The notes under the pieces: model-generated | What the model was told of the DNA's origin: nothing | What the model saw: the letters and a program-made list of their open reading frames with translations, nothing else | Database searches by the model: none | Made by a program: the position numbers and the translations under genes | IMG/VR virus record: IMGVR_UViG_3300042561_000116 | Coordinates: 1 to 64,000 of that record | Strand: one strand, 5' to 3' | Source: a virus | DNA length: 64,000 nucleotides | Part shown: positions 1-64,000 of the stretch, piece by piece | How the letters are laid out: every line of letters starts with the position of its first letter | Numbering within the stretch: the stretch's first letter is position 1

Positions 1-2
1 TT

Positions 3-164
3 AATGCTACTACTCGTTTCACTAACTATATGATGGGACACAAGAGTATAGAGCATAAGCGTGAGTCTTTGATCCACGGAACAGCTTACAACATCAACAA
101 CAGAGGCTTAGAATTAATTTCTGAAACCTACACTCCTATACACGAAGCTAGGTTAACTTTGTAA
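3..164 (+). CDS. C-terminal end of an unidentified protein (5' truncated by window edge)
   Basis: An open frame enters from the left edge and ends at TAA 162-164, giving the last 53 residues of a protein (begins NATTRFTNYMMGHKSIEHK, ends IHEARLTL). I do not recognise the family. Codon use and strand match the replication genes that follow, so it is probably another early gene. The strong hairpin just downstream suggests it ends a transcription unit. The start is outside the window. Confidence 0.6.
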   Translation, partial: NATTRFTNYMMGHKSIEHKRESLIHGTAYNINNRGLELISETYTPIHEARLTL

Positions 165-180
165 TTCTCTTGCATGCCAA

Positions 181-216
181 AAAAGATTAGGGGGTCAACA
201 GATCCCCTTTTCTTTT
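181..216 (+). terminator. Rho-independent terminator
   Basis: GGGG at 190-193 pairs with CCCC at 204-207. Outer arms AAAAGA (181-186) and TCTTTT (211-216) extend the stem across a two-base mismatch, and the 3' side is T-rich. It lies just after the stop at 164 and just before the promoter-like box at 220, so it most likely separates two + strand units. Confidence 0.65.
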
Positions 217-219
217 AGT

Positions 220-227
220 TATATTTG
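220..227 (+). promoter_or_regulatory. Bacteroidota-type promoter -7 box (TATATTTG)
   Basis: TATATTTG matches the Bacteroidota -7 consensus TAnnTTTG. It ends 6 bases before ATG 234, so a transcript started at the usual distance would be leaderless or nearly so. I see no TTG at the expected upstream distance, unlike most of the - strand promoters here. It would drive the replication operon. Confidence 0.5.
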
Positions 228-233
228 TACACC

Positions 234-878
234 ATGTTAAAGAGAACAATCAAGAAAGTTCCTGTAAAAGGAAATCCCGAAGAAAGAGACTTGCAGAAGC
301 CTTGCTCTGAGTGCGGTAAAGTAAAAGCTATCGCCAACAAGACTAAAAGACTTTGTGCAGGATGTGTAGTAAAAGAAAAGAAAGCTAAGCAAAAAGTCCG
401 CAAAGAAATTAAACGTAAGATCAAACAAGAAACTATTACTCAAACCAAGTTAGATCAAATAACATCATGGTTAGTAAGAGGTGCACACGTTAATAAGTGC
501 CATGCTTGTGAGATTACTCTAGATCCTAAAGGACTTCAATGTGCTCACTTTGTAGGTAGAACTAAAGTATCTACTCGTTATCACTTAACTAACTTATTAC
601 CAGCTTGTCCTAAGTGCAATCTTTATACCCCTCATCACGTATGGAACTTAGGTAAATCTTTAAACAAGATATGGGGAGAAGATACCACAGAAGACATGCT
701 ACAACTTTCGAATAAGATTCTTAAGTTAAGTAACCACGATAGAAAGCTTATCTACGATGTGTACAGAACCTGCCTTACCGATATTGAACAAGGCAACTAC
801 TCACAAGAGCAGAAGTATGAAAAGCTTAAACAGGCTTTAAATGATTATAACAAGATAGTAGAACCCATTTTAAAATGA
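234..878 (+). CDS. NinG-like (Rap-type) HNH recombination nuclease
   Basis: The 214-residue product starts at ATG 234; an in-frame TTG at 225 lies inside the -7 box and is unlikely to be used. It shows cysteine pairs C24/C27 and C41/C44, a basic helical stretch at about 45-70, then a second zinc/HNH-like module with C89/C92, a C-A-H at 103-105 and C125/C128. The second module resembles lambda NinG/Rap, a nuclease that cuts branched recombination intermediates. In that family a zinc-binding HNH-like domain follows a basic segment. The stop overlaps the start of the DNA polymerase gene (ATGA), implying translational coupling. With the NinB-like gene at 3265 it suggests a lambda nin-type recombination function. 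Family assignment is by motif only. Confidence 0.7.
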   Translation: MLKRTIKKVPVKGNPEERDLQKPCSECGKVKAIANKTKRLCAGCVVKEKKAKQKVRKEIKRKIKQETITQTKLDQITSWLVRGAHVNKCHACEITLDPKGLQCAHFVGRTKVSTRYHLTNLLPACPKCNLYTPHHVWNLGKSLNKIWGEDTTEDMLQLSNKILKLSNHDRKLIYDVYRTCLTDIEQGNYSQEQKYEKLKQALNDYNKIVEPILK

Positions 879-2845
879 TATATCTAGTTACCAAACAAGA
901 TATCTCCTTACCCGACATTACCCTTACTACAGTACAAGAGTCCCTCGAATACTTAAACAAGTTAGAGTGGATAGGTTTGGACACAGAGACCTCAGGTTTC
1001 GATCCTTACACTACTAAACTGTATACTCTTCAGTTAGGAGATAACGATGTTCAATACGTAATAGACTTAACTACGATTGACATCAACGAATACAAAGAGT
1101 TATTAGAGACTAAGGGTCTTATTGGTCATAACTTAAAGTTTGACCTAAGATTCCTTTATCATTATAGGGTAATTCCAACAAAGGTATACGATACCTTCTT
1201 AGGAGAAAAAACATCTCGCCTAGGTATAGAAAGCCATAGATGCTCACTTGCTGCTTGTGTACTACGTCATTGTGGAATCATACTAAGCAAAGAAGAGCGA
1301 CTAAATATTACAGGTAGACTTACTGAAGGTTTCGTAAAGTACTCTGCGTATGACGTAAAGTATCTACACGAATTAAAGGACAAACAAGAATTCTTACAGC
1401 TAGCAGATGGTACCTCAGTGTCCATTGATTTGGACAATAAGTTTGTATTAGTACTAGCCTACATCGAGTATTCAGGAATGAAACTAGACGTAGAGCAATG
1501 GACAGCTAAGATAAACAAAGTACAAGCCATAGCAGATGAAGCTGAAGCACAGTTAAACCAATTCATCCTAGATAATAAGATGGAAAAGTTTATCGACTCT
1601 CAACTTGACCTCTTCTCTTCTTCGACTAAGGTTAATGTGAATTGGAACTCACCTTCACAAGTTGTGGAGTTCTTTCAGGCACTAGGTGTAAACACTAAAG
1701 TAGTAGAGAAAGGAAAGACTAAAGACACCATTGAAGCTAATCATCTAGTAAAATACAGCTCAAAATACCCCATTATTGAGCTTTATTTAAAGTTTAAAGG
1801 AGCTCAAAAAGACATAGGTACTTACGGACAGAACTGGATAGACCAAATTAATCCAGTAAGCGGAAGAATCCACACACAGTTTAAGCAGTTGATGAACACA
1901 GGACGCTTATCTAGTGGTGGTAAATCAGGAGACGTAAAGAACTTTAACTTTCAGAACATTCCCTCAGACCAAGAAACTCGATCTTGCTTTGTAGCATCAG
2001 AAGGAAACACTCTAGTAGGTTGTGACTATACAGGTCAAGAACAAATTGTATTAGTTAACAAGTGTCTAGATAAAAACCTCTTAGAGTTCTATGATAATGA
2101 CTTGGGTGATATGCACAGCTTTATTGCGAGCAAGATGTATCCTGAGTTAGATGGTATGGATCTTAATGACATCAAAAAAAAACACAAGGATAAGCGTCAA
2201 TCAGCTAAGGTTGCAGGCTTTGCTATTAACTACGGTGGATCAGGTATTGGTATTGCAGATCAACTAGGACTAAATGTAGAACAAGGTCAGTCTATCTATG
2301 ATGCATACTTTAGAGCCTTCCCAGGATTAGCAGCTTACTTTACTGAAGCAAAGAAGTTTGGTGTAGAGAATGGCTATGTTCTTATCTCACCCGTAACAGG
2401 TAAAAAGTCTTACGTAGATTACTACGATGAGTTTTCTAAACTTAAGAACGAGATGAACAAAGATTTCTGGGACAGGTATAAACAGATGAAGAATGCAAAC
2501 ACACCTACGGCTAGAGAAATGAAAGAGAAGGTAAGCCAATTCTTTAGAAAGCGTGGAGACATTGAACGCATGTCTTTGAACTATCCTATCCAAGGTGAAT
2601 CAGCAGAGATTACTAAGTTAGCTTGTGTGTATTTCTGGACTAAGTATCTAGTACCTAATAACTTATTGTTTAAAGTATTGATAGTCAATATAATACACGA
2701 TGAGATATTAATAGAAACACCTGAGGAAATTGCGCAACAGGCTGCTGCACAATTAGAAAAAGCAATGGTAGATGCAGGTGCTAAGTTTTGTAAGAGAGTT
2801 CCTCTCAAAGCAGATCCTTGCATAGAAAAATTTTGGAAAAAGTAA
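875..2845 (+). CDS. polA: Family A DNA polymerase with 3'-5' exonuclease domain
   Basis: This 656-residue replicative polymerase has an N-terminal DEDD exonuclease domain: exo I L-D-T-E at 35-38, exo II G-H-N-x-K-F-D ending at D90, and exo III Y-S-A-Y-D. The C-terminal polymerase domain has motif A with D384 (DYTGQE in place of the usual DYSQIE), motif B R-x3-K-x3-F-x3-Y-G, and motif C H-D-E at 608-610. The catalytic residues of both activities are present, and the phenylalanine in motif B is the one linked to dideoxynucleotide discrimination in E. coli Pol I. Its length is typical of phage PolA with no 5' nuclease domain. Some crAss-like lineages use PolA and others PolB, so this places the phage in a PolA lineage. 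It overlaps the NinG-like gene by 4 bases. Confidence 0.95.
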   Translation: MIYLVTKQDISLPDITLTTVQESLEYLNKLEWIGLDTETSGFDPYTTKLYTLQLGDNDVQYVIDLTTIDINEYKELLETKGLIGHNLKFDLRFLYHYRVIPTKVYDTFLGEKTSRLGIESHRCSLAACVLRHCGIILSKEERLNITGRLTEGFVKYSAYDVKYLHELKDKQEFLQLADGTSVSIDLDNKFVLVLAYIEYSGMKLDVEQWTAKINKVQAIADEAEAQLNQFILDNKMEKFIDSQLDLFSSSTKVNVNWNSPSQVVEFFQALGVNTKVVEKGKTKDTIEANHLVKYSSKYPIIELYLKFKGAQKDIGTYGQNWIDQINPVSGRIHTQFKQLMNTGRLSSGGKSGDVKNFNFQNIPSDQETRSCFVASEGNTLVGCDYTGQEQIVLVNKCLDKNLLEFYDNDLGDMHSFIASKMYPELDGMDLNDIKKKHKDKRQSAKVAGFAINYGGSGIGIADQLGLNVEQGQSIYDAYFRAFPGLAAYFTEAKKFGVENGYVLISPVTGKKSYVDYYDEFSKLKNEMNKDFWDRYKQMKNANTPTAREMKEKVSQFFRKRGDIERMSLNYPIQGESAEITKLACVYFWTKYLVPNNLLFKVLIVNIIHDEILIETPEEIAQQAAAQLEKAMVDAGAKFCKRVPLKADPCIEKFWKK

Positions 2846-2847
2846 TT

Positions 2848-2994
2848 ATGAAACAAGAAGAAATTTTAAAACTAAGAGAGTTAACCCCAGAGTATTTACA
2901 CCAAAGATTGGTTACCATAGATAAAAAAATTCATAAATTGAGACTTGAAGGTCAACAGATTAGAATGATTATTAAATCTCTTAAGAAAAAATAA
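2848..2994 (+). CDS. Small lysine-rich coiled-coil-like protein
   Basis: A 48-residue frame runs from ATG 2848, two bases after the polymerase stop, to TAA 2992. The product is rich in K, L, E and I with heptad-like spacing (DKKIHKLRLEGQQIRMIIK) and ends in a KSLKKK tail. It fits exactly between two genes of the operon, so it is probably real. I do not recognise it; a small helical accessory or DNA-binding protein is possible. Confidence 0.55.
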   Translation: MKQEEILKLRELTPEYLHQRLVTIDKKIHKLRLEGQQIRMIIKSLKKK

Positions 2995-3014
2995 ACTATG
3001 ATAGCAGTAGTGTA

Positions 3015-3275
3015 ATGACAGATGAACAATTAAAAGAAGTAAGAAGAACTTATCTTCTTGCTAGAGCAGTTAACACACAGTATCAGTTTATCCGTGAGTT
3101 TGTTAATGACGATTTACGGAAAGCAATTAACGAAGCAAAAGCAAAAAATGCTTACTTTATTAAAATTTTAGACGGATATTTGCAGAAGAGAAACGTAAGT
3201 AACCAGATAGAAGAAGACGAAGAGTTGGCATTTTTGCTTTTGGAAGAAATAGAAAAGAGAACTAATGATAAATAG
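3015..3275 (+). CDS. Small helical protein of unknown function
   Basis: The product is 86 residues, predicted helical and charged, with a very acidic stretch near the end (IEEDEELAFLLLEEIEKR). It starts at ATG 3015, 20 bases after the previous stop. Its last codons overlap the NinB-like start at 3265, indicating tight coupling. No family is recognised. Operon position suggests an accessory of replication or recombination. Confidence 0.65.
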   Translation: MTDEQLKEVRRTYLLARAVNTQYQFIREFVNDDLRKAINEAKAKNAYFIKILDGYLQKRNVSNQIEEDEELAFLLLEEIEKRTNDK

Positions 3276-3702
3276 AGTTTACATACCTGCAACTCTTTCC
3301 CTTAATATAGATGGTAACGTTTATCTTAAGGGAGATAAAGAGTTAATGCAATCATACTTTAAAGAACTTATGAAACAAGATCCGAGTATAGATGTAGAAG
3401 TTTGTATTACTAGAATAGATTCTAAGAAAACAAACCCTCAGTTAGCTTATTTCTATAGTACCCTAGTACCTATAGTAAAAGCAGGCTTTGAGTCGCTTAC
3501 AGGGGAAGTATATAGCAAAGAGGACGTAGTAACATTCCTTAAAGACAAGTACTTCTACGAAGAGACTATGTTCCAAGGACAGTTTATTAAAACTCCTCTC
3601 TCTTTATCTAACGGTAAGAAAGACGAAGTACATAAGTTTATACAAGATGTGATCTTATTTGCAAGAGAAATCCTGGGAGTGGAAGTACCAGAACTAGACT
3701 AA
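3265..3702 (+). CDS. NinB-like recombination protein
   Basis: The product has 145 residues. Its C-terminal half has the layout I associate with phage NinB/Orf-type proteins: a T-x-P-Q-x-A-Y-F-Y segment, a K-D-x-L-K-D-K-Y segment, then P-L-S-L-S and a helix reading EVHKFIQDVILFAREILGVE that ends in E-V-P-E-L-D. NinB (lambda Orf) binds single-stranded DNA and helps load recombinases. The gene starts inside the end of the previous gene (11-base overlap). A NinG-like gene in the same operon supports the idea, but similarity is by eye and modest. Confidence 0.5.
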   Translation: MINRVYIPATLSLNIDGNVYLKGDKELMQSYFKELMKQDPSIDVEVCITRIDSKKTNPQLAYFYSTLVPIVKAGFESLTGEVYSKEDVVTFLKDKYFYEETMFQGQFIKTPLSLSNGKKDEVHKFIQDVILFAREILGVEVPELD

Positions 3703-3707
3703 AAATT

Positions 3708-3980
3708 ATGTTATATATTATAGAACCCCGCACAGAATCAGACAAAGTGGAAGCTGTTGGCTCCCCTGATGTCGCACACTCCTACGCTTATGGAGAAAAC
3801 ATGGTCACTTACTATGGAGATGAGTACAGTCAAACTATCCAATTAGGAACTATAGTAAACTGTAATGAAGTAATGTCTATTGTAACTAATGTTCTTCCTA
3901 TGAAATTTGGAAGAGTTGTTCTTACAGTAGTTCCTGCTTATCCTATTTCTAAAACTACTACAGGTGCTTTAAAACGTTAA
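3708..3980 (+). CDS. Unknown small protein
   Basis: The product has 90 residues, starts at ATG 3708 five bases after the NinB-like stop, and ends two bases before the next start. Composition suggests a small beta-rich fold (alternating V, T, Y and I in the second half, ending PISKTTTGALKR). No cysteine pairs, membrane segments or catalytic motifs are visible. Tight packing supports it as a real gene. Confidence 0.65.
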   Translation: MLYIIEPRTESDKVEAVGSPDVAHSYAYGENMVTYYGDEYSQTIQLGTIVNCNEVMSIVTNVLPMKFGRVVLTVVPAYPISKTTTGALKR

Positions 3981-3982
3981 CT

Positions 3983-4342
3983 ATGGCTAACGATTTTCCT
4001 GCTATGGAAGACTATAATGAGGGTAGTCAAGCACTACGCTATAACAAAGGTAAGGCTCAGTGGTCTTTAGTAGATTTTAAGTCTTTAGAACCTATGGTAG
4101 AAGTACTAGAGTTCGGAGCTAAGAAGTACGCTAAAGATAATTGGAAGAAAGGAATGCCAGCTAGCGAAGTATTAGAGAGTATGTTGAGACATACTTTTAG
4201 TTTGTTATCAGGAGAGTCTCACGATAAAGAATCTCTTATCCACCATATAGGACACATACAATGTAATGCTATGTTTATTGCCTATATCTTAAGGGAGAAG
4301 CCTGAGTTTAATGATTTGACCCATGAAGATCCAAGTAAGTAA
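3983..4342 (+). CDS. dATP/dGTP diphosphohydrolase-like protein (DUF5664 type)
   Basis: The 119-residue product shows the pattern R-Y-N-K-G-K-x-x-W-S-L-V-D near residue 18, then E-F-G-A-K-K-Y-A-K-D-N-W-K-K-G, and later M-L-R-H-T-F with H-D-K-E-S and H-H-I-G-H. These match the all-alpha phage family annotated DUF5664 or dATP/dGTP diphosphohydrolase N-terminal, related to MazG-type nucleotide pyrophosphohydrolases. It would lower or reshape purine dNTP pools in the infected cell. A relative, MazZ, acts in diaminopurine (Z) DNA synthesis, but no PurZ or DatZ is visible here. The next gene starts inside its end. Confidence 0.7.
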   Translation: MANDFPAMEDYNEGSQALRYNKGKAQWSLVDFKSLEPMVEVLEFGAKKYAKDNWKKGMPASEVLESMLRHTFSLLSGESHDKESLIHHIGHIQCNAMFIAYILREKPEFNDLTHEDPSK

Positions 4343-4499
4343 CTTTTCCAAACTAACCAAAGGCCAAAGGAATTATCCTTATTGGTTCTTCTATCCTTTA
4401 CCCATATTAACTTTTAGTCGCACTAACTCTAGAGAGAGGTTTAGTATTCATTTAGGGTTCTTATGGTTTACACTAACTATTAAATTTACGAAGCAATGA
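4323..4499 (+). CDS. Small aromatic-rich protein
   Basis: A 58-residue frame from ATG 4323 to TGA 4497-4499 overlaps the previous gene by 20 bases and the next one by four (ATGA). The product is basic and rich in F, Y, W and L (for example RNYPYWFFYPLPILTFSR), which could mean a small membrane-associated or beta-rich protein. The exact coupling of both ends argues that it is translated. Function unknown. Confidence 0.6.
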   Translation: MKIQVSNFSKLTKGQRNYPYWFFYPLPILTFSRTNSRERFSIHLGFLWFTLTIKFTKQ

Positions 4500-5464
4500 T
4501 TTTAGACGAGGATTATTTATCCAACACAGCACAAAGCCAGAGTAGGCTAAAGAAAATACTTTTACACCCTAACCTTTATATTAACTACGATCCTAATTCT
4601 GACATGGATGAACCAGCAGAAGTAACAGTTATAGGTGATGGAGTAGATTTATTATTAACTCAAGGAGAAGATGTATTCATGGAGCAATTCTATTTCAGTA
4701 CTGTAGAAAGACCTACAGGACAGATGGGAGACTTTGTATGGCATCTATTTGCTAATCGTAATGATACTATGGCAGAAAACATAGCCTACGAATTAGCAGG
4801 ATTTAAGCGTGATACTCTTGCTAAGGTGAGAGAAAGATTCGAGAAAGAGGGTAAAGCCTATTATGATGACTTGATTGCTGGAGAAGGAAAGAAAGTAGTA
4901 AGTCCTATTCAGTATGCAACTATTCAGAACGTAGCCAACACTCTTAAGATGAGTCCCTTTACTTCTAAGTATGTAGTAGGTAATTCACAGTTTAAAGTAT
5001 TTACCCAACAGTCTCTTCAGTTTGAATACGAAGGAATTGCTTGTAAGAGTCTTTTGGATTTAGTGGTAGTTGACACAGTGAACAACATCCTATATCCTAT
5101 TGACCTTAAAACAACCACAACTTCTTTAAACTACTGGATAGAGATGTTGCTTAAGCACAGGTATGATTTCCAAGCAGCCTTCTACACAGAAGCTCTTAAG
5201 CAAACAGACCTAAGTATCTACGGAGAAAACTTGACTATACATAACTTTAGATTTATCGTAGAGAGTCAGAAGTATCCAGGTAGTCCTTTGATCTATGAGA
5301 TGTCAGACAAGCTAATGGATTTAGGAAAGATGGGAGGCACTTACTTAGGTAAGGAGTATGAAGGGTTCCACCAAGCAATTCAACGCTTAAAATGGCACTC
5401 AGAAAACGATATGTGGGCATATACAATGGAGGACTACTGGAATGACGGACTTAGAATTGTGTAA
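4496..5464 (+). CDS. PD-(D/E)XK exonuclease (RecB/RecE-like)
   Basis: The product has 322 residues. The second half contains the nuclease core: L-L-D-L-V-V-V-D followed by Y-P-I-D-L-K-T-T (the D-x-K catalytic pair), then a helix with R-Y-D-F-Q-A-A-F-Y-T-E-A-L, which resembles the Q-x3-Y motif of RecB-family nucleases. This matches phage RecE/exonuclease VIII-like and Cas4-like folds, which resect DNA ends for recombination. An N-terminal S-x-S-R-L-K-K-I-L segment is also common in that family. It overlaps its neighbours at both ends. The specific activity is inferred. Confidence 0.75.
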   Translation: MILDEDYLSNTAQSQSRLKKILLHPNLYINYDPNSDMDEPAEVTVIGDGVDLLLTQGEDVFMEQFYFSTVERPTGQMGDFVWHLFANRNDTMAENIAYELAGFKRDTLAKVRERFEKEGKAYYDDLIAGEGKKVVSPIQYATIQNVANTLKMSPFTSKYVVGNSQFKVFTQQSLQFEYEGIACKSLLDLVVVDTVNNILYPIDLKTTTTSLNYWIEMLLKHRYDFQAAFYTEALKQTDLSIYGENLTIHNFRFIVESQKYPGSPLIYEMSDKLMDLGKMGGTYLGKEYEGFHQAIQRLKWHSENDMWAYTMEDYWNDGLRIV

Positions 5465-5900
5465 AGTGTACTCAGATACTACAAACAATACCACAAAGTT
5501 CCTTAGCCCCATGATATTTACATCAGGGGCTAATGCTGCTCGTTTACTTGCTAACTTTGGGTTAGTTAATGTTTACATAGATGATTACGGGTATAAAAGT
5601 AAGTACACTAACTGTTTGTTCTTTCTGTTTAAGCCTACAGACAAAGATGCTTTTGAGATGTTTGAAACTAAAATTACAGGATTTGACTCTTTCTACGACT
5701 ATTATGAAGTAGATAACATGGTTATGTATGTCTTTAGACCTAGTTCTTTATATCATAGAGACATTGAATTATTTAAGCAAGGTAGGTTTAATGACATGTC
5801 CAAAGATTATAAATCTCTTTTACATCGTGATATAAATTTTAAAGACGTAGTTGTAGATATTCCAAAAGAAATCTTTAGATTTGAACTCAGTTTAAGATAG
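5442..5900 (+). CDS. Unknown protein in replication operon
   Basis: The 152-residue product starts at ATG 5442, inside the end of the exonuclease gene (23-base overlap), and ends at TAG. It is rich in F, Y and D, soluble-looking, with no cysteine motif or signal peptide. I do not recognise the fold. Overlap with the exonuclease gene suggests co-translation with it. Confidence 0.65.
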   Translation: MTDLELCKVYSDTTNNTTKFLSPMIFTSGANAARLLANFGLVNVYIDDYGYKSKYTNCLFFLFKPTDKDAFEMFETKITGFDSFYDYYEVDNMVMYVFRPSSLYHRDIELFKQGRFNDMSKDYKSLLHRDINFKDVVVDIPKEIFRFELSLR

Positions 5901-5902
5901 TT

Positions 5903-6361
5903 TTGAAATTTGTAAAAGATCAATATGACCGATATGACGCTTTAGGAAGGAAACTTACATGTTCCTTCTTAGAAAGTCATGGTTATACAATTGAGCCAAA
6001 GGAGGAAGAAGATTACAACATAGACATTGTAGCCTACAAAGACGGTAAAAGATACTTCTTTGAAGTAGAAATGAAAAATACCGCTTTTACTGATATGAAT
6101 AGTTTTCCATATTCTACTGTTTCTTTTTTAGATAGAAAGAAAAAATTTAGTAAAGATCATTTGTTCTTTTATATAATTATAAGCAGTAAAACATATGCAG
6201 CTCTAATTGTAAGATCTGATAAGATTTTTAAAAAAGAGTACTTAGAGAGGTTATATATTAATACGAAAGAAAGATCTGGAGAAGATTATTTCTACAGAAT
6301 ACCAAAAGAACTTTGTAGATTTATACCACCTGAACAATTTTTAATAAACAATAATGTATAA
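5903..6361 (+). CDS. PD-(D/E)XK-type nuclease or restriction-endonuclease-fold protein, TTG start
   Basis: The product has 152 residues. The only in-frame start before the conserved region is TTG 5903, two bases after the previous stop; the first ATG lies beyond the putative active site. It reads Y-N-I-D-I-V-A-Y-K-D-G-K-R-Y-F-F-E-V-E-M-K-N at about residues 39-60, giving D...E-x-K typical of the restriction endonuclease fold, preceded by a helix containing E24. This is a second small nuclease-fold gene beside the RecE-like one. Whether it cuts DNA, and which, cannot be read from the sequence. Its end overlaps the deaminase start by 8 bases. Confidence 0.55.
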   Translation: MKFVKDQYDRYDALGRKLTCSFLESHGYTIEPKEEEDYNIDIVAYKDGKRYFFEVEMKNTAFTDMNSFPYSTVSFLDRKKKFSKDHLFFYIIISSKTYAALIVRSDKIFKKEYLERLYINTKERSGEDYFYRIPKELCRFIPPEQFLINNNV

Positions 6362-6794
6362 AATACCTATCATATATAACATGCCTAAGGCTGATAAGTC
6401 TGAACTTTACTTAGATTTAGCTGTAAGAATCGCTCAAGAATCTTACTGTGAGAGACTACAGGTAGGATCTTTAATCGTAAAGAACGGAAACATTATCTCT
6501 TTTGGGTATAATGGAACTCCTTCAGGGTTTCCAAATGTATGTGAAGAGGATGATACAACCTTTGAATACGTACTCCACTCAGAATCCAATGCAATTACTA
6601 AAGCATGCAAGAGTCCTATCAGTACAGAAGGAGCCGTTATGTACTGTACTCATGCATGCTGTGTGCATTGTGCTAAGTTGATTATTCAAAGTGGAATCAC
6701 TACATTTGTATATCTAGAAGATTATAGAGATAGAACAGGATTAGAACTATTAATAGCAGCAGGTCTAGATGTAATCAAAGCAAAAACAAATTAA
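6354..6794 (+). CDS. dCMP deaminase (zinc cytidine/deoxycytidylate deaminase family)
   Basis: The 146-residue product carries the zinc site of the family: H-S-E (H-x-E, with E as proton shuttle) around residue 77 and a C-x2-C pair (C-V-H-C) around residue 102. The segment before it reads A-C-C-V-H-C where most relatives have P-C-x-x-C. It also has the N-G-T-P-S-G-F segment typical of dCMP deaminases. The reaction turns dCMP into dUMP, precursor of dTMP. ATG 6354 is used here; Met at 6381 is an alternative start closer to the family's usual N-terminus. With the dATP/dGTP hydrolase-like gene it points to active reshaping of dNTP pools. Confidence 0.88.
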   Translation: MYKIPIIYNMPKADKSELYLDLAVRIAQESYCERLQVGSLIVKNGNIISFGYNGTPSGFPNVCEEDDTTFEYVLHSESNAITKACKSPISTEGAVMYCTHACCVHCAKLIIQSGITTFVYLEDYRDRTGLELLIAAGLDVIKAKTN

Positions 6795-6800
6795 AACAAT

Positions 6801-7082
6801 ATGGCAATCACAGTAAAAGGACACCGAGTATTACTCAACCGTCCTAAGAGAGAAGAAAGACTCATTCAACTTACACCAGAGATGGAAGAAGAATTGAACA
6901 TGAAAGAGTTAGCTAACCTTAAGCGTTTAGAAGTATACGCTCTCGGAGAAGAAGTAACCAATGTAAAAGTAGGAGACTTCGTTTATGTAAACATCATGTA
7001 CCTTCAATCAGCAGAGTTAGTTGAAGTAGAAGGAGAAGAAAAGATCATGGTAAGTGATCGAGACATTGCTATCGTTTGGTAA
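6801..7082 (+). CDS. GroES-like co-chaperonin
   Basis: The 93-residue product is close in length to GroES and follows its layout: an initial V-K-G-H-R-V-L-L strand, a central A-L-G-E-E-V-T-N-V-K-V-G-D-F-V-Y-V segment (GroES: G-x-x-V-x-x-V-K-x-G-D-x-V), and an end of E-K-I-M-V-S-D-R-D-I-A-I-V resembling M-x-x-x-D-I-x-A-V. Residues about 20-40 would form the mobile loop region but look unusual. Phage co-chaperonins such as T4 gp31 replace host GroES so that GroEL can fold the capsid protein. Placement at the end of the early operon fits provision before capsid synthesis. Assignment is by pattern only. Confidence 0.6.
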   Translation: MAITVKGHRVLLNRPKREERLIQLTPEMEEELNMKELANLKRLEVYALGEEVTNVKVGDFVYVNIMYLQSAELVEVEGEEKIMVSDRDIAIVW

Positions 7083-7096
7083 TTAAAAAGACAAAT

Positions 7097-7420
7097 ATGT
7101 TATTCTATTACACAGAAAAAGAAAAAGTAGAGAACGGTGAAGAGATGGAATTGATCATCAAGAAAGGTTTCTCTTTTAACATCCACAAGGTTCTTATGAC
7201 TTACCCTACAGAGAATGGTTTAGCCGTTGTCTTAGAAGGTAATGCTGATAAACTTAACCCCGTAGACTATCAATATAAAATTGATCCTGCAACTAAGCAA
7301 AAAGTTCCAGTAAAAATCACTAAATTTGAAATCACAAGTGAGCCAATCGTAGTAGAGCTAAAAGTAAAAGAAGAAGTTCTTGCTTTCTTAGCTGCTACAG
7401 GAGGACCACAAGCGATGTAA
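7097..7420 (+). CDS. Unknown protein, last gene of the + strand operon
   Basis: The product has 107 residues from ATG 7097; an upstream TTG at 7076 overlaps the GroES-like gene and is less likely. It is beta-rich, with alternating charged and hydrophobic residues (for example VVELKVKEEVLAFLAATGG) and no cysteines. It ends at TAA 7418-7420, followed by the repeat tract and the terminator. No family is recognised. Confidence 0.65.
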   Translation: MLFYYTEKEKVENGEEMELIIKKGFSFNIHKVLMTYPTENGLAVVLEGNADKLNPVDYQYKIDPATKQKVPVKITKFEITSEPIVVELKVKEEVLAFLAATGGPQAM

Positions 7421-7423
7421 TCA

Positions 7424-7466
7424 TAGTTTTAGTTTATTTAGTTTTAGTTTTTAGTTATTTAGTTTA
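7424..7466. repeat. Tandem AGTTTTA/TTTAGTT tract resembling a late-gene leader
   Basis: The stretch is a near-tandem run of TTTAGTT units. Read on the - strand it is repeated AACTAAA followed by an ATG at 7422-7424 that opens only an 8-codon frame. The same AACTAAA-type run stands just upstream of real - strand starts at 34354, 37045 and 56289. Here it has no gene to serve, so it may be a relic leader or a new function near the operon end. Confidence 0.5.
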
Positions 7467-7477
7467 CCAACCAAAAG

Positions 7478-7505
7478 AAAAGGGGCTCTTAATAGGGCCC
7501 CTTTT
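7478..7505. terminator. Bidirectional terminator between convergent operons
   Basis: AAAAGGGGC (7478-7486) pairs perfectly with GCCCCTTTT (7497-7505). T7 follows on the + side, and the A-rich upstream side gives a U-rich tail in the - direction. It lies between the last + gene (ends 7420) and the last - gene (ends 7507), so it can stop both transcription units. Confidence 0.85.
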
Positions 7506-7506
7506 T

Positions 7507-7737
7507 TTATAATCTTATTACTCTTGGATGTTCTATCCCGTTTGCTATGACGACATCTAATCCTAGTATACTTTCTATTACAACATCGTCTTCTTCCTCT
7601 ACTCCCATTTCTTTTAATAGATCTTCAAACTGATCTTCTGTAAGCAGTACCACATTAGGTCTTACTGCTAACCCATCCTTCTCTGAGTCTAAATAGAACT
7701 GGTTTATAAGTTTATCTATATCTGCTATCTTAATCAT
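7507..7737 (-). CDS. Unknown small acidic protein
   Basis: The product has 76 residues and is acidic, with a central run V-E-E-E-D-D-V-V. The second half (IESILGLDVVIANGIEHPRV) has the strand-loop pattern common in viral and nucleotide-binding folds, but not enough to assign one. It is the last gene of the - strand late block, 7 bases after the metallophosphoesterase, and is probably co-transcribed with it. Confidence 0.6.
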   Translation of the reverse strand: MIKIADIDKLINQFYLDSEKDGLAVRPNVVLLTEDQFEDLLKEMGVEEEDDVVIESILGLDVVIANGIEHPRVIRL

Positions 7738-7744
7738 CTTAATT

Positions 7745-9064
7745 TTATTTAAAGCGAATATAAAACGAATATATTAAATCCGTATCTTTTTCTACTAAAT
7801 CAAACGAAACTCCTGGATAACCAGGACCAAAGTTATTCATTATCCACTTAGAAGAGCCGTACATAGACAATACATTCCTATATCTAAACTTGTAAACTTG
7901 TTGCATACTCTCTGTATGTAGGTCACCTTTTACTATTGAGATGTTTTTATTCTCTCCTAAATTATGGTGATCTATATACTTGTTAAGGAAATTTTCTGCT
8001 TTCTCGGTTAAGAAAAGGGGAAGACCATGCTTAAGATCCTCAGAGTCTTTTCCATGAGTAAAAATAAATGTATGTTTTCCATAGTCAAAATGTTCTAAGA
8101 ACTTCTCCATTATCGTTACTTTGATAAAAGGATAAGCCGTATTTAAATAAAGAGTTAGTGCTTGGTTAGTTATGTAGCCAAAAGAACCTGAGTGGTTATC
8201 TTCTGTCTGCATAATAGCATGAATGTTATTAGCTAGGTTTTTTTCTACTAAAAGATCAAAGAATCGCTTATGAGCATAAAGATAAGTCATAAAAGACTCC
8301 TTATTGTTCATGTTCTGGGGAAGTGCATGTCCTCCTCTAGTAGTATGACCATTCCAACCATCTAATGAATCTCCTAAATCACAAATAAAAAGATCTTCTA
8401 ACCTTCCATAGGTCTTTACTTGCTTCTCTATCTCTTCTAATACTCTCATCATACGTACTTCGAAGACATCTTCGTTGTACTGATTGTTGAAAATAGAGTT
8501 AGGATGAGTAAGAGCACCTACATGTTTGTCACTCATGTAGACGAATAAGCCTCTCTTAGACGCTATAGGAGACTTTCTAGGTGTTGGGTACGGAGTTATA
8601 TTAGATTCTAGGAAAACCTCTCTGAGAACGTTCTCTATGTCTTGAGGAAAAGTGTCCTCAGGCTTTATAGAAGCAAATAAGGCTGACACTAGCCAACCTG
8701 ATTGTTTTTCTTTACTCCAATATTGTACTAATCTCCACTTAGATCTATCTATCTTATGGATTTCAATGATTTCTTCAGAAGATCTAGGTTGAGTAGAAAC
8801 TAGTTTAGATACCTCAAGGGTACCTTTATCTAGATTCTCATCATAAGTTCCTGTAATTTGTGTAGGTTGATCGTTAGGCGTTAAAGGTTTATCTGCACCC
8901 AACTTATACATAGCAGTTCTTTTTAAGTCACGAACTCGCTTAGCTCTTAGCTCATTATATACTTCTGGTTGGTAGTTGAAACGAATAGCAACTTCTAAAG
9001 CTGACTCATCCGTATTTGGATTATCCATGTAGTGTTGGATAATCTGTTTTGAGATTGGCATCAT
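7745..9064 (-). CDS. Calcineurin-like metallophosphoesterase
   Basis: The 439-residue product has the metallophosphoesterase metal ligands in order: D179-x-H181 (SDKHVG), G231-D232-x2-D235 (DLGDSLDG), N290-H291 (EDNHSG), a later T-H-G-K-D histidine, and K-G-D-L-H-T-E near the C-terminus. Residues 1-160 are a helical extension with charged segments, possibly DNA-binding. Such enzymes act on phosphodiesters, nucleotides, DNA ends or phosphoproteins; the substrate cannot be told. It sits next to the lysis genes in the late block, unusual for a DNA-repair enzyme, so a role late in infection or in the virion is possible. It is the second-to-last gene of its unit. Confidence 0.8.
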   Translation of the reverse strand: MMPISKQIIQHYMDNPNTDESALEVAIRFNYQPEVYNELRAKRVRDLKRTAMYKLGADKPLTPNDQPTQITGTYDENLDKGTLEVSKLVSTQPRSSEEIIEIHKIDRSKWRLVQYWSKEKQSGWLVSALFASIKPEDTFPQDIENVLREVFLESNITPYPTPRKSPIASKRGLFVYMSDKHVGALTHPNSIFNNQYNEDVFEVRMMRVLEEIEKQVKTYGRLEDLFICDLGDSLDGWNGHTTRGGHALPQNMNNKESFMTYLYAHKRFFDLLVEKNLANNIHAIMQTEDNHSGSFGYITNQALTLYLNTAYPFIKVTIMEKFLEHFDYGKHTFIFTHGKDSEDLKHGLPLFLTEKAENFLNKYIDHHNLGENKNISIVKGDLHTESMQQVYKFRYRNVLSMYGSSKWIMNNFGPGYPGVSFDLVEKDTDLIYSFYIRFK

Positions 9065-9075
9065 AGGCTGGTAGG

Positions 9076-9435
9076 TTAAAGTATTAACCCTATGGTTAAC
9101 AAAGCTATAGCAAATAACCCGCCTTTCAAAACGTTCTTTAAAGTTTTAATTGTTTCTGCTTGAGACCTAACTTTAGTATCTAAGCGAACTATCTCTACTT
9201 TAGCGGTATCTAAAGCCTTTTTATAGTTAGGGATAATAGAATCTTTATACAAGGATAACTGAACGCTATCTGTCTTGATAATCTTCTTAAGACTTACTAC
9301 TCTCTCACGTGCTTGAATTCCTTTTAGGAACTCATTATTCAACTCCTTTAAGGGTAAGCTGTCTACTGATTGTGAGTAAGAATTTTGTGCCGTCAATATC
9401 AGGCATAGTGTCAATAGCAATCTGAATTGTGTCAT
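9076..9435 (-). CDS. Spanin-like envelope protein (signal peptide, coiled coil, C-terminal membrane helix)
   Basis: The product has 119 residues. The N-terminus is a signal sequence (hydrophobic MTQFRLLLTLCLILTAQ, possible cut after NSYSQ), the middle is coiled-coil-like (about 25-95), and the end is a hydrophobic helix (GGLFAIALLTIGLIL). A cysteine at 11 lies in the hydrophobic core but lacks the small residues of a good lipobox. An N-terminal export signal with a C-terminal membrane anchor is the topology of a single-molecule spanin. It overlaps the gene upstream of it by 101 bases, like Rz/Rz1 pairs. It probably helps disrupt the outer membrane at lysis. Confidence 0.55.
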   Translation of the reverse strand: MTQFRLLLTLCLILTAQNSYSQSVDSLPLKELNNEFLKGIQARERVVSLKKIIKTDSVQLSLYKDSIIPNYKKALDTAKVEIVRLDTKVRSQAETIKTLKNVLKGGLFAIALLTIGLIL

Positions 9436-9652
9436 ACTTTAGGGTGATTTGTTCGTAACGGAAATACTCTTCGTGCTTTATATGTTCTAGAGAGTCAATC
9501 TTTTCAAAGTAGGTATCGTTTTGTTTATCTATAGAATCAATAAAAGATATTACTTGGTTAGTATCTTGTTCCTGTACATACTCATACTTAAAAAGTAAGT
9601 AAGCAATGATGAAGAAAAAGATAATATTAAGTTTAATCGAGAGGTTTTTCAT
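9335..9652 (-). CDS. Inner-membrane spanin-like protein (Rz-type)
   Basis: The 105-residue product has an N-terminal transmembrane helix (about 9-23, LNIIFFFIIAYLLF) and a long charged, coiled-coil-like periplasmic part, the layout of Rz i-spanins. It begins inside the end of the holin-like gene (20-base overlap) and its last third overlaps the next gene. Together with its neighbours it forms a holin, i-spanin, o-spanin-like order. No endolysin is obvious between them. Function is inferred from topology and position. Confidence 0.55.
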   Translation of the reverse strand: MKNLSIKLNIIFFFIIAYLLFKYEYVQEQDTNQVISFIDSIDKQNDTYFEKIDSLEHIKHEEYFRYEQITLKYDTIQIAIDTMPDIDGTKFLLTISRQLTLKGVE

Positions 9653-10058
9653 TATCGTGGTTAAATTTATGCTGGTCTATCTTTGCTAAGATCTGAGATA
9701 GTACACTGTTGTTTATTACTCCTACTGTGTTAGCATTCTTAAGAGCACTAATAAGTTGGAAGACAATAAAAGGAGCACAGAAAGTTTCTGAAAGCCAGAA
9801 CGTACCATCAAATCCTTTCTCTACCATTAAGATAGCAGAAAGAATCATTACCCAAGCAAACAAAGTCTGAAGTACTTTAACTGCTTTTCTTGTTTGAAAA
9901 CCAATCTTCTTAGTACCTGCCCATACACCAAAAAATCCATCTACAAATACAACAGCAACAATCGCTAAGTATTGTTCTGCGTTATCTGCAGTTAGATTTA
10001 AAAAATATGTGCCCAAGAAGGCACATACTGTGGTGATAGTTACTAAAAGGGTCTTCAT
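9633..10058 (-). CDS. Phage holin (toxin secretion/phage lysis holin type)
   Basis: The product has 141 residues from ATG 10058; an in-frame TTG one codon earlier abuts the previous stop and is less likely. It has three to four hydrophobic segments: about 2-22, 32-48 (YLAIVAVVFVDGFFGVWAG), 65-85 and 95-110. The V-D-G-F-F-G-V-W-A-G-T-K segment followed by a basic helix matches the holin-4 type family. It would form lesions in the inner membrane and time lysis. It starts the lysis cassette, after the gene at 10062. Confidence 0.7.
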   Translation of the reverse strand: MKTLLVTITTVCAFLGTYFLNLTADNAEQYLAIVAVVFVDGFFGVWAGTKKIGFQTRKAVKVLQTLFAWVMILSAILMVEKGFDGTFWLSETFCAPFIVFQLISALKNANTVGVINNSVLSQILAKIDQHKFNHDNEKPLD

Positions 10059-10061
10059 CAA

Positions 10062-10400
10062 TTAAGCGTTGTAAGCAATAATAGATCCTGAAGCAAGTGT
10101 TATAGAAGAGATAGTTGTTCCTTTAGCTACGCTAATCTTCATTCCTGGTGCCAAAGTAACTCCTGAAAGACCTAAGCTTGTCATAAGACTAGCTGCGTTC
10201 TGATCTAAGATAGCACTAACTACAGCTGATGCGTTAACAACAAAGTACTGAAAAGTACCTGTAACTGGTGATGTGCCTGAGATTACTTTACTGCCGTTCA
10301 TACCTGCTTCCGCAGTTACGCTAGCGTTGATGCAACAAAGTTGACCTTCGATGTGACGAAGTTTCTTTGATTGCTCTCTGAGAATGTCATGTGTTTCCAT
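10062..10400 (-). CDS. Unknown small late protein with helical N-terminus and beta-rich body
   Basis: The product has 112 residues. The first 25 are helical and charged with a C-C pair (GQLCCINASV). The rest is rich in S, T, V, A and G in short strand-like runs (LASGSIIAYNA at the end), as in virion decoration or fibre-tip proteins. It is the first gene after the promoter at 10447-10477 and would be the most strongly expressed of the lysis unit. Function unknown; a structural protein is the best guess. Confidence 0.55.
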   Translation of the reverse strand: METHDILREQSKKLRHIEGQLCCINASVTAEAGMNGSKVISGTSPVTGTFQYFVVNASAVVSAILDQNAASLMTSLGLSGVTLAPGMKISVAKGTTISSITLASGSIIAYNA

Positions 10401-10446
10401 AAATATTTATCTTTACGACTGTTAAGTCCGACCTTAGTCCGTATAA

Positions 10447-10477
10447 CAAAAATACTTTAATTAAAAATAAAGTCAAG
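10447..10477 (-). promoter_or_regulatory. Late promoter CTTGACTT-N19-TATTTTTG
   Basis: On the - strand, CTTGACTT (+ coordinates 10470-10477) is followed, 19 bases after its CTTG, by TATTTTTG (10447-10454), a match to TAnnTTTG. The same AAGTCAAG word (as read on +) occurs at 44580-44587 and 60172-60179. It drives the gene at 10062-10400 and the lysis genes after it. Confidence 0.65.
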
Positions 10478-10480
10478 AGA

Positions 10481-13400
10481 TTAACGTCTACCTACTTCCT
10501 GAGAGAAATCAGAGAGTTCAGATTGTTTTTCCCTAATCTTAACCTTATCTCCTTCTAGACTTTCTATCTGAGACATCAAAGAAGCTTTAGTATCAGAATC
10601 TTCTATGTAATCAAGTTGACGCTGCATAGATTTAATTTGCTTATCAATTGAACTAATATCACTCTTTGATCCTTTTATCTCTGAATCAAGAGTTTCAATA
10701 AACCAACGAGGGTTCTTGCTTTCGTATTTACGATAAAGATACTCAGGGTTAGTAAAGAAGTTAGCACTCACACTTAAACCAAACATCTTTTCAATTCTAG
10801 CAAAGAACTCGTATTGACCTTTCAAAGTTGGATCTGGCTTATAACGTTTAGGATTAAGGATCTTACCTGTTCTACTTCTTTCAATGTATTCATCGAACAT
10901 GTTTACATCATCCATAGGATTAATGAAGTCAGCAGTAAGTTTAGTAGCTTCCCAAATTCCTTGGAAAGGTAAGATTAAGTTTTTGTCCAAGTAGTACTGT
11001 CCTATACTCTTTCCGTCTACGTTGTTCATAACCCTAGAGTGTACAATAGAAGCAGCACCATATACAGGGTTAAGCGTACTTAACTCGTCCTCAATTAAAA
11101 GAAGATTATAAAGCAAGAAGTATGCTCCAAAAAGGTTATCCTCGTCATCATCATCTGAGTATACCAAAGCATTCAGAGCCATCATAATACCAGTACTGAT
11201 TGTCAATACAAGCATATCATAAACTGCAGCCATTGCCTCAGACTTTTCTTGAGGAGTCATTAAACTATTTACAGCAGCAAAGGAGAATCTATTCTGCATT
11301 AAATGTTTAATAGCTTGTACAAATGTTCTAAAGTAACCTTGGTGTTCCATACCTGCACCATACATCATACGCTTAGAACCAAATCTCCTAATAAACTGAT
11401 AGGTAAACCATCCTTTCATATATCCAATCCATCTACCTAAAGTATATCTAGAGTACTCTCCTTTATCCATAGCACTATAAGCACCATGAATTAAAGAGTT
11501 AACTGCGTTAACTTTCTGTCTAAATGCATTCTCTACTCCAGCAAAAGACTCTAAGTCTTTAATGTTGGGGTCAGGTTTCATTACCCCATCCTCAACAACG
11601 TAAGCATCCATAATAGATTTGAATGTACCATCATTCATCTCGATAGAGAATTGCTTAGACATAGCTTCTGCTACACCACTACGCATTTCAAATTCACCAA
11701 AAGTACGTACAAAAGAAAGCATGTAAAGAGGATTGTATCTTCTGCTAGCCTTTTCTAAAGCTGTTGCATATACTCTTTTACCAGACTCAGATAAATGATC
11801 TTCGACCATGATATTAAAGTAACGCATCTTTTGAATGTACGGTGAGTCTACGCCATCCTCTACATAAGATCTAAATAAATCCTGTAGGTATTTAGCGTTC
11901 TTAGCCATTGCAACAGTTACATCCTTACGGCTAATGTCATAGGTTTTCAACTGTTCAAAGATGTTTATAGTACCTGCTCCAAAGTTCTTTAAACTTGAAG
12001 GAAGACGAAGACTAAGAGCTAACTCTGCTCCAATACCTAAAGACTTATCTGCTGCCCACTCTACTGCATTTCCAATCTTACTATTTGTAAAGGTCTTTCT
12101 ACTTTGTCCTTGTAGTTTTCTCTCAAACAAATTAGTAATCATCTTTTGTATCTTACTGCCAGGAATCTTTTCGTTTAATACATCTTGAATACCATACAAG
12201 TAAGGAGCATTAGCGTAAGCTTTCTTAAATCTGATTAAGTCTGTTCCATACATAGTCAAGCTGTTGATGAAGTTTACACTCATCTTATCTGCAGCCATTG
12301 GACTATTATACCTTAAGAATAGTCTACGATTCACTTTACTAATCATAGAACCTTGAGTATCAGCAACCAATTCATCATCAGTCTTAAAGGTAACCGTATC
12401 CATTATGTTAGAATACACACCTTTTATTTGTGATCCAATAGTACCGAATTTTTTATTACCTAAAGATTCAAAACCCTCTTTCATAACAGAAGGTAACTCA
12501 AGTCCTTTTTTAAGGTTTCTTGGTACACCTTTCTGCATCTGACCGTAAGTGTCTATAATTTCAGACAGAAGTTGTTTCTGTTCTGTTGACAAATTGTTGT
12601 ATTCAGAATTCTGATACTTGGTCTTACTATTAATTAGAGGTATACGCTTAGAGTTTTTACTTTTACCTACCGATTCTTTTCTATAAGCAGGATTGATTGT
12701 AATAGTCTTCCAACGGAATGATGGCTCATTATAACTAATGTAGTCTTTGTTAGTAGGCTCTGTAGTCATCCAGTAAAATAAAGGTTCATCTTGTGCTACG
12801 TAGGTCTGAGCAGACTGATTGTATTTAAAGACTGTCTTGTGATTCATCTTATACCAAGTACTTTCAACTAATGCAGTTTTAGCATCAGCAGTTAACATAG
12901 TACCCTTAGTATCTTGTGCATACTTAGAAGGATTAGCAGCAGCTAACTTTGCACGTTGTTCAGCCAACTTAGCACTGTACACTTCTACATAAGCAGGAGT
13001 ATAAACCTTTTCTTGAATTTCAGCTAACTCAGAGAACAAGTTCCTAAGTGTTGTTCTGTCTGCTCTAGACAAAGTATCACTAATTTCTTCTTGAATATAT
13101 TCTTTAGCTTCTTCTAATTCTTTTTCTAACTCAGCAATACGGATAGGAATGTTTACTTCTCTAACAACACCGTTTTCTTCTACGGTAACAGTCTCAGTAG
13201 GAATCTTAGATCCATCATAAATGTTATCGTTATTCTTGAATCCTTTAAGTAAGCCAAACATCTCATCCCATATCTCTGTAACAGGACGTACCATCATAGT
13301 ATCTATCTTAGACTGAATAGCTGAAATAGATTCTAAGATAAGTCTTCTTTCTTTGTAGAACTCAGGACTAATCTTTCTTACTGCATTATTAGATCTCCAC

Positions 13401-16294
13401 AAATCGTAGTTCTTCTGAATAATGTTTAATGTATTCTTTTTACTTTCTATTACTTCCTCAGGTTGATTAGTAGCTATAGCATCCTCCAATTCTAATTTAA
13501 CTTTATCAACCATACCCTTCTTACGTTGAAGCTGGACGTTGAATAAGTTTTTGTTAGTCTCAGTTAACTCATAGTTGTAAAGTTCAGCAGCAGTCTTTTC
13601 CTTCTTCCACTCACGGATACTTACTGCAATACGTAAACCCTTTTCATCTTTAAGAACACCGTTAATGTCTGTATCAGACTCTAGTCTATCTAGTTGTAGT
13701 TTTAAGTCTTCTAACTTATCTAATTCTTCTTCGTTATTCTCCTCGTCTAAAGAAGATGCTTGGATCTTACGCATCTCTTCAATGATCTCTTCTCTTGCAT
13801 TTCTAGCTTCCTCAGATAATAGGTCTTGTATACGATAGTATTCATCAGTGAAAGGACGCTCTTCAAACTCATTCTGAAGGTTTACTAGTTCATCTTCTTT
13901 CTTCTTAATCTCAGCCTTAACTTGATCTGTCTGATTCTTTTCGTTCTTTAACTGTTGGATAGCATGGATTAAAGTTGTTCTATCATTCTGATAAGCAATC
14001 TCGTCCATCTCAGTATTAAAAACTAGTGTCTCACGCTCAGCTAACTCTCCCTTTTTAATTTCTAAGACTTTTACCTTACGGATATAAGGACCAAAAGTAT
14101 TTTGGAAATCTAAACCTGTTAAGTTTCTTCCTCCTTGTGACTTTGTAATCTTCTCAAGTCTATCACCTAATTGTCGCATCTTCCTCTCTAAAGCAATAGA
14201 CTCCGCATTAGCTTCGTCAAACATCTTAGTTAAGAAAGATCCTACTGATCCAGTAATAACATTACCACTTAAAGCAGCAGACTCTGTATATAAACTAAAG
14301 AGATTAATATCTTTTAACTTACCACTAAAGGCATCAATTAAGTTTTTCTCAGTAGCAAGTTCGTTAAGTTTTTTCTTCTCTCCAGCAATCTTATTTTTTA
14401 AGTTCTGAGCAAGAGTGTTGTTACCTGCAGCTAAAGCATTTTCGTAATTCTTTTCAAACTGTTCTACGTTTTTCTCTATAGTTGCTCTTAAAGCACCTGT
14501 CTGTGGAGCAACCTCTCTAGCTAATTTTTCTGCAACAGCCTTAGTAGCTTTGTCAATATAATTCTGAGTAAGAGCATTAGCCAATTGATCAACGTTTTTT
14601 ATTTGAGCATTCAACACTGTACCTACTGCTAAACCTGCTTCTCCCATAATACCCTTATACTCTTCCATTACCTGCTTAAAGTGTTCTCCTAACTCTCTAG
14701 CATGGTAAGATTGTCTAAACAATTGTTCTTGAGTATATACTCCACTTGTATACATAGAGTCCATAGAAAGCTGTAAGGATCTAAGGTACTTAGCTGTATC
14801 ATGGAAGTAAGTAACTAAAGATTTAAACGCTTCTTTAGCGTCTCCTACAGAAATATTCTGCATAGACTCTTCAGACTTATAAAGAAGAGGCAAGTTAATC
14901 TTTACGTTGTTAGCCTCCATAAAGATTTTACGCCAATCAATAGCATCTGATTCTAAGAACCTAGCTAAGTCTTGTTGAAAGTCTCCATTTGATTTTAAGT
15001 AAGCTTCAGCTTCTTCAATCTGAGTAACACTCATTTGATAGTTAGCACCATCTTCTTCTTGATTAGGTCTAGTTAAGTTCAAAGAGTTGTTAAACACTAC
15101 CTCGTTAAAGTAGTTATCAAGTAACTCGTCTAAAGCTTCCTGAGTAGGAACATCCTTCTTGTTAACTTTATTTAAACCTAACTTGTTTAAGATAAACTCC
15201 CAGATTCTTTCAAAGATATTCTGAGCATACTCAGGTTCTTGTTTCTCTATAAGATTTCTAAACTCAGGGTTGCTTAAGAACTCACTTACAAACTCTGCTT
15301 CATCTAATAAACCATAATATAAATCACTAGGATGTTGAGCTGCATACTTAGTCTTATAGTACATGTAAGCCTCTCTGATACCTTGTTGAAGTTTCTTATC
15401 TGTTTCTGTAATAGGAACTGCTAAAGCAGACAATGTAGCAGCATGCACTAACTCGTGAATGAAAAGCTTTCTAAAGAAATCTAAATCTAAGGAAGTAAGT
15501 GCTAGAGGATTCAAAAGAATCTTCTGCTGATACGCAGAGTAACGAGCAATACCTATACTGTCTTTGTTCTTATCAAACTTATCTGTGTAGGTTGCACCTT
15601 TAAAGAAACTAAGTCCTAAGTCAGGATTAAGTTTAACTACACCTGCAAGTTTTCTAAGCAACTCCTTCTGATAGAACGGAGTGTTAGGATCATTTACAAT
15701 CTTAGTAATGGTATCAAATACATCAGGCTCTACAAAGTCAATATACTTTCTAAGGTACTCAATGTTAGTACCAGTAGTCTCAGCACCTAAGTCAAAGATC
15801 TCTTTCTCTAAAGTCTGAGCCATATTCATCTTATAGCCATCTAATCCTGCAATAGGATCTAGTCTATAAGTTCTTTCTCCAGGCGCCAAAGAAGGATCTA
15901 CAACTTCTATCTCGAAAGCAAAAGTACTATACGGTTTATTATCTAAGATAATTTGACGAAGCTGATCTATGTTATACTCTTCATCAGGAGTCATTCCATG
16001 CTCATCATAGAACTTTTGTACAGCAGTAGCATACCTTAAGCCTTTAGGACCTAATTGAATACCTGCTAACTGAATAAACTGTTCAATGTCTGGCTCAGGA
16101 TTAGGACTAAGACTTGTGTTACGCTTAAGTGGTCCCCAAGACCTAGTACTCTTTTGATTATCATAGACAGCATCTAAAGTAGATTCAATATACTCAGAAT
16201 CTAAATTAAGCTGAGTTAAAAGGTATCCGACTAAAGAAGTATGTCTATCTCCTGATATAGGATTGTTTACGTGTATAATACAAGCTTTGCTCAT
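10481..16294 (-). CDS. Giant virion protein with zincin-like metallopeptidase motif (probable ejected cargo protein)
   Basis: The product has 1937 residues. H280-E-L-V-H284 is a zincin zinc site, with an acidic D-E-A-E-F-V-S-E-F segment about 45 residues later that could give the third ligand. Residues about 600-1100 hold long coiled-coil stretches. Near the C-terminus a hydrophobic segment (VLTISTGIMMALNALVY) could span or insert in a membrane, followed by another coiled coil. Crassviruses carry several giant proteins beside the virion RNA polymerase that are packaged and ejected; position and size fit that role. The peptidase might mature cargo or act on host envelope or cytosolic targets. 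The active site is seen; the function is inferred. Confidence 0.75.
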   Translation of the reverse strand: MSKACIIHVNNPISGDRHTSLVGYLLTQLNLDSEYIESTLDAVYDNQKSTRSWGPLKRNTSLSPNPEPDIEQFIQLAGIQLGPKGLRYATAVQKFYDEHGMTPDEEYNIDQLRQIILDNKPYSTFAFEIEVVDPSLAPGERTYRLDPIAGLDGYKMNMAQTLEKEIFDLGAETTGTNIEYLRKYIDFVEPDVFDTITKIVNDPNTPFYQKELLRKLAGVVKLNPDLGLSFFKGATYTDKFDKNKDSIGIARYSAYQQKILLNPLALTSLDLDFFRKLFIHELVHAATLSALAVPITETDKKLQQGIREAYMYYKTKYAAQHPSDLYYGLLDEAEFVSEFLSNPEFRNLIEKQEPEYAQNIFERIWEFILNKLGLNKVNKKDVPTQEALDELLDNYFNEVVFNNSLNLTRPNQEEDGANYQMSVTQIEEAEAYLKSNGDFQQDLARFLESDAIDWRKIFMEANNVKINLPLLYKSEESMQNISVGDAKEAFKSLVTYFHDTAKYLRSLQLSMDSMYTSGVYTQEQLFRQSYHARELGEHFKQVMEEYKGIMGEAGLAVGTVLNAQIKNVDQLANALTQNYIDKATKAVAEKLAREVAPQTGALRATIEKNVEQFEKNYENALAAGNNTLAQNLKNKIAGEKKKLNELATEKNLIDAFSGKLKDINLFSLYTESAALSGNVITGSVGSFLTKMFDEANAESIALERKMRQLGDRLEKITKSQGGRNLTGLDFQNTFGPYIRKVKVLEIKKGELAERETLVFNTEMDEIAYQNDRTTLIHAIQQLKNEKNQTDQVKAEIKKKEDELVNLQNEFEERPFTDEYYRIQDLLSEEARNAREEIIEEMRKIQASSLDEENNEEELDKLEDLKLQLDRLESDTDINGVLKDEKGLRIAVSIREWKKEKTAAELYNYELTETNKNLFNVQLQRKKGMVDKVKLELEDAIATNQPEEVIESKKNTLNIIQKNYDLWRSNNAVRKISPEFYKERRLILESISAIQSKIDTMMVRPVTEIWDEMFGLLKGFKNNDNIYDGSKIPTETVTVEENGVVREVNIPIRIAELEKELEEAKEYIQEEISDTLSRADRTTLRNLFSELAEIQEKVYTPAYVEVYSAKLAEQRAKLAAANPSKYAQDTKGTMLTADAKTALVESTWYKMNHKTVFKYNQSAQTYVAQDEPLFYWMTTEPTNKDYISYNEPSFRWKTITINPAYRKESVGKSKNSKRIPLINSKTKYQNSEYNNLSTEQKQLLSEIIDTYGQMQKGVPRNLKKGLELPSVMKEGFESLGNKKFGTIGSQIKGVYSNIMDTVTFKTDDELVADTQGSMISKVNRRLFLRYNSPMAADKMSVNFINSLTMYGTDLIRFKKAYANAPYLYGIQDVLNEKIPGSKIQKMITNLFERKLQGQSRKTFTNSKIGNAVEWAADKSLGIGAELALSLRLPSSLKNFGAGTINIFEQLKTYDISRKDVTVAMAKNAKYLQDLFRSYVEDGVDSPYIQKMRYFNIMVEDHLSESGKRVYATALEKASRRYNPLYMLSFVRTFGEFEMRSGVAEAMSKQFSIEMNDGTFKSIMDAYVVEDGVMKPDPNIKDLESFAGVENAFRQKVNAVNSLIHGAYSAMDKGEYSRYTLGRWIGYMKGWFTYQFIRRFGSKRMMYGAGMEHQGYFRTFVQAIKHLMQNRFSFAAVNSLMTPQEKSEAMAAVYDMLVLTISTGIMMALNALVYSDDDDEDNLFGAYFLLYNLLLIEDELSTLNPVYGAASIVHSRVMNNVDGKSIGQYYLDKNLILPFQGIWEATKLTADFINPMDDVNMFDEYIERSRTGKILNPKRYKPDPTLKGQYEFFARIEKMFGLSVSANFFTNPEYLYRKYESKNPRWFIETLDSEIKGSKSDISSIDKQIKSMQRQLDYIEDSDTKASLMSQIESLEGDKVKIREKQSELSDFSQEVGRR

Positions 16295-16308
16295 CTTAGT
16301 TTATTATT

Positions 16309-16316
16309 CAAATATA
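16309..16316 (-). promoter_or_regulatory. Possible promoter -7 box (TATATTTG)
   Basis: TATATTTG on the - strand lies in the 24-base gap between the RNA polymerase gene and the start of the 1937-residue gene at 16294. No clear CTTG is found 19-20 bases upstream, so it may be weak. It could allow separate transcription of the giant peptidase-like gene. Confidence 0.4.
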
Positions 16317-16318
16317 GT

Positions 16319-19300
16319 TTAATTATTAGTTTTGCACTTAACAGTTTCAGAGTCTGTTTTGCTAGTAGACTTTCTTGCAATAGTCAACTGAGTAGATTCT
16401 GGAACATCCTCAAATCCTCTTAAGCTATCGCTATTGTAAAATCCATCATCAGAGAACCCAGGATCATCGTAAGTATCTTGTTCATCCCCAGGTACAACAT
16501 CATTTGTATTCTGATCCTCTTGTGCTTCTACTACCTTAGCTTTAGTGTAACGAGGGAAAAACTTATCTAGTTCTTTCTTACCTCTTTTGTTTTCCAAGAT
16601 AACTACGTCCTTGATGTGATCTTTCAAAAGCTCTGCTATTTCAGAATCAAGACTACCTCCATTCTCTAAGTAGGATTTCTTCATATCTTTTAGAGTATCA
16701 GATAAACCTGCAGCTACGTCAATATAAGACTGAATAGGAAGATAAGGCTGAATGCTTCTATAACGAATATTAAATCCTTGACTTACAATAGTTGCATTAG
16801 CTACATCACTGAAGAACTGAGATACTTTAGGATCAGGATGATTCAATCCATCCATGTAAGCTTTTTGAACAGCATCTACTGTGTCAGGATCTTTCTCGTT
16901 AGTCTTCATTGTAATGTAGAACATGTTAGTGTTCTTTACATCAGTAGTAGTAAAGTTTCTTAAGAATAAGTTTTGACGAGAGAAGTCTCTTAACTCAATG
17001 TTCTTATTATCTCTAAACAACTTAATGAACTGTGCCTTTAGGTTATTCTCTTTTCCTTTTTCTAATAGACCTGATGTTCTTCCATACTGATTGTACAAAG
17101 AGTTTGATCTATCTGTACCATACTTTTGTATCAAAAGATGCATGAATCCATTAAATATAGTGTTGATTCCTTTTAACTTAGCTTCTGTACCAAAGTATTT
17201 TCCGTTGATAGAGTTTAACAAAGTTTGTTGAACCACTGGTAAAGTGATAACATCAAACAATTGGTTAGAGATAGTCTGTGATTCTTCTATAATGTTGTAA
17301 GGAGATACTACACTATTGTTAAGAATCTTATCAACTGACTCTTCATTAAAGGACTGTCTAGCCTCATTGATAGTATATGAGGTACTAAAGAAATCAGTAA
17401 TACTCCTATAGTTATTAGTGTTAAAGTCAATATTAGAAGTCAAACTTAATAACTTGTCATTCTGTTCCTTTGCTATCATAAACTGACTTAAGAAAGCAAT
17501 TTGTGCAGCTAAGGCTGTCTCTGCACCTTCTTTGTTATCTTTAGCATCCTTAGCATTTTCCAAGATAGTATTGTATGCTCTTCTATCGTTCTCAATATAT
17601 GGAGGATAGTTTTCTTCTGTAAAGTTCTTTAAGTGTTTATTAAAATAATCTCTACTGAGAACGTCTGTAATAGTTGCATCCATATCTACCATAGACTTGC
17701 CATTAACTTCCTTCATTATAAAAGGAATCTTAAGTACTTTTAATCCTTCTAGGATATAAGCATTAGCCTTTCTACCCTTAACTCCTAAGGTTGTTCCTAT
17801 ATCTCCTACATTAGAAGTACGTAAGTAGTGTTGAATGATAGGTTGGTTAACAAGTAAGATAGCATCTTCAATAGGAGTACCATTAAGAACCATCTGAAGG
17901 ATGATAGGCGTTCTTACCTTATCTGAGTTAAAGTAGTTGATCCAGTCTTCTTTCTCGATATCTACGTGACCATTAATGAACTCGTTAATAATGTCAGAAA
18001 TCAAGTGCTGTTGGTCTGCATCTCTAAGTCCACCTAAGATAATAGAACCGTTTTTATCTTTGTTAGACTTTAATATATAGTTTCTAGTTAAGTAGTTTTC
18101 AGTAAGTTTTAATCCAGTCTGTTGGAAGAGTTTATGCAAAGCGTTTACCTTAGCATCTACACCAAGAGACTTCTTACCAATAGTGTTTTCTTTAAAGATA
18201 GCCACAGAAGTCATCGGAGAGAATACTGAACTAGCACTAATAGTTCCACCCTTACCTCTTAAAGTTAAATATCTTTCTGCAATAGCTTTAACAATACTAT
18301 TAGCGTTAGGCTTAGTAAAGCGAGAATACAAAGCAGGCTCGGATAAAACATCAGAGATAACTTTAATCATCCTATTAGAAGAAATGTTCTTAATGTTCTG
18401 AGGAGTATATGCCTGTAAAGAATTTAAGTCTTCGTTGATTGTCTTTAGATTAGCTAGAGTAGAAACCAAAGTAGGGTTCTGCTCCTTTAATTGCTCTATA
18501 CGTGCAATCAACATCTTAATACGTAAGTGTGCACCTTCTACCAATGGGTCATCGTAAGATGCTTTCCTAGTAGACAAGTCATACAATACTCCTTTTAAGT
18601 TCTTGATGTCTTTCTCATACAATCCTTTTACAATGTAAGCACCTGTATTATTTAAGAGTTCTTTAATCTCTTTCTTACTTTGTAAATTGATAACTCTCTC
18701 TCTTATGTTGTTAAGCATGTCCTTCGTAAAGTCTGCAGAGTCTACAATAGAATCATCTATTACATTACCTTCAGAGTCTAGCTTAGGCTCATACATAAAC
18801 AACTTATCTATATCAAAGTCAGATCCAGACTTAGTGACAATAGAAGGAGGAACAATGATTACAGGACCTGCAGAAGTAGGTAAGAGCTGTCTTACTCTAA
18901 AGTATTCCATAGAGTTAAATCCTTGTACAGGAATACGTACTCCTACAATAGTAATCTTATCAGAGTTTTGTGCTACCCAAGCATCGTCTTCTAGTGCTTT
19001 ATTTAATACATCTAAAGTTCCAATACGTTCTCCGTTCCAGGTAAGATTAAGTAAAGGCTGATGTTTCTTTGGGTTAAAAGCAACCTTGATATCTGCAGGT
19101 TGAGTTTTACCATTCTCTACACGATACTCTCTTAAACCTGATGTACCAAACTTAGCAACTTGCTCTGCTGTAGGTTTTGCAAAACGAGTTCCTAATTTAT
19201 TAAATCCTGAAGAAGCTAACTGAATATAAGCCTCTCCAAACATCTTAGGACGTAATACACGCTTAGACAAAGAAGAAGTGATTACACTCTCTACTAAGTT

Positions 19301-22300
19301 ACGTTGAGCTGAACCATCTAAAGAACGAGCAAAAGAACTTTCATCTAGACTATCTATGTAGATGTACACAGAGTTAGGAATGTCTTTCTTATCGAACTCT
19401 TTAAACAACCATTTTTTGAATGCTGGTACAGAGAAAGAAACTAGCTTTCCTTCGCTATCTACTTCTGCCTCAATCTGAGTATAGATCTTTGCTTTCTCTG
19501 CATTAACTACGTTTTGAGTTAAAGTAATAAAAGACTCTTGTAAGGCATTCATCTTACCTTGTATACCTGAAAACTCAGGATTGATGTCTCCGTTTACATA
19601 GAAGTCTCCAAACAATAACTTGACTAACTGTGTAGAAAGAGTTGCTTCATTTTTAAACTTAGGAGCAATGTACTGCTGTCTACGTAACCCAACCATAGGA
19701 AAGGTTAAAATGTTTTGACTAGGGATCTTATTAACACTTAGTGTAGTTCCCTCTTTATAGAAAGGAACAGACTCTACAGGTATAGACATTTTGTTTCCAG
19801 AATCAAAGGTTGCAAAGTCTACTCCCTTCTCAAACATATCTAACATAAACCCTTCTAAGTCTGTATCAAACGCAACAGAAGGAAGCAAGTTAAACACAGA
19901 GTACTTACCCATAGTAACGTGCTTAGCACTCTCTAAAGGAGAACCGTAGTAACCTAACTTCAAAGAAGTCAAGATACCTTTGTTAGACATGTTAATTAAA
20001 TTCAGTACTTCTTGTTTAGTACCTTGATTGTTTCTGTAAGCCTTAATAGCTTCCAATACTTTAACTTCATGCTCGTAAGCCTCTTCCAATTCAGGAAGCC
20101 ACTCTCCAACAGAATTAAGATAGAAGCGAATAAAGTCTAAGTTTGCATATGCTTGGGCATCAGACTCTTTTTGTTGTGCAAACATATCATCTAGGTTTCC
20201 TTTGATCTCTTCTTTTGCAGCTAAAATAACTTCTGCTTTCTTTGCCTTAGAAGCATTTTTAGGTAACAAACTCAACTTCCACTCTACAAAGCCGTCTTCA
20301 ATTTGTTTCCTTAAAACTTCTTCTTGGCTTGTGTTGAATGAAGGAATATCTTTAAACTGTAAGTACTTAAAGTTTTCATCATAATCCCTAGAGTTTCCGT
20401 TAATTGTTTTCTCTAGTCGTCTAGCAAGTTTAAGATCTGTATTCCAACTAAGTAGTGTTTGATCATCTATAATAGGTTGCTTACCTGGAGAAATAGAACC
20501 TCCTAAACGTTTAAACAATTCTCTCCAGTTATCGTCTTTAATATTAAAGTTAGAAGGATCTCCTACGATAGTATGAATGTATTCTATCTGATGAGTATTG
20601 TAGTTAGTTAAGTAGAACAAGATAATAGCATCAATTTGATCTGCAGTATAAGCTCCTCCCTTTTTACTTTGATACAGTTTATTAAAATCCTTAACAAAAT
20701 CCGAATCCTTACCTTGAGATATTGTCTCTACCAACCCAAGTTTAAAAGATCTCAGTTGGTTTTGATAGTGGGTATCTACAGATTGTTTAAATACTCCATA
20801 CTTAGTATCCCTACCTACAGCAAATAAGTCTCCTACTGCATCAAGTAAAGACTCTTTGGAATCTGCAATCTCTATTAAGTTTTTAACTTCTGCCTGTAAG
20901 TCTTCTGGCAAAATATCTTTTAAGATAATAAAATCAGAACCTCTTACTTCTTTAGGGTTAGATTTAGCCCTATCATCAAACATACGAGATACTTCAAAGT
21001 TCAGATACTCTCTCATCTGAGCAACAACAGAAGAAGCCAACACAGGTTTGTTATTAATTAGGAAGTCGTCTGCACTATAGTATGTTCTATCTGATAAGTT
21101 TCCTTTTATTCTTGTGGCAAAAGAACTACTCTTAGCACCTGGTCTAACATTCTCAAACGTACGATCTACTATGAATCCAAGGAAATCTTGGATAAACTTA
21201 CTATCTGCACTTAAGTTAGTAGTCTTTTTACCTGTCAAGGTACCTACCTGCATTCCAGAGAAGTTAATTACTTCTAATTCTACGGGTTCTCCTGCTTGAT
21301 TTTTTCTACGGTTACCTTCAGAATCAAACATCTTTTTAAACCAAGCACTATGTTTAGGAAAATTGTTTGTTTCAATTCCTAAGTGTCCTGTCAGTTGAGA
21401 AATATTATCTACCTTGTTAATATCCTTGATAGTATTTAACATGTGATTCCATTCACGAATAGACCACTCTAAGTTATTTTCAACACTTAAGTACGAAGCA
21501 GAGTTAGAAGAGTTGTAAAAAGTTTCTACAGTCTCGTAGAAGTTTCTTCTCTCGTTCCTGTAAGTAGTTGCTTTAAATCTATCTTCATAATACTTTTTAA
21601 TTGCATTATCTTTAGGAAGACCTTCTATTGTTTTAGCTAACTTTGATGAAATGTCTGTAGTCCAAGTAGCTGTAGGACCTGAAGTTACTCCAGGAGCAAT
21701 AGCAATAAGATCTGCATTGTTAGACTTACTAATCAAGTCTACCAAAGACATCTTATATATAGCAAACTTAGCCATAAAGTTTATGTTCTTTAAGGAAGCT
21801 ACAGTGATTTTAGGGTTTACTTTAAAGTTAAACTCCTGTTTCTTATTAAATAAAACAGTTTCAGGGATACCTCCGTATAAGTCGATACCAAATACTTCCT
21901 TAAAGAAACGGAAAGCTACTTGATCAGTAAAAGGAACTAAGCTTGCATAATCGTCTAAGACAGATTTAATATCAAAAGTAGGAAGACTAACATCGTTGAG
22001 GTCAGTATTTCTATATCTTCTTGAAGAGTCTTCTATAAAGTCTTGGTCAAACAGTTCTATAAGAGTGTTCTGAGAAAGAGTATTCTCTATGTATACACTA
22101 GTACTAAGAACTTTCTTAGGCAAAGCTTTGTCTGTTGAATCCTCCAAAGACACTCTAATGTTCATAGGAGGAACAGTAGGCATAGAAGCAAACTGCATAA
22201 ACTGAGCCTTAAGTGCCTCTTCAGGTAAAGAAAGTTTACCTTCTGTCCTAGGCATCCTTTCTACAAAGTATTGTAATTGAGGAGAAAGACTAGCAGCATT

Positions 22301-24160
22301 TTTAAGAATAGCTACAGCTTCTTTGTATTGGGTTATCCCACTTACTTTATTTAAGATTAAGTTTTTATTTGTAAGATAATCTCCTACCTGGGGAAGTCCT
22401 AAGATATCTCCTGTAGCCTGTACAATTTCTCCCTTTTCATTTAACTTAATGTCAGGAAGAGTTTTAATAAGTTCTAAGATTTCAGGAGAAGCTAAATCAA
22501 TTGGATTAACCATCTCACTTCCTCTAGAGTCATAACCATTTCTAGTACGTGATTCTTCGTCTGTATTGTCTAATACTGTATCTATATCCTTAGTGTCTTG
22601 GTTATCACTAGTCATCAATACGTTTCCTTTAGAGAAACTTTGGTGATAAGCAACTACCTCAGACCATTTATCCTGACCATCTTTGTTATAAACTAAAGGA
22701 ACTAATGAATCAATACGCTGTTCAATAATTTCAGCTGATGCTGGATCTGCAGTCTCCAACTGAGTTCTGTAGTTTTCAATAGCAGATTCTATTGAACTCT
22801 TTACTTGAGCATATAACTTAGGAACTAACTCATTCTTTAACTTTGAGTTGTTAAAGAAAGAAGCATTGTAACCCATTCTATCAAGTGCTGTATTGAAGTA
22901 ATAGTCCATCGCACTAAGAATCTCTGCTCCTTCTAGTGAACTGTATTCAAAAAGAAGTTTCTCTCCTGAGTTACTAATAACTTCTAAATCAAGTGCTTTG
23001 CTTCTGTTAAGTTTTGTATTGTCTGTGTTGTTTGAAGAACGAGTATACTCATCCAACTTACCTGAGTAAAGCTTCTCAAACAATTCTTCAATAGGAGCCT
23101 TCTGCTCAACGATCTGTCCTTCTGGAGTGACTGTACTTGTTTTAGTAAATAAGTTCTTTAGGAAGTCTATAATACGCTGAAACAAGTTTCTAACAGGTTC
23201 TTCCAACTCAGGCTCTTCTACTTCAAGACTCTTAGCTAATCCATAACTTCTAAACTCTTCTGCAAGTACCTCTTCTATCTGACGACTAGTAAGAGAGTAG
23301 TAAGGAAGTTGTACTCCTCCTAGATTAATAGTTCCAGGACGAGATTGAACCATATTATATAAAGCAGCTTTTTCTGCCTTAGTCAAAAACTTCTGTGTGA
23401 ATTCGTGAAAAGCTTCATGGTAAAGATCTGAGTAATCAGATCCTTTGTATAGTACAACTGCAGACCTATCATCTAACGCAGCTCTCTGTTGTTCCGTTAA
23501 TAGCTTTAACTCAGCATCTGTGTACAAAGTACTTGCAGACTTTCTCCACTCAGCAAATGCCTTAGAGTTTACAACGTTACTCATATTAGCAAAAGTTGTA
23601 AACTGAGCTAGAGGAGATCTAGCAAACCACAAATAAGAATCAAGCAACTGTCTACCAGAAGGTTTATTTAAAGTAGAATCTACTTCAGAATCTATCTGTT
23701 GTAATAGTTCTCTAGTCACTTGCTGTAAGTCAGGCCCAATAGCATCTTGAGTTGGTCTAAAAGCTTCTGCTTTAAATCCTTGTCTTACTTTGTCAATAAT
23801 TTTATTAGCAAGTACCTCTAAGTCCCCACCATTCTTAGTAATATAAGAATGAACTACTTTACTCTGAATGAAAGAGTTGAATGTATCGAACTTAGGATAA
23901 GCTTTTTTAAACTTGTTACTAAAGGTTACTGCGACAGCAAATGTAGCCTTAGCCTCATTACCCTGATACTCCTTAAGAAAGGTATTGTAGATAGAGTTAT
24001 CTACTACAGATTCCTGTTTGTTTTTAGTAATTACCTTTTTGCTTAAAGGATGTCCTTGGTTTCTATTCCACAAGAAGTAAGCAAAGTCTTCTCCTACGAT
24101 ATTCTTAAGAGCATTGAACTCTGCACGGATAGATGGTATACTAAGGTTAGGGCAAATCAT
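16319..24160 (-). CDS. crAss-like virion RNA polymerase with N-terminal zincin-like domain
   Basis: The product has 2613 residues. D1781-F-D1783-I-D1785, in the context S-G-S-D-F-D-I-D-K-L-F, is the metal-binding catalytic motif of the double-psi beta-barrel RNA polymerases related to eukaryotic RNAi polymerases, shown for the crAss-like phage phi14:2 to be a virion polymerase that enters the cell with the DNA. A segment just before it (LPTSAGPVIIVPPSIV) is also typical. Residues 248-252 are H-E-A-F-H, with an E-E-F-R-S-Y-G about 50 residues later: a zincin-like metallopeptidase domain fused at the N-terminus. The enzyme would transcribe early genes before host polymerase is used. It has its own promoter box upstream, and the flanking giant genes are probably its companions in the virion. 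Confidence 0.93.
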   Translation of the reverse strand: MICPNLSIPSIRAEFNALKNIVGEDFAYFLWNRNQGHPLSKKVITKNKQESVVDNSIYNTFLKEYQGNEAKATFAVAVTFSNKFKKAYPKFDTFNSFIQSKVVHSYITKNGGDLEVLANKIIDKVRQGFKAEAFRPTQDAIGPDLQQVTRELLQQIDSEVDSTLNKPSGRQLLDSYLWFARSPLAQFTTFANMSNVVNSKAFAEWRKSASTLYTDAELKLLTEQQRAALDDRSAVVLYKGSDYSDLYHEAFHEFTQKFLTKAEKAALYNMVQSRPGTINLGGVQLPYYSLTSRQIEEVLAEEFRSYGLAKSLEVEEPELEEPVRNLFQRIIDFLKNLFTKTSTVTPEGQIVEQKAPIEELFEKLYSGKLDEYTRSSNNTDNTKLNRSKALDLEVISNSGEKLLFEYSSLEGAEILSAMDYYFNTALDRMGYNASFFNNSKLKNELVPKLYAQVKSSIESAIENYRTQLETADPASAEIIEQRIDSLVPLVYNKDGQDKWSEVVAYHQSFSKGNVLMTSDNQDTKDIDTVLDNTDEESRTRNGYDSRGSEMVNPIDLASPEILELIKTLPDIKLNEKGEIVQATGDILGLPQVGDYLTNKNLILNKVSGITQYKEAVAILKNAASLSPQLQYFVERMPRTEGKLSLPEEALKAQFMQFASMPTVPPMNIRVSLEDSTDKALPKKVLSTSVYIENTLSQNTLIELFDQDFIEDSSRRYRNTDLNDVSLPTFDIKSVLDDYASLVPFTDQVAFRFFKEVFGIDLYGGIPETVLFNKKQEFNFKVNPKITVASLKNINFMAKFAIYKMSLVDLISKSNNADLIAIAPGVTSGPTATWTTDISSKLAKTIEGLPKDNAIKKYYEDRFKATTYRNERRNFYETVETFYNSSNSASYLSVENNLEWSIREWNHMLNTIKDINKVDNISQLTGHLGIETNNFPKHSAWFKKMFDSEGNRRKNQAGEPVELEVINFSGMQVGTLTGKKTTNLSADSKFIQDFLGFIVDRTFENVRPGAKSSSFATRIKGNLSDRTYYSADDFLINNKPVLASSVVAQMREYLNFEVSRMFDDRAKSNPKEVRGSDFIILKDILPEDLQAEVKNLIEIADSKESLLDAVGDLFAVGRDTKYGVFKQSVDTHYQNQLRSFKLGLVETISQGKDSDFVKDFNKLYQSKKGGAYTADQIDAIILFYLTNYNTHQIEYIHTIVGDPSNFNIKDDNWRELFKRLGGSISPGKQPIIDDQTLLSWNTDLKLARRLEKTINGNSRDYDENFKYLQFKDIPSFNTSQEEVLRKQIEDGFVEWKLSLLPKNASKAKKAEVILAAKEEIKGNLDDMFAQQKESDAQAYANLDFIRFYLNSVGEWLPELEEAYEHEVKVLEAIKAYRNNQGTKQEVLNLINMSNKGILTSLKLGYYGSPLESAKHVTMGKYSVFNLLPSVAFDTDLEGFMLDMFEKGVDFATFDSGNKMSIPVESVPFYKEGTTLSVNKIPSQNILTFPMVGLRRQQYIAPKFKNEATLSTQLVKLLFGDFYVNGDINPEFSGIQGKMNALQESFITLTQNVVNAEKAKIYTQIEAEVDSEGKLVSFSVPAFKKWLFKEFDKKDIPNSVYIYIDSLDESSFARSLDGSAQRNLVESVITSSLSKRVLRPKMFGEAYIQLASSGFNKLGTRFAKPTAEQVAKFGTSGLREYRVENGKTQPADIKVAFNPKKHQPLLNLTWNGERIGTLDVLNKALEDDAWVAQNSDKITIVGVRIPVQGFNSMEYFRVRQLLPTSAGPVIIVPPSIVTKSGSDFDIDKLFMYEPKLDSEGNVIDDSIVDSADFTKDMLNNIRERVINLQSKKEIKELLNNTGAYIVKGLYEKDIKNLKGVLYDLSTRKASYDDPLVEGAHLRIKMLIARIEQLKEQNPTLVSTLANLKTINEDLNSLQAYTPQNIKNISSNRMIKVISDVLSEPALYSRFTKPNANSIVKAIAERYLTLRGKGGTISASSVFSPMTSVAIFKENTIGKKSLGVDAKVNALHKLFQQTGLKLTENYLTRNYILKSNKDKNGSIILGGLRDADQQHLISDIINEFINGHVDIEKEDWINYFNSDKVRTPIILQMVLNGTPIEDAILLVNQPIIQHYLRTSNVGDIGTTLGVKGRKANAYILEGLKVLKIPFIMKEVNGKSMVDMDATITDVLSRDYFNKHLKNFTEENYPPYIENDRRAYNTILENAKDAKDNKEGAETALAAQIAFLSQFMIAKEQNDKLLSLTSNIDFNTNNYRSITDFFSTSYTINEARQSFNEESVDKILNNSVVSPYNIIEESQTISNQLFDVITLPVVQQTLLNSINGKYFGTEAKLKGINTIFNGFMHLLIQKYGTDRSNSLYNQYGRTSGLLEKGKENNLKAQFIKLFRDNKNIELRDFSRQNLFLRNFTTTDVKNTNMFYITMKTNEKDPDTVDAVQKAYMDGLNHPDPKVSQFFSDVANATIVSQGFNIRYRSIQPYLPIQSYIDVAAGLSDTLKDMKKSYLENGGSLDSEIAELLKDHIKDVVILENKRGKKELDKFFPRYTKAKVVEAQEDQNTNDVVPGDEQDTYDDPGFSDDGFYNSDSLRGFEDVPESTQLTIARKSTSKTDSETVKCKTNN

Positions 24161-24193
24161 TCTAGTTTTATTTTAAATTAAATGTGGCTTATA

Positions 24194-24201
24194 CAAATAT
24201 A
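24194..24201 (-). promoter_or_regulatory. Promoter -7 box (TATATTTG) for the RNA polymerase gene
   Basis: TATATTTG on the - strand stands 34 bases before the RNA polymerase start. The expected upstream CTTG is replaced by a weak GTTTC-type sequence inside the hairpin at 24221-24246. It suggests that the polymerase gene can be transcribed independently of the upstream cargo genes. Confidence 0.5.
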
Positions 24202-24220
24202 AGTTAATTAGTAAGTTTAG

Positions 24221-24246
24221 AAACCTAAGTATTATAACTTAGGTTT
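24221..24246 (-). terminator. Hairpin at end of the 1955-residue gene
   Basis: AAACCTAAG (24221-24229) and CTTAGGTTT (24238-24246) pair perfectly around an 8-base loop. The stop codon of the gene at 24232 lies in the loop. The U tract on the - strand transcript is poor, while a T6 run follows on the + strand. It may be a weak terminator, an attenuator or an RNA-stability element just before the polymerase promoter. Confidence 0.5.
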
Positions 24247-27200
24247 CTTTTTTATCTGATCTCTGACTTGTTTAGCAGGATTGATACAATCTTCTTTTGC
24301 TTTTTGTGCTTCTTTTGCTTCTTCTTCGTCAAACATCTCTCCTGCACCCTCACTGTTTACTTTATTTATTATCGCTTGTATGGGACTAACTTGTTCTACT
24401 GGAGGGGGAACAGGTGCAACTGGCTTCTCTTGAGTAGATTGAGATACAAAGTTTTCAGCAGAGGTTCCTGTAATAGACATTGGAGACTGAGATAAGTCTA
24501 TACCTGCCAACTCTGCATCATCTTTTCTTAAAAGAATAACGGGAATACCTGCTTTATCTGTAGGAATAATAGCAAGAATAAAGTCTCCTTCAATATTAGG
24601 ACTGTAAGGAACTTGCTTAGCTTTGATTCCTTTGCCTTCTTTAACCTCTCTTACTACTACCTGATAAACAACATTAGGGTTATCGTTGATAGACTGTAGT
24701 GCCTGTTCGTATGCAACCTTATCATAAAACATTCCTCCTTGCTTAAACAAAGAGTGTAAGCCTAAACTCTGAGCAACAGGACTATTCTCTGTATACTCAA
24801 TGATATCTTTATGAGAAGCTGTATATAAAGTCTCACTATTGCTATCTACAACAGGAACAACTGGTTTTACTTCAACTGGCTTTGGAGCAATAGGCTCAGG
24901 CTCAGATTGAACTCCAGGAATCAGAGACACAGATTTTTTTATAAAATCTTCTGTATCAGGGAAAACAGCTTTGTTTAAAGGTCTTAACAACTCACCAGTA
25001 GAAGATACAGGGAATGTATGAGTATCTTTTATATAGTCAACGTAAGACTGTTTTGTTACAGTAGGTTTACCTTCAACCAAAGAAACTCTAAGCATAGGAT
25101 CTCCTGTAGACAACATAGATTTATCTGCTTTATAAAAACTCTTAGATAAGAATTCTTTAAATTCTTTTTTGTTTAATTTCTTGTATACAGGTTTACCATT
25201 AACGTAAGTAGTTTGTATTATATCTAAAGGATATTGAACTGCATCAGTTGTACTTGGGAAATTAGGATTAGGGAAGAAGTGTATACGATTCTTTCTATCT
25301 ACAATGTTAATAAGACTAACTAGATATCTTTCTAAACTGTTTTGGTCTGGAAACTCTTTTGGTAGATTTTCAGAGAATAACAACTCAGCTAAAGCATTAG
25401 CTTCCTCTTCTTGAATATTTGTATTACTTAATATTACAGGAGTACCATTGTTATTGAAATACAATCTACCTAGTGTAAACTTAAATGTTTTACCAAAGAT
25501 AGTTTGACCTGCAGTTTCTGCCAGTTCAAAATCTGGCAACTTTGCATTAGCTACAGTCTCCTCTTGTACTTCGGCAGCTTTCTGTTGAGAAGCTGTTTTT
25601 AATACAAATCCGTAAGATGTTGTATAATCAGTATCAATAGACTTATCAGTGTTCTCAGATAGATAAGGAATTGCTCTTGCTAAGACACCAGTAATTTGTT
25701 TATGTGTATCTTGTAAATCTTGAGCACTACCTCCTTGTTTCTCGTAAGCTTCTTTTGCTTTCTCACTAGTTCTTCCCGCTGAAGGTAAAGAAGCTTCAAA
25801 AGGAAAACCTTCAAAGGTAACAAGTGACTTATCTGAATTAACAACAGTCATAACTACTGCAGAGTTTACAGTAAACCCTCCTCCTTTATTTACTATAAAG
25901 TAATTTAAAGTACCTCTATCAAAGTATTCTTTACCTAACAAATCATGCATAGGTTGAAGAATAGCATCTTGTTCTTCCTGTCCTAGAGATAGCCACTGCT
26001 TCTCTGTCAAGTCTGTGTTTGCAAAAATTTGTTCAATCGTAGCAAAATCTTCTGCTATCTGTTGTGCAGTTTTTTCAGGAAACTTCTGACTCAAGAAAGA
26101 AAGAACTATGCCTTTACGACTCTGTATCCTTGCTTTAAAAGATTGTTCTGCTATATAGTCAATAGCTTTTGAGTTCCTGATATTTGCAGGATCAGTAGCC
26201 ATAATATCTTTAGAATTTATTTCTACTGGTACACTTCTTAGAGGACTAACTAATTCTTTAAGTCTCTCCATACGAACCTGTAACTGTGCATCTAAAGTCT
26301 TATCTTTAATTTCTAATGCAGGAAATGATTTAGCAACTTGTTGACTAGCTACATCAGATACAGCATTAGAGGCAACAGGCGTAGGAGTTGCTGCTTTAAT
26401 AGAGGCAGCAGTACTTGCAGGAAGAGATTCTTCTCTTGCAAATCTATTAGCCATGTATTTAAATCTATCTAAGAAATTTAACTTGTCCTGTACTGTCTGA
26501 AAATCTCTCTTGTTTTGCTTACGAAGTTTTAATTCTTTTTGTAGTTTAGCTTCTAATTCTCCGACAGCTTGATTAAATTGAGTCTCACTTATTTGTTTAC
26601 CCATTAATTGATTAAACAAATCTTTTAACTGTTCAAACTCTTTAGTATTTCTTGAAAAGTTGTTAGCTATATTATTAGTTAAAAACTCAACAAACTTGCT
26701 TGGATAGTCTTGTGCAAATCTATTCTTAAGTACATTAAGAGCATCAGTATATGTTTTAGAATGATTCTCAGTAACTGGAGACTTACCAGACTCATCTACC
26801 TCAGAGTTAATTTCTTCTTCGGTAGGCATGTTTTTTGAAAACGTATCAATGTCTTCAGATTCTTCGGAAGTTAAATCTGTTCTAGGTTGGTCTGCAACTT
26901 GCGCAGATGTTACTTCAGCTCTTCTTTGAATAAATGCTTCTCTTGCTGCATCAAGTTCCTCTACTGTAAATTCTAATCCAGGAAACTCTTCGTTTACCTT
27001 ATCAACGTTATAAGCATATGTTGCAGTAATAGGAGCAGCTTGATCTAGGAAATTACCTAATACTTCTGCTCTCTTCTCAGGAGTTGCTTCTAATAAACCT
27101 GCTAATATTCTTTCTTGTGTCTTTTTAAGATTTTCACTAGCAAGATCAAACATATCTTGATTTATAAAATCACGATTAGATTCAATCTGGTTAAGAAGTT

Positions 27201-30099
27201 GGGTAGCTTGGTAATAATCTGAAGAAGACTCTAAGCCCTCATAGTTTATGTTTTCAATAGATTGCTCTATCGAGTTCCTCCCACTATCATCTCTGTCATT
27301 TACAAGTTGTCCAAATCTTTCTCCGTAAGCATCTAACAGTCTCTCCTTATTAGCAATATCTGCTTTGTCTTTAAAGTTACCTTTAAGCTTTAAATACTCT
27401 AGGTCTCTATCTAAGTTAAGTCTAGATTGAATTAACTCATTAGGATCTGTAATCTTGTTTAAGTCAGCAATCTTCTCATCATAAGAATCAGAGATTATCT
27501 TAGCCTTCTGTTCTTCAGATAAGTTAGCGTACTTTTCAATACGTTTCTGAGTTTTTAAAATATCAGTAGTAACCTTAGACATCTCTGCATCTAAGTCTGC
27601 TTGTGTAAACTCGAAGTCTTTCTCTCCGATAATCCCTTTCTCCTTGAGTACTTTTTCTTCTTCTGCTGTAAGTTCTTTTTTATTTAAAGTCTTTACGTTA
27701 GCACGCTTAATAAGACCGTATTCTCTACGAAGACTAGATAACTTAGACTCAGTTTCTTCAGTAACTGGTTGAGTATTTAAGATAAAGAACTCTTTACGAA
27801 TCTCTGTTAAACGTTCTCTGCCCTTAGTATCAATCTTATCAGCAATCTTTCTACTTGCAAAGACTTGTTTCTCTTGGTCAGTTAACTGATCGTAGTCAAT
27901 ATCAACTAGTTCGTTTGCTCTAAGGTGGTTGATGTAATACCTATACTGTTCGTCTTTATCTTCTAATAAAGTTTTAGCATCTCTGATGTTGTCGAAACCA
28001 AACAATCCTTTTAAGACTGCAGCTTTTCTATTAACCTCTAGTACTGATTGAGAGTATTGTTGATCTGATAAGGATCCTCTCTCGTTAAGTTGTTTTAATT
28101 TAGCTTTAAATAGTTCTGGGTTATTTGCTGCTTCCCAGTCTGCTTGGTTTTGTACATGAGTTTTGTTACCTGAAGCAAGTCCTTGAAATCCTGTAGTGAT
28201 ACCTGAGTAGATAGCACCTGCTGCAAAAGATTCTACAAACGTTTCTAACAAAGCTTCTCCTGTAACCTCAGTCTTCTCCCTACCTACAAACTCTTCAGGC
28301 ATTATAGTGCTCTCCATTAAAGCATTACCAAGTAATGAAAGTTCTTCTTCTAATGCTTCTACAGCATTTTGTTTAGCTCCCATTATAGCAAACTGCTTAC
28401 CTGAGTTCACAAAGTTTCTTAGGTTGTCACTAAACTTTAATTCTACTCCAGCAGCACGCTTAGCAGAAGTAGCTAAGTCAGCTTCAAATCTTTTAAACTT
28501 AAGTGCTCCAATATCAGGAAAGCCAATACCTTCTGTAAGACCTTCTACTACTGCTTTACCCATAGCTCTCTTAAAGTAGTTACCTCCCCACTTCTTTTCC
28601 TCTGCAAGCATGCTAGGAAGAGTGTTAGCTGTAACACTTGTAAGCGTAGCTATTCTATCTGCAATGTTTAGTTCTCCTCCTATTAAAGGAACAGATTTAT
28701 TAAATGCAGATACCCTATTAAGTTGTTCGTATCCTTTTTCTAAACCAGAAGCTGCTCTTGATATTGCCCCTAGTCTATTAGCTTGAGCTAATCCTCCTAC
28801 TACTCCTCCTACTAAAGAACCTGTAGCCAATACAGGAAGCATTTGAGCAGTCATGTGCATACCTGCCTCAGGAATAGCTGCAAAATTAAATCCTACTGAT
28901 CCATCTTCTTTCTCATACATAAACTGGTTAGACATAACTGGTCTACCCTTAGAATCATATGATAAAACTTGAGGTTGGTATAAAGCTCTTTTGTATGTAG
29001 TTCCTTCAAAGTCATCTCTAAAGAAAAAGTTTGTTAAGTCTACTACCCCTGCTGTTGTAGCATTAGCAGCACCTCCTCTTCCTTTTGATCCAGCTCTGAA
29101 AGCTTCTTCGTATTGATTTACTCCGTAAATTTTAGAGTTGTCTTTTTGTCTTTTGTCAATTAACTCTAAAGACTGTCGGTAAGAAGCGATAAGTCTTTCG
29201 TTCTCTTTATTGTCAGGTTGACCGATAAGGTTTGTAAGTTCTCCTACAATAGAAGCTTTAATAGATCCAAGAGTTTCATTCTCTAAGTCATACTTAAAGT
29301 ATTTCTTAGATAGATCATCTGGGTTCTTAAATGCATTTAATGCATCTTGCTGAAACTTAGTTGCATCAGGACCTTCTCTATAAAAGTCATTACCTCTAGT
29401 AACAAAGTTATCTTGTAACTTAAGATTGATTAAATCATCTAAAGCAACTTGAGGGGTAGGAGAAACTAATGCTTTCTTTAACTTAGCATTAAACTCATCA
29501 GGTGAATTAAAACTCTTAAGTAAGTTAGCTCCAAAAGTTTTGTTGTCTACTTCGTATACGTGGTTCTTGATGTTAGACATCAAGTCTCCAGGAGTCAACC
29601 ATTTAGATATCTCTCCTAAGTCTGCATTAGTTTTACTTAAGACAGATTCTTTACTCTTCGATAAAGCGTTGGGCCTATCAATGATACCTGAAGTAGCTCT
29701 ACCATACCAGTTAACAAGAGAGTCTCCTGCTTCTGCTAGATCAAACAAATACTTATTGTCTTGTGCCTTCTCTTGAATAGACTCTAGTTCTTTATAGATA
29801 GAGTTAATACTGTCTTTATCTTTAGCAGACTCAATCTTATTGAACATAGAAGCAGCTGACTTAGCTGCGAAATCAGGATTATCATATGCCTGCATATACA
29901 ATCCTTTAAGAGAGTTTAACTTTAAGTTTCTATTCTCTTCTTTAAGACGTATTTGCTGATTCTGTTGCGCTGTAGAATAAGCCTTTAATGAATCATTAAG
30001 ACCTTGAATAGCTACATCCGAATTCTGTAGATTTAAAGAGGCAACACCGAGTTCTCTTGTTCCCTTTAAAGGGTTGTATCCTATATTACCTGAAGGCAT
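24232..30099 (-). CDS. Giant virion cargo protein, coiled-coil rich
   Basis: The product has 1955 residues. It is mostly helical with long charged coiled-coil regions (about 660-1250). A Gly/Ala-rich hydrophobic region at about 420-460 (MLPVLATGSLVGGVVGGLAQ) and another near 620-650 could insert in membranes. Proline-rich linkers are found near the C-terminus (PVEVKPVVPVV, PVAPVPPPVEQ). No catalytic motif is visible. It lies directly upstream of the virion RNA polymerase in the late direction, as the companion cargo genes of crassviruses do, so it is probably packaged and ejected with it. A pore or translocation role is speculation. Confidence 0.65.
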   Translation of the reverse strand: MPSGNIGYNPLKGTRELGVASLNLQNSDVAIQGLNDSLKAYSTAQQNQQIRLKEENRNLKLNSLKGLYMQAYDNPDFAAKSAASMFNKIESAKDKDSINSIYKELESIQEKAQDNKYLFDLAEAGDSLVNWYGRATSGIIDRPNALSKSKESVLSKTNADLGEISKWLTPGDLMSNIKNHVYEVDNKTFGANLLKSFNSPDEFNAKLKKALVSPTPQVALDDLINLKLQDNFVTRGNDFYREGPDATKFQQDALNAFKNPDDLSKKYFKYDLENETLGSIKASIVGELTNLIGQPDNKENERLIASYRQSLELIDKRQKDNSKIYGVNQYEEAFRAGSKGRGGAANATTAGVVDLTNFFFRDDFEGTTYKRALYQPQVLSYDSKGRPVMSNQFMYEKEDGSVGFNFAAIPEAGMHMTAQMLPVLATGSLVGGVVGGLAQANRLGAISRAASGLEKGYEQLNRVSAFNKSVPLIGGELNIADRIATLTSVTANTLPSMLAEEKKWGGNYFKRAMGKAVVEGLTEGIGFPDIGALKFKRFEADLATSAKRAAGVELKFSDNLRNFVNSGKQFAIMGAKQNAVEALEEELSLLGNALMESTIMPEEFVGREKTEVTGEALLETFVESFAAGAIYSGITTGFQGLASGNKTHVQNQADWEAANNPELFKAKLKQLNERGSLSDQQYSQSVLEVNRKAAVLKGLFGFDNIRDAKTLLEDKDEQYRYYINHLRANELVDIDYDQLTDQEKQVFASRKIADKIDTKGRERLTEIRKEFFILNTQPVTEETESKLSSLRREYGLIKRANVKTLNKKELTAEEEKVLKEKGIIGEKDFEFTQADLDAEMSKVTTDILKTQKRIEKYANLSEEQKAKIISDSYDEKIADLNKITDPNELIQSRLNLDRDLEYLKLKGNFKDKADIANKERLLDAYGERFGQLVNDRDDSGRNSIEQSIENINYEGLESSSDYYQATQLLNQIESNRDFINQDMFDLASENLKKTQERILAGLLEATPEKRAEVLGNFLDQAAPITATYAYNVDKVNEEFPGLEFTVEELDAAREAFIQRRAEVTSAQVADQPRTDLTSEESEDIDTFSKNMPTEEEINSEVDESGKSPVTENHSKTYTDALNVLKNRFAQDYPSKFVEFLTNNIANNFSRNTKEFEQLKDLFNQLMGKQISETQFNQAVGELEAKLQKELKLRKQNKRDFQTVQDKLNFLDRFKYMANRFAREESLPASTAASIKAATPTPVASNAVSDVASQQVAKSFPALEIKDKTLDAQLQVRMERLKELVSPLRSVPVEINSKDIMATDPANIRNSKAIDYIAEQSFKARIQSRKGIVLSFLSQKFPEKTAQQIAEDFATIEQIFANTDLTEKQWLSLGQEEQDAILQPMHDLLGKEYFDRGTLNYFIVNKGGGFTVNSAVVMTVVNSDKSLVTFEGFPFEASLPSAGRTSEKAKEAYEKQGGSAQDLQDTHKQITGVLARAIPYLSENTDKSIDTDYTTSYGFVLKTASQQKAAEVQEETVANAKLPDFELAETAGQTIFGKTFKFTLGRLYFNNNGTPVILSNTNIQEEEANALAELLFSENLPKEFPDQNSLERYLVSLINIVDRKNRIHFFPNPNFPSTTDAVQYPLDIIQTTYVNGKPVYKKLNKKEFKEFLSKSFYKADKSMLSTGDPMLRVSLVEGKPTVTKQSYVDYIKDTHTFPVSSTGELLRPLNKAVFPDTEDFIKKSVSLIPGVQSEPEPIAPKPVEVKPVVPVVDSNSETLYTASHKDIIEYTENSPVAQSLGLHSLFKQGGMFYDKVAYEQALQSINDNPNVVYQVVVREVKEGKGIKAKQVPYSPNIEGDFILAIIPTDKAGIPVILLRKDDAELAGIDLSQSPMSITGTSAENFVSQSTQEKPVAPVPPPVEQVSPIQAIINKVNSEGAGEMFDEEEAKEAQKAKEDCINPAKQVRDQIKKKPKL

Positions 30100-30102
30100 C
30101 TC

Positions 30103-31773
30103 TTATTCGTCTATTTTAACCCCAATTTGATTAATCATAGGAAGCACATTACTAGCATCTTCTTTTAGAAAGTCTTTAGCTCTTTGTTTTCTTATGAATG
30201 TTTTATCTCCCTCCTGAATAGTATATTGAATCATCTCTTCGGGATTAGATAATTTAGAAAGTAAACCTTTTAATTTTTGTAAATATAGTTCTCTATTCTT
30301 TCCTAAGAGTTGAGTCAATTGAGTACTAGCACCAACATCAACACTATTTTCTGCATTAGCAATTGCTAATACATCAGCAACTGTAGATTTGTTTCTACGA
30401 ACTCCTGATTTATCTACACTAAAATTTTGAACAAGAGTTTTTCCATCATCGGAAAGTTTAAATCCGCCTAAGTTAGCAATACCTACATTAAGAGCTGTGT
30501 TCTCTGCAGTACTTGTACTCATAAGATCTGTAAAGTCTTGGTAGGTAGCAAAGTTTTTAGAATTAAGATCTGCATCTTTTGCAGGCATAAATCCTACAGG
30601 TGTTCCTTGCTTCTTACTAGATGATCCATCAGCAGAACTACTCAATCCCATTTGATCTAGTAAAGCTGCTTTCTGAATATCTACCTGAGCCTTTGCTTGG
30701 TACTCTCCAATGTTCAGAGAACTCTTATACGCTTCTAATGTGTATTTGTTTTCGTTAAGATCACTTTCTACCTGTTGATAAGCGTATCCTTCTGCAGCAT
30801 TAAATACTTGGTCATCAATCAAATAGGATACTAATTCAGCATCGTTGATTGTATCCAAAGTCTTACTTGCTTTGTCCGCAGTAGCATCTCTGTACATCTT
30901 AGCCTTTTTAATTTCAGCATCCAACTTAAGAGTCATAGGATCGTTCTCTCCTAACTTACTTACAGCTTGTTGTCTCTTACCTTCAAGTTCTTCAACCTGT
31001 CTGTTATAAGCGCCTAAATTACTTTGTTGAGACTGTTGCCATTTTTCAAATACATTCTCTTTGCCTTTTACATCTAGACTGTATGAAGCATCCATTTGAA
31101 GTTGCTCCATTTCTTGTGGAGTAAGAGAAGACATATAGGCTTTCATGAAACGTTCTTGGTCTACTCCAGAAATCTTTTGTTTAGTAATCCAACGTCCGTC
31201 AGCAGATTGTTCGTAAACAGTTTCAATGTTAGGCTTAAGATCTTTTTCTAACTCTCCCCATTTCTTAACTACTCCGTCTGCATAAGGCTTATATTGAGAG
31301 TATCCTAGTTGAGCACCTACGTTAGGATTATCCATCCAAGACTTAATGCCTTTAAAGTAAGCATGATCATTAGAAGGAGACTTAAGTTTAGGATCTAACT
31401 TCTTGTAGTCTTCCATCATTTTAGTATAATTCTTGGAAGAGTTTACAGCATTAATTAAGTTAGAATCACTTTCAAATGGTTTACCTATACCTAAAACAGC
31501 TTGTACGTTAGACTTATTTGAGAAGTCTAAGCCTGCACTCTGATTGATAGCTTTAACTAATCCACCCATAGACTTATCAAAGTACTCTTTATCTTGGTCT
31601 TTAACTAGTTGGTTTCTAATCTGACCATAAGTGTCTATTTGTTTTTGTACTAAGCTTCTACCTTCATCGTACATTTCCTGCTTCTTAACAGCAAGCTTAA
31701 TTAACTCGTCTGCTGGAAAAGGAGAGATATAATCTGGGTATTCAAATTTTGTATGTCTAGCTGATATCGGCAT
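30103..31773 (-). CDS. Helical virion protein, probable cargo or internal tail protein
   Basis: The product has 556 residues, almost entirely helical and charged with heptad patterns (EELEGKRQQAVSKLGENDP region), and no cysteine motifs or signal peptide. It sits between the 771-residue cargo-like gene and the 1955-residue gene with 5- and 3-base gaps, so it is translated from the same message. Size and position fit a crassvirus cargo or tail-barrel-plug protein. No direct family recognition. Confidence 0.6.
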   Translation of the reverse strand: MPISARHTKFEYPDYISPFPADELIKLAVKKQEMYDEGRSLVQKQIDTYGQIRNQLVKDQDKEYFDKSMGGLVKAINQSAGLDFSNKSNVQAVLGIGKPFESDSNLINAVNSSKNYTKMMEDYKKLDPKLKSPSNDHAYFKGIKSWMDNPNVGAQLGYSQYKPYADGVVKKWGELEKDLKPNIETVYEQSADGRWITKQKISGVDQERFMKAYMSSLTPQEMEQLQMDASYSLDVKGKENVFEKWQQSQQSNLGAYNRQVEELEGKRQQAVSKLGENDPMTLKLDAEIKKAKMYRDATADKASKTLDTINDAELVSYLIDDQVFNAAEGYAYQQVESDLNENKYTLEAYKSSLNIGEYQAKAQVDIQKAALLDQMGLSSSADGSSSKKQGTPVGFMPAKDADLNSKNFATYQDFTDLMSTSTAENTALNVGIANLGGFKLSDDGKTLVQNFSVDKSGVRRNKSTVADVLAIANAENSVDVGASTQLTQLLGKNRELYLQKLKGLLSKLSNPEEMIQYTIQEGDKTFIRKQRAKDFLKEDASNVLPMINQIGVKIDE

Positions 31774-31778
31774 AGTTT

Positions 31779-34094
31779 TTATTTTTTAAGTTTTTTGTAC
31801 ATTCCCTTCTTAGCAGTAGCTGGAGGTGTACTATAAGAAAAATCTCCTGCAGGCTTTAATACAAATTTACCTTTAGAGTCTACATCAAAATTACTAATTA
31901 AGTTTGAGATAAATGCATCCTTAAGATTCTCTTCTTGATCAAACATACCTCTCTTATTTGTTAAGCTAGCAATAGCTGCCATCTTTTCTCCTGACTGTGC
32001 ATCTCTTGCAGAGCCAATAAGATCGTTATATACGTTATCAAATGCTTGAGCATTAAACTGATTTGCTCTTTCAGTCATCTGTGCATTAGCCATATCAGCC
32101 TGAGAACGTCCTTGAGCATCAAAGTTTTGCTTAGTCTGGAAAGCTTTTTGCTTAGCGTCTAATCCTGCAATATAAACATCTAAAGGATTTGCTCCTGCTC
32201 TTACACTTGCTGAACCCATGTTATCAATGTCTTGTAACTCACTCTGAATGTTTAAAGTCTGAGGACGTAAGTAAGGAGCATCTACTTCAGGAATAGCATA
32301 AGAGTAAATCTCTTGTGCTTGAGCTAATCCCATAGCTTCAGGAATAGCTTGGTACAAAGGAAACTCTCCACGAATATACTTTCCTCTGTTGCTTCCTGGA
32401 GGAACATTGTAAGTAGGGGTATTAGGAGGAACACCTTTACCTGGAGGAGTCTCTGGAGTAGTAGGTGGGGTTTTCTTCTTGATAGCATCATAATGTTCGA
32501 AACCAAACTTGAAATCATCTTTTAAGTCTGGACGGAATTGTGCTTCAGGTAGATATTTTGTAAATCCTTTATAAAACTTTTCTCTAAAGTCTTTACTATT
32601 ATATAATCCCTTAGGATCTTCTATGTTGTAATCATTAGGATTAATACCAATTAACTCAAATGCTTTTTTACGCATTCCTAACTCATCCAACTTAGCAGCT
32701 TCTTCCATACCCAACTCTTCTTCTACTAATCTTCTTTCGTAATCTTGAGGAGTTAATCCTGCGTAGTATCCTTCATAACCAGGAGATACTTGACCTTTTA
32801 AGCGAGGATTAGCTGTTTGAACTAGATTCTTATATCCTTGAGTATTAGCAGCAGATGCTATCTCTCTTAATTTAGAAGAAGGTAAATTTTCAGGAACTTC
32901 TAATCTCCAAGCTCCTTTGCCTCCACCTGCTTGAGGATCCCAGTTTACATACTCTTGTAGGTTCTTTGGAATACCTGCCTTAGAAGGAGGATTACCTCCG
33001 TCAGCCATGTTAGCAGTAATCTTAGCTTGTACATAACCAGGTAATGATTTAAATCCTGGGTTATTGATACCTGCTCCATTCTTAGCTTCTACTTCTCCGT
33101 TAGAGTTACCATTCATAATCTGCTGGTCTCTGAAAAGTTCATCAAGAATCTTTTGATTACGTTGCATCATAATACCTGCAGTATCCTTATCTACTTGTTT
33201 AGCAAAAGGATTCTCTAAAGTTTTTTTATATGAAGTAGTATCGTAGTTCTTAGCAATTTGAGCAAAGGTTTTCTTAGACCCTTCTGGTTTTAAGTTGTTA
33301 GAGTAAACACGAGTTTCATCAGGAAGGTTTGTAGGGATACCTCCATTCTCATGAGAGGGTCCTTCAGCCATTTCTGTTTCTAAGTTTGGAAGTTGGATAA
33401 ACTCTCCTCCTTCGATCTCTACATCGTTCATACCATCACTAGCATAACGTTTATTTATTTTTGCACCCATTTCGGCTTTAATTGTAGGTTGATACTCTGT
33501 TCCACCACTAGTAGTACGACCATACATATAGTTATAGTCATAAAGAGGTTTAGAGTTTCTTTGTTGAATTGATTCAGTTAATTTACGTTGATTCTCTAGG
33601 TCTTGGTTATATGTAAGAGCTGCATCTAATCCTAGTAATCCGAGACTTAATGCATCTCCAAAATCTTCTCCTAACTTAGGAAGTTTCTTTTTTGTTTTAG
33701 GATTAAATTGAGAAGCTACTTCATTACTTATATCTTGAGCATCTTGTATACTTTCAGGTGTAGTAGTAAAGTATTCTCCTGCATCTAAAGTTTGTTCTTG
33801 GTTTAAGATGTTATTAGCCATCCTATCTCCTATACCTTGACGTTCTGTAATAGGAGCGATAGAAGATTTTTTAGCAGGAGATATTTCTAAGTTTCCATTT
33901 TTCTTTTCGTACTCTCCTTCATTCTTAGGTTTCCCTAATCCCATCATATCTTTAGTGATAGGCTTAACTTTACTAGCTAATTCTTCTATAGTAGGGTAGT
34001 CCTGAGTAGGCTCTAGACCTGCTCCAGATATTTTGTCTACAGGTTCTTTCATACCTGATTGACCAAATCTCTTAAAAAGATTGTTTCTTAACAT
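31779..34094 (-). CDS. Virion or cargo-type protein with G-P-S-H/LP-TRVYS motif block
   Basis: The product has 771 residues. Around residues 210-290 it carries a block common in Bacteroidota-phage late proteins: D-V-E-I-E-G-G-E, G-P-S-H-E-N-G-G-I-P-T-N-L-P, T-R-V-Y-S and T-F-A-Q-I-A-K-N-Y-D. An M-A-D-G-G motif is at 363-367, matching the M-x-x-G-G motif of the three genes upstream. The middle is proline-rich (TPETPPGKGVPPNTPTYNVP) and the end is basic (ATAKKGMYKKLKK). It is the first gene after the terminator-promoter at 34158-34206. Probably packaged; exact role unknown. Confidence 0.65.
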   Translation of the reverse strand: MLRNNLFKRFGQSGMKEPVDKISGAGLEPTQDYPTIEELASKVKPITKDMMGLGKPKNEGEYEKKNGNLEISPAKKSSIAPITERQGIGDRMANNILNQEQTLDAGEYFTTTPESIQDAQDISNEVASQFNPKTKKKLPKLGEDFGDALSLGLLGLDAALTYNQDLENQRKLTESIQQRNSKPLYDYNYMYGRTTSGGTEYQPTIKAEMGAKINKRYASDGMNDVEIEGGEFIQLPNLETEMAEGPSHENGGIPTNLPDETRVYSNNLKPEGSKKTFAQIAKNYDTTSYKKTLENPFAKQVDKDTAGIMMQRNQKILDELFRDQQIMNGNSNGEVEAKNGAGINNPGFKSLPGYVQAKITANMADGGNPPSKAGIPKNLQEYVNWDPQAGGGKGAWRLEVPENLPSSKLREIASAANTQGYKNLVQTANPRLKGQVSPGYEGYYAGLTPQDYERRLVEEELGMEEAAKLDELGMRKKAFELIGINPNDYNIEDPKGLYNSKDFREKFYKGFTKYLPEAQFRPDLKDDFKFGFEHYDAIKKKTPPTTPETPPGKGVPPNTPTYNVPPGSNRGKYIRGEFPLYQAIPEAMGLAQAQEIYSYAIPEVDAPYLRPQTLNIQSELQDIDNMGSASVRAGANPLDVYIAGLDAKQKAFQTKQNFDAQGRSQADMANAQMTERANQFNAQAFDNVYNDLIGSARDAQSGEKMAAIASLTNKRGMFDQEENLKDAFISNLISNFDVDSKGKFVLKPAGDFSYSTPPATAKKGMYKKLKK

Positions 34095-34157
34095 GTTTTA
34101 ATGATTAATGTTATTAACTTAGTATGTTAATAAGTGCTTGAGAATAAGCTAGTTATA

Positions 34158-34188
34158 CAAATATACAAGATTAATAAAAAAAAGCAAG
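34158..34188 (-). promoter_or_regulatory. Late promoter CTTG-N19-TATATTTG for the cargo genes
   Basis: On the - strand CTTG (34185-34188) is followed after 19 bases by TATATTTG (34158-34165). The CTTG overlaps the 3' arm of the terminator at 34174-34206. The start codon at 34094 leaves a leader of roughly 60 bases. It would drive the 771-, 556- and 1955-residue cargo genes. Confidence 0.65.
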
Positions 34189-34206
34189 GGGTAATTGCTT
34201 ACCCCT
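34174..34206 (-). terminator. Rho-independent terminator ending the tail unit
   Basis: On the - strand AGGGGTAA, loop GCAA, TTACCCCT (34187-34206 in + coordinates) is a perfect 8-bp stem, followed closely by eight T (A8 at 34176-34183 on +). The stop codon of the 51-residue gene is part of the stem. The next promoter begins inside this element. Confidence 0.8.
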
Positions 34207-34354
34207 GACCTCGTGATTTCTTTAAGTAGTTCTTACTAGACTTTAACTTTGAAGCTTTAGTTTTTGCTACTACTCCCTTTCTGCGAATCTTTGGTTTAAC
34301 TTTAAACTTAGAAGCAGTAGAAGTTGATTTTGATTTAGATGCTTTAGCGGCCAT
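34199..34354 (-). CDS. Small very basic phage protein
   Basis: The 51-residue product is rich in K, S, T and A and runs from ATG 34352-34354 to TAA inside the terminator stem. Its end (VVAKTKASKLKSSKNYLKKSRGQG) matches a short pattern seen in many phages: A-K-T-K-x-S-K-x-K-x-S-K-N-Y-K-K-x-x-x-G-Q-G. Such basic peptides are often virion-associated or DNA-binding. An AACTAAA-type leader precedes the start. It is the last gene of the tail unit. Confidence 0.7.
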   Translation of the reverse strand: MAAKASKSKSTSTASKFKVKPKIRRKGVVAKTKASKLKSSKNYLKKSRGQG

Positions 34355-34380
34355 ATATTTAGTTTTAGTTTATTTAGTTA

Positions 34381-34953
34381 TTAGCACTTCCAACGCCTAC
34401 GTGCTTGTCTGATTCTACTATTAGGATCATTCTGTGTAGCCTGTGAGGATCTACGTAACTGACCTAATGATCTAGCACAATAAGACTTTCTACGATTAGC
34501 TGCTTTGCTACCAGGCTTTACCTTACCTGTAACAGCAGTGCTTAGTTTAGATCCAGGGTTTGCTCTACGATAAGCCATTACTCCTTTTTGAGTCATACCT
34601 GCTCCTTGTTTAGTAGGACGATAGTTTGCTCCTGGACCTTTAGTAGTCTTAGCAATGTTTCCTCCTTTAGCCATGTAAGCAGATTTAAGTCTGCCACCTG
34701 ACATAAACTTGTAACCGTACTTAGAAGCATCTTGTCTAGCTTCTTTTACGTTTCCGCTATTAGCTGCTACAAATCTTGCCTTAGCTACTGAGGTAGGCAT
34801 CTTACCACCATCAGCCATCTTAGCTTTAATCTTACGTTCTTGTTTAAGCATCTCTGGAGTAGGCTTCTTTCCAGAACCTCTCTTAGCACGGATGTTATCC
34901 CACAAACCTCTTTGTGAGTAAGATCCATCCTTACGTTTTATCATTTGTTTCAT
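34381..34953 (-). CDS. Basic virion-associated protein with M-x-x-G-G motifs and conserved basic C-terminal domain
   Basis: The product has 190 residues and is strongly basic. The N-terminal R-G-L-W-D-N-I-R-A-K-R motif is a short module found in many phage and some giant-virus proteins. M46-A-D-G-G50, M84-S-G-G87 and M94-A-K-G-G98 follow. The C-terminus (about 115-190) carries Q-G-A-G-M-T-x-K-G-V-x-x-Y-R-R-x-N-P-G-S-K-L, then K-P-G-S-K-A-A-N-R-R-K-S-Y-C-A-R, ending R-R-R-W-K-C; this is a known uncharacterised phage domain (I believe DUF6321). Charge suggests DNA or capsid-interior binding. It overlaps its upstream neighbour by 4 bases. Confidence 0.7.
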   Translation of the reverse strand: MKQMIKRKDGSYSQRGLWDNIRAKRGSGKKPTPEMLKQERKIKAKMADGGKMPTSVAKARFVAANSGNVKEARQDASKYGYKFMSGGRLKSAYMAKGGNIAKTTKGPGANYRPTKQGAGMTQKGVMAYRRANPGSKLSTAVTGKVKPGSKAANRRKSYCARSLGQLRRSSQATQNDPNSRIRQARRRWKC

Positions 34954-36110
34954 TTCTTTACTTTAGATTTCTTTAAGAATTCAGGTAGACTATACTTTAC
35001 CTTTTCTCTGTTAAACTGTTTAGCTAGTTTGTTAGCTAGTTGTAATCTGTTTTTTTTGTCTTTTACTCCTCTAAGAATACTTGCTACTCCGTCTACCATT
35101 TCCTTATCATCATCCTCTACTTCTCCGCCTTCTTCAAAAGTTTTGTTAAATCGTAAGCCTGCAAAGTAATTTTTATCTAAACCAAACTCTCCTTGACTAA
35201 CTCCGTAGTTTCCTGTTATAGCAAAATTTGGATTGAAGTTGTAACTTCCACTAATCTGCCCACTCTCTAAAGAGTTGTTTCTAAAGTTTACTCCTGCATT
35301 TAAATTTACTTTGTCAGTATTGTATCCTGCAGAAGCGTCTCTATACATAGTCTGCCCTTCTCTAGTTTGATTGTAATTTAGATAAGCTTTGTCTCCTTCT
35401 AGAGATGCTCCTAAAGAATTAGGAGATACGTAGGAAGAAAACTTATTCTTATTATAAGATAAGGTAGGAGTAATAGAACCAGCATACATACTAGGAGCAT
35501 TAACTGATCCTTGTAGACCTGCTCTAAAGTTCTTTAAGTTCTTTGATACGTTATATTGTACATCTCCTTGAGGAGAAACATTTTCAATAGAACTCTTGAT
35601 GCCTCCATAAGGCATTCTACGCAGATTAGGGTTAGGTCTAAACTGTACTTGAGTATTATCTCTTTGAGGAACTCTCATAGTACTATTATAAGGAGAAGAC
35701 TTTACTGTATTTGAATAGTCTCTTCCAACAGATGCAGTTTTAGACACTACAGGATTGGATAGAGTTTGAAAAGTTTTAGCCTTAGATGCCATACTAGAAG
35801 CAAGTCTTCCAGAGTTAGCCATTTTTGCTGCATCAGCAGCCGCACCAAACCACTTAGATGCTCCTCCACTAGCAGCACTTGCTAGGTCTAAACCCATTCC
35901 TGTATAGTCTCCTTGATAAGCATTCAGTCCTGCTCCAAGAAGAGAAGCTACTGTACCTACTGGAGGAGGAGCAAAAGAAGCTGCATCTAAAGCAAGTTCT
36001 ATTCCACCATTAGGCATCTTACGCTTCTTAGAATTCTTATATGCACCCTTAAGCCTAGAGCCTGAGGGTGCACTTGGAATTACAGAACCATTTACTCCTG
36101 GGACAAACAT
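34950..36110 (-). CDS. Late protein with Gly/Ala-rich N-terminal region and outer-membrane-beta-barrel-like C-terminal half
   Basis: The product has 386 residues. M32-P-N-G-G36 and M166-P-Y-G-G170 motifs are present. Residues 40-100 are Gly/Ala-rich and weakly hydrophobic (VGTVASLLGAGLNAYQGDY). From about 190 to 345 it shows repeated short amphipathic strands with aromatic ends (LNAGVNFRNNSLESGQISG, then SYNFNPNFAITGNYGVSQG), closing with F-A-G-L-R-F-N-K-T-F, which reads like a small outer-membrane barrel. The tail is charged and basic. There is no signal peptide, so export would need ejection from the virion. It overlaps both neighbours by 1-4 bases. Function unknown. Confidence 0.6.
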   Translation of the reverse strand: MFVPGVNGSVIPSAPSGSRLKGAYKNSKKRKMPNGGIELALDAASFAPPPVGTVASLLGAGLNAYQGDYTGMGLDLASAASGGASKWFGAAADAAKMANSGRLASSMASKAKTFQTLSNPVVSKTASVGRDYSNTVKSSPYNSTMRVPQRDNTQVQFRPNPNLRRMPYGGIKSSIENVSPQGDVQYNVSKNLKNFRAGLQGSVNAPSMYAGSITPTLSYNKNKFSSYVSPNSLGASLEGDKAYLNYNQTREGQTMYRDASAGYNTDKVNLNAGVNFRNNSLESGQISGSYNFNPNFAITGNYGVSQGEFGLDKNYFAGLRFNKTFEEGGEVEDDDKEMVDGVASILRGVKDKKNRLQLANKLAKQFNREKVKYSLPEFLKKSKVKK

Positions 36111-37045
36111 TAACGTAAATTAATGGGAGACTTACGTGCAGGTGTCTTAGAATTTTGTGCTACTACTTTTTTAGCCCAAGCTGGCATTTGATCAGGAGTA
36201 GTCTTTTTAGCTGCAGGTTTGCCTGGAGCAGCAATAGGAGCCTTGGGTGCTACTGCAGGTTTGTTAACAGGAGCAAAGTTCATCTTATTTGCTTTAGTAG
36301 GACCATAAGTTGCACCAGCTACAGGACGCATAGCATTTTCTCTTTGAGCAGCATCCCACTGAGAAGCACTATAATTCCAGTTTTGAGAAGATGATTTACT
36401 AGTTGTCTTAGCAGGAACAGAAGCAGGCTTAGCGGCAGCAGTAGTCTTTGACTTAATATAAGCTTCGTAAGCTTTTTGTGTTTCTGCTCCCCAAGCTCCA
36501 TCAGCAGCAATATTATAACCTTTGCTACGAAGCATTTCTTGATAAGCTTTTACTTTTGGTGATCCTCCTTTTACGGTAGCAGGGTTAGCAGAAGATACTG
36601 GAGTATTAGCTACAGGACGAGTTGCATTTTCAGCTTGTGCTTTATCCCAAGTACTTTCGTTATACCAATTAGCAGGACTTTCAATAGGAGTAGGAGTAGC
36701 AGGCATACCCATAGAAGACTCAGTAGTAATACCTCTAGGCTCTACACGTGAAGCATACTTCATTACTTCCTTTGTTCCTTTACGTGTAATCATACCATCT
36801 TCTCCTTTACGCATTCCTGAAAGAGTCTTAGCCAAGTTAGCTCTCTTTACAGTAGTACTAGAAAACTTCTCCTTGTTGCTTAATACTTTATCACGAAATG
36901 CAGGTACAGACATACCAGCACTCTTAGCTTGTGCAGTAAAAGATCCTGGCTTCTTAATAGCACTCTTGATCCAGTTACCTCCTGATTTCATTTTCTTACC
37001 TCCGCAACTCATGCAGGTAGAGTAAGATTTCTTTAAACGGTTCAT
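36110..37045 (-). CDS. Basic late protein with peptidoglycan-binding domain
   Basis: The product has 311 residues. It opens with M12-S-C-G-G16 and M19-K-S-G-G23 motifs, then W-I-K-S-A-I-K-K-P-G-S-F-T (about 25-37), a short basic module seen in many phage and giant-virus virion proteins. Residues about 155-190 (VKAYQEMLRSKGYNIAADG, then A-W-G-A-E-T-Q-K-A-Y) form a PG_binding_1-type domain that would bind cell-wall peptidoglycan. Two copies of a Y/N-x-S-x-W-D-x-A-Q-x-E-N-A-x-R-P-V-A segment lie at about 130-145 and 225-240. No hydrolase domain is visible. It may help the tail or ejected cargo cross the wall. Confidence 0.65.
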   Translation of the reverse strand: MNRLKKSYSTCMSCGGKKMKSGGNWIKSAIKKPGSFTAQAKSAGMSVPAFRDKVLSNKEKFSSTTVKRANLAKTLSGMRKGEDGMITRKGTKEVMKYASRVEPRGITTESSMGMPATPTPIESPANWYNESTWDKAQAENATRPVANTPVSSANPATVKGGSPKVKAYQEMLRSKGYNIAADGAWGAETQKAYEAYIKSKTTAAAKPASVPAKTTSKSSSQNWNYSASQWDAAQRENAMRPVAGATYGPTKANKMNFAPVNKPAVAPKAPIAAPGKPAAKKTTPDQMPAWAKKVVAQNSKTPARKSPINLR

Positions 37046-37053
37046 ATAATTAT

Positions 37054-37434
37054 TTAGTTTAGTGTCAATTGATATAAAGTAGAAGTAATCAAAGCAATGA
37101 TCTCATCTACAATGTTCTGTAGGTGGGTGTTTTCGTTTCCGAATACATTACGATGCTTCATTACATAGTCTTTCATGTAAGTAAGATGAGCTTTAGCATT
37201 CATATACTCTGATCCAGGAATCTTAAAGTTTAAGCGTTTTCCAATAGTTCCGAAGTATGCTTCTACTAAATCATCTAATAGACCAATTACTTCTGAGTAG
37301 TAACCGTCTAAAGCTTTGTGCTCACTAAACGAAGTTGTTTGTAAGTGAGCTAAGTGAATGATGTCCCTAGACTGGAATAACTGTCCCAGTACTATTTCGG
37401 GTTTAACTGTTGTGAAGAGTTCTTTTTCTTTCAT
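37054..37434 (-). CDS. Dps/ferritin-like four-helix protein (DUF5856-like)
   Basis: The 126-residue, all-helical product contains H-L-x-H-L-Q-T-x-S-F-S-E-H-K-A-L-D-G-Y-Y (about 27-46), then L-L-D-D-L-V-E-A-Y-F-G, and a C-terminal helix ending I-T-S-T-L-Y-Q-L. The H/E/D spacing resembles the ferroxidase-site helices of Dps proteins, and it matches an uncharacterised phage family I recall as DUF5856. It could bind DNA or iron, or be a small virion component. It lies just after the muzzle gene in the late block. Confidence 0.6.
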   Translation of the reverse strand: MKEKELFTTVKPEIVLGQLFQSRDIIHLAHLQTTSFSEHKALDGYYSEVIGLLDDLVEAYFGTIGKRLNFKIPGSEYMNAKAHLTYMKDYVMKHRNVFGNENTHLQNIVDEIIALITSTLYQLTLN

Positions 37435-37438
37435 GATA

Positions 37439-40400
37439 TTATGGGTTGGTTTGGGTTATTTGAATGGTGTTAATAAACTTAAATCTAGAGTATTGATCTT
37501 GAATCAATCTTACTTTAGCAAAGTCAGACTTAATCTTAGACTTCTGATAGGATACAGACACAGGTCTTACACTCTTAGTATTAGGTACTTTGTCTATAGG
37601 GTACTGAGTAACTAAGTCACTCCACTGAGTCGACCATAGAGGTTGACCATTTCCTTGAGCTGCAACGTTCCAAAATCCATTAAAGGTATACAAGTGTTCT
37701 CTACGAGAGATAAGAGCTTCTATGCCTGTTGCTGTCATTCTAGGATAGGTAATCTTCTGTCTTGTGTTACCAAACTCTTCAGGAATCAACTTAATGATAC
37801 CAGTAGACTGTTCTTTGTTATAAATAATAGCCTTAGTAAAGTTTGCTAAGTTTTTCTTGTTAGCAGTAGACAAAGAATAGTACTCGTAATCAGAATAGTA
37901 TTCCTGAATGTCCTGCATCAAAGTAACAGAGTTAATTGTAGATACTTGCGGGAAAGAGTTTACATTATACTCTAGAATATAAGGATACAACTTGTTGTAG
38001 TAATTCTGATAAGTATAGATAGACAAGTTATGATTCCAAGTAGATGCTCCTGTAGAAGTATTAATCAAAGTTTGGAAATGACCAAGTAAAGGAACAAAGA
38101 AGTTAGGAAGGAAAGAGTAAAAAGAAATAAAGTTCTTTAACTTAGGGGAGTAAGCTACTGTCCAAGACTTGTTCTCAAAGAAAGCTGGATCTCCAAAAGA
38201 AATTACTATCTGTATACTTCCACTATCTACTACATACTTAAGATAATTACTATCTGCCACGTCTGTAATATATCGTACAACTGACGCACTTCCAGGTCTA
38301 TACTCAGGCTTGACTCTGTAATCTAACTTAGTAATAAACACTCTCTCGTATCTTTCATCCCATCCCATAACAATACCTAATCCAATAGGAGGATTGTCAA
38401 TGTCTGCATTGGGAATATCTTTAAGGATTTGGAAAGGTAAGTTTTGCTTAAACCAGTTGTAATTGTTTTCTGTTTTAATCTCGTTAAACCCGTCTCCAGT
38501 AATTTGATAGATATGCCCACGTTTAGCGTCTACCCAGAATGTTCCGTACTCACACTTAACATAAGCTTTGTGTTGAGTTCCAATATAACCTAGATCACTC
38601 TTAGCCAAGTCAACAGGCTTCTGTTTGAACATCTCTGCATTACCAATCTCTAACTGATAAGGAGAAGTAGTGCTTAGAGTAATACGAGAGTTGTAAACCT
38701 TAGTAGTATTTTCAAACCTAGCATATACTCTTTCGTTCTCTCCTGCATTTAAGTCAACTAAGCGTCCTCCTTGCTTAGGGAAGTCATAGAAATTACCTGG
38801 ACGAAATACTCTCCAAGCATCTGAAAGATAGTTAGAAGAGTTTGCAGGATCAGAATAGATTACACGGTTATGGTGAATAGACAAACACTCTAAAGAAGGA
38901 TACTTTAATCTATAAGGTAAGTTAGGACTTAAGTTCTGTGCAGAGTAAGTAGCATTGTAGCTATAGAAGTTGTCAAACTTAATAGGTACGTTTACTTCAT
39001 GCAACCAGTCATCTGGGATACCATCTCCTACGTTAGGATAGAAGTTCTCTTCTAAGTCATTTCTTCCATGACGCAAGTCTACGTTAATATCAGACTCTAC
39101 ATAGAATACTGGTATACCATAAGAAGCTGTGTAGAAGAATCCATCTCGGTCTACATCTGCAGTACTATTTGCTGAGTCAAGATTAATTTTTGGAATATAA
39201 TCATTTAACACAGAAGCAAAAGCAGTTACAAAAGCAGCATTAGCTGCGAGGTCTGCAGCTGCTGCAGCTTGTGATCCTAAGTTAAGTAAAGCAGGAGCTT
39301 TCTTTGCTGCTATAGCTAATCCAAGAGCAGTTAAAGATCCAGCTATATCTCCTGCAGTAATAGGTTCCGAGGAGTTACCTGCATAATAGGTAGGATATCC
39401 TAAGTTAGGAAACAACCAGTAATCAAAAGGAACATTATCTACCTTAGCTGGTAAGTTAGCTAAGTTACGAGTAAAGAACGAGTGTTTACGTTTAAGTGCA
39501 AACTGATTAATATAAGTGTCTCCTCCAAATGCAGGATAGAAAGTTCTTTCTACTTTTAAGTATCCAGAATCATCTAAACTTACATCAGCACTGTATCCAG
39601 TAGAAACGTATTTAATATTTTCTATAGGACCGTACTGATTAGGAAAGTTTCTTTTAATTGAAGAATAGTAGGCTCTAGTATTTGACTCTACAATCTTAGA
39701 AGGATTATCTTCTAATCCTGCTTGAGAAATTGTAAACCTTGTAGTATCTCTAATTAATAAAAAGTTATTTTCTAGAGGCTCGTTTGTCTTTAGATAAACA
39801 GAAGTTTCTCTAAGTCTGTTATGTAGAGGAAAATTATCATTTAACTCAACTATCTTATCATTAGCATAAAGTCCGATATCTAATACTCTTCGTTTGTTTC
39901 CAGTATTAGGAATAGACTCGTATTTAGTATAGTTACCTACTGAATTGTATTGCCATGCTAACTCTCTATAAGAAAGAGACTTTTCAATTAAGTCTTTCAT
40001 AATAGAAGTGTTAGTAATAATTTCTGTTACTCTACCCTCAAAAACAGATCTAGAACCTGCTGTGACACCGAGATCAGACTCAGAACTTGTAACGTAAGAT
40101 AAAAGCGTAGCAATTGATGCAGATAGAAGATTAGTACCCTTACCTATTATTTTATATTTAGGATGATCTAATACAGGAACAAAGTGACCTTTTACAATTC
40201 CGTGTTCTAAGGTTTCTAGTTTAAGTTCTGTACCAATCTTAGGATACTGGAAGTGAGTATCAGGTGAATGAAAAGTAAATCTTTCTGTTCCATATAAAAC
40301 AGGATTTACAAATCCACTGTGCATAGGGAAGTCAAACTCTCCTCTATCTCCTTTGTCGTAAAACTTAGAATCTGTTTTAATAAAAGCATCAGGACCTCTA

Positions 40401-42529
40401 TCGTTATAAGGATAGTTAGGGTAGTAGTAATTCTTACCAGTATCTTCATCGTGAAAGGTTCCTACATCATACACAAGTCCCTTAGCAATAACTGATTTGT
40501 TATTTACACGGTTACCCCTTACCAACTCATATCCACAGATAAGTTCCTTAACAGGAATCTGATGATTACCATAAGTGTTTAAGGGATCGTAAACAGTGGT
40601 GTTATTTACTATAGATTCAAATACTGTTTCCTGTACACGTACTCCTATAGGATAGATGATTGGTTCATCATTCTTGTGGATGTGTGTAATAGCACTATCA
40701 GGAAACTTATGGTGACGAATAGGTTGACCTGCTAAGTCTCCCCATACTTCTTCATAACAAGGATAAGTTTCTGTAGATTCCCAATAAGCAAACTGTCCTG
40801 CTTCTCCTGGTACTATAGCACAAGAGTATTGTTCTTCTTGTTTGTTTGCAGGATTTTGAGAGTACATTAAACCCTTAGATCCTGTATTGTATACTTGCCA
40901 ACGTAAAGACTGTTCTTCTGCTATACAATCGTTAACAATATGAAACACGTCTTTGTTAGCAGGATCCATAGGATCAAAGTCTGTACTGTTAGCAAGTCTT
41001 CCAGGAATATGAAATACATCTGTATACTTACCGTTCTTTAGTTTAAACTTAATACCAAATGGATAAACCTCATCTCTCTGATAAGTGCGGAAGAAATAAG
41101 CAACTTCTGGATTAGAGTAGTCAAACTTCTTATCTACTGGCATCTGTACAGTCTCCCACCTAAGTTGGATCTGGTTTGCAATAGGTTGGAAGTTGTACTT
41201 AGGAGTCTCTACCAAATCAGCCAGAATTAAGATGTCATTCTGTTTTTCAATAATTTCAGCATGCTCGTAGTGAGGACTACGAACCAAAGGAGTTATTGAA
41301 GAAAAAGTAGAAGAGTAATCTCCTGTATAAACTAAAGAGTCTGTTAAGCTAGATTGATTTACTCTGTAAGTACCTACCAGATGGTATGTAGTTACTTCGT
41401 TAATGTTCTCAGCAACAGTTAAATTAAAGTAATCAAAGATTGCAGTTTTATGATCTATAGAGACTCTAATAGATTTAGAAGTTTCGTATTCAGTTTGTTC
41501 AGTAATAGCTCTCTCAAAGATTGGAATAGGGTTACAGAAATCAATATAGTCTGTAAGTTCCTTACCGTTCTCATCTGCATAAGCTACAGAGAAAGAATAT
41601 ACACCACCCTTAAGTCTTCCTCCTGAATCAACTGCAGTAGGATACACTTCAGGCTGACAGAAGTCTGGGAATAGTTTTAAGCGCTCACAAGCGTTTGAAA
41701 GAGATGTAATGGGTTCACCACATTGATCCCTACCCAAAGGTTCCTCTAATGAGAAATAACGAGGTTGTATGTTACGAGCAACAAAGTATACTTTAGTTTC
41801 ACAGTTATCTATACGATACTCTGCATACACAGGAAAGTCTACTGATAACTTTAAGCAACATCCTCCTCCTGGTTCACAAGGAGTTTCTCCCCCTTCGTAT
41901 ACTTCACTAATCAGTCTTACGTTAGGTGGAAGTACATACTCACCTCTACGAGCTAAGAAGAAGCCTATACCAAAAAAAGTTTGACTCTGTGGTTGACCAC
42001 TACAGTCTGTCCAGTTAACTGTATAAGCTTGATTTGACTCTCCTGTTTCTTCAGTTGATTCTACTGAATAGAAATAACAACCACCTGTTTCTTGGCAGCA
42101 ATCATCTACGATTAAAGGGGTGAAGGTACAACAGGTATCTAAAGACTCCCCTAATTGTGAACCTACCGTACTAGTAACTACTGTACCAGATACACAACCG
42201 CAATCCTTTTCAGTTTCAGTTAATGTTGTACAATCTTTATCTAAGTTAGTTATTTCGCCTATTAAGGATCTTCCATCAGGATGAGCTAAGAAAACAATAA
42301 GTTTAGATTGTTCTAAGATACTGAGGTTACCTACAATCTTATACCCTGGATACTGAGAAGTAAAATCAAAACATAATTGGTTAGAAGATTCGTTAGTGTA
42401 TGTGGTAGAGTTACCATCATGAGACTGAATGTTTGCGTTTAGAGCAAACGTAATCATGTTCTCCTTGATCTGGTAATTAACCGAATCAAGGTTTAAACCT
42501 GCTATATTTTGATTGATCTTGTTATCCAT
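37439..42529 (-). CDS. Tail stabilisation/muzzle-type protein (P22 gp10-like in crAss-like phages)
   Basis: The product has 1696 residues, mostly beta-rich. The opening N-Q-N-I-A-G-L-N-L-D-S-V-x-Y-Q-I-K-E-N-M-I-T-F-A-L-N-A-N is typical of the large tail stabilisation protein of crAss-like phages. A cysteine-rich zone spans about 85-220, and an Ala-rich hydrophobic helical insert is found at about 1055-1105. It would form the distal tail collar and muzzle through which cargo and DNA leave. Position after the ring proteins and the HU-like gene matches the crAss-like order. No enzymatic motif is visible. Confidence 0.8.
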   Translation of the reverse strand: MDNKINQNIAGLNLDSVNYQIKENMITFALNANIQSHDGNSTTYTNESSNQLCFDFTSQYPGYKIVGNLSILEQSKLIVFLAHPDGRSLIGEITNLDKDCTTLTETEKDCGCVSGTVVTSTVGSQLGESLDTCCTFTPLIVDDCCQETGGCYFYSVESTEETGESNQAYTVNWTDCSGQPQSQTFFGIGFFLARRGEYVLPPNVRLISEVYEGGETPCEPGGGCCLKLSVDFPVYAEYRIDNCETKVYFVARNIQPRYFSLEEPLGRDQCGEPITSLSNACERLKLFPDFCQPEVYPTAVDSGGRLKGGVYSFSVAYADENGKELTDYIDFCNPIPIFERAITEQTEYETSKSIRVSIDHKTAIFDYFNLTVAENINEVTTYHLVGTYRVNQSSLTDSLVYTGDYSSTFSSITPLVRSPHYEHAEIIEKQNDILILADLVETPKYNFQPIANQIQLRWETVQMPVDKKFDYSNPEVAYFFRTYQRDEVYPFGIKFKLKNGKYTDVFHIPGRLANSTDFDPMDPANKDVFHIVNDCIAEEQSLRWQVYNTGSKGLMYSQNPANKQEEQYSCAIVPGEAGQFAYWESTETYPCYEEVWGDLAGQPIRHHKFPDSAITHIHKNDEPIIYPIGVRVQETVFESIVNNTTVYDPLNTYGNHQIPVKELICGYELVRGNRVNNKSVIAKGLVYDVGTFHDEDTGKNYYYPNYPYNDRGPDAFIKTDSKFYDKGDRGEFDFPMHSGFVNPVLYGTERFTFHSPDTHFQYPKIGTELKLETLEHGIVKGHFVPVLDHPKYKIIGKGTNLLSASIATLLSYVTSSESDLGVTAGSRSVFEGRVTEIITNTSIMKDLIEKSLSYRELAWQYNSVGNYTKYESIPNTGNKRRVLDIGLYANDKIVELNDNFPLHNRLRETSVYLKTNEPLENNFLLIRDTTRFTISQAGLEDNPSKIVESNTRAYYSSIKRNFPNQYGPIENIKYVSTGYSADVSLDDSGYLKVERTFYPAFGGDTYINQFALKRKHSFFTRNLANLPAKVDNVPFDYWLFPNLGYPTYYAGNSSEPITAGDIAGSLTALGLAIAAKKAPALLNLGSQAAAAADLAANAAFVTAFASVLNDYIPKINLDSANSTADVDRDGFFYTASYGIPVFYVESDINVDLRHGRNDLEENFYPNVGDGIPDDWLHEVNVPIKFDNFYSYNATYSAQNLSPNLPYRLKYPSLECLSIHHNRVIYSDPANSSNYLSDAWRVFRPGNFYDFPKQGGRLVDLNAGENERVYARFENTTKVYNSRITLSTTSPYQLEIGNAEMFKQKPVDLAKSDLGYIGTQHKAYVKCEYGTFWVDAKRGHIYQITGDGFNEIKTENNYNWFKQNLPFQILKDIPNADIDNPPIGLGIVMGWDERYERVFITKLDYRVKPEYRPGSASVVRYITDVADSNYLKYVVDSGSIQIVISFGDPAFFENKSWTVAYSPKLKNFISFYSFLPNFFVPLLGHFQTLINTSTGASTWNHNLSIYTYQNYYNKLYPYILEYNVNSFPQVSTINSVTLMQDIQEYYSDYEYYSLSTANKKNLANFTKAIIYNKEQSTGIIKLIPEEFGNTRQKITYPRMTATGIEALISRREHLYTFNGFWNVAAQGNGQPLWSTQWSDLVTQYPIDKVPNTKSVRPVSVSYQKSKIKSDFAKVRLIQDQYSRFKFINTIQITQTNP

Positions 42530-42534
42530 TAAAC

Positions 42535-43377
42535 TTAGGAGATATGGAACTTAGTAAAGCGATTTTTAGTACGGGCTACGTTATCAGCCATCTGCTGTTT
42601 AGTGTAGGTTAACAAGTAACCATTAGCAGCTTGTAACTTATTTAATTGATCTTGTCTGTAGTACTGAAACTTAGACTCTACTTGACGTTGACTTTCGTCT
42701 ACTACTGAATGCCAAAGCTGCTCAAAAAATTTAAACTTAAGATAAGACTTGACATACTCTTCAATCTCAAGAATTTCTGGCACCATAGGTATGTTATCAT
42801 CGTCCATTGGACGTGAGTAATATCTAAGGAAAACACAACCTGTTTCAAACGTTGCACTAACTGTTTTATTTGGATAAATTTGTAATACATCAGCTGACGA
42901 CACATTGAGGTTTTCACAACCCTCAATACACATAGTCTTAGAACCATGATACACTCTAAGCATCTTAGGGTGTTGCATAGTAATCTTAAAACCGGGTGTA
43001 GGTACACTGATAGTCTCGTAATAGTTTTCTTGCTTGACACAGTCTCCTGCATCACAACCTCCAGTACATTCTAGATTCTGCCACCAGTATCCCTGCATAG
43101 AATTAACACCTGAAGTCCATTGTACATCTGCTTCGTAAATCAAAGCATAGTCTAACAAAGAAAAGTCACAGGGTAATTCAGATTTATAATTAGAGAAAGT
43201 AAGTACAGCTTCTTCAGGCTTCAATACCATTACACGAAGTTTGCGTAAAGCCTGATCAATGAAAGTAGGAATAAGAACCTCACTGATAGCACCAGCTTCA
43301 AAGTACGACTTGAGCTCTTGCTTTACTTCAGCAACTAAAGGCTCAGAGGAAATAAAGTTAGTGTTATCGTATTTCAT
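42535..43377 (-). CDS. Head-tail connector/ring protein
   Basis: The product has 280 residues. A helical N-terminal part (VKQELKSYFEAGAISEVLIP, then F-I-D-Q-A-L-R-K-L-R) is followed by a cysteine-bearing beta insert (about 105-155, C-T-G-G-C-D-A-G-D-C) and a long C-terminal helical segment. This is the general shape of adaptor proteins that stack under the portal (P22 gp4 or gp6 type). It sits between the muzzle gene and the HU-like gene, as in crAss-like phages. The exact ring number cannot be assigned. Confidence 0.65.
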   Translation of the reverse strand: MKYDNTNFISSEPLVAEVKQELKSYFEAGAISEVLIPTFIDQALRKLRVMVLKPEEAVLTFSNYKSELPCDFSLLDYALIYEADVQWTSGVNSMQGYWWQNLECTGGCDAGDCVKQENYYETISVPTPGFKITMQHPKMLRVYHGSKTMCIEGCENLNVSSADVLQIYPNKTVSATFETGCVFLRYYSRPMDDDNIPMVPEILEIEEYVKSYLKFKFFEQLWHSVVDESQRQVESKFQYYRQDQLNKLQAANGYLLTYTKQQMADNVARTKNRFTKFHIS

Positions 43378-43388
43378 TTTATTTTAGT

Positions 43389-43877
43389 TTACCTTATATT
43401 TAGTTTGTTGTCTTTGATTGCTTGAGCTAAGGCTGTTTTATGTCTGTTAGACATTCTTAGATCGTAGAAACCAAACTCAACTATTCGTTTAGAATATGGA
43501 TACAAATGAAATTTATAGACTGCACCATCGGTATGTGAATTTCTATAAGGCACCTTGATGCCAGTTTCATTGTAGAGCTTCCAGTTAATAATTGTATGTT
43601 TACCTTCTTTAATCGCATTTTCAGTCTTTACAATTTTAATTGATCCGAAGTTTGGAAACCGCAGTGAGTATCTTCCACGTAATAACCTCTCTATAAGTTT
43701 AATGTGAATCTTTTTAGGAATGCCACAAAACTGCTTATAGGTAATGTCTTTGCGTTTAGTTTCTTTTAAGAACAGATGGTAGGCTCTAAGGGAAAGATAG
43801 TTCGTATCCGAAGTTGTATCCTTCTCTTTTTTCCTAACTTGTTTTCTTGGGTTTGGTTTTATAAAGTCTTTCGACAT
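43389..43877 (-). CDS. HU/IHF-like protein within the tail gene block
   Basis: The product has 162 residues. After a basic tail (RKQVRKKEKD), residues about 45-90 read I-T-Y-K-Q-F, a helix, then L-I-E-R-L-L-R-G-R-Y-S-L-R-F-P-N-F-G-S-I-K-I, matching the helix plus G-x-x-V/L-x-x-x-x-F-G-x-x beta signature of HU/IHF proteins. A family-typical IHF subunit gene lies in this neighbourhood in crAss-like genomes. It may be a virion component or DNA-bending factor. The C-terminal half is not recognised. Confidence 0.6.
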   Translation of the reverse strand: MSKDFIKPNPRKQVRKKEKDTTSDTNYLSLRAYHLFLKETKRKDITYKQFCGIPKKIHIKLIERLLRGRYSLRFPNFGSIKIVKTENAIKEGKHTIINWKLYNETGIKVPYRNSHTDGAVYKFHLYPYSKRIVEFGFYDLRMSNRHKTALAQAIKDNKLNIR

Positions 43878-43879
43878 AA

Positions 43880-44521
43880 TTAGTTGGGTTCATCCCTGTT
43901 GTTGTCTTCAGTCTCGTAAGGCAACTTATGATAGTTGATTAAAGACTGATTACACATTTCAATCAAAGTATCCAGCAAGTAGCCAGGAAACTTAAATTGT
44001 TTATCATACATACTCATACACTGTGAGCCATCAAGATCTTCGATAGACTCAGTAAAGTAAGCGTACATATTCACACACTCTACATCTGGATCTAAAACGT
44101 AAAGATATCCATTGCGGATAGTATAGTACTTTTTAGGGGTCTTAAAACGTAAAGAATTATGATTAATAAAATCTCTAATAGTAGTAGGAAAAAGTTCCTG
44201 CGAGTTAGAAGTGTTGAACACCCCCTGAATAAAGTACGAATACAACCCCTCATCTATCTTTGGTAGTTTGTTTTTGCTTCTACGTATAGGACAGTTAAGA
44301 TCACATTCAGAACCCGGAGCCTCAATTAAATGTAAACACTCATATGCTTGATACACATTATCTGAAGTAAGAAGTCTTCGTAAGTTGATTTCTCTACGTA
44401 ATAGTGTAGAAGCTTTAGTTTTTAATAAGCCGTAAATATAGCGATCACTAATCATATCATCATCACTGATGAATTTGTTAGCGCTCTTTACCCTAGCGAT
44501 TAAGTCTGAGTTAGTATACAT
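43880..44521 (-). CDS. Head-tail adaptor/ring protein, first gene of tail unit
   Basis: The product has 213 residues. The N-terminal helices (DLIARVKSANKFISDDDMIS, then R-E-I-N-L-R-R-L-L) and a central strand region with C-D-L-N-C-P-I resemble the small connector proteins of crAss-like phages. The C-terminus is helical and acidic. It follows the promoter at 44556-44587 and starts the tail unit of adaptor, HU-like, adaptor and muzzle genes. Assignment rests on position and fold pattern. Confidence 0.6.
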   Translation of the reverse strand: MYTNSDLIARVKSANKFISDDDMISDRYIYGLLKTKASTLLRREINLRRLLTSDNVYQAYECLHLIEAPGSECDLNCPIRRSKNKLPKIDEGLYSYFIQGVFNTSNSQELFPTTIRDFINHNSLRFKTPKKYYTIRNGYLYVLDPDVECVNMYAYFTESIEDLDGSQCMSMYDKQFKFPGYLLDTLIEMCNQSLINYHKLPYETEDNNRDEPN

Positions 44522-44555
44522 TAGTATATAGTTTGGGTTAATTTAAGGCTTATTA

Positions 44556-44587
44556 CAAATATAAATTAATTTTAAAGTTAAGTCAAG
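44556..44587 (-). promoter_or_regulatory. Late promoter CTTGACTT-N20-TATATTTG for the tail unit
   Basis: On the - strand CTTG (44584-44587, within CTTGACTT 44580-44587) precedes TATATTTG (44556-44563) by 20 bases. The leader then runs to ATG 44521 and contains AACCCAAAC, similar to leaders at 53678 and 60124. Confidence 0.65.
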
Positions 44588-44601
44588 TGTTTATTTAAGA
44601 A

Positions 44602-44670
44602 CTAGAAGAGCCCACTTTCGCAGGCTCCTACTAGCAAGATGACAGGAAAACCAACCAAAAAAACCCTGCC
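44602..44670 (-). terminator. Two hairpins after the fibre gene
   Basis: Between the fibre gene stop (44681) and the tail promoter lie two inverted repeats: GACAGG/CCTGCC (44641-44646 with 44665-44670, one G-U pair on one strand) and CTAG-GAGCC/GGCTC-CTAG (44602-44612 with 44623-44634). Neither is followed by a strong T run on the - strand. They may stop or trim the capsid-unit transcript. Confidence 0.45.
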
Positions 44671-44680
44671 AAGATTTTTA

Positions 44681-46546
44681 TTATACTTTATAGGTGTTGC
44701 CGCCTAGTACAATTTCTAAAGAATCACCTGCTGAGAAACTCAAAGTTCCTGCAGGATTGATTAAGTAAATCAATACACTACCTCCAGATAAAGCTGCAAG
44801 ACCTTGAGCAACTGCTGTAGGAATTGAAGGAGAGGCTGCAGTGTAGGTGTAGATTGCTACGTGGAAATACTCAGGATTAGCGTTCAGATATCCTGTAGGG
44901 ATATCCAAGAAGTCAATCAACTGATGATGTGCCCAAGTAGTAGATCCAGTAATTTGTATTGCAAATGTTCCAGAAATGGTTACCATACCATTTGCTCTAT
45001 GTAACTTAGGAAGAGATCCAATTGAGTACCTAGTTGAAGGGACAACACTCATATTGGAAACAGTCCTAGGAGTAGTTACTGCTGTAGTGATACTTGCACC
45101 TGCTACTTCTAAGTTTACAGTAATGTTTCCTGCATTGTTTGCACGTGTGATTGCTACTGTACCTGCAGTAGAAGTAAAGATCAATTCTTTGTTTACGTAC
45201 TCAGATCCATTCCAGAACAAACTATGATAAGCTGCAGGTGAGGTAGAGGTTACATCTGCTAAGCTAGTAATTGAACAAGAGTTTAATTGAGAACAAGTAA
45301 AGCGAACTCCTGAAGCCAAGGATACATTCAATCCATCAGAGTCGCTTGATGCTGTAAAGTCAGAAGCATTTAACTTCATCTTCATTCTTCCCAATGCAGC
45401 AACAATCTTAGTTAGCTGGTTAGAAAGAGTATCAGAAGTATTTGTATAGTTAAAAGTATATCCGTAGTAAGGGGTAGTTCCAAAGTTAGTAGCCCAAGTT
45501 AAAGTGTAGTTTGTAGCTGGGATAGTCGCTAAGGTAGTATTGATAGCACAGATCTGACTTGTAAACAAGATAGCAGCTGCACTTAAAGTACTAGTGCTAG
45601 ATCCTCCTGTGATACAAGAAGTATCAATAGAAGCAGGTACTGCACTTCCACCTGAGATATAAGTCTTTAAGTTGTTAGCGTTAGTAGTTACTGAAGTTAC
45701 GTTAGCATCTGTAGTTGTCTTAATAGAACAAACGTTAGTTACTACCCAATCAAACCAAACTTGTAAGTCAGCAGTAGAAGAAGGAGCAGTAGTAAAGCAA
45801 CCTGCAGTTACTCCGCTTAAATCTAACTGAGTATTTATAGAACAGATCTTAGCTCCATAAGCAGTTAAGATTTGACTAATAGTAGATACACCTGAAGTTA
45901 AAGAGATACAACCAGGGACTGTGAATGCAGGAGTCTCTAATGCAAGAGTACGAATGTTTAATGCACACAAAGCAGCAGAAGCTGATTCAGCAAATCCTTC
46001 TACAGTTGTAATAGGAGTACCTAAGCTAGTTAATGCACCACCTAATCTCAGACATCCATAATCAAATGTAGAATAGTCTGCACCACTTGCAGTAGACAAA
46101 CAGATACGTTGGTGTAGATTAGCAATAACTGTATCTAAGTTAGCTCCGTTAGCAATGATAGCTGCAAGAGTAGTTACTTGCAAAGTCAAATCATTTGCAG
46201 GAGAAGCACCACCTAAAGCACTACCAGCTACAGTTAAGAAGTTTCCTACTGTGTATCCGCTTCCACCTGATAATACTACTACAGTATAAACATTAGAACC
46301 TGGAGTACGAGTAACTTTAACAGAAGCTCCAGAACCTGATCCTCCTGTAGGAGATACAGTGTATTCAGTAACAACTGTAGGACTTAAAGCTAAACCTGTT
46401 TTGCTAACACTACCTACTGCTCCTGTACCGCAGTACAAAGGAAGTCCAGAATAGGTAATACATTTAGCGTAATTAGTTGACAAACATCCTACAGAATCGC
46501 AGGGAGTGTTTGTATATGTTCCGAAACAATCAAGACAAGTAGACAT
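44681..46546 (-). CDS. Head or tail fibre protein with cysteine-framed repeats
   Basis: The product has 621 residues from ATG 46546, 3 bases after the preceding gene; an in-frame TTG at 46567 overlaps that gene and is less likely. The N-terminus is cysteine-rich (M-S-T-C-L-D-C-F). Residues about 160-350 hold at least four modules that start with C-[ILF] and end 22-30 residues later with C-[AS]-[IL]-[NK]. The rest is S/T/G/V-rich beta structure, as in trimeric fibres. Residues about 440-620 could be the distal head. Position in the capsid unit suggests a capsid-borne head fibre; a tail fibre is the alternative. Confidence 0.6.
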   Translation of the reverse strand: MSTCLDCFGTYTNTPCDSVGCLSTNYAKCITYSGLPLYCGTGAVGSVSKTGLALSPTVVTEYTVSPTGGSGSGASVKVTRTPGSNVYTVVVLSGGSGYTVGNFLTVAGSALGGASPANDLTLQVTTLAAIIANGANLDTVIANLHQRICLSTASGADYSTFDYGCLRLGGALTSLGTPITTVEGFAESASAALCALNIRTLALETPAFTVPGCISLTSGVSTISQILTAYGAKICSINTQLDLSGVTAGCFTTAPSSTADLQVWFDWVVTNVCSIKTTTDANVTSVTTNANNLKTYISGGSAVPASIDTSCITGGSSTSTLSAAAILFTSQICAINTTLATIPATNYTLTWATNFGTTPYYGYTFNYTNTSDTLSNQLTKIVAALGRMKMKLNASDFTASSDSDGLNVSLASGVRFTCSQLNSCSITSLADVTSTSPAAYHSLFWNGSEYVNKELIFTSTAGTVAITRANNAGNITVNLEVAGASITTAVTTPRTVSNMSVVPSTRYSIGSLPKLHRANGMVTISGTFAIQITGSTTWAHHQLIDFLDIPTGYLNANPEYFHVAIYTYTAASPSIPTAVAQGLAALSGGSVLIYLINPAGTLSFSAGDSLEIVLGGNTYKV

Positions 46547-46548
46547 GG

Positions 46549-47076
46549 TTATGCGCAGCAAGTACAAAGTTTAACAATGATAGCCTGAAGTAAACCACGA
46601 AGATTTTGAATCTCGTCTCCAGAGCAAGGATTATCGCCAAGGCACTGATCAGCTAACCATACCTTAAAAGAAGAATCTAAAGGAAGATCTAACCAGTGAA
46701 TATTTCCAGAATTTACGTTGATGTCTTTTGCAGACAAATAGTTTAAGCGAGAACGCAACTCACAAATAACTCCTACCAACTTAACAACTACTTCTGCAGA
46801 ATAGTACTTATCATCTTGTACAGTAACTCCTGTCATAGAAATTACAGGACTAGTACCACATGCATTGTTTGCTGCATCAAAAGTAGTTTTATCTAATCCT
46901 AGACGGGTGTCTAAGTTAACTACTTTATCGTCTAACAACTTAAGCAAGTCATTCAGATAAGGGTCACAGGAATTAAAAGAATCAATCAGACCTCCTGGAG
47001 TAGGAGTACCTGTATACTTTACGCACCCAGAAGGAACGATTTCTACGCAGTTGTTATTAGGGCAGCAGTTAGTCAT
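46549..47076 (-). CDS. Cysteine-rich structural protein, likely fibre partner
   Basis: The product has 175 residues and at least 14 cysteines, clustered at the two ends (M-T-N-C-C-P-N-N-N-C and K-L-C-T-C-C-A). The body is helical. The C-x-x-C ends and the I-C-E-L-R-S-R-L-N segment echo the cysteine modules of the following fibre gene, so the two probably assemble together. No family recognised. Confidence 0.6.
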   Translation of the reverse strand: MTNCCPNNNCVEIVPSGCVKYTGTPTPGGLIDSFNSCDPYLNDLLKLLDDKVVNLDTRLGLDKTTFDAANNACGTSPVISMTGVTVQDDKYYSAEVVVKLVGVICELRSRLNYLSAKDINVNSGNIHWLDLPLDSSFKVWLADQCLGDNPCSGDEIQNLRGLLQAIIVKLCTCCA

Positions 47077-47080
47077 TGTT

Positions 47081-47269
47081 TTAAAGTTTAATTTTCAAAG
47101 TTGCTTTTGTATCGCAGTCTATGCATTCAGCATACTTCAAGAAGCGTGCTAGTGCTTTAGACTTTTTATAATAGGGTTTTGTTAAGTACTTGATATGCTG
47201 TAACTCTTTGTAAGCAGCATGAGCAAGTTTCTTCTTAACAGTCAGACTCAAGTCTTCTGAGTAAGTCAT
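47081..47269 (-). CDS. Small basic protein in capsid unit
   Basis: I place the start at ATG 47269 (62 residues, MTYSEDLSLTVKKKLAHAAY...). A longer frame to 47386 would overlap the previous gene by 152 bases and has poor composition. The product is basic and helical with one C-x2-C (A-E-C-I-D-C-D). It overlaps the preceding gene by 35 bases. Function unknown; probably a small virion or assembly factor. Confidence 0.5.
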   Translation of the reverse strand: MTYSEDLSLTVKKKLAHAAYKELQHIKYLTKPYYKKSKALARFLKYAECIDCDTKATLKIKL

Positions 47270-47741
47270 CGGCTTTTCTATATAATTCAGTAGCTTTTGC
47301 AGGGTTGCATAAGTCAGCATGTGCTTCAGCACCCTTAAGCAAAAACTCAATTTTGTCCAAGTAAATAAGAGTCTTCTCGTCATCACAGCAGTCTACATAC
47401 TTAGCCCACTGTACTCCAAGACGACAATCAATCTTACAAGTCCTCAAGTGGTAGCGAGTGTTGATACCAGTATCAGGACAAGTGGTAATAGTTAAAGTAT
47501 AAACGCCATCAGGTAAAGCAGTAAAGCCACTGGTAGAAGAAGTAGTGAATCCAAAGTTATAAGAGTTGAATATGTTTACTTCGCCAATAGTGTAATTGAA
47601 AGTAAAAGGATTATCATAGCCAGGTACTGAGATAGAAATCTCTGCAGTATCAGGAGCTAATGGGTATACTGATGTATCAAGGATAGACAAGTAAGAGCAA
47701 TCCTTTGCTTTAAGTGCTTCTAAGTTAAGTTGTACGTTCAT
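47235..47741 (-). CDS. Virion protein with beta-sandwich-like N-terminal half
   Basis: The product has 168 residues. The first about 100 form an Ig-like beta pattern (AEISISVPGYDNPFTFNYTI, then G-V-Y-T-L-T-I-T-T). The second half is helical with cysteines (C-K-I-D-C, D-C-C-D-D). It lies after the terminator-like hairpin at 47751-47775. Such proteins decorate capsids or join fibres to them. No firm family. Confidence 0.6.
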   Translation of the reverse strand: MNVQLNLEALKAKDCSYLSILDTSVYPLAPDTAEISISVPGYDNPFTFNYTIGEVNIFNSYNFGFTTSSTSGFTALPDGVYTLTITTCPDTGINTRYHLRTCKIDCRLGVQWAKYVDCCDDEKTLIYLDKIEFLLKGAEAHADLCNPAKATELYRKADDLLRRLESDC

Positions 47742-47750
47742 AGTTTTTTA

Positions 47751-47775
47751 AAAAAGGGGGAGTGTTATCTCCCCC
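47751..47775 (-). terminator. Strong hairpin with T run inside the capsid unit
   Basis: GGGGGAG/CTCCCCC (47756-47762 with 47769-47775) with a 6-base loop is followed on the - strand by T5-6 (A run at 47751-47755 and beyond). It stands directly before the gene starting at 47741, so transcripts from the capsid promoter would partly end here and downstream fibre genes would get less message. Confidence 0.75.
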
Positions 47776-47788
47776 ATTTATTTAGAGA

Positions 47789-48085
47789 TTAGTGGAGAGC
47801 TACCCAAGCAGATCCGTTATACACATGAACTTTGTTCAAGGTAGTATCGTAAGCTAAAGTTCCTTCAGTCATTCCAGTCAAAGCACCTAATTCTGTGGTA
47901 CTGTAAGAAAGAAGAGTAATAGTAGAGTTGTTAACTTTACCATAAGCAAAAGTCTTATCGCAGCAAGTTGAGTTGCTAGATAAAACTCCCAAGATAAATT
48001 TTACAAGTGATTTCCCAGGACCTTTGCCAGAAGCATTTTCCAAGGTTTCACTAAATGTTCCAGGTTTGAGATTGATATCTTTCAT
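47789..48085 (-). CDS. Small structural protein with fibre-type C-terminal motif
   Basis: The product has 98 residues. The C-terminus reads G-T-L-A-Y-D-T-T-L-N-K-V-H-V-Y-N-G-S-A-W-V-A, the widespread motif (G-T-L-x-Y-D-T-x-x-N-K-x-x-V-Y-x-G-x-A-W) at the ends of phage fibre and head-decoration proteins. The N-terminal half has a G-K-G-P-G-K-S-L stretch that looks like a P-loop but lacks strand context. Hairpins flank the gene on both sides. Confidence 0.6.
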   Translation of the reverse strand: MKDINLKPGTFSETLENASGKGPGKSLVKFILGVLSSNSTCCDKTFAYGKVNNSTITLLSYSTTELGALTGMTEGTLAYDTTLNKVHVYNGSAWVALH

Positions 48086-48108
48086 TTTATTTTAAATTAA
48101 TAGGTAAG

Positions 48109-48135
48109 AAAAAGTGGGGGAGATTAATCCCCCAC
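48109..48135 (-). terminator. Hairpin with T run after the decoration gene
   Basis: GTGGGGG...CCCCCAC (48114-48135) forms a 7-8 bp stem and on the - strand is followed by TTTTTC. It lies between the 363-residue gene (ends 48143) and the next start (48085). It would attenuate transcription after a highly expressed gene. Confidence 0.75.
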
Positions 48136-48142
48136 GTAGTCT

Positions 48143-49234
48143 TTAGAATGATACAGAAACGTTAGTAGCGTCAGTAAAGTCAACGCCAGTTACGCCTTCC
48201 AAGAAGCTTAAAAGAGCAGCTTCGTTTGCACTGTCCTCTTCAATCAAAATGATTACAGAGTGAGTGTTTTGTGTTTTCTTCTCAAAACCTTTTGGAGAAT
48301 CTTCTAAGTAAGTGATTTCGTACATATCAAAGCCAGAAGCAGCAGTGTAAGTAGGAACATAGAAGAATTGATTTACATCCTCATTGTAGATAGGATTCCA
48401 GTAGTAACGAGCATCAGCAGTAGCAGGCAAGTTGTTAGTGAAGTAGTGACGCTCCATTTCAGCCATAGCAGCCTTAACACCGATAGGGTATTTAACAGGA
48501 GTTGCATAGGTGATAGTCCAAGCAGCACAAGAATTTTCGATATCGAAATCTTGAGTGTTGTAAGGACCTTCATGAACGTGAGCTTTGAAACGTACCAAGT
48601 TGAATACGTAAGGAACTGCATCAGGAACACAAGCGTTACCGAATTCATCCAAAGCCTTACCTACCAATTTAACACCGTAGTTAGATCCGCTAGATACCAA
48701 AGAAGCAACAACATACTTGCTCAACAAAGGAGAAGCGTTGATCTTAGTAACGATAGCAGTCATGTAAGTAGAAGCAGACAAAGCATCGCAGTCACCACCA
48801 CATTCAGAGCAGCATGCAGTTTTAACAACTACAGACTCTTGAATCATTGGCTGGTAAATGCCTTTGCTCCAGTACTCGTCAATTTTCAAAGTAACAACGT
48901 ATTCTTCGTCACATTTGAAAACAGGAGTAGCAGCAGAAGCTTCGTCCCAACCTAAGTAGGAAACCTGTTGAGTTACAGTTAAGTCAGCATTAGTTTTGGT
49001 TACTGATACTAAGTTTTTACGCTTGATAACGCCAGTTTTGAAACTTCCGTATTTAGTGCTACCTGATCCAAAAACCAACTTAAAGTTGTCAAGAGGACTA
49101 GTGAAGGCTACAGTTCCCAAGTTAGTGTTACCATCAGCATCGAAAGCAGCAATAGCTTTAGTAGCTACTGCAGAGGTACTAGTAGCAGCAGATACTGCGC
49201 TAGGTACAAAGATTTGTGTGATCTTGTGATTCAT
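48143..49234 (-). CDS. Abundant structural protein (auxiliary capsid or similar)
   Basis: The product has 363 residues, beta-rich, with a cysteine cluster C-C-S-E-C-G-G-D-C at about 142-150. Like the MCP gene it uses more C-ending codons than its neighbours and is followed by a strong hairpin, both signs of high expression. In crassviruses an auxiliary capsid protein is encoded downstream of the MCP, which fits position and size. A tail-tube role is less likely in a short-tailed phage. No sequence family recognised directly. Confidence 0.6.
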   Translation of the reverse strand: MNHKITQIFVPSAVSAATSTSAVATKAIAAFDADGNTNLGTVAFTSPLDNFKLVFGSGSTKYGSFKTGVIKRKNLVSVTKTNADLTVTQQVSYLGWDEASAATPVFKCDEEYVVTLKIDEYWSKGIYQPMIQESVVVKTACCSECGGDCDALSASTYMTAIVTKINASPLLSKYVVASLVSSGSNYGVKLVGKALDEFGNACVPDAVPYVFNLVRFKAHVHEGPYNTQDFDIENSCAAWTITYATPVKYPIGVKAAMAEMERHYFTNNLPATADARYYWNPIYNEDVNQFFYVPTYTAASGFDMYEITYLEDSPKGFEKKTQNTHSVIILIEEDSANEAALLSFLEGVTGVDFTDATNVSVSF

Positions 49235-49245
49235 AGTTTTATATA

Positions 49246-49962
49246 TTATTCAGAGTTTTTGTTTAAACGATCTTCAGCAAACACAGCTTGTGCTTGATTA
49301 TCAGTTGATTGAGCAGCGAACTTAACAGCTAAGTCGACAATGTCTGACTGAGCATACTCAGGGAGTTCTGAGTCTTGATTCTTAGAGTTTGTTCCATCAA
49401 ACTTAACGTAGCCCTCTACATCTATATCTAAGGGATAACGTAAGTATGTTACAAACACTTTTTCGATCTTAAACTTACTATCAGTGTAGACTGTCAAGTT
49501 ATCATTCCCCAGTGTGGCTAAAGTTGTTCTCCACTCAAACGAAGGGCTGTAATTGTTGTCAAGGTACTTAGTAGTAAGTTCTCCATGTCTAACTAAGTCT
49601 ATAGTAATGGGCTCAGAACAGGTTCCATTCTTTGCTATTGCGTAAGACGAAATATAAAACATATAGTTTGCTGCGTCTTTCAGAGGACAATCATAGCCAA
49701 CGTGAAAGAGATCATTTGTTTTTACGGGATTCAGAGGCACATTACTGGTCTTCAATATCTGGAGATCATCAATACGCTTTCTGATTGAATCGTAGCCTAC
49801 TTTATAAATATTGTTAGGATTAAGTTTAGTTTTAATCCAACTAACCTGAGCCTTGTTGAGGTAAACTATAATATCTTCAATCGGGATATCTATATTATCC
49901 TGACGATTGATTTTATTTAAAGTTAGTTTAAACTCATAGATGAGTTCCTCAACAGGGATCAT
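49246..49962 (-). CDS. Connector/adaptor protein
   Basis: The product has 238 residues. The start is a helical block (VEELIYEFKLTLNKINRQDN, then I-V-Y-L-N-K-A-Q-V-S-W-I-K), a pattern common to head-completion adaptors (L-N-x-A-Q). A beta-rich middle and a short helical end (AQSTDNQAQAVFAEDRLNKN) follow. It lies two genes after the MCP, 11 bases before the auxiliary-capsid-like gene. It probably docks on the portal. Confidence 0.6.
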   Translation of the reverse strand: MIPVEELIYEFKLTLNKINRQDNIDIPIEDIIVYLNKAQVSWIKTKLNPNNIYKVGYDSIRKRIDDLQILKTSNVPLNPVKTNDLFHVGYDCPLKDAANYMFYISSYAIAKNGTCSEPITIDLVRHGELTTKYLDNNYSPSFEWRTTLATLGNDNLTVYTDSKFKIEKVFVTYLRYPLDIDVEGYVKFDGTNSKNQDSELPEYAQSDIVDLAVKFAAQSTDNQAQAVFAEDRLNKNSE

Positions 49963-49978
49963 GTTATATATTTAGTTT

Positions 49979-50917
49979 TTATAGAGCGTCAATTCGTGCT
50001 TTGTTTTTCAACTTATCCTTAAAGGATGTATACTCTTCTGTATTTTTAGGATCTGCAAGGAATAATTCAAACTCTTCGATTGACTTAGCCCATACATGCT
50101 CTCCTTCGTATACAATAGAACCTTTAATTCTAATGATGTTTTTATCTACTAGATCTTTTACAAGAGCCTTCACATCTAACAAGTCGTCACTGTATGACAT
50201 AATCTTGTTAAACTGATCAATAGGATCTCGATCAAGAGCTGATGCTGGTGTACGTAAGAACTCATCTACTGCATTGTAAACTTCTTCTTCTGTAGCATCC
50301 ATTGGTAATCCTAAGCCAATAAGCTTTTGAACTTTTTTACGCTTAGTTGCAGTCATCTTATCTAAAGATGCAATTGCACTGTTAATGCGTTTCTTACGTT
50401 CAAAAGTAGTCTTAGTTTCTACGTCACCATTGTAAACGTAGAACTTTACAATAGCTGTATCTATCTTACCACTTTCTATATCATCCATAGAGTGAGCAAC
50501 CATTTCGGTTTCCATTAACCAATAAAAGTTAATTGCTTCTCTAGGATTCTCCATATTGAAGATGTTATCTCCATCTTCTAGGGTATATCCGTTTTCTTTA
50601 ATTTCGTCATAGAACGTACTAGCAGGCAGTAATGATTCATCAAGAAGCGACTCATAGTATTCTCTAAGTTGCTTAACTCTCTGCATCTCTTGCTCTCTAG
50701 CTTTTGTGTCCAAGATTCCACGGAACTTCGGAGAGTTCTCATCTAATCCTGTTCTAATTACTCCACGTGAATCAACTCGTGGGAAAAACTTTCTTACTGT
50801 TCCTGGAATGAAGTTATATCCATTCTGGTACAATGATCCTTCTAATGTGCGCATGCTAGAAGGTTGTCTTTTGTAGGGACGAATAATTCGCACTCCCTGT
50901 GCTATTTCTTTACTCAT
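49979..50917 (-). CDS. Conserved late protein following the MCP
   Basis: The product has 312 residues, helical and charged, with an N-terminal basic segment (R-I-I-R-P-Y-K-R) and a lysine-rich C-terminus. Length and position directly after the MCP match an uncharacterised gene conserved in crAss-like genomes. No cysteine, catalytic or membrane motif. Its leader carries the TTAAACCAAACC word. It could be a capsid-interior or head-assembly protein. Confidence 0.6.
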   Translation of the reverse strand: MSKEIAQGVRIIRPYKRQPSSMRTLEGSLYQNGYNFIPGTVRKFFPRVDSRGVIRTGLDENSPKFRGILDTKAREQEMQRVKQLREYYESLLDESLLPASTFYDEIKENGYTLEDGDNIFNMENPREAINFYWLMETEMVAHSMDDIESGKIDTAIVKFYVYNGDVETKTTFERKKRINSAIASLDKMTATKRKKVQKLIGLGLPMDATEEEVYNAVDEFLRTPASALDRDPIDQFNKIMSYSDDLLDVKALVKDLVDKNIIRIKGSIVYEGEHVWAKSIEEFELFLADPKNTEEYTSFKDKLKNKARIDAL

Positions 50918-50959
50918 TTTTGGTTTGGTTTAATTTTTGGTTCTAACTTTATCTATTTA

Positions 50960-50983
50960 GGAGGGGGCTATTAAACCCCCTCC
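50960..50983 (-). terminator. GC-rich hairpin after the major capsid gene
   Basis: GGAGGGGG (50960-50967) pairs with CCCCCTCC (50976-50983) around an 8-base loop, 15 bases after the MCP stop on the - strand. No U tract follows, so it may protect the MCP message 3' end or reduce read-through rather than be a full terminator. Confidence 0.65.
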
Positions 50984-50998
50984 GTCATAGATTCGCAA

Positions 50999-52522
50999 TT
51001 AGATGCGAGGGAATTCTTTAATGATCACAGTCTTGGTAGGATCTTCCAAGAAGATACCTGCGAAGTCTTTCATGATGTAGGTAGAATAAGGATCTTTGCT
51101 AGCGATTGATGTCTGTTGAGCACCAAATCCTACTGAACCTGCAATGTACTGATAGTACATGTTAGGACGAGTAGACAATTTTACCTCACGGATACCTGCG
51201 TCATCTTGACCACTTACATCCAAGATGATGAAGATTGGAGGAGTCTTCTTGTTAGGACCCAACTCCAAGAAAGTAGCATGCTCATTCAATTGCTCTAATT
51301 CTACGAATTCAACTGGACCAGTCTCAGTAGTCATAAAGTGATCGAATTGGAAAGCATAACCTTGCTTAGTACGATCTTTACCATCCAAGAACTTATCAGC
51401 AGATACCATGAAGTTCTGACCGTTGAAGTCTTTGCGGATAGCAGTAGAAGCCAACTCCATACCAGAACGGTTGGTGTAGATCTTCACGCTACGGTCTTTC
51501 AACAACACACGGTTGTAGAACAAGTCACCGATAGCAGTACGAATCAAGTTCAAAGAGAACTGACCACGATCGTAGTAGATAACGTTACCCAAGTGCAATT
51601 GCTGCCATAAGCCTTGCTTAGCACGAGTAGGACGACCTTTTTCATCTTTACCGTTACCTTGACGACCCCACATCAAAGTGTTAGCTTTCATGCGCATCAT
51701 CTCCATACGGAGCAAACGAGATACTGTAGGCTCCCAACCAACGATTTTGGTTTTCTCACCTTCAGCCATAGGATCGCTTACAGAGTAGTAAGTGATGTCC
51801 ATAGGATTGCCTGAAGCGTCTGTCTGCATACCCAATTTGGTTGCATCAGCCCAGTCAGTGATAGTGTGTTCAACACCATACTGTTGCAATACATCAGCCA
51901 TAACTTCTAAGTTACCATCGAACAATCCCAAGCTAGAGAATGAAGTGGTGTACTCACCCAATACGTTACCGATCTTGAAGTACTCAACACCTACAGCCAA
52001 GAAAGTAGCAGCTACGTAGTCGCTAGAAGAAGCACCTACTGCAGTACACTTGTACTTGAAACCGTTCTGGTGTTTTTCACCTTCAGAAACGATTTGGATT
52101 TGAGTTTCTTGCTCATAGCGGTGGCCGGTGATAATGTCGTTAACAACAAACACGTTCTTGTCAAATACCAATTCGAAAGTAGAACCATCACGACCTGGGT
52201 AGGTAGCAGCAGTAGATACAATGATCTTAGGTAACTCAGCACGCTTCTTGATTTTGTAGGTGAAAACTCCGTTAGGATCGTTAACCATAAAAGGCTTACC
52301 AGTCTTCATTACCAAATCCAACAAGTCGTTCTTGTACAATTTAGTGTCGGTGAAAAGGCGAATCATCATTTTGTCATACTGATCAGGCTTAGTGCGCAGC
52401 ATGGTTTCAACGAAGTTCTTGTCTGTCAATTTACCCAAACCATTTTTAGAATAGAATGAGCTGGTCATGTGAGCGTTAGCTATAACTCTCCCGTTAACCC
52501 TTGGAATACTTTGATTAGGCAT
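50999..52522 (-). CDS. Major capsid protein (HK97 fold, crAss-like)
   Basis: The product has 507 residues, the expected length for a crAss-like MCP, encoded between the scaffold-like gene and the connector genes. The overall pattern (charged N-terminal arm, long alternating strands, a helix with R-L-L-R-M-E-M-M-R-M near residue 270 and a C-terminal strand set) fits the HK97 fold. The codons are visibly richer in C and G at third positions than in neighbouring genes, as expected for the most expressed protein. It is the second gene after the promoter at 53699-53729 and is followed by a strong hairpin. Identity is inferred from position and length more than from a unique motif. Confidence 0.85.
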   Translation of the reverse strand: MPNQSIPRVNGRVIANAHMTSSFYSKNGLGKLTDKNFVETMLRTKPDQYDKMMIRLFTDTKLYKNDLLDLVMKTGKPFMVNDPNGVFTYKIKKRAELPKIIVSTAATYPGRDGSTFELVFDKNVFVVNDIITGHRYEQETQIQIVSEGEKHQNGFKYKCTAVGASSSDYVAATFLAVGVEYFKIGNVLGEYTTSFSSLGLFDGNLEVMADVLQQYGVEHTITDWADATKLGMQTDASGNPMDITYYSVSDPMAEGEKTKIVGWEPTVSRLLRMEMMRMKANTLMWGRQGNGKDEKGRPTRAKQGLWQQLHLGNVIYYDRGQFSLNLIRTAIGDLFYNRVLLKDRSVKIYTNRSGMELASTAIRKDFNGQNFMVSADKFLDGKDRTKQGYAFQFDHFMTTETGPVEFVELEQLNEHATFLELGPNKKTPPIFIILDVSGQDDAGIREVKLSTRPNMYYQYIAGSVGFGAQQTSIASKDPYSTYIMKDFAGIFLEDPTKTVIIKEFPRI

Positions 52523-52553
52523 AGTAGTAATTTATTATTTTTGTTTTTATGTT

Positions 52554-53678
52554 TTATTTGAAGTACCGTGAGAATAAGTCATCATTAGATTTTGAAGTCT
52601 TACCAGACTTTTTACTCTTGGTCTTTAAATCATTGAATAGAGAATTGGTCTCATCAGTTACAGCTTTTCTTTTTACAGGAGTTAGATCTAAATCATTTTG
52701 AACTAATCTAGCTACAGCTAAAAACTTAGAAGGATCCTCTTGACGCATCTTAGCAAGTTTGTATTCAAACTCACTAATACGCTGACCGTTTGGAAGAACG
52801 TGTGGTCTCGAAAGAACGAAGTCAAATAACTCTGTAGCTGATTGCTCGTTGATAGGATACCCTTCAATAGCACCTGAAGCAATTGCTCCATCTAATACAT
52901 CAGCGTAGAGTTGCTCTCTTTCTTCTTCTTTCTGTCTCATCGCTTGTACACGAGCTTCACTTTGTTCTGCAAGTAGTGCTCTTTCCTGTTGCATCTTCTC
53001 TACCAACTTAACTTGGTACTTTTGAGAGTATGCTTCTAAGCGATCATTATCTCTAGCGTAGTTCAGTTGATCTTCGATTTCATCTTCATCCATTCCTGTC
53101 TTAGCTAAATACAAACGGAAAACTCTTTCTTGGTTTCCTTCTACAGATAAGTCTACATTCTCGACTACTTGTTCGTTTGAGAACATCTGTAAGTATTCTT
53201 GCACAGGCACTTTATTGATGAAGATATCTTCAATCATCTGTACTCCTGCTTCTCCGTAAGTTTCAGTAGCAAGTTCTTCTAATTGATTCCAAGCTCTATC
53301 TTCGATAGTCTCGTTCATCTTAGCTAAGAATGTTTGCTCATTCCACTCTATTTCTTCTCCTTCTTCTACGTTAAGCATTCCTGCTTTAGCAAGACCCTTA
53401 CCAAAGACTTCAAAGTAATTATCTTCTTCGTCTTCATCTCCTTCTAAATCTACTTCTTCCTCTTCTTCCTCTTCTTCTTCAACAGGTGCTGGAGCTTTAG
53501 GAGGATTTATAGGTTCAGGATTTTCATCTTCTTCTAGGGGATCAAAGTCTTCTCCTCCTAAAATATCTGGTTTAATGTGGGCATTAGGATCTTCTGTAGG
53601 GGTATCCAAATCTAGTGGATCATCTACGGAAAAACTGTCAAAGAACTCTAAATTCTCTAATGGACTATTGGTTGTCAT
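52554..53678 (-). CDS. Acidic scaffold-like protein
   Basis: The product has 374 residues. A proline-rich and extremely acidic N-terminal region (about 10-85, including runs of 9 glutamates) is followed by a helical, coiled-coil middle and a short basic end (T-K-S-K-K-S-G-K-T-S-K-S). This is the usual make-up and position of a capsid scaffolding protein: directly before the MCP and absent of enzymatic motifs. The basic tail could bind the capsid shell. No homology claim can be made from sequence alone. Confidence 0.65.
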   Translation of the reverse strand: MTTNSPLENLEFFDSFSVDDPLDLDTPTEDPNAHIKPDILGGEDFDPLEEDENPEPINPPKAPAPVEEEEEEEEEVDLEGDEDEEDNYFEVFGKGLAKAGMLNVEEGEEIEWNEQTFLAKMNETIEDRAWNQLEELATETYGEAGVQMIEDIFINKVPVQEYLQMFSNEQVVENVDLSVEGNQERVFRLYLAKTGMDEDEIEDQLNYARDNDRLEAYSQKYQVKLVEKMQQERALLAEQSEARVQAMRQKEEEREQLYADVLDGAIASGAIEGYPINEQSATELFDFVLSRPHVLPNGQRISEFEYKLAKMRQEDPSKFLAVARLVQNDLDLTPVKRKAVTDETNSLFNDLKTKSKKSGKTSKSNDDLFSRYFK

Positions 53679-53698
53679 AAGGTTAGTTTGGTTTAATT

Positions 53699-53729
53699 CA
53701 AAAGTAATATTTTAAAAAATTAACACAAG
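53699..53729 (-). promoter_or_regulatory. Late promoter CTTG-N19-TACTTTTG for the capsid unit
   Basis: On the - strand CTTG (53726-53729) is followed after 19 bases by TACTTTTG (53699-53706), matching TAnnTTTG. The leader to ATG 53678 contains TTAAACCAAAC. It would drive scaffold-like, MCP and downstream capsid genes. Confidence 0.7.
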
Positions 53730-53766
53730 AGATTAATAAATTAGGTTACGATATGCACAATAAGTT

Positions 53767-53800
53767 AAAATAGGGGATTTTTAGGCTCAAAAACCCCCTA
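53767..53800 (-). terminator. Terminator after the portal gene
   Basis: TAGGGGaTTTTT (53771-53782) pairs with AAAAACCCCCTA (53789-53800) with one bulged base and a short GGCTC-like loop. On the - strand it is followed by TTTTAAC. It separates the packaging unit from the capsid promoter 40 bases further on. Confidence 0.75.
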
Positions 53801-53835
53801 CTTTAGTGCTATAATCTATTACTTATTTGTATCTC

Positions 53836-56289
53836 TTATTTCTTTTTTGAGCCTGAATCGTACTTGTTTTTATTTGTTTGTGCTATTTTAAGCTTAGTGT
53901 CGATATCCTTTTCCTTCAGTGCCAACTCTTTCTCCTTTAAATTTAACTCTTTATTCTTAGTTACTTTTTCAAAGGTTTGTTTAGAGATGTCTTGAGCTAT
54001 CTTAGTCTGTTCAATTAAGAGACCTGTAGTATCTACGTCAGGACTATAAGAACCTTCGTTAGCAATACCTTGGAGTTGAACTACTTGCAGTCTGTTCTCA
54101 CGATCAAGCTGCTTATTCATGTCATCTCTTCTAGCATCTTCTGCTTTCTGAGCTGCATCCATTTGCATCTTCTGTTCAAACTGTGCTTGTTGTTGCTCCA
54201 ACTGTTGTTGCTTAAGCGCTTGATCTTGTTGACGGATAGCTTCTTTACGTTTCTGTACATCAGACAAAGTCTTACGTAAGCTTCTTTCAGAGTTAGCAGT
54301 AAACAAATCTACCATTTCAGAAAGCTCTGCTCCATTCTGCATCGCAGGTTGAGCCAACTGCTTTAACTGTTCAAGAGTAACTTTGTCTTCTGCATAAGAA
54401 GAAACAAATACAAACAACTCATGAAGTAATTCATTCTTAGATACCTGTAAGAATACAGTCTCTAGTTCAGAGTTTAGATAGTTTAAAGTAGAAGTAGGCT
54501 TCTGTAATTCAATATACTGAGCCATATCCAAGATAGTCTGATAAACTTTCTGTAAGATGTTATCATGCCAAGCAAACCAAGTTTCTGTTTGAGCAAAGGA
54601 TTGAATCAAAGCATTGTTAGCAGCAGTAGCTGTATCTGATGCTTGAGAGTTACCTAGACGTTGACGAGTAAGACCTACTAACTCATAAGCTTCTAAGCGA
54701 AGTTGTTGAGCTAATTGGATACGTGCTTGAATCTCTTGTGAACGAGTAAGATCAAGGCGAGAGAATTGGTTGAACTGTACAGCTCCTCCTGTGTTCTCAA
54801 TTGAAGTATCAATCAAAAGAGTTCCTCTGTTCTTAGCATTCCATAGCATTGTCTCGATAGGATCCTGAGAGTCTTTCTTAGGAACTACTTTCAAGTCACC
54901 CAAGAATACAACACCAATTTCTTTCTCAAGCAATTCCCACAACTGATTCATACAGATGTTGTAAAGAACCTGATAGGGTTTAAGAAGATCTAACAAAGAC
55001 TTACCTTGAGTGTTACGAGTGGTATTAATAATACCTACAATAGGAGCACTCTGAGTAAACTCTAAAGGTTCTACATTTACGTAGATGTCTGCACCAATCT
55101 TAATACCTCTCCACCATTCGTTGATCCAAAGTTCCTCAAGAGTAATATCACCTAAGGTTTTATCCATCTTGTAATCTTCAGATACAAACATCTCTTGTTG
55201 GAATCCTTCCTCATCTAAGTAGGTACGTTTGAAGATACGTTTCTTAGACTGCCAGTAAGAAGTAACAACTGTGTAAGAGTGCTGAGAGTTAAATGAGAAT
55301 ACGTTATGATCAATACCTCCGTTAGCAAAGTCACCTACGTTCTCGAAGGTTAACTGCCACAAAGGATCGTTAGGATCTGGCAAAGCTGGAGCTAAGGGAG
55401 AGTATTCGTTGTTTCTTAAGTTCTGTAAAGAACGATTCTTCAAATGCTCTACTTCTTCTCCTGTAAGATTATATCTCTCTACGATTTCACTCATAGAAAG
55501 AACTTCAATCAAACCTAAAGCCCAACAGTCAGATGTGTACTGAGCATTACGATTAGCTAAGTACCATACGTTAGATGGGTTCTCTGTCTTATAGGTAAAT
55601 CCTAAGCGAGAATTATCTGGGTAGAAGTGGTGAAACTCTTTACCTGTTACCAAGAAATCTAAGAAAGCTTGCTGAGACTTCTCTCTAAAGTTAAAGTGGT
55701 ACTTAAGAGCATTTAAAGTTTTGTTACCCCACTCTTCTGCAACAGAAGTATAATCCAAAATTTTGTTCTGGATTTCTTGTTGCATCTGAGCTTCTTGTTC
55801 GGGATCAACAGGTTGACCTTCTAACTGAGCTTCTAACTTCTTTAAGAAATGTTCTTTAATTAACTCTGTACGGAAATCAATAGTCTCGTTTACAGCTTCG
55901 TCATCTACTGCTTTAACCTTGTACTTGTGAGGACGGTTAATTAACTCTCCCTTCAACTGATTGATAGGAGGGTTAACAATAGGATAGTGCTTTAAGTGCT
56001 GAGGTACTTCAGGCTCTTGATCAGGTACATCATTTAAGTAACTGATTAGTTCCTGCATCTCAGGGATGTTTGTGTAGTCAGAGAAGTTAAATTCTCCGTT
56101 AAGCAACCTATAGTTTTTTCTAAAGGTGATATTCTGCTTGTACTGTGCAAATGCAATATTTGCAAAGTAGTCCATAGTAGACTTAATCCAGCTCTCCTTT
56201 TCTTTATCCGATAAGCTTACAAACTGCTCAGGATAAAAGTAGGCGTGATTGACTGGATCAGTGTACTCTTTGAGAGATTCAATAATCAT
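53836..56289 (-). CDS. Portal protein
   Basis: The product has 817 residues, encoded directly after the terminase. A core of alternating helices and strands (about 60-640) includes the segment L-L-D-L-L-K-P-Y-Q-V-L-Y-N-I-C-M-N-Q-L-W and Q-A-S-D-T-A-T-A-A-N typical of large podovirus-type portals of crAss-like phages. The C-terminal 150 residues form a long Q- and K-rich coiled coil (R-K-E-A-I-R-Q-Q-D-Q-A-L-K-Q), consistent with a portal barrel. It forms the DNA entry ring and docks the adaptors encoded further down. It is the last gene of the packaging unit, before the terminator at 53767-53800. Confidence 0.85.
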   Translation of the reverse strand: MIIESLKEYTDPVNHAYFYPEQFVSLSDKEKESWIKSTMDYFANIAFAQYKQNITFRKNYRLLNGEFNFSDYTNIPEMQELISYLNDVPDQEPEVPQHLKHYPIVNPPINQLKGELINRPHKYKVKAVDDEAVNETIDFRTELIKEHFLKKLEAQLEGQPVDPEQEAQMQQEIQNKILDYTSVAEEWGNKTLNALKYHFNFREKSQQAFLDFLVTGKEFHHFYPDNSRLGFTYKTENPSNVWYLANRNAQYTSDCWALGLIEVLSMSEIVERYNLTGEEVEHLKNRSLQNLRNNEYSPLAPALPDPNDPLWQLTFENVGDFANGGIDHNVFSFNSQHSYTVVTSYWQSKKRIFKRTYLDEEGFQQEMFVSEDYKMDKTLGDITLEELWINEWWRGIKIGADIYVNVEPLEFTQSAPIVGIINTTRNTQGKSLLDLLKPYQVLYNICMNQLWELLEKEIGVVFLGDLKVVPKKDSQDPIETMLWNAKNRGTLLIDTSIENTGGAVQFNQFSRLDLTRSQEIQARIQLAQQLRLEAYELVGLTRQRLGNSQASDTATAANNALIQSFAQTETWFAWHDNILQKVYQTILDMAQYIELQKPTSTLNYLNSELETVFLQVSKNELLHELFVFVSSYAEDKVTLEQLKQLAQPAMQNGAELSEMVDLFTANSERSLRKTLSDVQKRKEAIRQQDQALKQQQLEQQQAQFEQKMQMDAAQKAEDARRDDMNKQLDRENRLQVVQLQGIANEGSYSPDVDTTGLLIEQTKIAQDISKQTFEKVTKNKELNLKEKELALKEKDIDTKLKIAQTNKNKYDSGSKKK

Positions 56290-56311
56290 TGTATTTGTTA
56301 TTTAGTTTTAG

Positions 56312-58324
56312 TTAATAGCGAAAAGGTGATGAAGTTGTACGAAAAAGAGACGAACCTTTCTTCTCTCTAAAGTATGCTTGCATTCTAGTATCCTGACTTG
56401 CATCAGAAATAATTACTTGAGTGTTTAAAGACTTAGCCATAGCTAAAGTAAGACCAAATGAAATAACTCGGTCAACGTTTAACTTAGGTGTGAACTTAAT
56501 TAATTCCTTAATTAGAACAGGATCTAAGATTCTAGTAACTCCTAGACGTTCTTTTATAGTGTTACCATCTGCATCTCTTTCTATATCTACTACTTCTGTG
56601 ATGTACTCAATGATAAGCGACATTAAATAGTTTTTAATATCCTTGGTCATGTGAATTCCATAGTCACGATTAACTGTAGAGTTAGGGTGGATGTCGTTAA
56701 GAAACTTAGGTGTCTTCTCTAAAACTCTAGGAGACTCTTGCTTATCTACACAGTGCTGAATAAAACCATAGTCCATGTTCTCACAAAGAGTCTTAGCATT
56801 GTAATACTTAAGAAGCATCTTAGTAGTATCGTACCAGGTTTCAATCTTCTTAGGACGACCTGTATAACAAGCTACTACCATATTCTGCCAGCCTTCTCCG
56901 TTAAGATTATGTACTCGCTTATAAATGTAAGTAGACCCCAAAGAAGTTGAGTAATGTGCCTGTGACTGTTTGTATGGATCCGTTCCTGCTGTATAAAGTC
57001 CATAGGGGGCTTCTGACAGAGGATATTCCCAAATCTGTACACAACCCTCAATATTATCTGTTGGTTTAACAGGGAAGTTCGTAACAGCCTTTTTCTCGGT
57101 AAACTTGTGACGTACTGTTCCGTCTGCTGACATGTAGAGTTCTACGTTGTCTGCTACAATCTCTTGGGCAGTTAACTTCTGTAGTTGTTCTTGAAGTAAA
57201 TCTACTGGGAAAATGTTCTGAGATAACTCTAAGAAACACTCCTCGTGCGTGAGAGGATAGTACATTACTTCTTTTAAGTAAGTCTCTAATCCACTAGACT
57301 TTTTAATCTGTTCTCTAGACTTTAAGATAAGTTCTTTACCCTTCTCTTCGTCTGCTACCCAAATCTTAATTAAGTCTAACTCAGAAGCCTCTTCTTTGCC
57401 TAGATAAAGTCCTAAGGATTTTTCTTCCTTTGGTACTTTTAGAGATTTAGTTCCTGGAATAAACAATCCATAACTCTTACCTGTTTCGTTTGCCTCTACA
57501 GGTAGGAAGTTGTAAGCTTCTGGGTTATTAAATAATTCTTCTAGGTCAGCAGCTTTACTCATGTCTCCCGAAGTTCCGATAACAAATGGAGAACAACGCC
57601 ATCCATAAGGACTATCGAAACACGGAGTAGTTGCCGCTAAGCAACTAAGAATCTTACCCTTTCCTCCTTCTTCCAAAAGAAAAGAAGACAGAGTAAGACC
57701 AGCAGCTGCTTCCGTATTGTTGCCTTCATCAAAGTTACGTACGTGAAATTTAGACCACTCATTACGAGCATTGGTCTTTTTATCTTTAAAACCTAAAGTA
57801 ACCTGCTTCTTCCAGTCATCCTCAATACGAGGAAATCTAAAGTAGTCAGGAAGATTACGAATACCTAAGTCTACGTAATCTGTAATTACTTTTAAATCAG
57901 GTTGGTTAAGAGCTGAAATAAGATTATCAGAACCCTTCTGTGTAATGGCTTTGTGAGCCATATAAGAAGAAGTCAAAACAGACTTAGAGATACGTCTGGA
58001 TCCTACCATAACAACTCCTTTCTTTCCATCCTCGTGATTCTCTGCCTTGTGAATGGTTTCATCTACAGCTAGGTAGGTGTCCCAAAGTTGAGGTTTATCT
58101 AGTTTACGAACTTGACGCTTACCTACTATAGTGTCTATATAAATAGACCAATAGTTTAAATGCCAATAAATGAAAGGAGAAAAGTAAAATCCATTAATAG
58201 TAACACCTTCCGTAATCTTCTTATCCTCGTTTTCCCAAAACGCAGTATATTCCTCTGAATCAGTATCAGGGAAATTCCTTACGTTGATTAGGAACTCAGG
58301 ACTATCTAGATTAGGATGTATCAT
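56312..58324 (-). CDS. terL: Terminase large subunit
   Basis: The product has 670 residues. A Walker A-like G108-S-R-R-I-S-K114-S115 with a Ser where Gly is usual, Walker B-like S-F-L-L-E218-E219-G-G, and a nuclease domain with A-G-T-D-P-Y (first Asp), C-E-N-M-D-Y-G and later acidic residues identify the packaging motor and headful or cos nuclease. A segment before Walker A with many W and Y (F-I-Y-W-H-L-N-Y-W-S) is typical for crAss-like TerL. The start overlaps the preceding small gene by one base. The length is in the normal range. Confidence 0.92.
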   Translation of the reverse strand: MIHPNLDSPEFLINVRNFPDTDSEEYTAFWENEDKKITEGVTINGFYFSPFIYWHLNYWSIYIDTIVGKRQVRKLDKPQLWDTYLAVDETIHKAENHEDGKKGVVMVGSRRISKSVLTSSYMAHKAITQKGSDNLISALNQPDLKVITDYVDLGIRNLPDYFRFPRIEDDWKKQVTLGFKDKKTNARNEWSKFHVRNFDEGNNTEAAAGLTLSSFLLEEGGKGKILSCLAATTPCFDSPYGWRCSPFVIGTSGDMSKAADLEELFNNPEAYNFLPVEANETGKSYGLFIPGTKSLKVPKEEKSLGLYLGKEEASELDLIKIWVADEEKGKELILKSREQIKKSSGLETYLKEVMYYPLTHEECFLELSQNIFPVDLLQEQLQKLTAQEIVADNVELYMSADGTVRHKFTEKKAVTNFPVKPTDNIEGCVQIWEYPLSEAPYGLYTAGTDPYKQSQAHYSTSLGSTYIYKRVHNLNGEGWQNMVVACYTGRPKKIETWYDTTKMLLKYYNAKTLCENMDYGFIQHCVDKQESPRVLEKTPKFLNDIHPNSTVNRDYGIHMTKDIKNYLMSLIIEYITEVVDIERDADGNTIKERLGVTRILDPVLIKELIKFTPKLNVDRVISFGLTLAMAKSLNTQVIISDASQDTRMQAYFREKKGSSLFRTTSSPFRY

Positions 58325-58641
58325 TAACTAAATTGTTTCATCTTACCGTTAATCTCTTGAGATCCACGGGCTTCTGCTTTTTGTTCTTCTTTCTCTCTAA
58401 GACGATCTACTACTTCAAGTAAAGCTAAGTATTCTTTCATAGTATCTCTAAGAGATTTGATTTGTGATTCTTGGCTAGCAATAACCATAGGCATTGTTCC
58501 TCCTTTGGCTGTAGGCTTCCATTCAATTCTGTCTTTCAACCCATTGATAGGATTGTTATCTATATATGCTCTCCACTCAGTTAAGCGTTGTTCTGCCCAT
58601 TCAAGTTCTGCTGATATATAGGATAGTTTTTTAGTTGCCAT
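58324..58641 (-). CDS. Small helical protein upstream of terL (candidate small terminase subunit)
   Basis: The product has 105 residues, fully helical and coiled-coil-like (M-K-E-Y-L-A-L-L-E-V-V-D-R-L-R-E-K-E-E-Q-K), directly and overlappingly upstream of terL. Small terminase subunits have that position and a helical oligomerisation core, but a DNA-binding helix-turn-helix is not evident. It could equally be an assembly factor. Confidence 0.5.
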   Translation of the reverse strand: MATKKLSYISAELEWAEQRLTEWRAYIDNNPINGLKDRIEWKPTAKGGTMPMVIASQESQIKSLRDTMKEYLALLEVVDRLREKEEQKAEARGSQEINGKMKQFS

Positions 58642-58837
58642 TGTTGTATTTTTTTAAGAAGTCTGACTGGTTCATGTTCATGATGTCTTCAAGAACACGT
58701 GCATAGAAGTCTTCATCTCTTCCAGTCTTTCCGTACGAGTATCCTGCTTTCCAGAAAATCTTAAACGTCTCGAATAAGTTATCCTGTAAAGTCTTAGATA
58801 CGTAGGGTTGCTGACTAGGGGCTTGGTGGTTTTCCAT
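58631..58837 (-). CDS. Small protein in packaging unit
   Basis: The product has 68 residues: a disordered N-terminus (ENHQAPSQQP), then a helix pair with conserved-looking aromatic residues (F-K-I-F-W-K-A-G-Y-S-Y-G-K-T-G-R-D-E-D-F-Y). Its end overlaps the next start by 11 bases. Unknown function; with the 105-residue gene it is another small-terminase candidate. Confidence 0.5.
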   Translation of the reverse strand: MENHQAPSQQPYVSKTLQDNLFETFKIFWKAGYSYGKTGRDEDFYARVLEDIMNMNQSDFLKKYNNGN

Positions 58838-58841
58838 AATC

Positions 58842-58973
58842 TTATTTTTTAGAAGAAACCTGTGTTAAAGGTTTGTCAGCAGGCAAGAAGTAAATCTGTA
58901 CTCCACACTTACTTCCTGGTTTCTTGTCACAACCATTCTTGATTGTGAGTTTCTTTACTCTACTTTGTGCCAT
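58842..58973 (-). CDS. Very small basic protein with two cysteines
   Basis: A 43-residue frame from ATG 58973 to TAA 58842-58844 fills the gap between two packaging genes and overlaps the upstream gene by 19 bases. It is basic and reads K-K-L-T-I-K-N-G-C-D-K-K-P-G-S-K-C-G-V-Q-I-Y-F-L with the two cysteines 8 apart. Coupling to neighbours supports it, but its small size keeps confidence modest. Confidence 0.45.
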   Translation of the reverse strand: MAQSRVKKLTIKNGCDKKPGSKCGVQIYFLPADKPLTQVSSKK

Positions 58974-59329
58974 AATAGTTCTATTTGTTTATCTGGTTTA
59001 GATGCGTTCCAACTCTCTACTCCACAATTCGAAGATAGAGATGCTGTTTTGAAGGTGCAGATACACCCACAAAACGAACAGTGTAGTTCTGACCTGGTAG
59101 TGCTGTAGTGTTCGCCCGTGAGTTGTAAGTACTCAGGGGAAGATACTGCGTTTGTTGAATTGTAGGGACACTTGAGACAAATATCCATTCGCTCTGCGAT
59201 AATGTTCTGTTTTTCATTACTCAATAGTTTGAATTGGTTCGCTGTCTTCGTTGCCACTCCCTCCAGTACTTTGTTCAAATTCTTTAGACCCTTCAGGCTC
59301 AGGGCCATGTACTCTTTGTAAGGATTCAT
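58955..59329 (-). CDS. Zinc-binding protein (cysteine-rich, phage type)
   Basis: The product has 124 residues. After a helical start come R-M-D-I-C-L-K-C-P-Y-N, then C-S-F-C-G-C-I-C-T-F-K and a final N-C-G-V-E-S-W. This C-x2-C-P ... C-x2-C-G-C ... K ... C-x4-W pattern is a widespread small phage zinc protein of unknown function. It starts inside the end of the HU-like gene in another frame with an unusually long overlap of 113 bases. The first Met is used because the helical segment before the cysteines matches relatives. Confidence 0.6.
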   Translation of the reverse strand: MNPYKEYMALSLKGLKNLNKVLEGVATKTANQFKLLSNEKQNIIAERMDICLKCPYNSTNAVSSPEYLQLTGEHYSTTRSELHCSFCGCICTFKTASLSSNCGVESWNASKPDKQIELLWHKVE

Positions 59330-59771
59330 ATAAATATTTGTGGTTTTGTTTTAAGGTTATAAGAGTTCTATCAAAGTAATCAACTACTACAGGTGCGTAT
59401 AGTTTTTTAGATTTTCCTCTTTCGTATCTGTCTTCAAATAACTTAATCCAGTTCTCTAGCAAGTAGTAGTTATTATATCCTCTGAGTGCTGTAAGATCTT
59501 CTCTAGGAGAATCTGTAAGCAAAGTTTCAGACTTAAGTTTAGTAGCTATAGTCTTCATTGCCTTGTTAGGATTAAATACTAGAACTCCTAATCCAGACAA
59601 TCTTACTTTAACTGTGGGTAGCTCTTTAATCTCTTCGATGGTTTTTTTAAGATACCACTCGTAGACTGTGCTTACTTGGTCTATAGTCATATCCATTTCC
59701 TTAGCAACCTCGGAGTAAGCTGCGTAGGTTTTTATTTCGATGTTGTCGTATTTATCCTTTACAGTTCTCAT
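59217..59771 (-). CDS. HU/IHF-like DNA-binding protein
   Basis: The product has 184 residues. Residues about 15-70 read A-Y-S-E-V-A-K-E-M-D-M-T-I-D-Q-V, a helix, then K-V-R-L-S-G-L-G-V-L-V-F-N-P, the helix-helix plus beta signature of HU/IHF. A second helical domain (about 90-155) and an acidic disordered tail follow. It would bend or coat DNA, perhaps for packaging, as it lies two genes before terL. A second HU-like gene is at 43389. It overlaps the regulator gene by 4 bases and the zinc gene by 113. Confidence 0.55.
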   Translation of the reverse strand: MRTVKDKYDNIEIKTYAAYSEVAKEMDMTIDQVSTVYEWYLKKTIEEIKELPTVKVRLSGLGVLVFNPNKAMKTIATKLKSETLLTDSPREDLTALRGYNNYYLLENWIKLFEDRYERGKSKKLYAPVVVDYFDRTLITLKQNHKYLYESLQRVHGPEPEGSKEFEQSTGGSGNEDSEPIQTIE

Positions 59772-60124
59772 GCTTGTGCAGCTTCCAACTGGGGTTCTAC
59801 CTTTTTAGTTTCTCCTGTAGAAAGAATCAAAGTGAGTGTAACGTCTTGCTTGCTAGTAGGACACAGTCTTCTGTTGACTGTGTTTTTTTCTAAGATGCCC
59901 ATTTTTCTTAGTCTAGTAATTCCGTTAGAAATTACTTGGACTGATGTGCTAAACTCACTTGCGATTCTTTCTTTTACTTCCTTGTCTAAAGTACCGTAGT
60001 AAGAACTATGGGCTAATATACTAGTGTATAGATCTGACAATCTATACCCTGCAAGTCTAAGCAATACATCAATATATGCTTGATGTAACTTGACTCCTTC
60101 TTCATATCTACGTGCTACTTTCAT
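59768..60124 (-). CDS. Winged-helix transcription regulator
   Basis: The product has 118 residues. A helix-turn-helix can be read at about 48-75 (D-K-E-V-K-E-R-I-A-S-E-F-S-T-S-V-Q-V-I-S, then N-G-I-T-R-L-R-K-M-G-I-L), followed by a beta wing with R-R-L-C and T-L-T-L-I-L. This is MarR/replication-initiator-like winged-helix design. It is the first gene of the late packaging unit and lies beside the divergent control region with an inverted repeat at 60199-60227, a likely binding site. It may switch early to late transcription. Confidence 0.65.
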   Translation of the reverse strand: MKVARRYEEGVKLHQAYIDVLLRLAGYRLSDLYTSILAHSSYYGTLDKEVKERIASEFSTSVQVISNGITRLRKMGILEKNTVNRRLCPTSKQDVTLTLILSTGETKKVEPQLEAAQA

Positions 60125-60148
60125 TGGTTTGGTTTGTTTTTACTTAAA

Positions 60149-60179
60149 CAAATATACCATTATAGCAAAAAAAGTCAAG
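60149..60179 (-). promoter_or_regulatory. Late promoter CTTGACTT-N19-TATATTTG for the packaging unit
   Basis: On the - strand CTTG (60176-60179, within CTTGACTT 60172-60179) precedes TATATTTG (60149-60156) by 19 bases. The leader to ATG 60124 has AAACAAACCAAACC. It drives the regulator, HU-like, zinc, TerL and portal genes. The palindrome at 60199-60227 lies just upstream. Confidence 0.7.
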
Positions 60180-60198
60180 TTAAATGTTAAGTCTAAAG

Positions 60199-60227
60199 AC
60201 ACGTGTAACATTTTATATTACACGTGT
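60199..60227. promoter_or_regulatory. Inverted repeat operator candidate (ACACGTGTAA-N9-TTACACGTGT)
   Basis: Two perfect 10-base arms at 60199-60208 and 60218-60227 are separated by 9 bases. The 8-base core ACACGTGT is itself palindromic, so it is also a direct repeat. It lies 20 bases upstream of the late -33 element and 83 bases before the + strand promoter box, a position suited to control both. The winged-helix protein at 59768 is the obvious candidate ligand. Confidence 0.65.
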
Positions 60228-60262
60228 TAAGAGAAATTTTAATCTAGATAATTATTTTACTA

Positions 60263-60283
60263 GTTTGTAAGTATTAGACAAAC
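60263..60283. promoter_or_regulatory. Second weak inverted repeat (GTTTGT/ACAAAC)
   Basis: GTTTGT (60263-60268) and ACAAAC (60278-60283) flank a 9-base spacer in the divergent control region, 27 bases before the + strand -7 box. It may be a second regulator site or chance in AT-rich DNA. Confidence 0.35.
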
Positions 60284-60309
60284 ACTATAGACAAAAAAAG
60301 ATTTAAACT

Positions 60310-60317
60310 TATATTTG
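60310..60317 (+). promoter_or_regulatory. Promoter -7 box (TATATTTG) for the rightward transcript
   Basis: TATATTTG ends 20 bases before ATG 60338. It matches TAnnTTTG, and as with the other + strand promoter no CTTG is found 19-20 bases upstream. It would transcribe the 90-residue gene and, if not stopped, the structured region after it. Confidence 0.55.
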
Positions 60318-60337
60318 TGTTAATTAAAAACACTGCT

Positions 60338-60610
60338 ATGTCGATGGAAAAGATTAAAAAACCCACAGCTCAGGAAGTGTTTGACATATTCCTGTTAGCC
60401 TTGCAAGACGAAGAGATTAAGATAGCAGGGGATATAGAAGGATTTAAAAATGCTTTATACGAAGGCTTCAAAGACTTTACCTACAGAAAGAGATACACAG
60501 AAGAAATGTTGTGGGAATACATAGAAATGGCTATGGACTCTCTTGTAGACGATGATCCTCCAATGCAACAGACTGATTATCTAAAGGGTCAGCAGGCTGC
60601 AGGACTCTAA
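60338..60610 (+). CDS. Small acidic protein, isolated + strand gene
   Basis: The product has 90 residues from ATG 60338 (an alternative ATG is at 60344). The frame opens further upstream but only from GTG inside the -7 box. It is helical and acidic (A-Q-E-V-F-D-I-F-L-L-A-L-Q-D-E-E-I-K) and has no recognised domain. It is the only + strand gene right of 7420 and is transcribed away from the late block, so it may be an early or regulatory protein. The candidate RNA starts 27 bases after its stop. Confidence 0.65.
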   Translation: MSMEKIKKPTAQEVFDIFLLALQDEEIKIAGDIEGFKNALYEGFKDFTYRKRYTEEMLWEYIEMAMDSLVDDDPPMQQTDYLKGQQAAGL

Positions 60611-60636
60611 AAAATCCACAAATTTTCAACACACCA

Positions 60637-60941
60637 GACTTCTGACCTACAAATGCTATTACATTTGTAGACTGACACCACTTCTTAGTGTTCGCAGATG
60701 AGGATTAGAAAGTAATCTGCTAGAAGTCGGATAGTATGAGTAGCCCTCAGAGGTGAAAAGAGGTTTCTCCGATAGTGTCGAAATGTTCTTACGAAGTTTA
60801 CAGTGCTCTGACCTACAACTAATAGACCGTAGGCAATAAGTGGACAGAACAGAGACTTAGCTCCGAGAGCTATTTGGTTAAAAACTGCTGTAATATAAGT
60901 TAGAATAGAAAGTCAAAATAGACAACTTCTCATTTGAGAAG
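60637..60941. ncRNA. Candidate structured non-coding RNA (340-bp gene-free stretch)
   Basis: From 60611 to 60950 there is no plausible coding frame, but complementary pairs are dense. GACTTCT (60637-60643) and AGAAGTC (60722-60728) close a domain with three hairpins: CTACAAATG/CATTTGTAG (60647-60655 with 60662-60670), ACAC/GTGT (60675-60678 with 60688-60691) and GCAGAT/ATCTGC (60694-60699 with 60715-60720). A second domain has CTCTG/CAGAG (60806-60810 with 60850-60854) around CCTAC/GTAGG (60812-60816 with 60829-60833), then TAGCTC-CGA-GAGCTA (60858-60872) and CTTCTC-ATTT-GAGAAG (60926-60941). The word TCTGACCTACAA occurs in both domains. Strand and function are unknown; it could be on the + transcript after 60610 or the 3' end of the - transcript. 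Confidence 0.55.
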
Positions 60942-60950
60942 GATATTATC

Positions 60951-61397
60951 CTATTTCAAGTTTTCAAATCCATTCTTAAACGACTTCTCCAAGGCCTTAG
61001 AGTAAGCTTTTCTGTTGTGAGGAATCCCTTCTACAGAAACAAACATTGCATTTACATAGACAATCTTCTTTGCTTCTCCTGTTACAACAGTTCCATTGAC
61101 ATTGATCTGTGTAATTACAATGTACTCACGCTTAAGAAACTGTAAGCCTACAATGTTTAAGAGTTGCTCAGGCATAGCAATGGATTTGATTTCTCCTGAA
61201 ATAGGACTGCCCTCATTACATAATTGGTACTTTGAAGAAGCGATCTCTTCTAAAGTTGTCTGTACTCCGAAAATGATAGGCCTTCCTCCTATCTCTGTTA
61301 CAGAAGCAATTGAAGTTACAGTGTCAACTTTGTAGCATTGAGCACTCAGAGAAGTCATCATAGTGACTAGGGCAGAAAGTATAAATAGTTTTTTCAT
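60951..61397 (-). CDS. Secreted protein of unknown function
   Basis: The product has 148 residues with a clear signal peptide (MKKLFILSALVTMMTSLSAQ, cut after SAQ). The mature part is a small alpha/beta protein with two cysteines and ends in a lysine-rich helix. It is the last gene of the exported module; its stop is followed by the structured region, whose terminal hairpins could end the message. No family recognised. Confidence 0.65.
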   Translation of the reverse strand: MKKLFILSALVTMMTSLSAQCYKVDTVTSIASVTEIGGRPIIFGVQTTLEEIASSKYQLCNEGSPISGEIKSIAMPEQLLNIVGLQFLKREYIVITQINVNGTVVTGEAKKIVYVNAMFVSVEGIPHNRKAYSKALEKSFKNGFENLK

Positions 61398-61398
61398 G

Positions 61399-62550
61399 TT
61401 AGTAAGTTACTGCTCCAGAGTATCCAGGAGCTATTAAATATAGATTAAGGGTTCCTCCACTAGTTAAAGTAGAAGTTGAGAAGGTAGTTATTCCTGGATA
61501 TGTAGTACGCACATTACCAGTAGAAGAAGAGATTGTATTGTACTCAGTAGCTGTAAATATTCTTACATCAGAGGCTAACCTCCATCTAGTAAATCTTCCT
61601 GACTTCCTAGCAGCTACGTAATACTTGTCTGCAATGTTTAATCTTCCGTCATCATTAACATCAAATCTGTGATAAGATAATCCATTGACTGTAGACTTAC
61701 CTAAGATAATATTAGATACTGTTTGAATATCTGTGCTAGTGTAAGCCTGAATTCTTGTAGGTACATCTACTTGTATATACCATTGCGTACTTGCAGTAGT
61801 GGTTCTAGAGAAAGCATAGTATCCTGAAGAGTTAGTATAGGCTGTAGCATCTAAAGTCCAAGAAGAAGTTGTAGTAGTTATTGTCCCTACTTCAGAAGAT
61901 TGATAAGAATGTGCAGATTGAGAAGGTCTTCTCCAGATAAGATATAATCCATCTCCGCCAGAGTATTCTTGCATGCGTGCAATAAACGTATAAGAAGTAC
62001 CTGCGGTTAAACTCACACTGCCGTATTTGTAAGTACCTACTCCTTTACCTCCATAGTATTCAATAATACTTCCTGTGTTTACTAGCCAAAGATCTGATCC
62101 ATCATCAGAAGTCATACCAAAAGAATAAGTGCCAGTTTCTGCAGGGGTAAAAGTAAAACTTACTTCTGTAGCATAGTAATCTCCACTACTAGGAACACTA
62201 GCACCTGCAGAAGTTAATGTACTATAAGTTCCAAAATTTAAAGAAGAGTTACCTGACATTGTAGTTGTTGACCACAAACTAGTGTGGGAGTAACTTGTGT
62301 TAAAACACCTATCCATTTCTGATCTCGTAGAAGGATAAGTAGAGTACTGTGTGGTAGCACCAGTTCCATTATGAGTTCTATAAACCTTTACTGTAGTAGA
62401 GTTATTTCCTGTAGTAGTTGTTGTTCTTTTATAAAGCTTCACAGGAACGTTTATAGCAGCACCTCCATTAGCACTGTACATATATCCTGAGTAAGTGAAT
62501 TGTGCACTCAGTGGGTTCACAAAGAAAAGTAAAACAATGATCCACCTCAT
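61399..62550 (-). CDS. Secreted PA14-domain protein with dockerin/EF-hand-like segment
   Basis: The product has 383 residues. Signal peptide MRWIIVLLFFVNPLSAQ. Residues about 85-210 show the PA14 pattern: G-D-Y-Y-A-T-E-V-S-F-T-F-T-P-A-E-T-G-T-Y, then S-D-D-G-S-D-L-W and later Y-S-G-G-D-G-L-Y-L-I-W. About residue 295 the segment F-D-V-N-D-D-G-R-L-N-I-A-D-K-Y is a calcium-binding dockerin-type repeat. PA14 domains bind carbohydrate in many secreted proteins. This would act outside or on the surface of the infected host, or sit in the virion. It overlaps the next gene upstream by 4 bases (ATGA). Confidence 0.75.
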   Translation of the reverse strand: MRWIIVLLFFVNPLSAQFTYSGYMYSANGGAAINVPVKLYKRTTTTTGNNSTTVKVYRTHNGTGATTQYSTYPSTRSEMDRCFNTSYSHTSLWSTTTMSGNSSLNFGTYSTLTSAGASVPSSGDYYATEVSFTFTPAETGTYSFGMTSDDGSDLWLVNTGSIIEYYGGKGVGTYKYGSVSLTAGTSYTFIARMQEYSGGDGLYLIWRRPSQSAHSYQSSEVGTITTTTSSWTLDATAYTNSSGYYAFSRTTTASTQWYIQVDVPTRIQAYTSTDIQTVSNIILGKSTVNGLSYHRFDVNDDGRLNIADKYYVAARKSGRFTRWRLASDVRIFTATEYNTISSSTGNVRTTYPGITTFSTSTLTSGGTLNLYLIAPGYSGAVTY

Positions 62551-64000
62551 ATCAGTAACTTAGCTCCCATTAAGATTTGAAAGTTTAAGATATCTTGTCC
62601 TGCTACGTAAGTTCCTCCTCCAGTAATACCTAAGCCAAAAGTCTTGGTCATTTTGTAGGTAAAGTTAAAGAAAGGAATTACAATAGGCTTAGCCTCAAAT
62701 AAAGACTCTGTATAATATTTAGAGTAGGGAGAATAGATTCCTGCTGCAATAATTGTAGCATCTATATTCTTAGTAAGTTTTCCCTTGTACATAAATCCAC
62801 CTATAGCAATTGTAGAAATCATCTCTTCTCCAAATAACTTACCATAGGTTCCAGCTGCTCCGTAAAGTGCTGTAAAGTTCTTAACTGAGTTTACTCTTAC
62901 AAACAAGAGTGTATTTGATATTGATTTAGGCATCAGACTTAGACCATCTGATACAACACTAATGTGTTTGTTGCCTTTTTTATTTGCTCCTATCCAAGAA
63001 CGGACACAGGAGATATTACCGATTCTAGCATTAAGCATGTAATCAGCTGAAAACCCAAGAGAAGAAGTACCGTCTCCTTTTACTCTTGTAAAGGAGGCAG
63101 TACCTCTTGCATCTTGTGCTCCATCAGACTTAGTCTGAATACCAACTAAATCACCAGTTACTAATATTGCGGGCTTAGCAACTTCGGCTTTAGCTTTATT
63201 GGCTGCTTTCGCAGTACCACTAGACTGAGTCTTTTGTTGCTCAGTCTTAGTTTCTTCTACTTGTTGGTCGGAGGGTTTTTCTTCTTGTACTTCCGTTTTT
63301 TCTTCGGTTTTACCTCCGCCACCACTTCCTCCACCTTTGGAGCTTCCACTACTGCTTCCACTACCACTGGAGTTTCCACTGGAGCTGGAGCCACTGCTTC
63401 CTCCATTACCTTCTCCGCTGCTACCACTACTTCCGGGATTTCCGTTGTCAGTGTTCCCGCTTTGATTTTCTGGTGCATTTCCTCCATTGCTGCTGCTTCC
63501 AGTTTCTCCTGACGAGCTGCTAGAAGAATTAGAATTACTAGAGCTGTTACTAGTACGATTCCGAGAATTAGTTCTGCTGTCATTATTGTTTGTTTTATTG
63601 GTTGTTCCTACGTTAGTTCCTGAAGAGGTGCTAGATCCTACGTCTACATTTACACTACCTACATTTGAAATAGCCCCTAAGTTCATTACATTGCTTACAA
63701 TGTTTAGAGTCGTATTTGTTGTGGTAGTTGTAGTAGTAGTTACTCCAACTCCTTGACAGGGTGATGTATTTTGATACTTCAAATATACACTATTTATCCA
63801 ATTATCAAACGTTCCATCTTGTAATTCTGTATAAGAGAATGTTTTAACCTGTCCATAGTAAGCAATTACTATAGGACTGGACATGTCAGCATTAATAAAT
63901 TTTAGCTCCTGTGTGCAAGGATCTGTGTATGAATAGATAAAGCTCTGCCCATTTACGGACAGAGCTATAATCATTAATAAAGTAAAAAGCTTAGTTTTTA
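62547..64000 (-). CDS. Exported Ser/Gly/Asn-rich protein with beta-barrel-like C-terminus (5' end beyond window)
   Basis: The frame stays open to the right edge. The first Met in view (63974) lies within a signal peptide (K-T-K-L-F-T-L-L-M-I-I-A-L-S-V-N-G-Q), so the true start is probably just outside. About 80 residues of a small domain with two cysteines and a T-rich run are followed by a long S/G/N-rich linker (about residues 90-240 from 63974). A charged stretch (EEKTEVQEEKPSDQQVEETK) and about 200 residues of alternating strands follow, ending F-Q-I-L-M-G-A-K-L-L-I, which resembles an outer-membrane barrel. A second gene-like frame overlaps the linker (63257-63583). Function unknown; host-surface change is one possibility. 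Confidence 0.65.
   Translation of the reverse strand, partial: KTKLFTLLMIIALSVNGQSFIYSYTDPCTQELKFINADMSSPIVIAYYGQVKTFSYTELQDGTFDNWINSVYLKYQNTSPCQGVGVTTTTTTTTNTTLNIVSNVMNLGAISNVGSVNVDVGSSTSSGTNVGTTNKTNNNDSRTNSRNRTSNSSSNSNSSSSSSGETGSSSNGGNAPENQSGNTDNGNPGSSGSSGEGNGGSSGSSSSGNSSGSGSSSGSSKGGGSGGGGKTEEKTEVQEEKPSDQQVEETKTEQQKTQSSGTAKAANKAKAEVAKPAILVTGDLVGIQTKSDGAQDARGTASFTRVKGDGTSSLGFSADYMLNARIGNISCVRSWIGANKKGNKHISVVSDGLSLMPKSISNTLLFVRVNSVKNFTALYGAAGTYGKLFGEEMISTIAIGGFMYKGKLTKNIDATIIAAGIYSPYSKYYTESLFEAKPIVIPFFNFTYKMTKTFGLGITGGGTYVAGQDILNFQILMGAKLLI
63257..63583 (-). CDS. Overprinted gene: membrane protein nested in the linker region
   Basis: A 108-residue frame on the same strand, in another frame, lies entirely inside the larger exported gene. 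Its product looks deliberate: an N-terminal membrane helix (L-I-L-G-I-V-L-V-T-A-L-V-I-L-I-L-L), a helix, an E/V/P/A-rich stretch (V-E-A-P-K-V-E-E) and a basic end (K-P-K-K-K-R-K-Y-K-K-K). This design is common in small phage membrane proteins. The overlapping linker of the host gene is low complexity, which can be a by-product of overprinting. Coding status is inferred. Confidence 0.55.
   Translation of the reverse strand: MTAELILGIVLVTALVILILLAARQEKLEAAAMEEMHQKIKAGTLTTEIPEVVVAAEKVMEEAVAPAPVETPVVVEAVVEAPKVEEVVAEVKPKKKRKYKKKNPPTNK

Follow-up and report, generated by a model that had tools for sequence, protein, structure and literature searches.

Among the crass-like phages, the polymerases phi14:2 gp66 and crAss001 gp50 combine a DFDID-type core, a p3-RNAP-G gene order and giant cargo proteins, and the locus presented here is like them in all three respects and in having the same terminal cysteines. 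For crAss001, gp47, gp49 and gp50 have been found in virions, with bands of 150, 270 and >300 kDa on reducing gels, according to the accessible part of PMC6235969. The accessible part of PMC10172136 reports resolved interchain disulfides in the tail and portal-vertex proteins of crAss001, a virion map in which the cargo is mostly unresolved and a proposal that this cargo is partly unfolded and ejected ahead of the DNA. The disulfides described in that part hold the shell and the tail together, with none described there for the cargo, unlike the arrangement that we propose below.

The N4-like phages (Schitoviridae) have a giant ejected RNA polymerase (vRNAP) fused to an HExxH zincin, as does our locus (accessible parts of PMC5512222 and PMC12633501); in the N4 vRNAP, HELVH is found at 2228 of 3500. 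The MPTase of N4-like vRNAPs is C-terminal of the polymerase, however, whereas the first zincin domain of our locus (zincin 1) is N-terminal, at about residues 165-345. Since N4 gp50 (the vRNAP), gp51 and gp52 have no cysteine, unlike the giant proteins examined here, N4 is without the couplers discussed below. Within the crass-like phages, phi14:2 gp66 and crAss001 gp50 have no HExxH, in contrast to our polymerase, which has zincin 1 within its N-terminal 430 residues. The gp45 of p-crAssphage (BK010471) is annotated as "RNAP associated protein fused to zincin protease," i.e., with the zincin on a cargo protein adjoining the RNAP; that zincin lies near the p3 C-end, whereas ours is on the catalytic RNAP, and the two are likened by annotation only.

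The polymerase and its genomic setting

The window, i.e., the whole stretch of DNA analysed, covers 64,000 nucleotides of a 71,123-base virus record (IMGVR_UViG_3300042561_000116), and all features given here are on its minus strand. Its polymerase, P0001 (16319..24160), has 2613 aa and 2 Cys. As the preliminary description had stated, the DFDID catalytic motif (residues 1781-1785; 18806..18820, codons checked) and HEAFH (residues 248-252) are on this one chain, each occurring once. The RNAP core used for searches (residues 1381-1880; 18521..20020) is related by tblastn to crAss-like RNAPs. With tblastn, the middle of P0001 (mostly residues 1155-1821) matches 73 phage records (best E 1e-15, cr53_1; Fpv1 5e-10), and the best 40 of these 73 matches come from Flavobacterium phages or from uncultured crAss-type (cr) phages of the human gut. 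Crassvirus families are found in the window for the muzzle (crAss_MUZ, 3.3e-37) and the capsid (Crass_capsid, 2.4e-31), as well as for the portal and TerL, and the window's gene order is that of phi14:2, namely G (g065), RNAP (g066) and p3 (g067). On account of the tblastn relatives, the Crassvirus families and this gene order, we assign P0001 to a crass-like phage as its catalytic virion polymerase, its presence in the virion and its activity being presumed by analogy with crAss001 and phi14:2. The earlier assignment to the virion-type RNA polymerases is thereby upheld, with crass-like relatives over the DFDID core and crassvirus structural genes around it.

Alignment A3 matches the solved phi14:2 polymerase (6vr4) at 2.4e-98, a circular result given that A3 itself includes the phi14:2 row, and alignment A1, without that row, has no match at 0.1. 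Pfam and PHROGs gave almost no matches for the three whole giant proteins. In a tree of 72 cores, the window falls in a supported environmental clade (98, starred), apart from the named families.

P0001 lies between P0003 (p3; 24232..30099, 1955 aa, 1 Cys), whose family matches the N-terminal half of fused chains, and P0002 (G; 10481..16294, 1937 aa, 1 Cys), a relative of phi14:2 g065. We refer to P0003, P0001 and P0002 as the first, middle and last cars of a train. Two further proteins precede the train and are outside it, a C2-like cargo protein (30103..31773, 556 aa) and a 771-aa protein in place of cargo protein C1 (31779..34094; role by position only), both with 0 Cys. A search of crAss001 gp45 against the window's record gave no match and was uninformative.

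Putative zincins of the polymerase and its neighbour

Zincin 1 (about residues 165-345; 23126..23668) was delimited with alignment A4 and a predicted model. Its HEAFH motif (23405..23419) would provide two His ligands and the general base, and E297 of the E297...E301 pair on the next helix (23258..23272) is the probable third ligand. A lone HExxH motif is weak evidence, since 30 of 2000 shuffles of P0001 contain one (0.0135 expected by composition), and it is because of its conservation that we judge zincin 1 to be real. Across the 60 sequences of A4 (residues 1-433, identity down to 17%), just six columns show no variation, namely Y247, H248, E249, H252, E297 and F327; seven full-length relatives keep H248, E249, H252, E297 and E301. 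A4 mixes rows from two scans, and the first wide scan cannot test conservation of the motif because YHE[SGA][FW]HE was one of its two search patterns. The other, unbiased scan used core patterns only and was not keyed on HExxH; it yielded 80 loci, near-copies included, with the upstream part present for 70. Zincin 1 is found in the RNAP chain of 54 of these 70 polymerases, with HExxH kept in 54/54, and is absent from the other 16, of which 13 (L067, L068 and L070-L080; near-copies again included) retain the second zincin next door. The same state, without zincin 1 and with zincin 2, is found in phi14:2. In a later set of loci, 33 polymerase chains were examined and 22 have a zincin-1 profile match, reading HExxH in 14, HExxE in six and WExxR in two; no HExxH at all was found in L220, L221 and L241, each a single chain with a length between 5.1 and 5.6 thousand residues. 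Conservation of the two His and the Glu across relatives, on which the preliminary description had staked its reading, is therefore complete in A4 and in the unbiased scan but fails in 8/22 later-set domains.

In the predicted model (pLDDT 73.8, poor before the motif), helix 245-258 bears the motif and helix 292-312 bears E297. Among solved structures, the model comes closest to an M34 peptidase domain (residues 678-773; Z 5.0, rmsd 3.6, 76 aligned), and because an unrelated row in the same fold list reaches Z 4.9 against the 5.0 of M34, the fold is suggestive only. The zinc ligands of the M34 domain are presumably residues 686, 690 and 735, which the matched ranges would put near 248, 252 and 297. 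Foldseek gave no match at E <= 0.001 for the zincin 1 model, and the A4 profile found almost nothing in Pfam and PHROGs and likewise in PDB sequences. P0001 likely carries an N-terminal gluzincin-like, polyvalent-type putative peptidase, with supported ligands and a suggestive fold. We observe that its position between p3 and the RNAP core is constant and that the gene break shifts around it: the break precedes zincin 1 in the window clade, follows it in crAss001 gp47 (profile E 3.6e-12) and cr85_1 (1.6e-12), and is absent in fused chains.

The second zincin site that had been noted on the adjacent 1937-aa protein is there as described, with HELVH at residues 280-284 of P0002 (15443..15457) and E334...E338 on the probable third-ligand helix (15281..15295, from alignment A5 and the model). 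H280, E281, H284, E334 and E338 are invariant in A5 (21 sequences), and residues 239-368 match phi14:2 g065 at 1e-10, including the HEIMH of g065. The zincin 2 model (pLDDT 70.8) consists of helix 58-71, strands 78-112, helix 122-143 and helix 183-192, i.e., the N-helix, three strands and two helices by which the accessible part of PMC5512222 describes polyvalent MPTases. SprT-like matches were obtained for 9/21 A5 members (best 1.5e-5; the window's own match is under the family cut-off), MPTase-PolyVal matches for 2/21 (best 0.036) and a profile match to projannalysin at 5.7e-4. Selecase and M34 entries fill rows 1-24 of the fold list (Z 5.8-5.2), and Foldseek gave no match at E <= 0.001 for this model. 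On the strength of their invariant His and Glu residues, both putative zincins look real.

With respect to function, the likeliest role of the putative zincin is one that follows entry, with a neighbouring protein or one of the host as its target, and it would not be indispensable to release in all lineages. A polyvalent reading, in which the zincins would enter the host and cleave a host protein (e.g., one of its defence or envelope) like other polyvalent proteins, is one that we consider possible though less likely than not, and it is favoured by the exchangeable, effector-type C-terminal domains that relatives append to their polymerases (in L021, NADAR at 7.3e-13, cpYpsA at 3.8e-9 and DUF7831 at 3.6e-8). 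The presence of zincins also differs between lineages, and the zincin 2 model resembles selecase and an injected M34-type peptidase. This reading has to accommodate zincin 1 residues that are very constant for a fast-evolving effector.

The preliminary description had suggested that the peptidase could process its own chain or open the way in the host. In the former case, zincin 1 would cut the cargo chain in cis after ejection and free the polymerase, and zincin 2 would do likewise at the other joint. The position of zincin 1 between p3 and the RNAP core wherever the gene break falls, or without a break, is what this would lead one to expect, as are catalytic residues that are invariant in A4, and N4-like vRNAPs are always fused to such domains, with processing proposed for them in the accessible part of PMC5512222. 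We nevertheless consider it doubtful. The HExxH losses in the later set and its absence from three single chains of more than 5000 aa speak against it, as does the RNAP-G fusion of Intestiviridae, where 4/4 chains are without any HExxH. Moreover, crAss001 gp47, with an intact zincin 1 near its C-end, seems to be packaged near full length: virions with gp47 show the 150-, 270- and >300-kDa bands, so that no large cut before packaging is apparent. Zincin 1 is also gone from the 13 loci named above, with the N-terminal segment retained in those read. Given the motif losses, the HExxH-free fusions and the near-full-length packaged gp47, self-release of the polymerase is no general rule and may be possible in some lineages.

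Two related ideas were tried and rejected. Polymerases without zincin 1 do not start just past the missing domain, as if processed, since in L067-L080 the N-terminal segment is kept and the zincin is missing internally. That fused joints need a nearby zincin was rejected as a rule, although most p3-RNAP fusions have one: the p3-RNAP fusion of Fpv3 has no HExxH upstream of the core, and several later-set fused chains lost theirs.

Terminal cysteines at split and fused joints

Of the 6505 residues that make up the p3, RNAP and G proteins of the window, only 4 are Cys, and every one of these is located at an end facing the next protein. Cys 1938 of P0003 (24286..24288; 18th from the C-end) faces Cys 3 of the RNAP (24152..24154), and Cys 2609 of the RNAP (16334..16336) faces Cys 5 of P0002 (16280..16282), the four being putative C-terminal and N-terminal couplers. 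Taking residues 2-8 as the N-end and the last 35 residues as the C-end, the chance that two randomly placed Cys of P0001 land one in each is about 7e-5. Among the 25 window genes outside the train, one has a Cys at residues 2-8 and four have one in the last 35; 18 control ORFs gave 0 and 0 terminal Cys and are too few to weigh.

A discovery set of 122 loci, reduced to 61 by clustering of the RNAPs at 80% identity (with a near relative standing in for the window), gave the same pattern. The inner ends carry Cys almost throughout (p3 C-end 41/41, RNAP N-end 43/43, RNAP C-end 59/60, G N-end 56/57), and the outer ends do not (p3 N-end 0/16, N-end of fused p3-RNAP 0/12, C2 N-end 0/10, C2 C-end 0/10). 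One miss, L096, concerns an ORF of 5005 aa in which another HExxH lies at 3861 and which we read as p3, RNAP and G in one chain, and the other, L020, has a start M-P-R-H-C in another frame. Exactly two Cys are found in 37/42 complete split RNAPs and exactly one in 16/16 complete p3 proteins. G has a Cys in its last 20 residues in 5/40 cases, and the next ORF begins with Cys in 3/3 where it is present; the resulting 0/35 for the C-end of a last-car G holds by construction, these five having been moved to the chain list, and carries no evidential weight. Extra breaks in the third car (L049, L050 and L087) carry new Cys pairs. Related genomes do not count as independent cases; the tree implies a minimum of four changes in whether p3 and RNAP are fused, of which two are required by starred branches, and the long branches of Fpv3 and phi14:2 call for caution.

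Two later scans keyed on Intestiviridae and Steigviridae cores returned 108 loci, 100 of them with an RNAP ORF of >1300 aa (table 11); four loci had already been seen, and 86 new loci were left after clustering. We observe that the two sides of joint 1 agree in 53/55 cases (34 with both Cys, 19 with neither, two discordant; Fisher 1.4e-12, uncorrected for kinship) and those of joint 2 in 51/51 (48 both, three neither, none discordant; Fisher 4.8e-5). Of the discordant loci, L180 has a start MACRYW in another frame, and L194 has an upstream 787-aa ORF that was judged not to be p3. Five long chains of 5005-5639 aa (L220, L221, L223, L229 and L241) have 0 Cys. In L239 and L261, the break falls inside the RNAP itself, about 270 residues ahead of the motif, and a Cys pair is again present at the ends so created. 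The core identity with crAss001 is roughly one quarter to one third in these phages, as in those with an additional break in the third car.

Named phages differ in which joint is fused. Steigviridae, in which both joints are split, have both Cys pairs (crAss001, phi14:2, cr85_1, cr111_1, DAC15 and cr106_1). In Suoliviridae, where p3 and RNAP are fused, an N-end Cys is found on the fused chain in 0/6, a Cys followed by the 1-10 last residues in 6/6 and an N-end Cys on G in the 5/5 read. In Intestiviridae, where RNAP and G are fused, the p3 C-end has Cys in 4/4, the RNAP N-end in 3/4 as annotated and the last 35 residues of the fused chain in 0/4; the RNAP without an annotated N-end Cys, crAss002 gp33, reads M-S-C from an internal Met some 34 residues past the annotated start. 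In each of the three families, it is only the pair of the fused joint that is missing. Cysteine scarcity is not universal, since internal Cys occur in the gut families and are frequent in the Intestiviridae of the gut (1 to 27 for each RNAP chain, with 27 in L159; p-crAssphage gp44 has 8 Cys), and the end cysteines are kept nonetheless. Across these predicted proteins, the end counts show that each car has a Cys at the end facing its neighbour and none at its free outer end, and that fused joints are without the pair.

A proposed disulfide-coupled train

Since the pairs sit at facing ends, are absent from outer ends and vanish together on fusion, and given the crAss001 tail and portal disulfides and the proposed ejection of cargo before DNA (accessible part of PMC10172136), we propose that P0001 is the middle car of a train P0003 - P0001 - P0002 that is coupled by disulfides and uncoupled in the host cytoplasm, a reading to which we assign a probability of roughly 0.6. 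Within the particle, an interchain disulfide would connect the C-terminal Cys of each car to the N-terminal Cys of the car behind it. The tail could then be traversed by a single chain of about 6500 residues in a set order; on arrival, the bonds would be opened by the reducing cytoplasm of the host, and the polymerase, once free, could refold and begin the transcription of early genes. Because assembly itself takes place in a reducing cytoplasm, late formation of the bonds would be required. On balance, we also favour the more general form of this reading. The polymerase machinery of crass-like phages would then be ejected as at least three giant proteins, a single disulfide at the termini linking each covalently to the next, head to tail; they would pass through the tail in sequence and come apart in the reducing cytoplasm of the host. 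To keep the chain unbroken, a fusion of genes and a pair of Cys couplers would serve equally well, so that any new chain break would acquire a pair. Other Cys chemistries, such as a metal clip or a thioether, would give the same pattern.

The terminal Cys might alternatively be separate signals, i.e., hooks for packaging, processing or metal binding that do not join the cars. The disulfide bond is one that we infer, and lone C-end Cys do occur outside the train, in p-crAssphage gp47 and crAss002 gp30. Separate signals should, however, occupy one kind of end and survive fusion, whereas here a C-end Cys on one car goes with an N-end Cys on its successor, none was found at outer ends, and the two vanish together; we therefore regard such signals as unlikely. 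Common descent alone, with one ancient split fixing two Cys pairs that all loci inherited, is more improbable still, for although many loci are related and fusion states cluster on the tree, it is at odds with the repeated changes of the p3-RNAP state and with the new pairs at extra breaks, in the third car and inside the RNAP, in phages distant from crAss001.

Zincins on virion polymerases are already known from N4-like phages (accessible parts of PMC5512222 and PMC12633501) and from the p-crAssphage gp45 annotation. What is new here is a zincin on the catalytic chain itself, as well as one domain that is fixed between p3 and the core while the gene break moves. With the fused zincin, the polyvalent-protein concept reaches beyond the virion polymerases of N4-like phages to those of crass-like phages. 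As for the cysteine rule, we found no description in the literature searched, most subscription papers being outside our reach, and an earlier mention of the terminal Cys or the zincin is possible in two founding crass-like RNAP papers.

If the proposed disulfide-coupled train is true, exact cross-linked peptides are predicted, and existing non-reduced crAss001 virion data might show them. The pairs to be expected in crAss001 would be gp50 ICGANTLYEL with gp49 CAIIPQVR and gp47 CNS with gp50 CITTNSTIEELAAK. For crassviruses, the most abundant viruses of the human gut, a covalent train released by redox, if true, would account at once for the order, threading and release of proteins of 150-300 kDa that exit the capsid via a narrow tail.

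Zincin motifs in related phages

We observe that the HExxH motif of the first zincin, the domain in the N-terminal part of the virion RNA polymerase, is replaced by HExxE in the related phage loci L226, L232, L248, L249, L255 and L259, and by WExxR in L222 and L223. The polymerases of L067, L068 and L070-L080 lack this zincin part internally, with the N-terminal polymerase segment being retained among those read and the second zincin still present on the neighbouring protein. Furthermore, the third protein of L035, L039, L042 and L048 has an extra N-terminal part that bears an additional HExxH (HEVAHRGM).

Gene structure and terminal cysteines

The polymerase gene of the gut phage cr116_1 (MT774389; L153 11998-22863) is interrupted exactly at GSDFD and seems to resume two ORFs further on; the interruption is probably an intron, and cysteines are retained at the outer ends of the polymerase. 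With respect to crAss002 gp33 (NC_055828; L145 13243-25980), the annotated start looks too far upstream, and an internal Met gives an M-S-C start, as in relatives. At L020 18542-19182 and L180 3700-4100, the N-terminus with the expected cysteine is out of frame with the rest of the protein, which is a frameshift or an assembly error. Outside the p3-polymerase-G cargo train, we observe a single C-end cysteine on p-crAssphage (BK010471) gp47 and crAss002 (NC_055828) gp30; both proteins precede p3, and in neither case does the next protein begin with a partner cysteine.

C-terminal domains of the polymerases

The polymerase chain is extended at its C-terminus in the relatives L021 (17483-19444) and L014 (17483-22279), and these extensions carry NADAR, cpYpsA SLOG and DUF7831 domains; the cr126_1 polymerase is annotated as DUF1768. 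The virion polymerase thus bears tails that are exchangeable and effector-like in these relatives.
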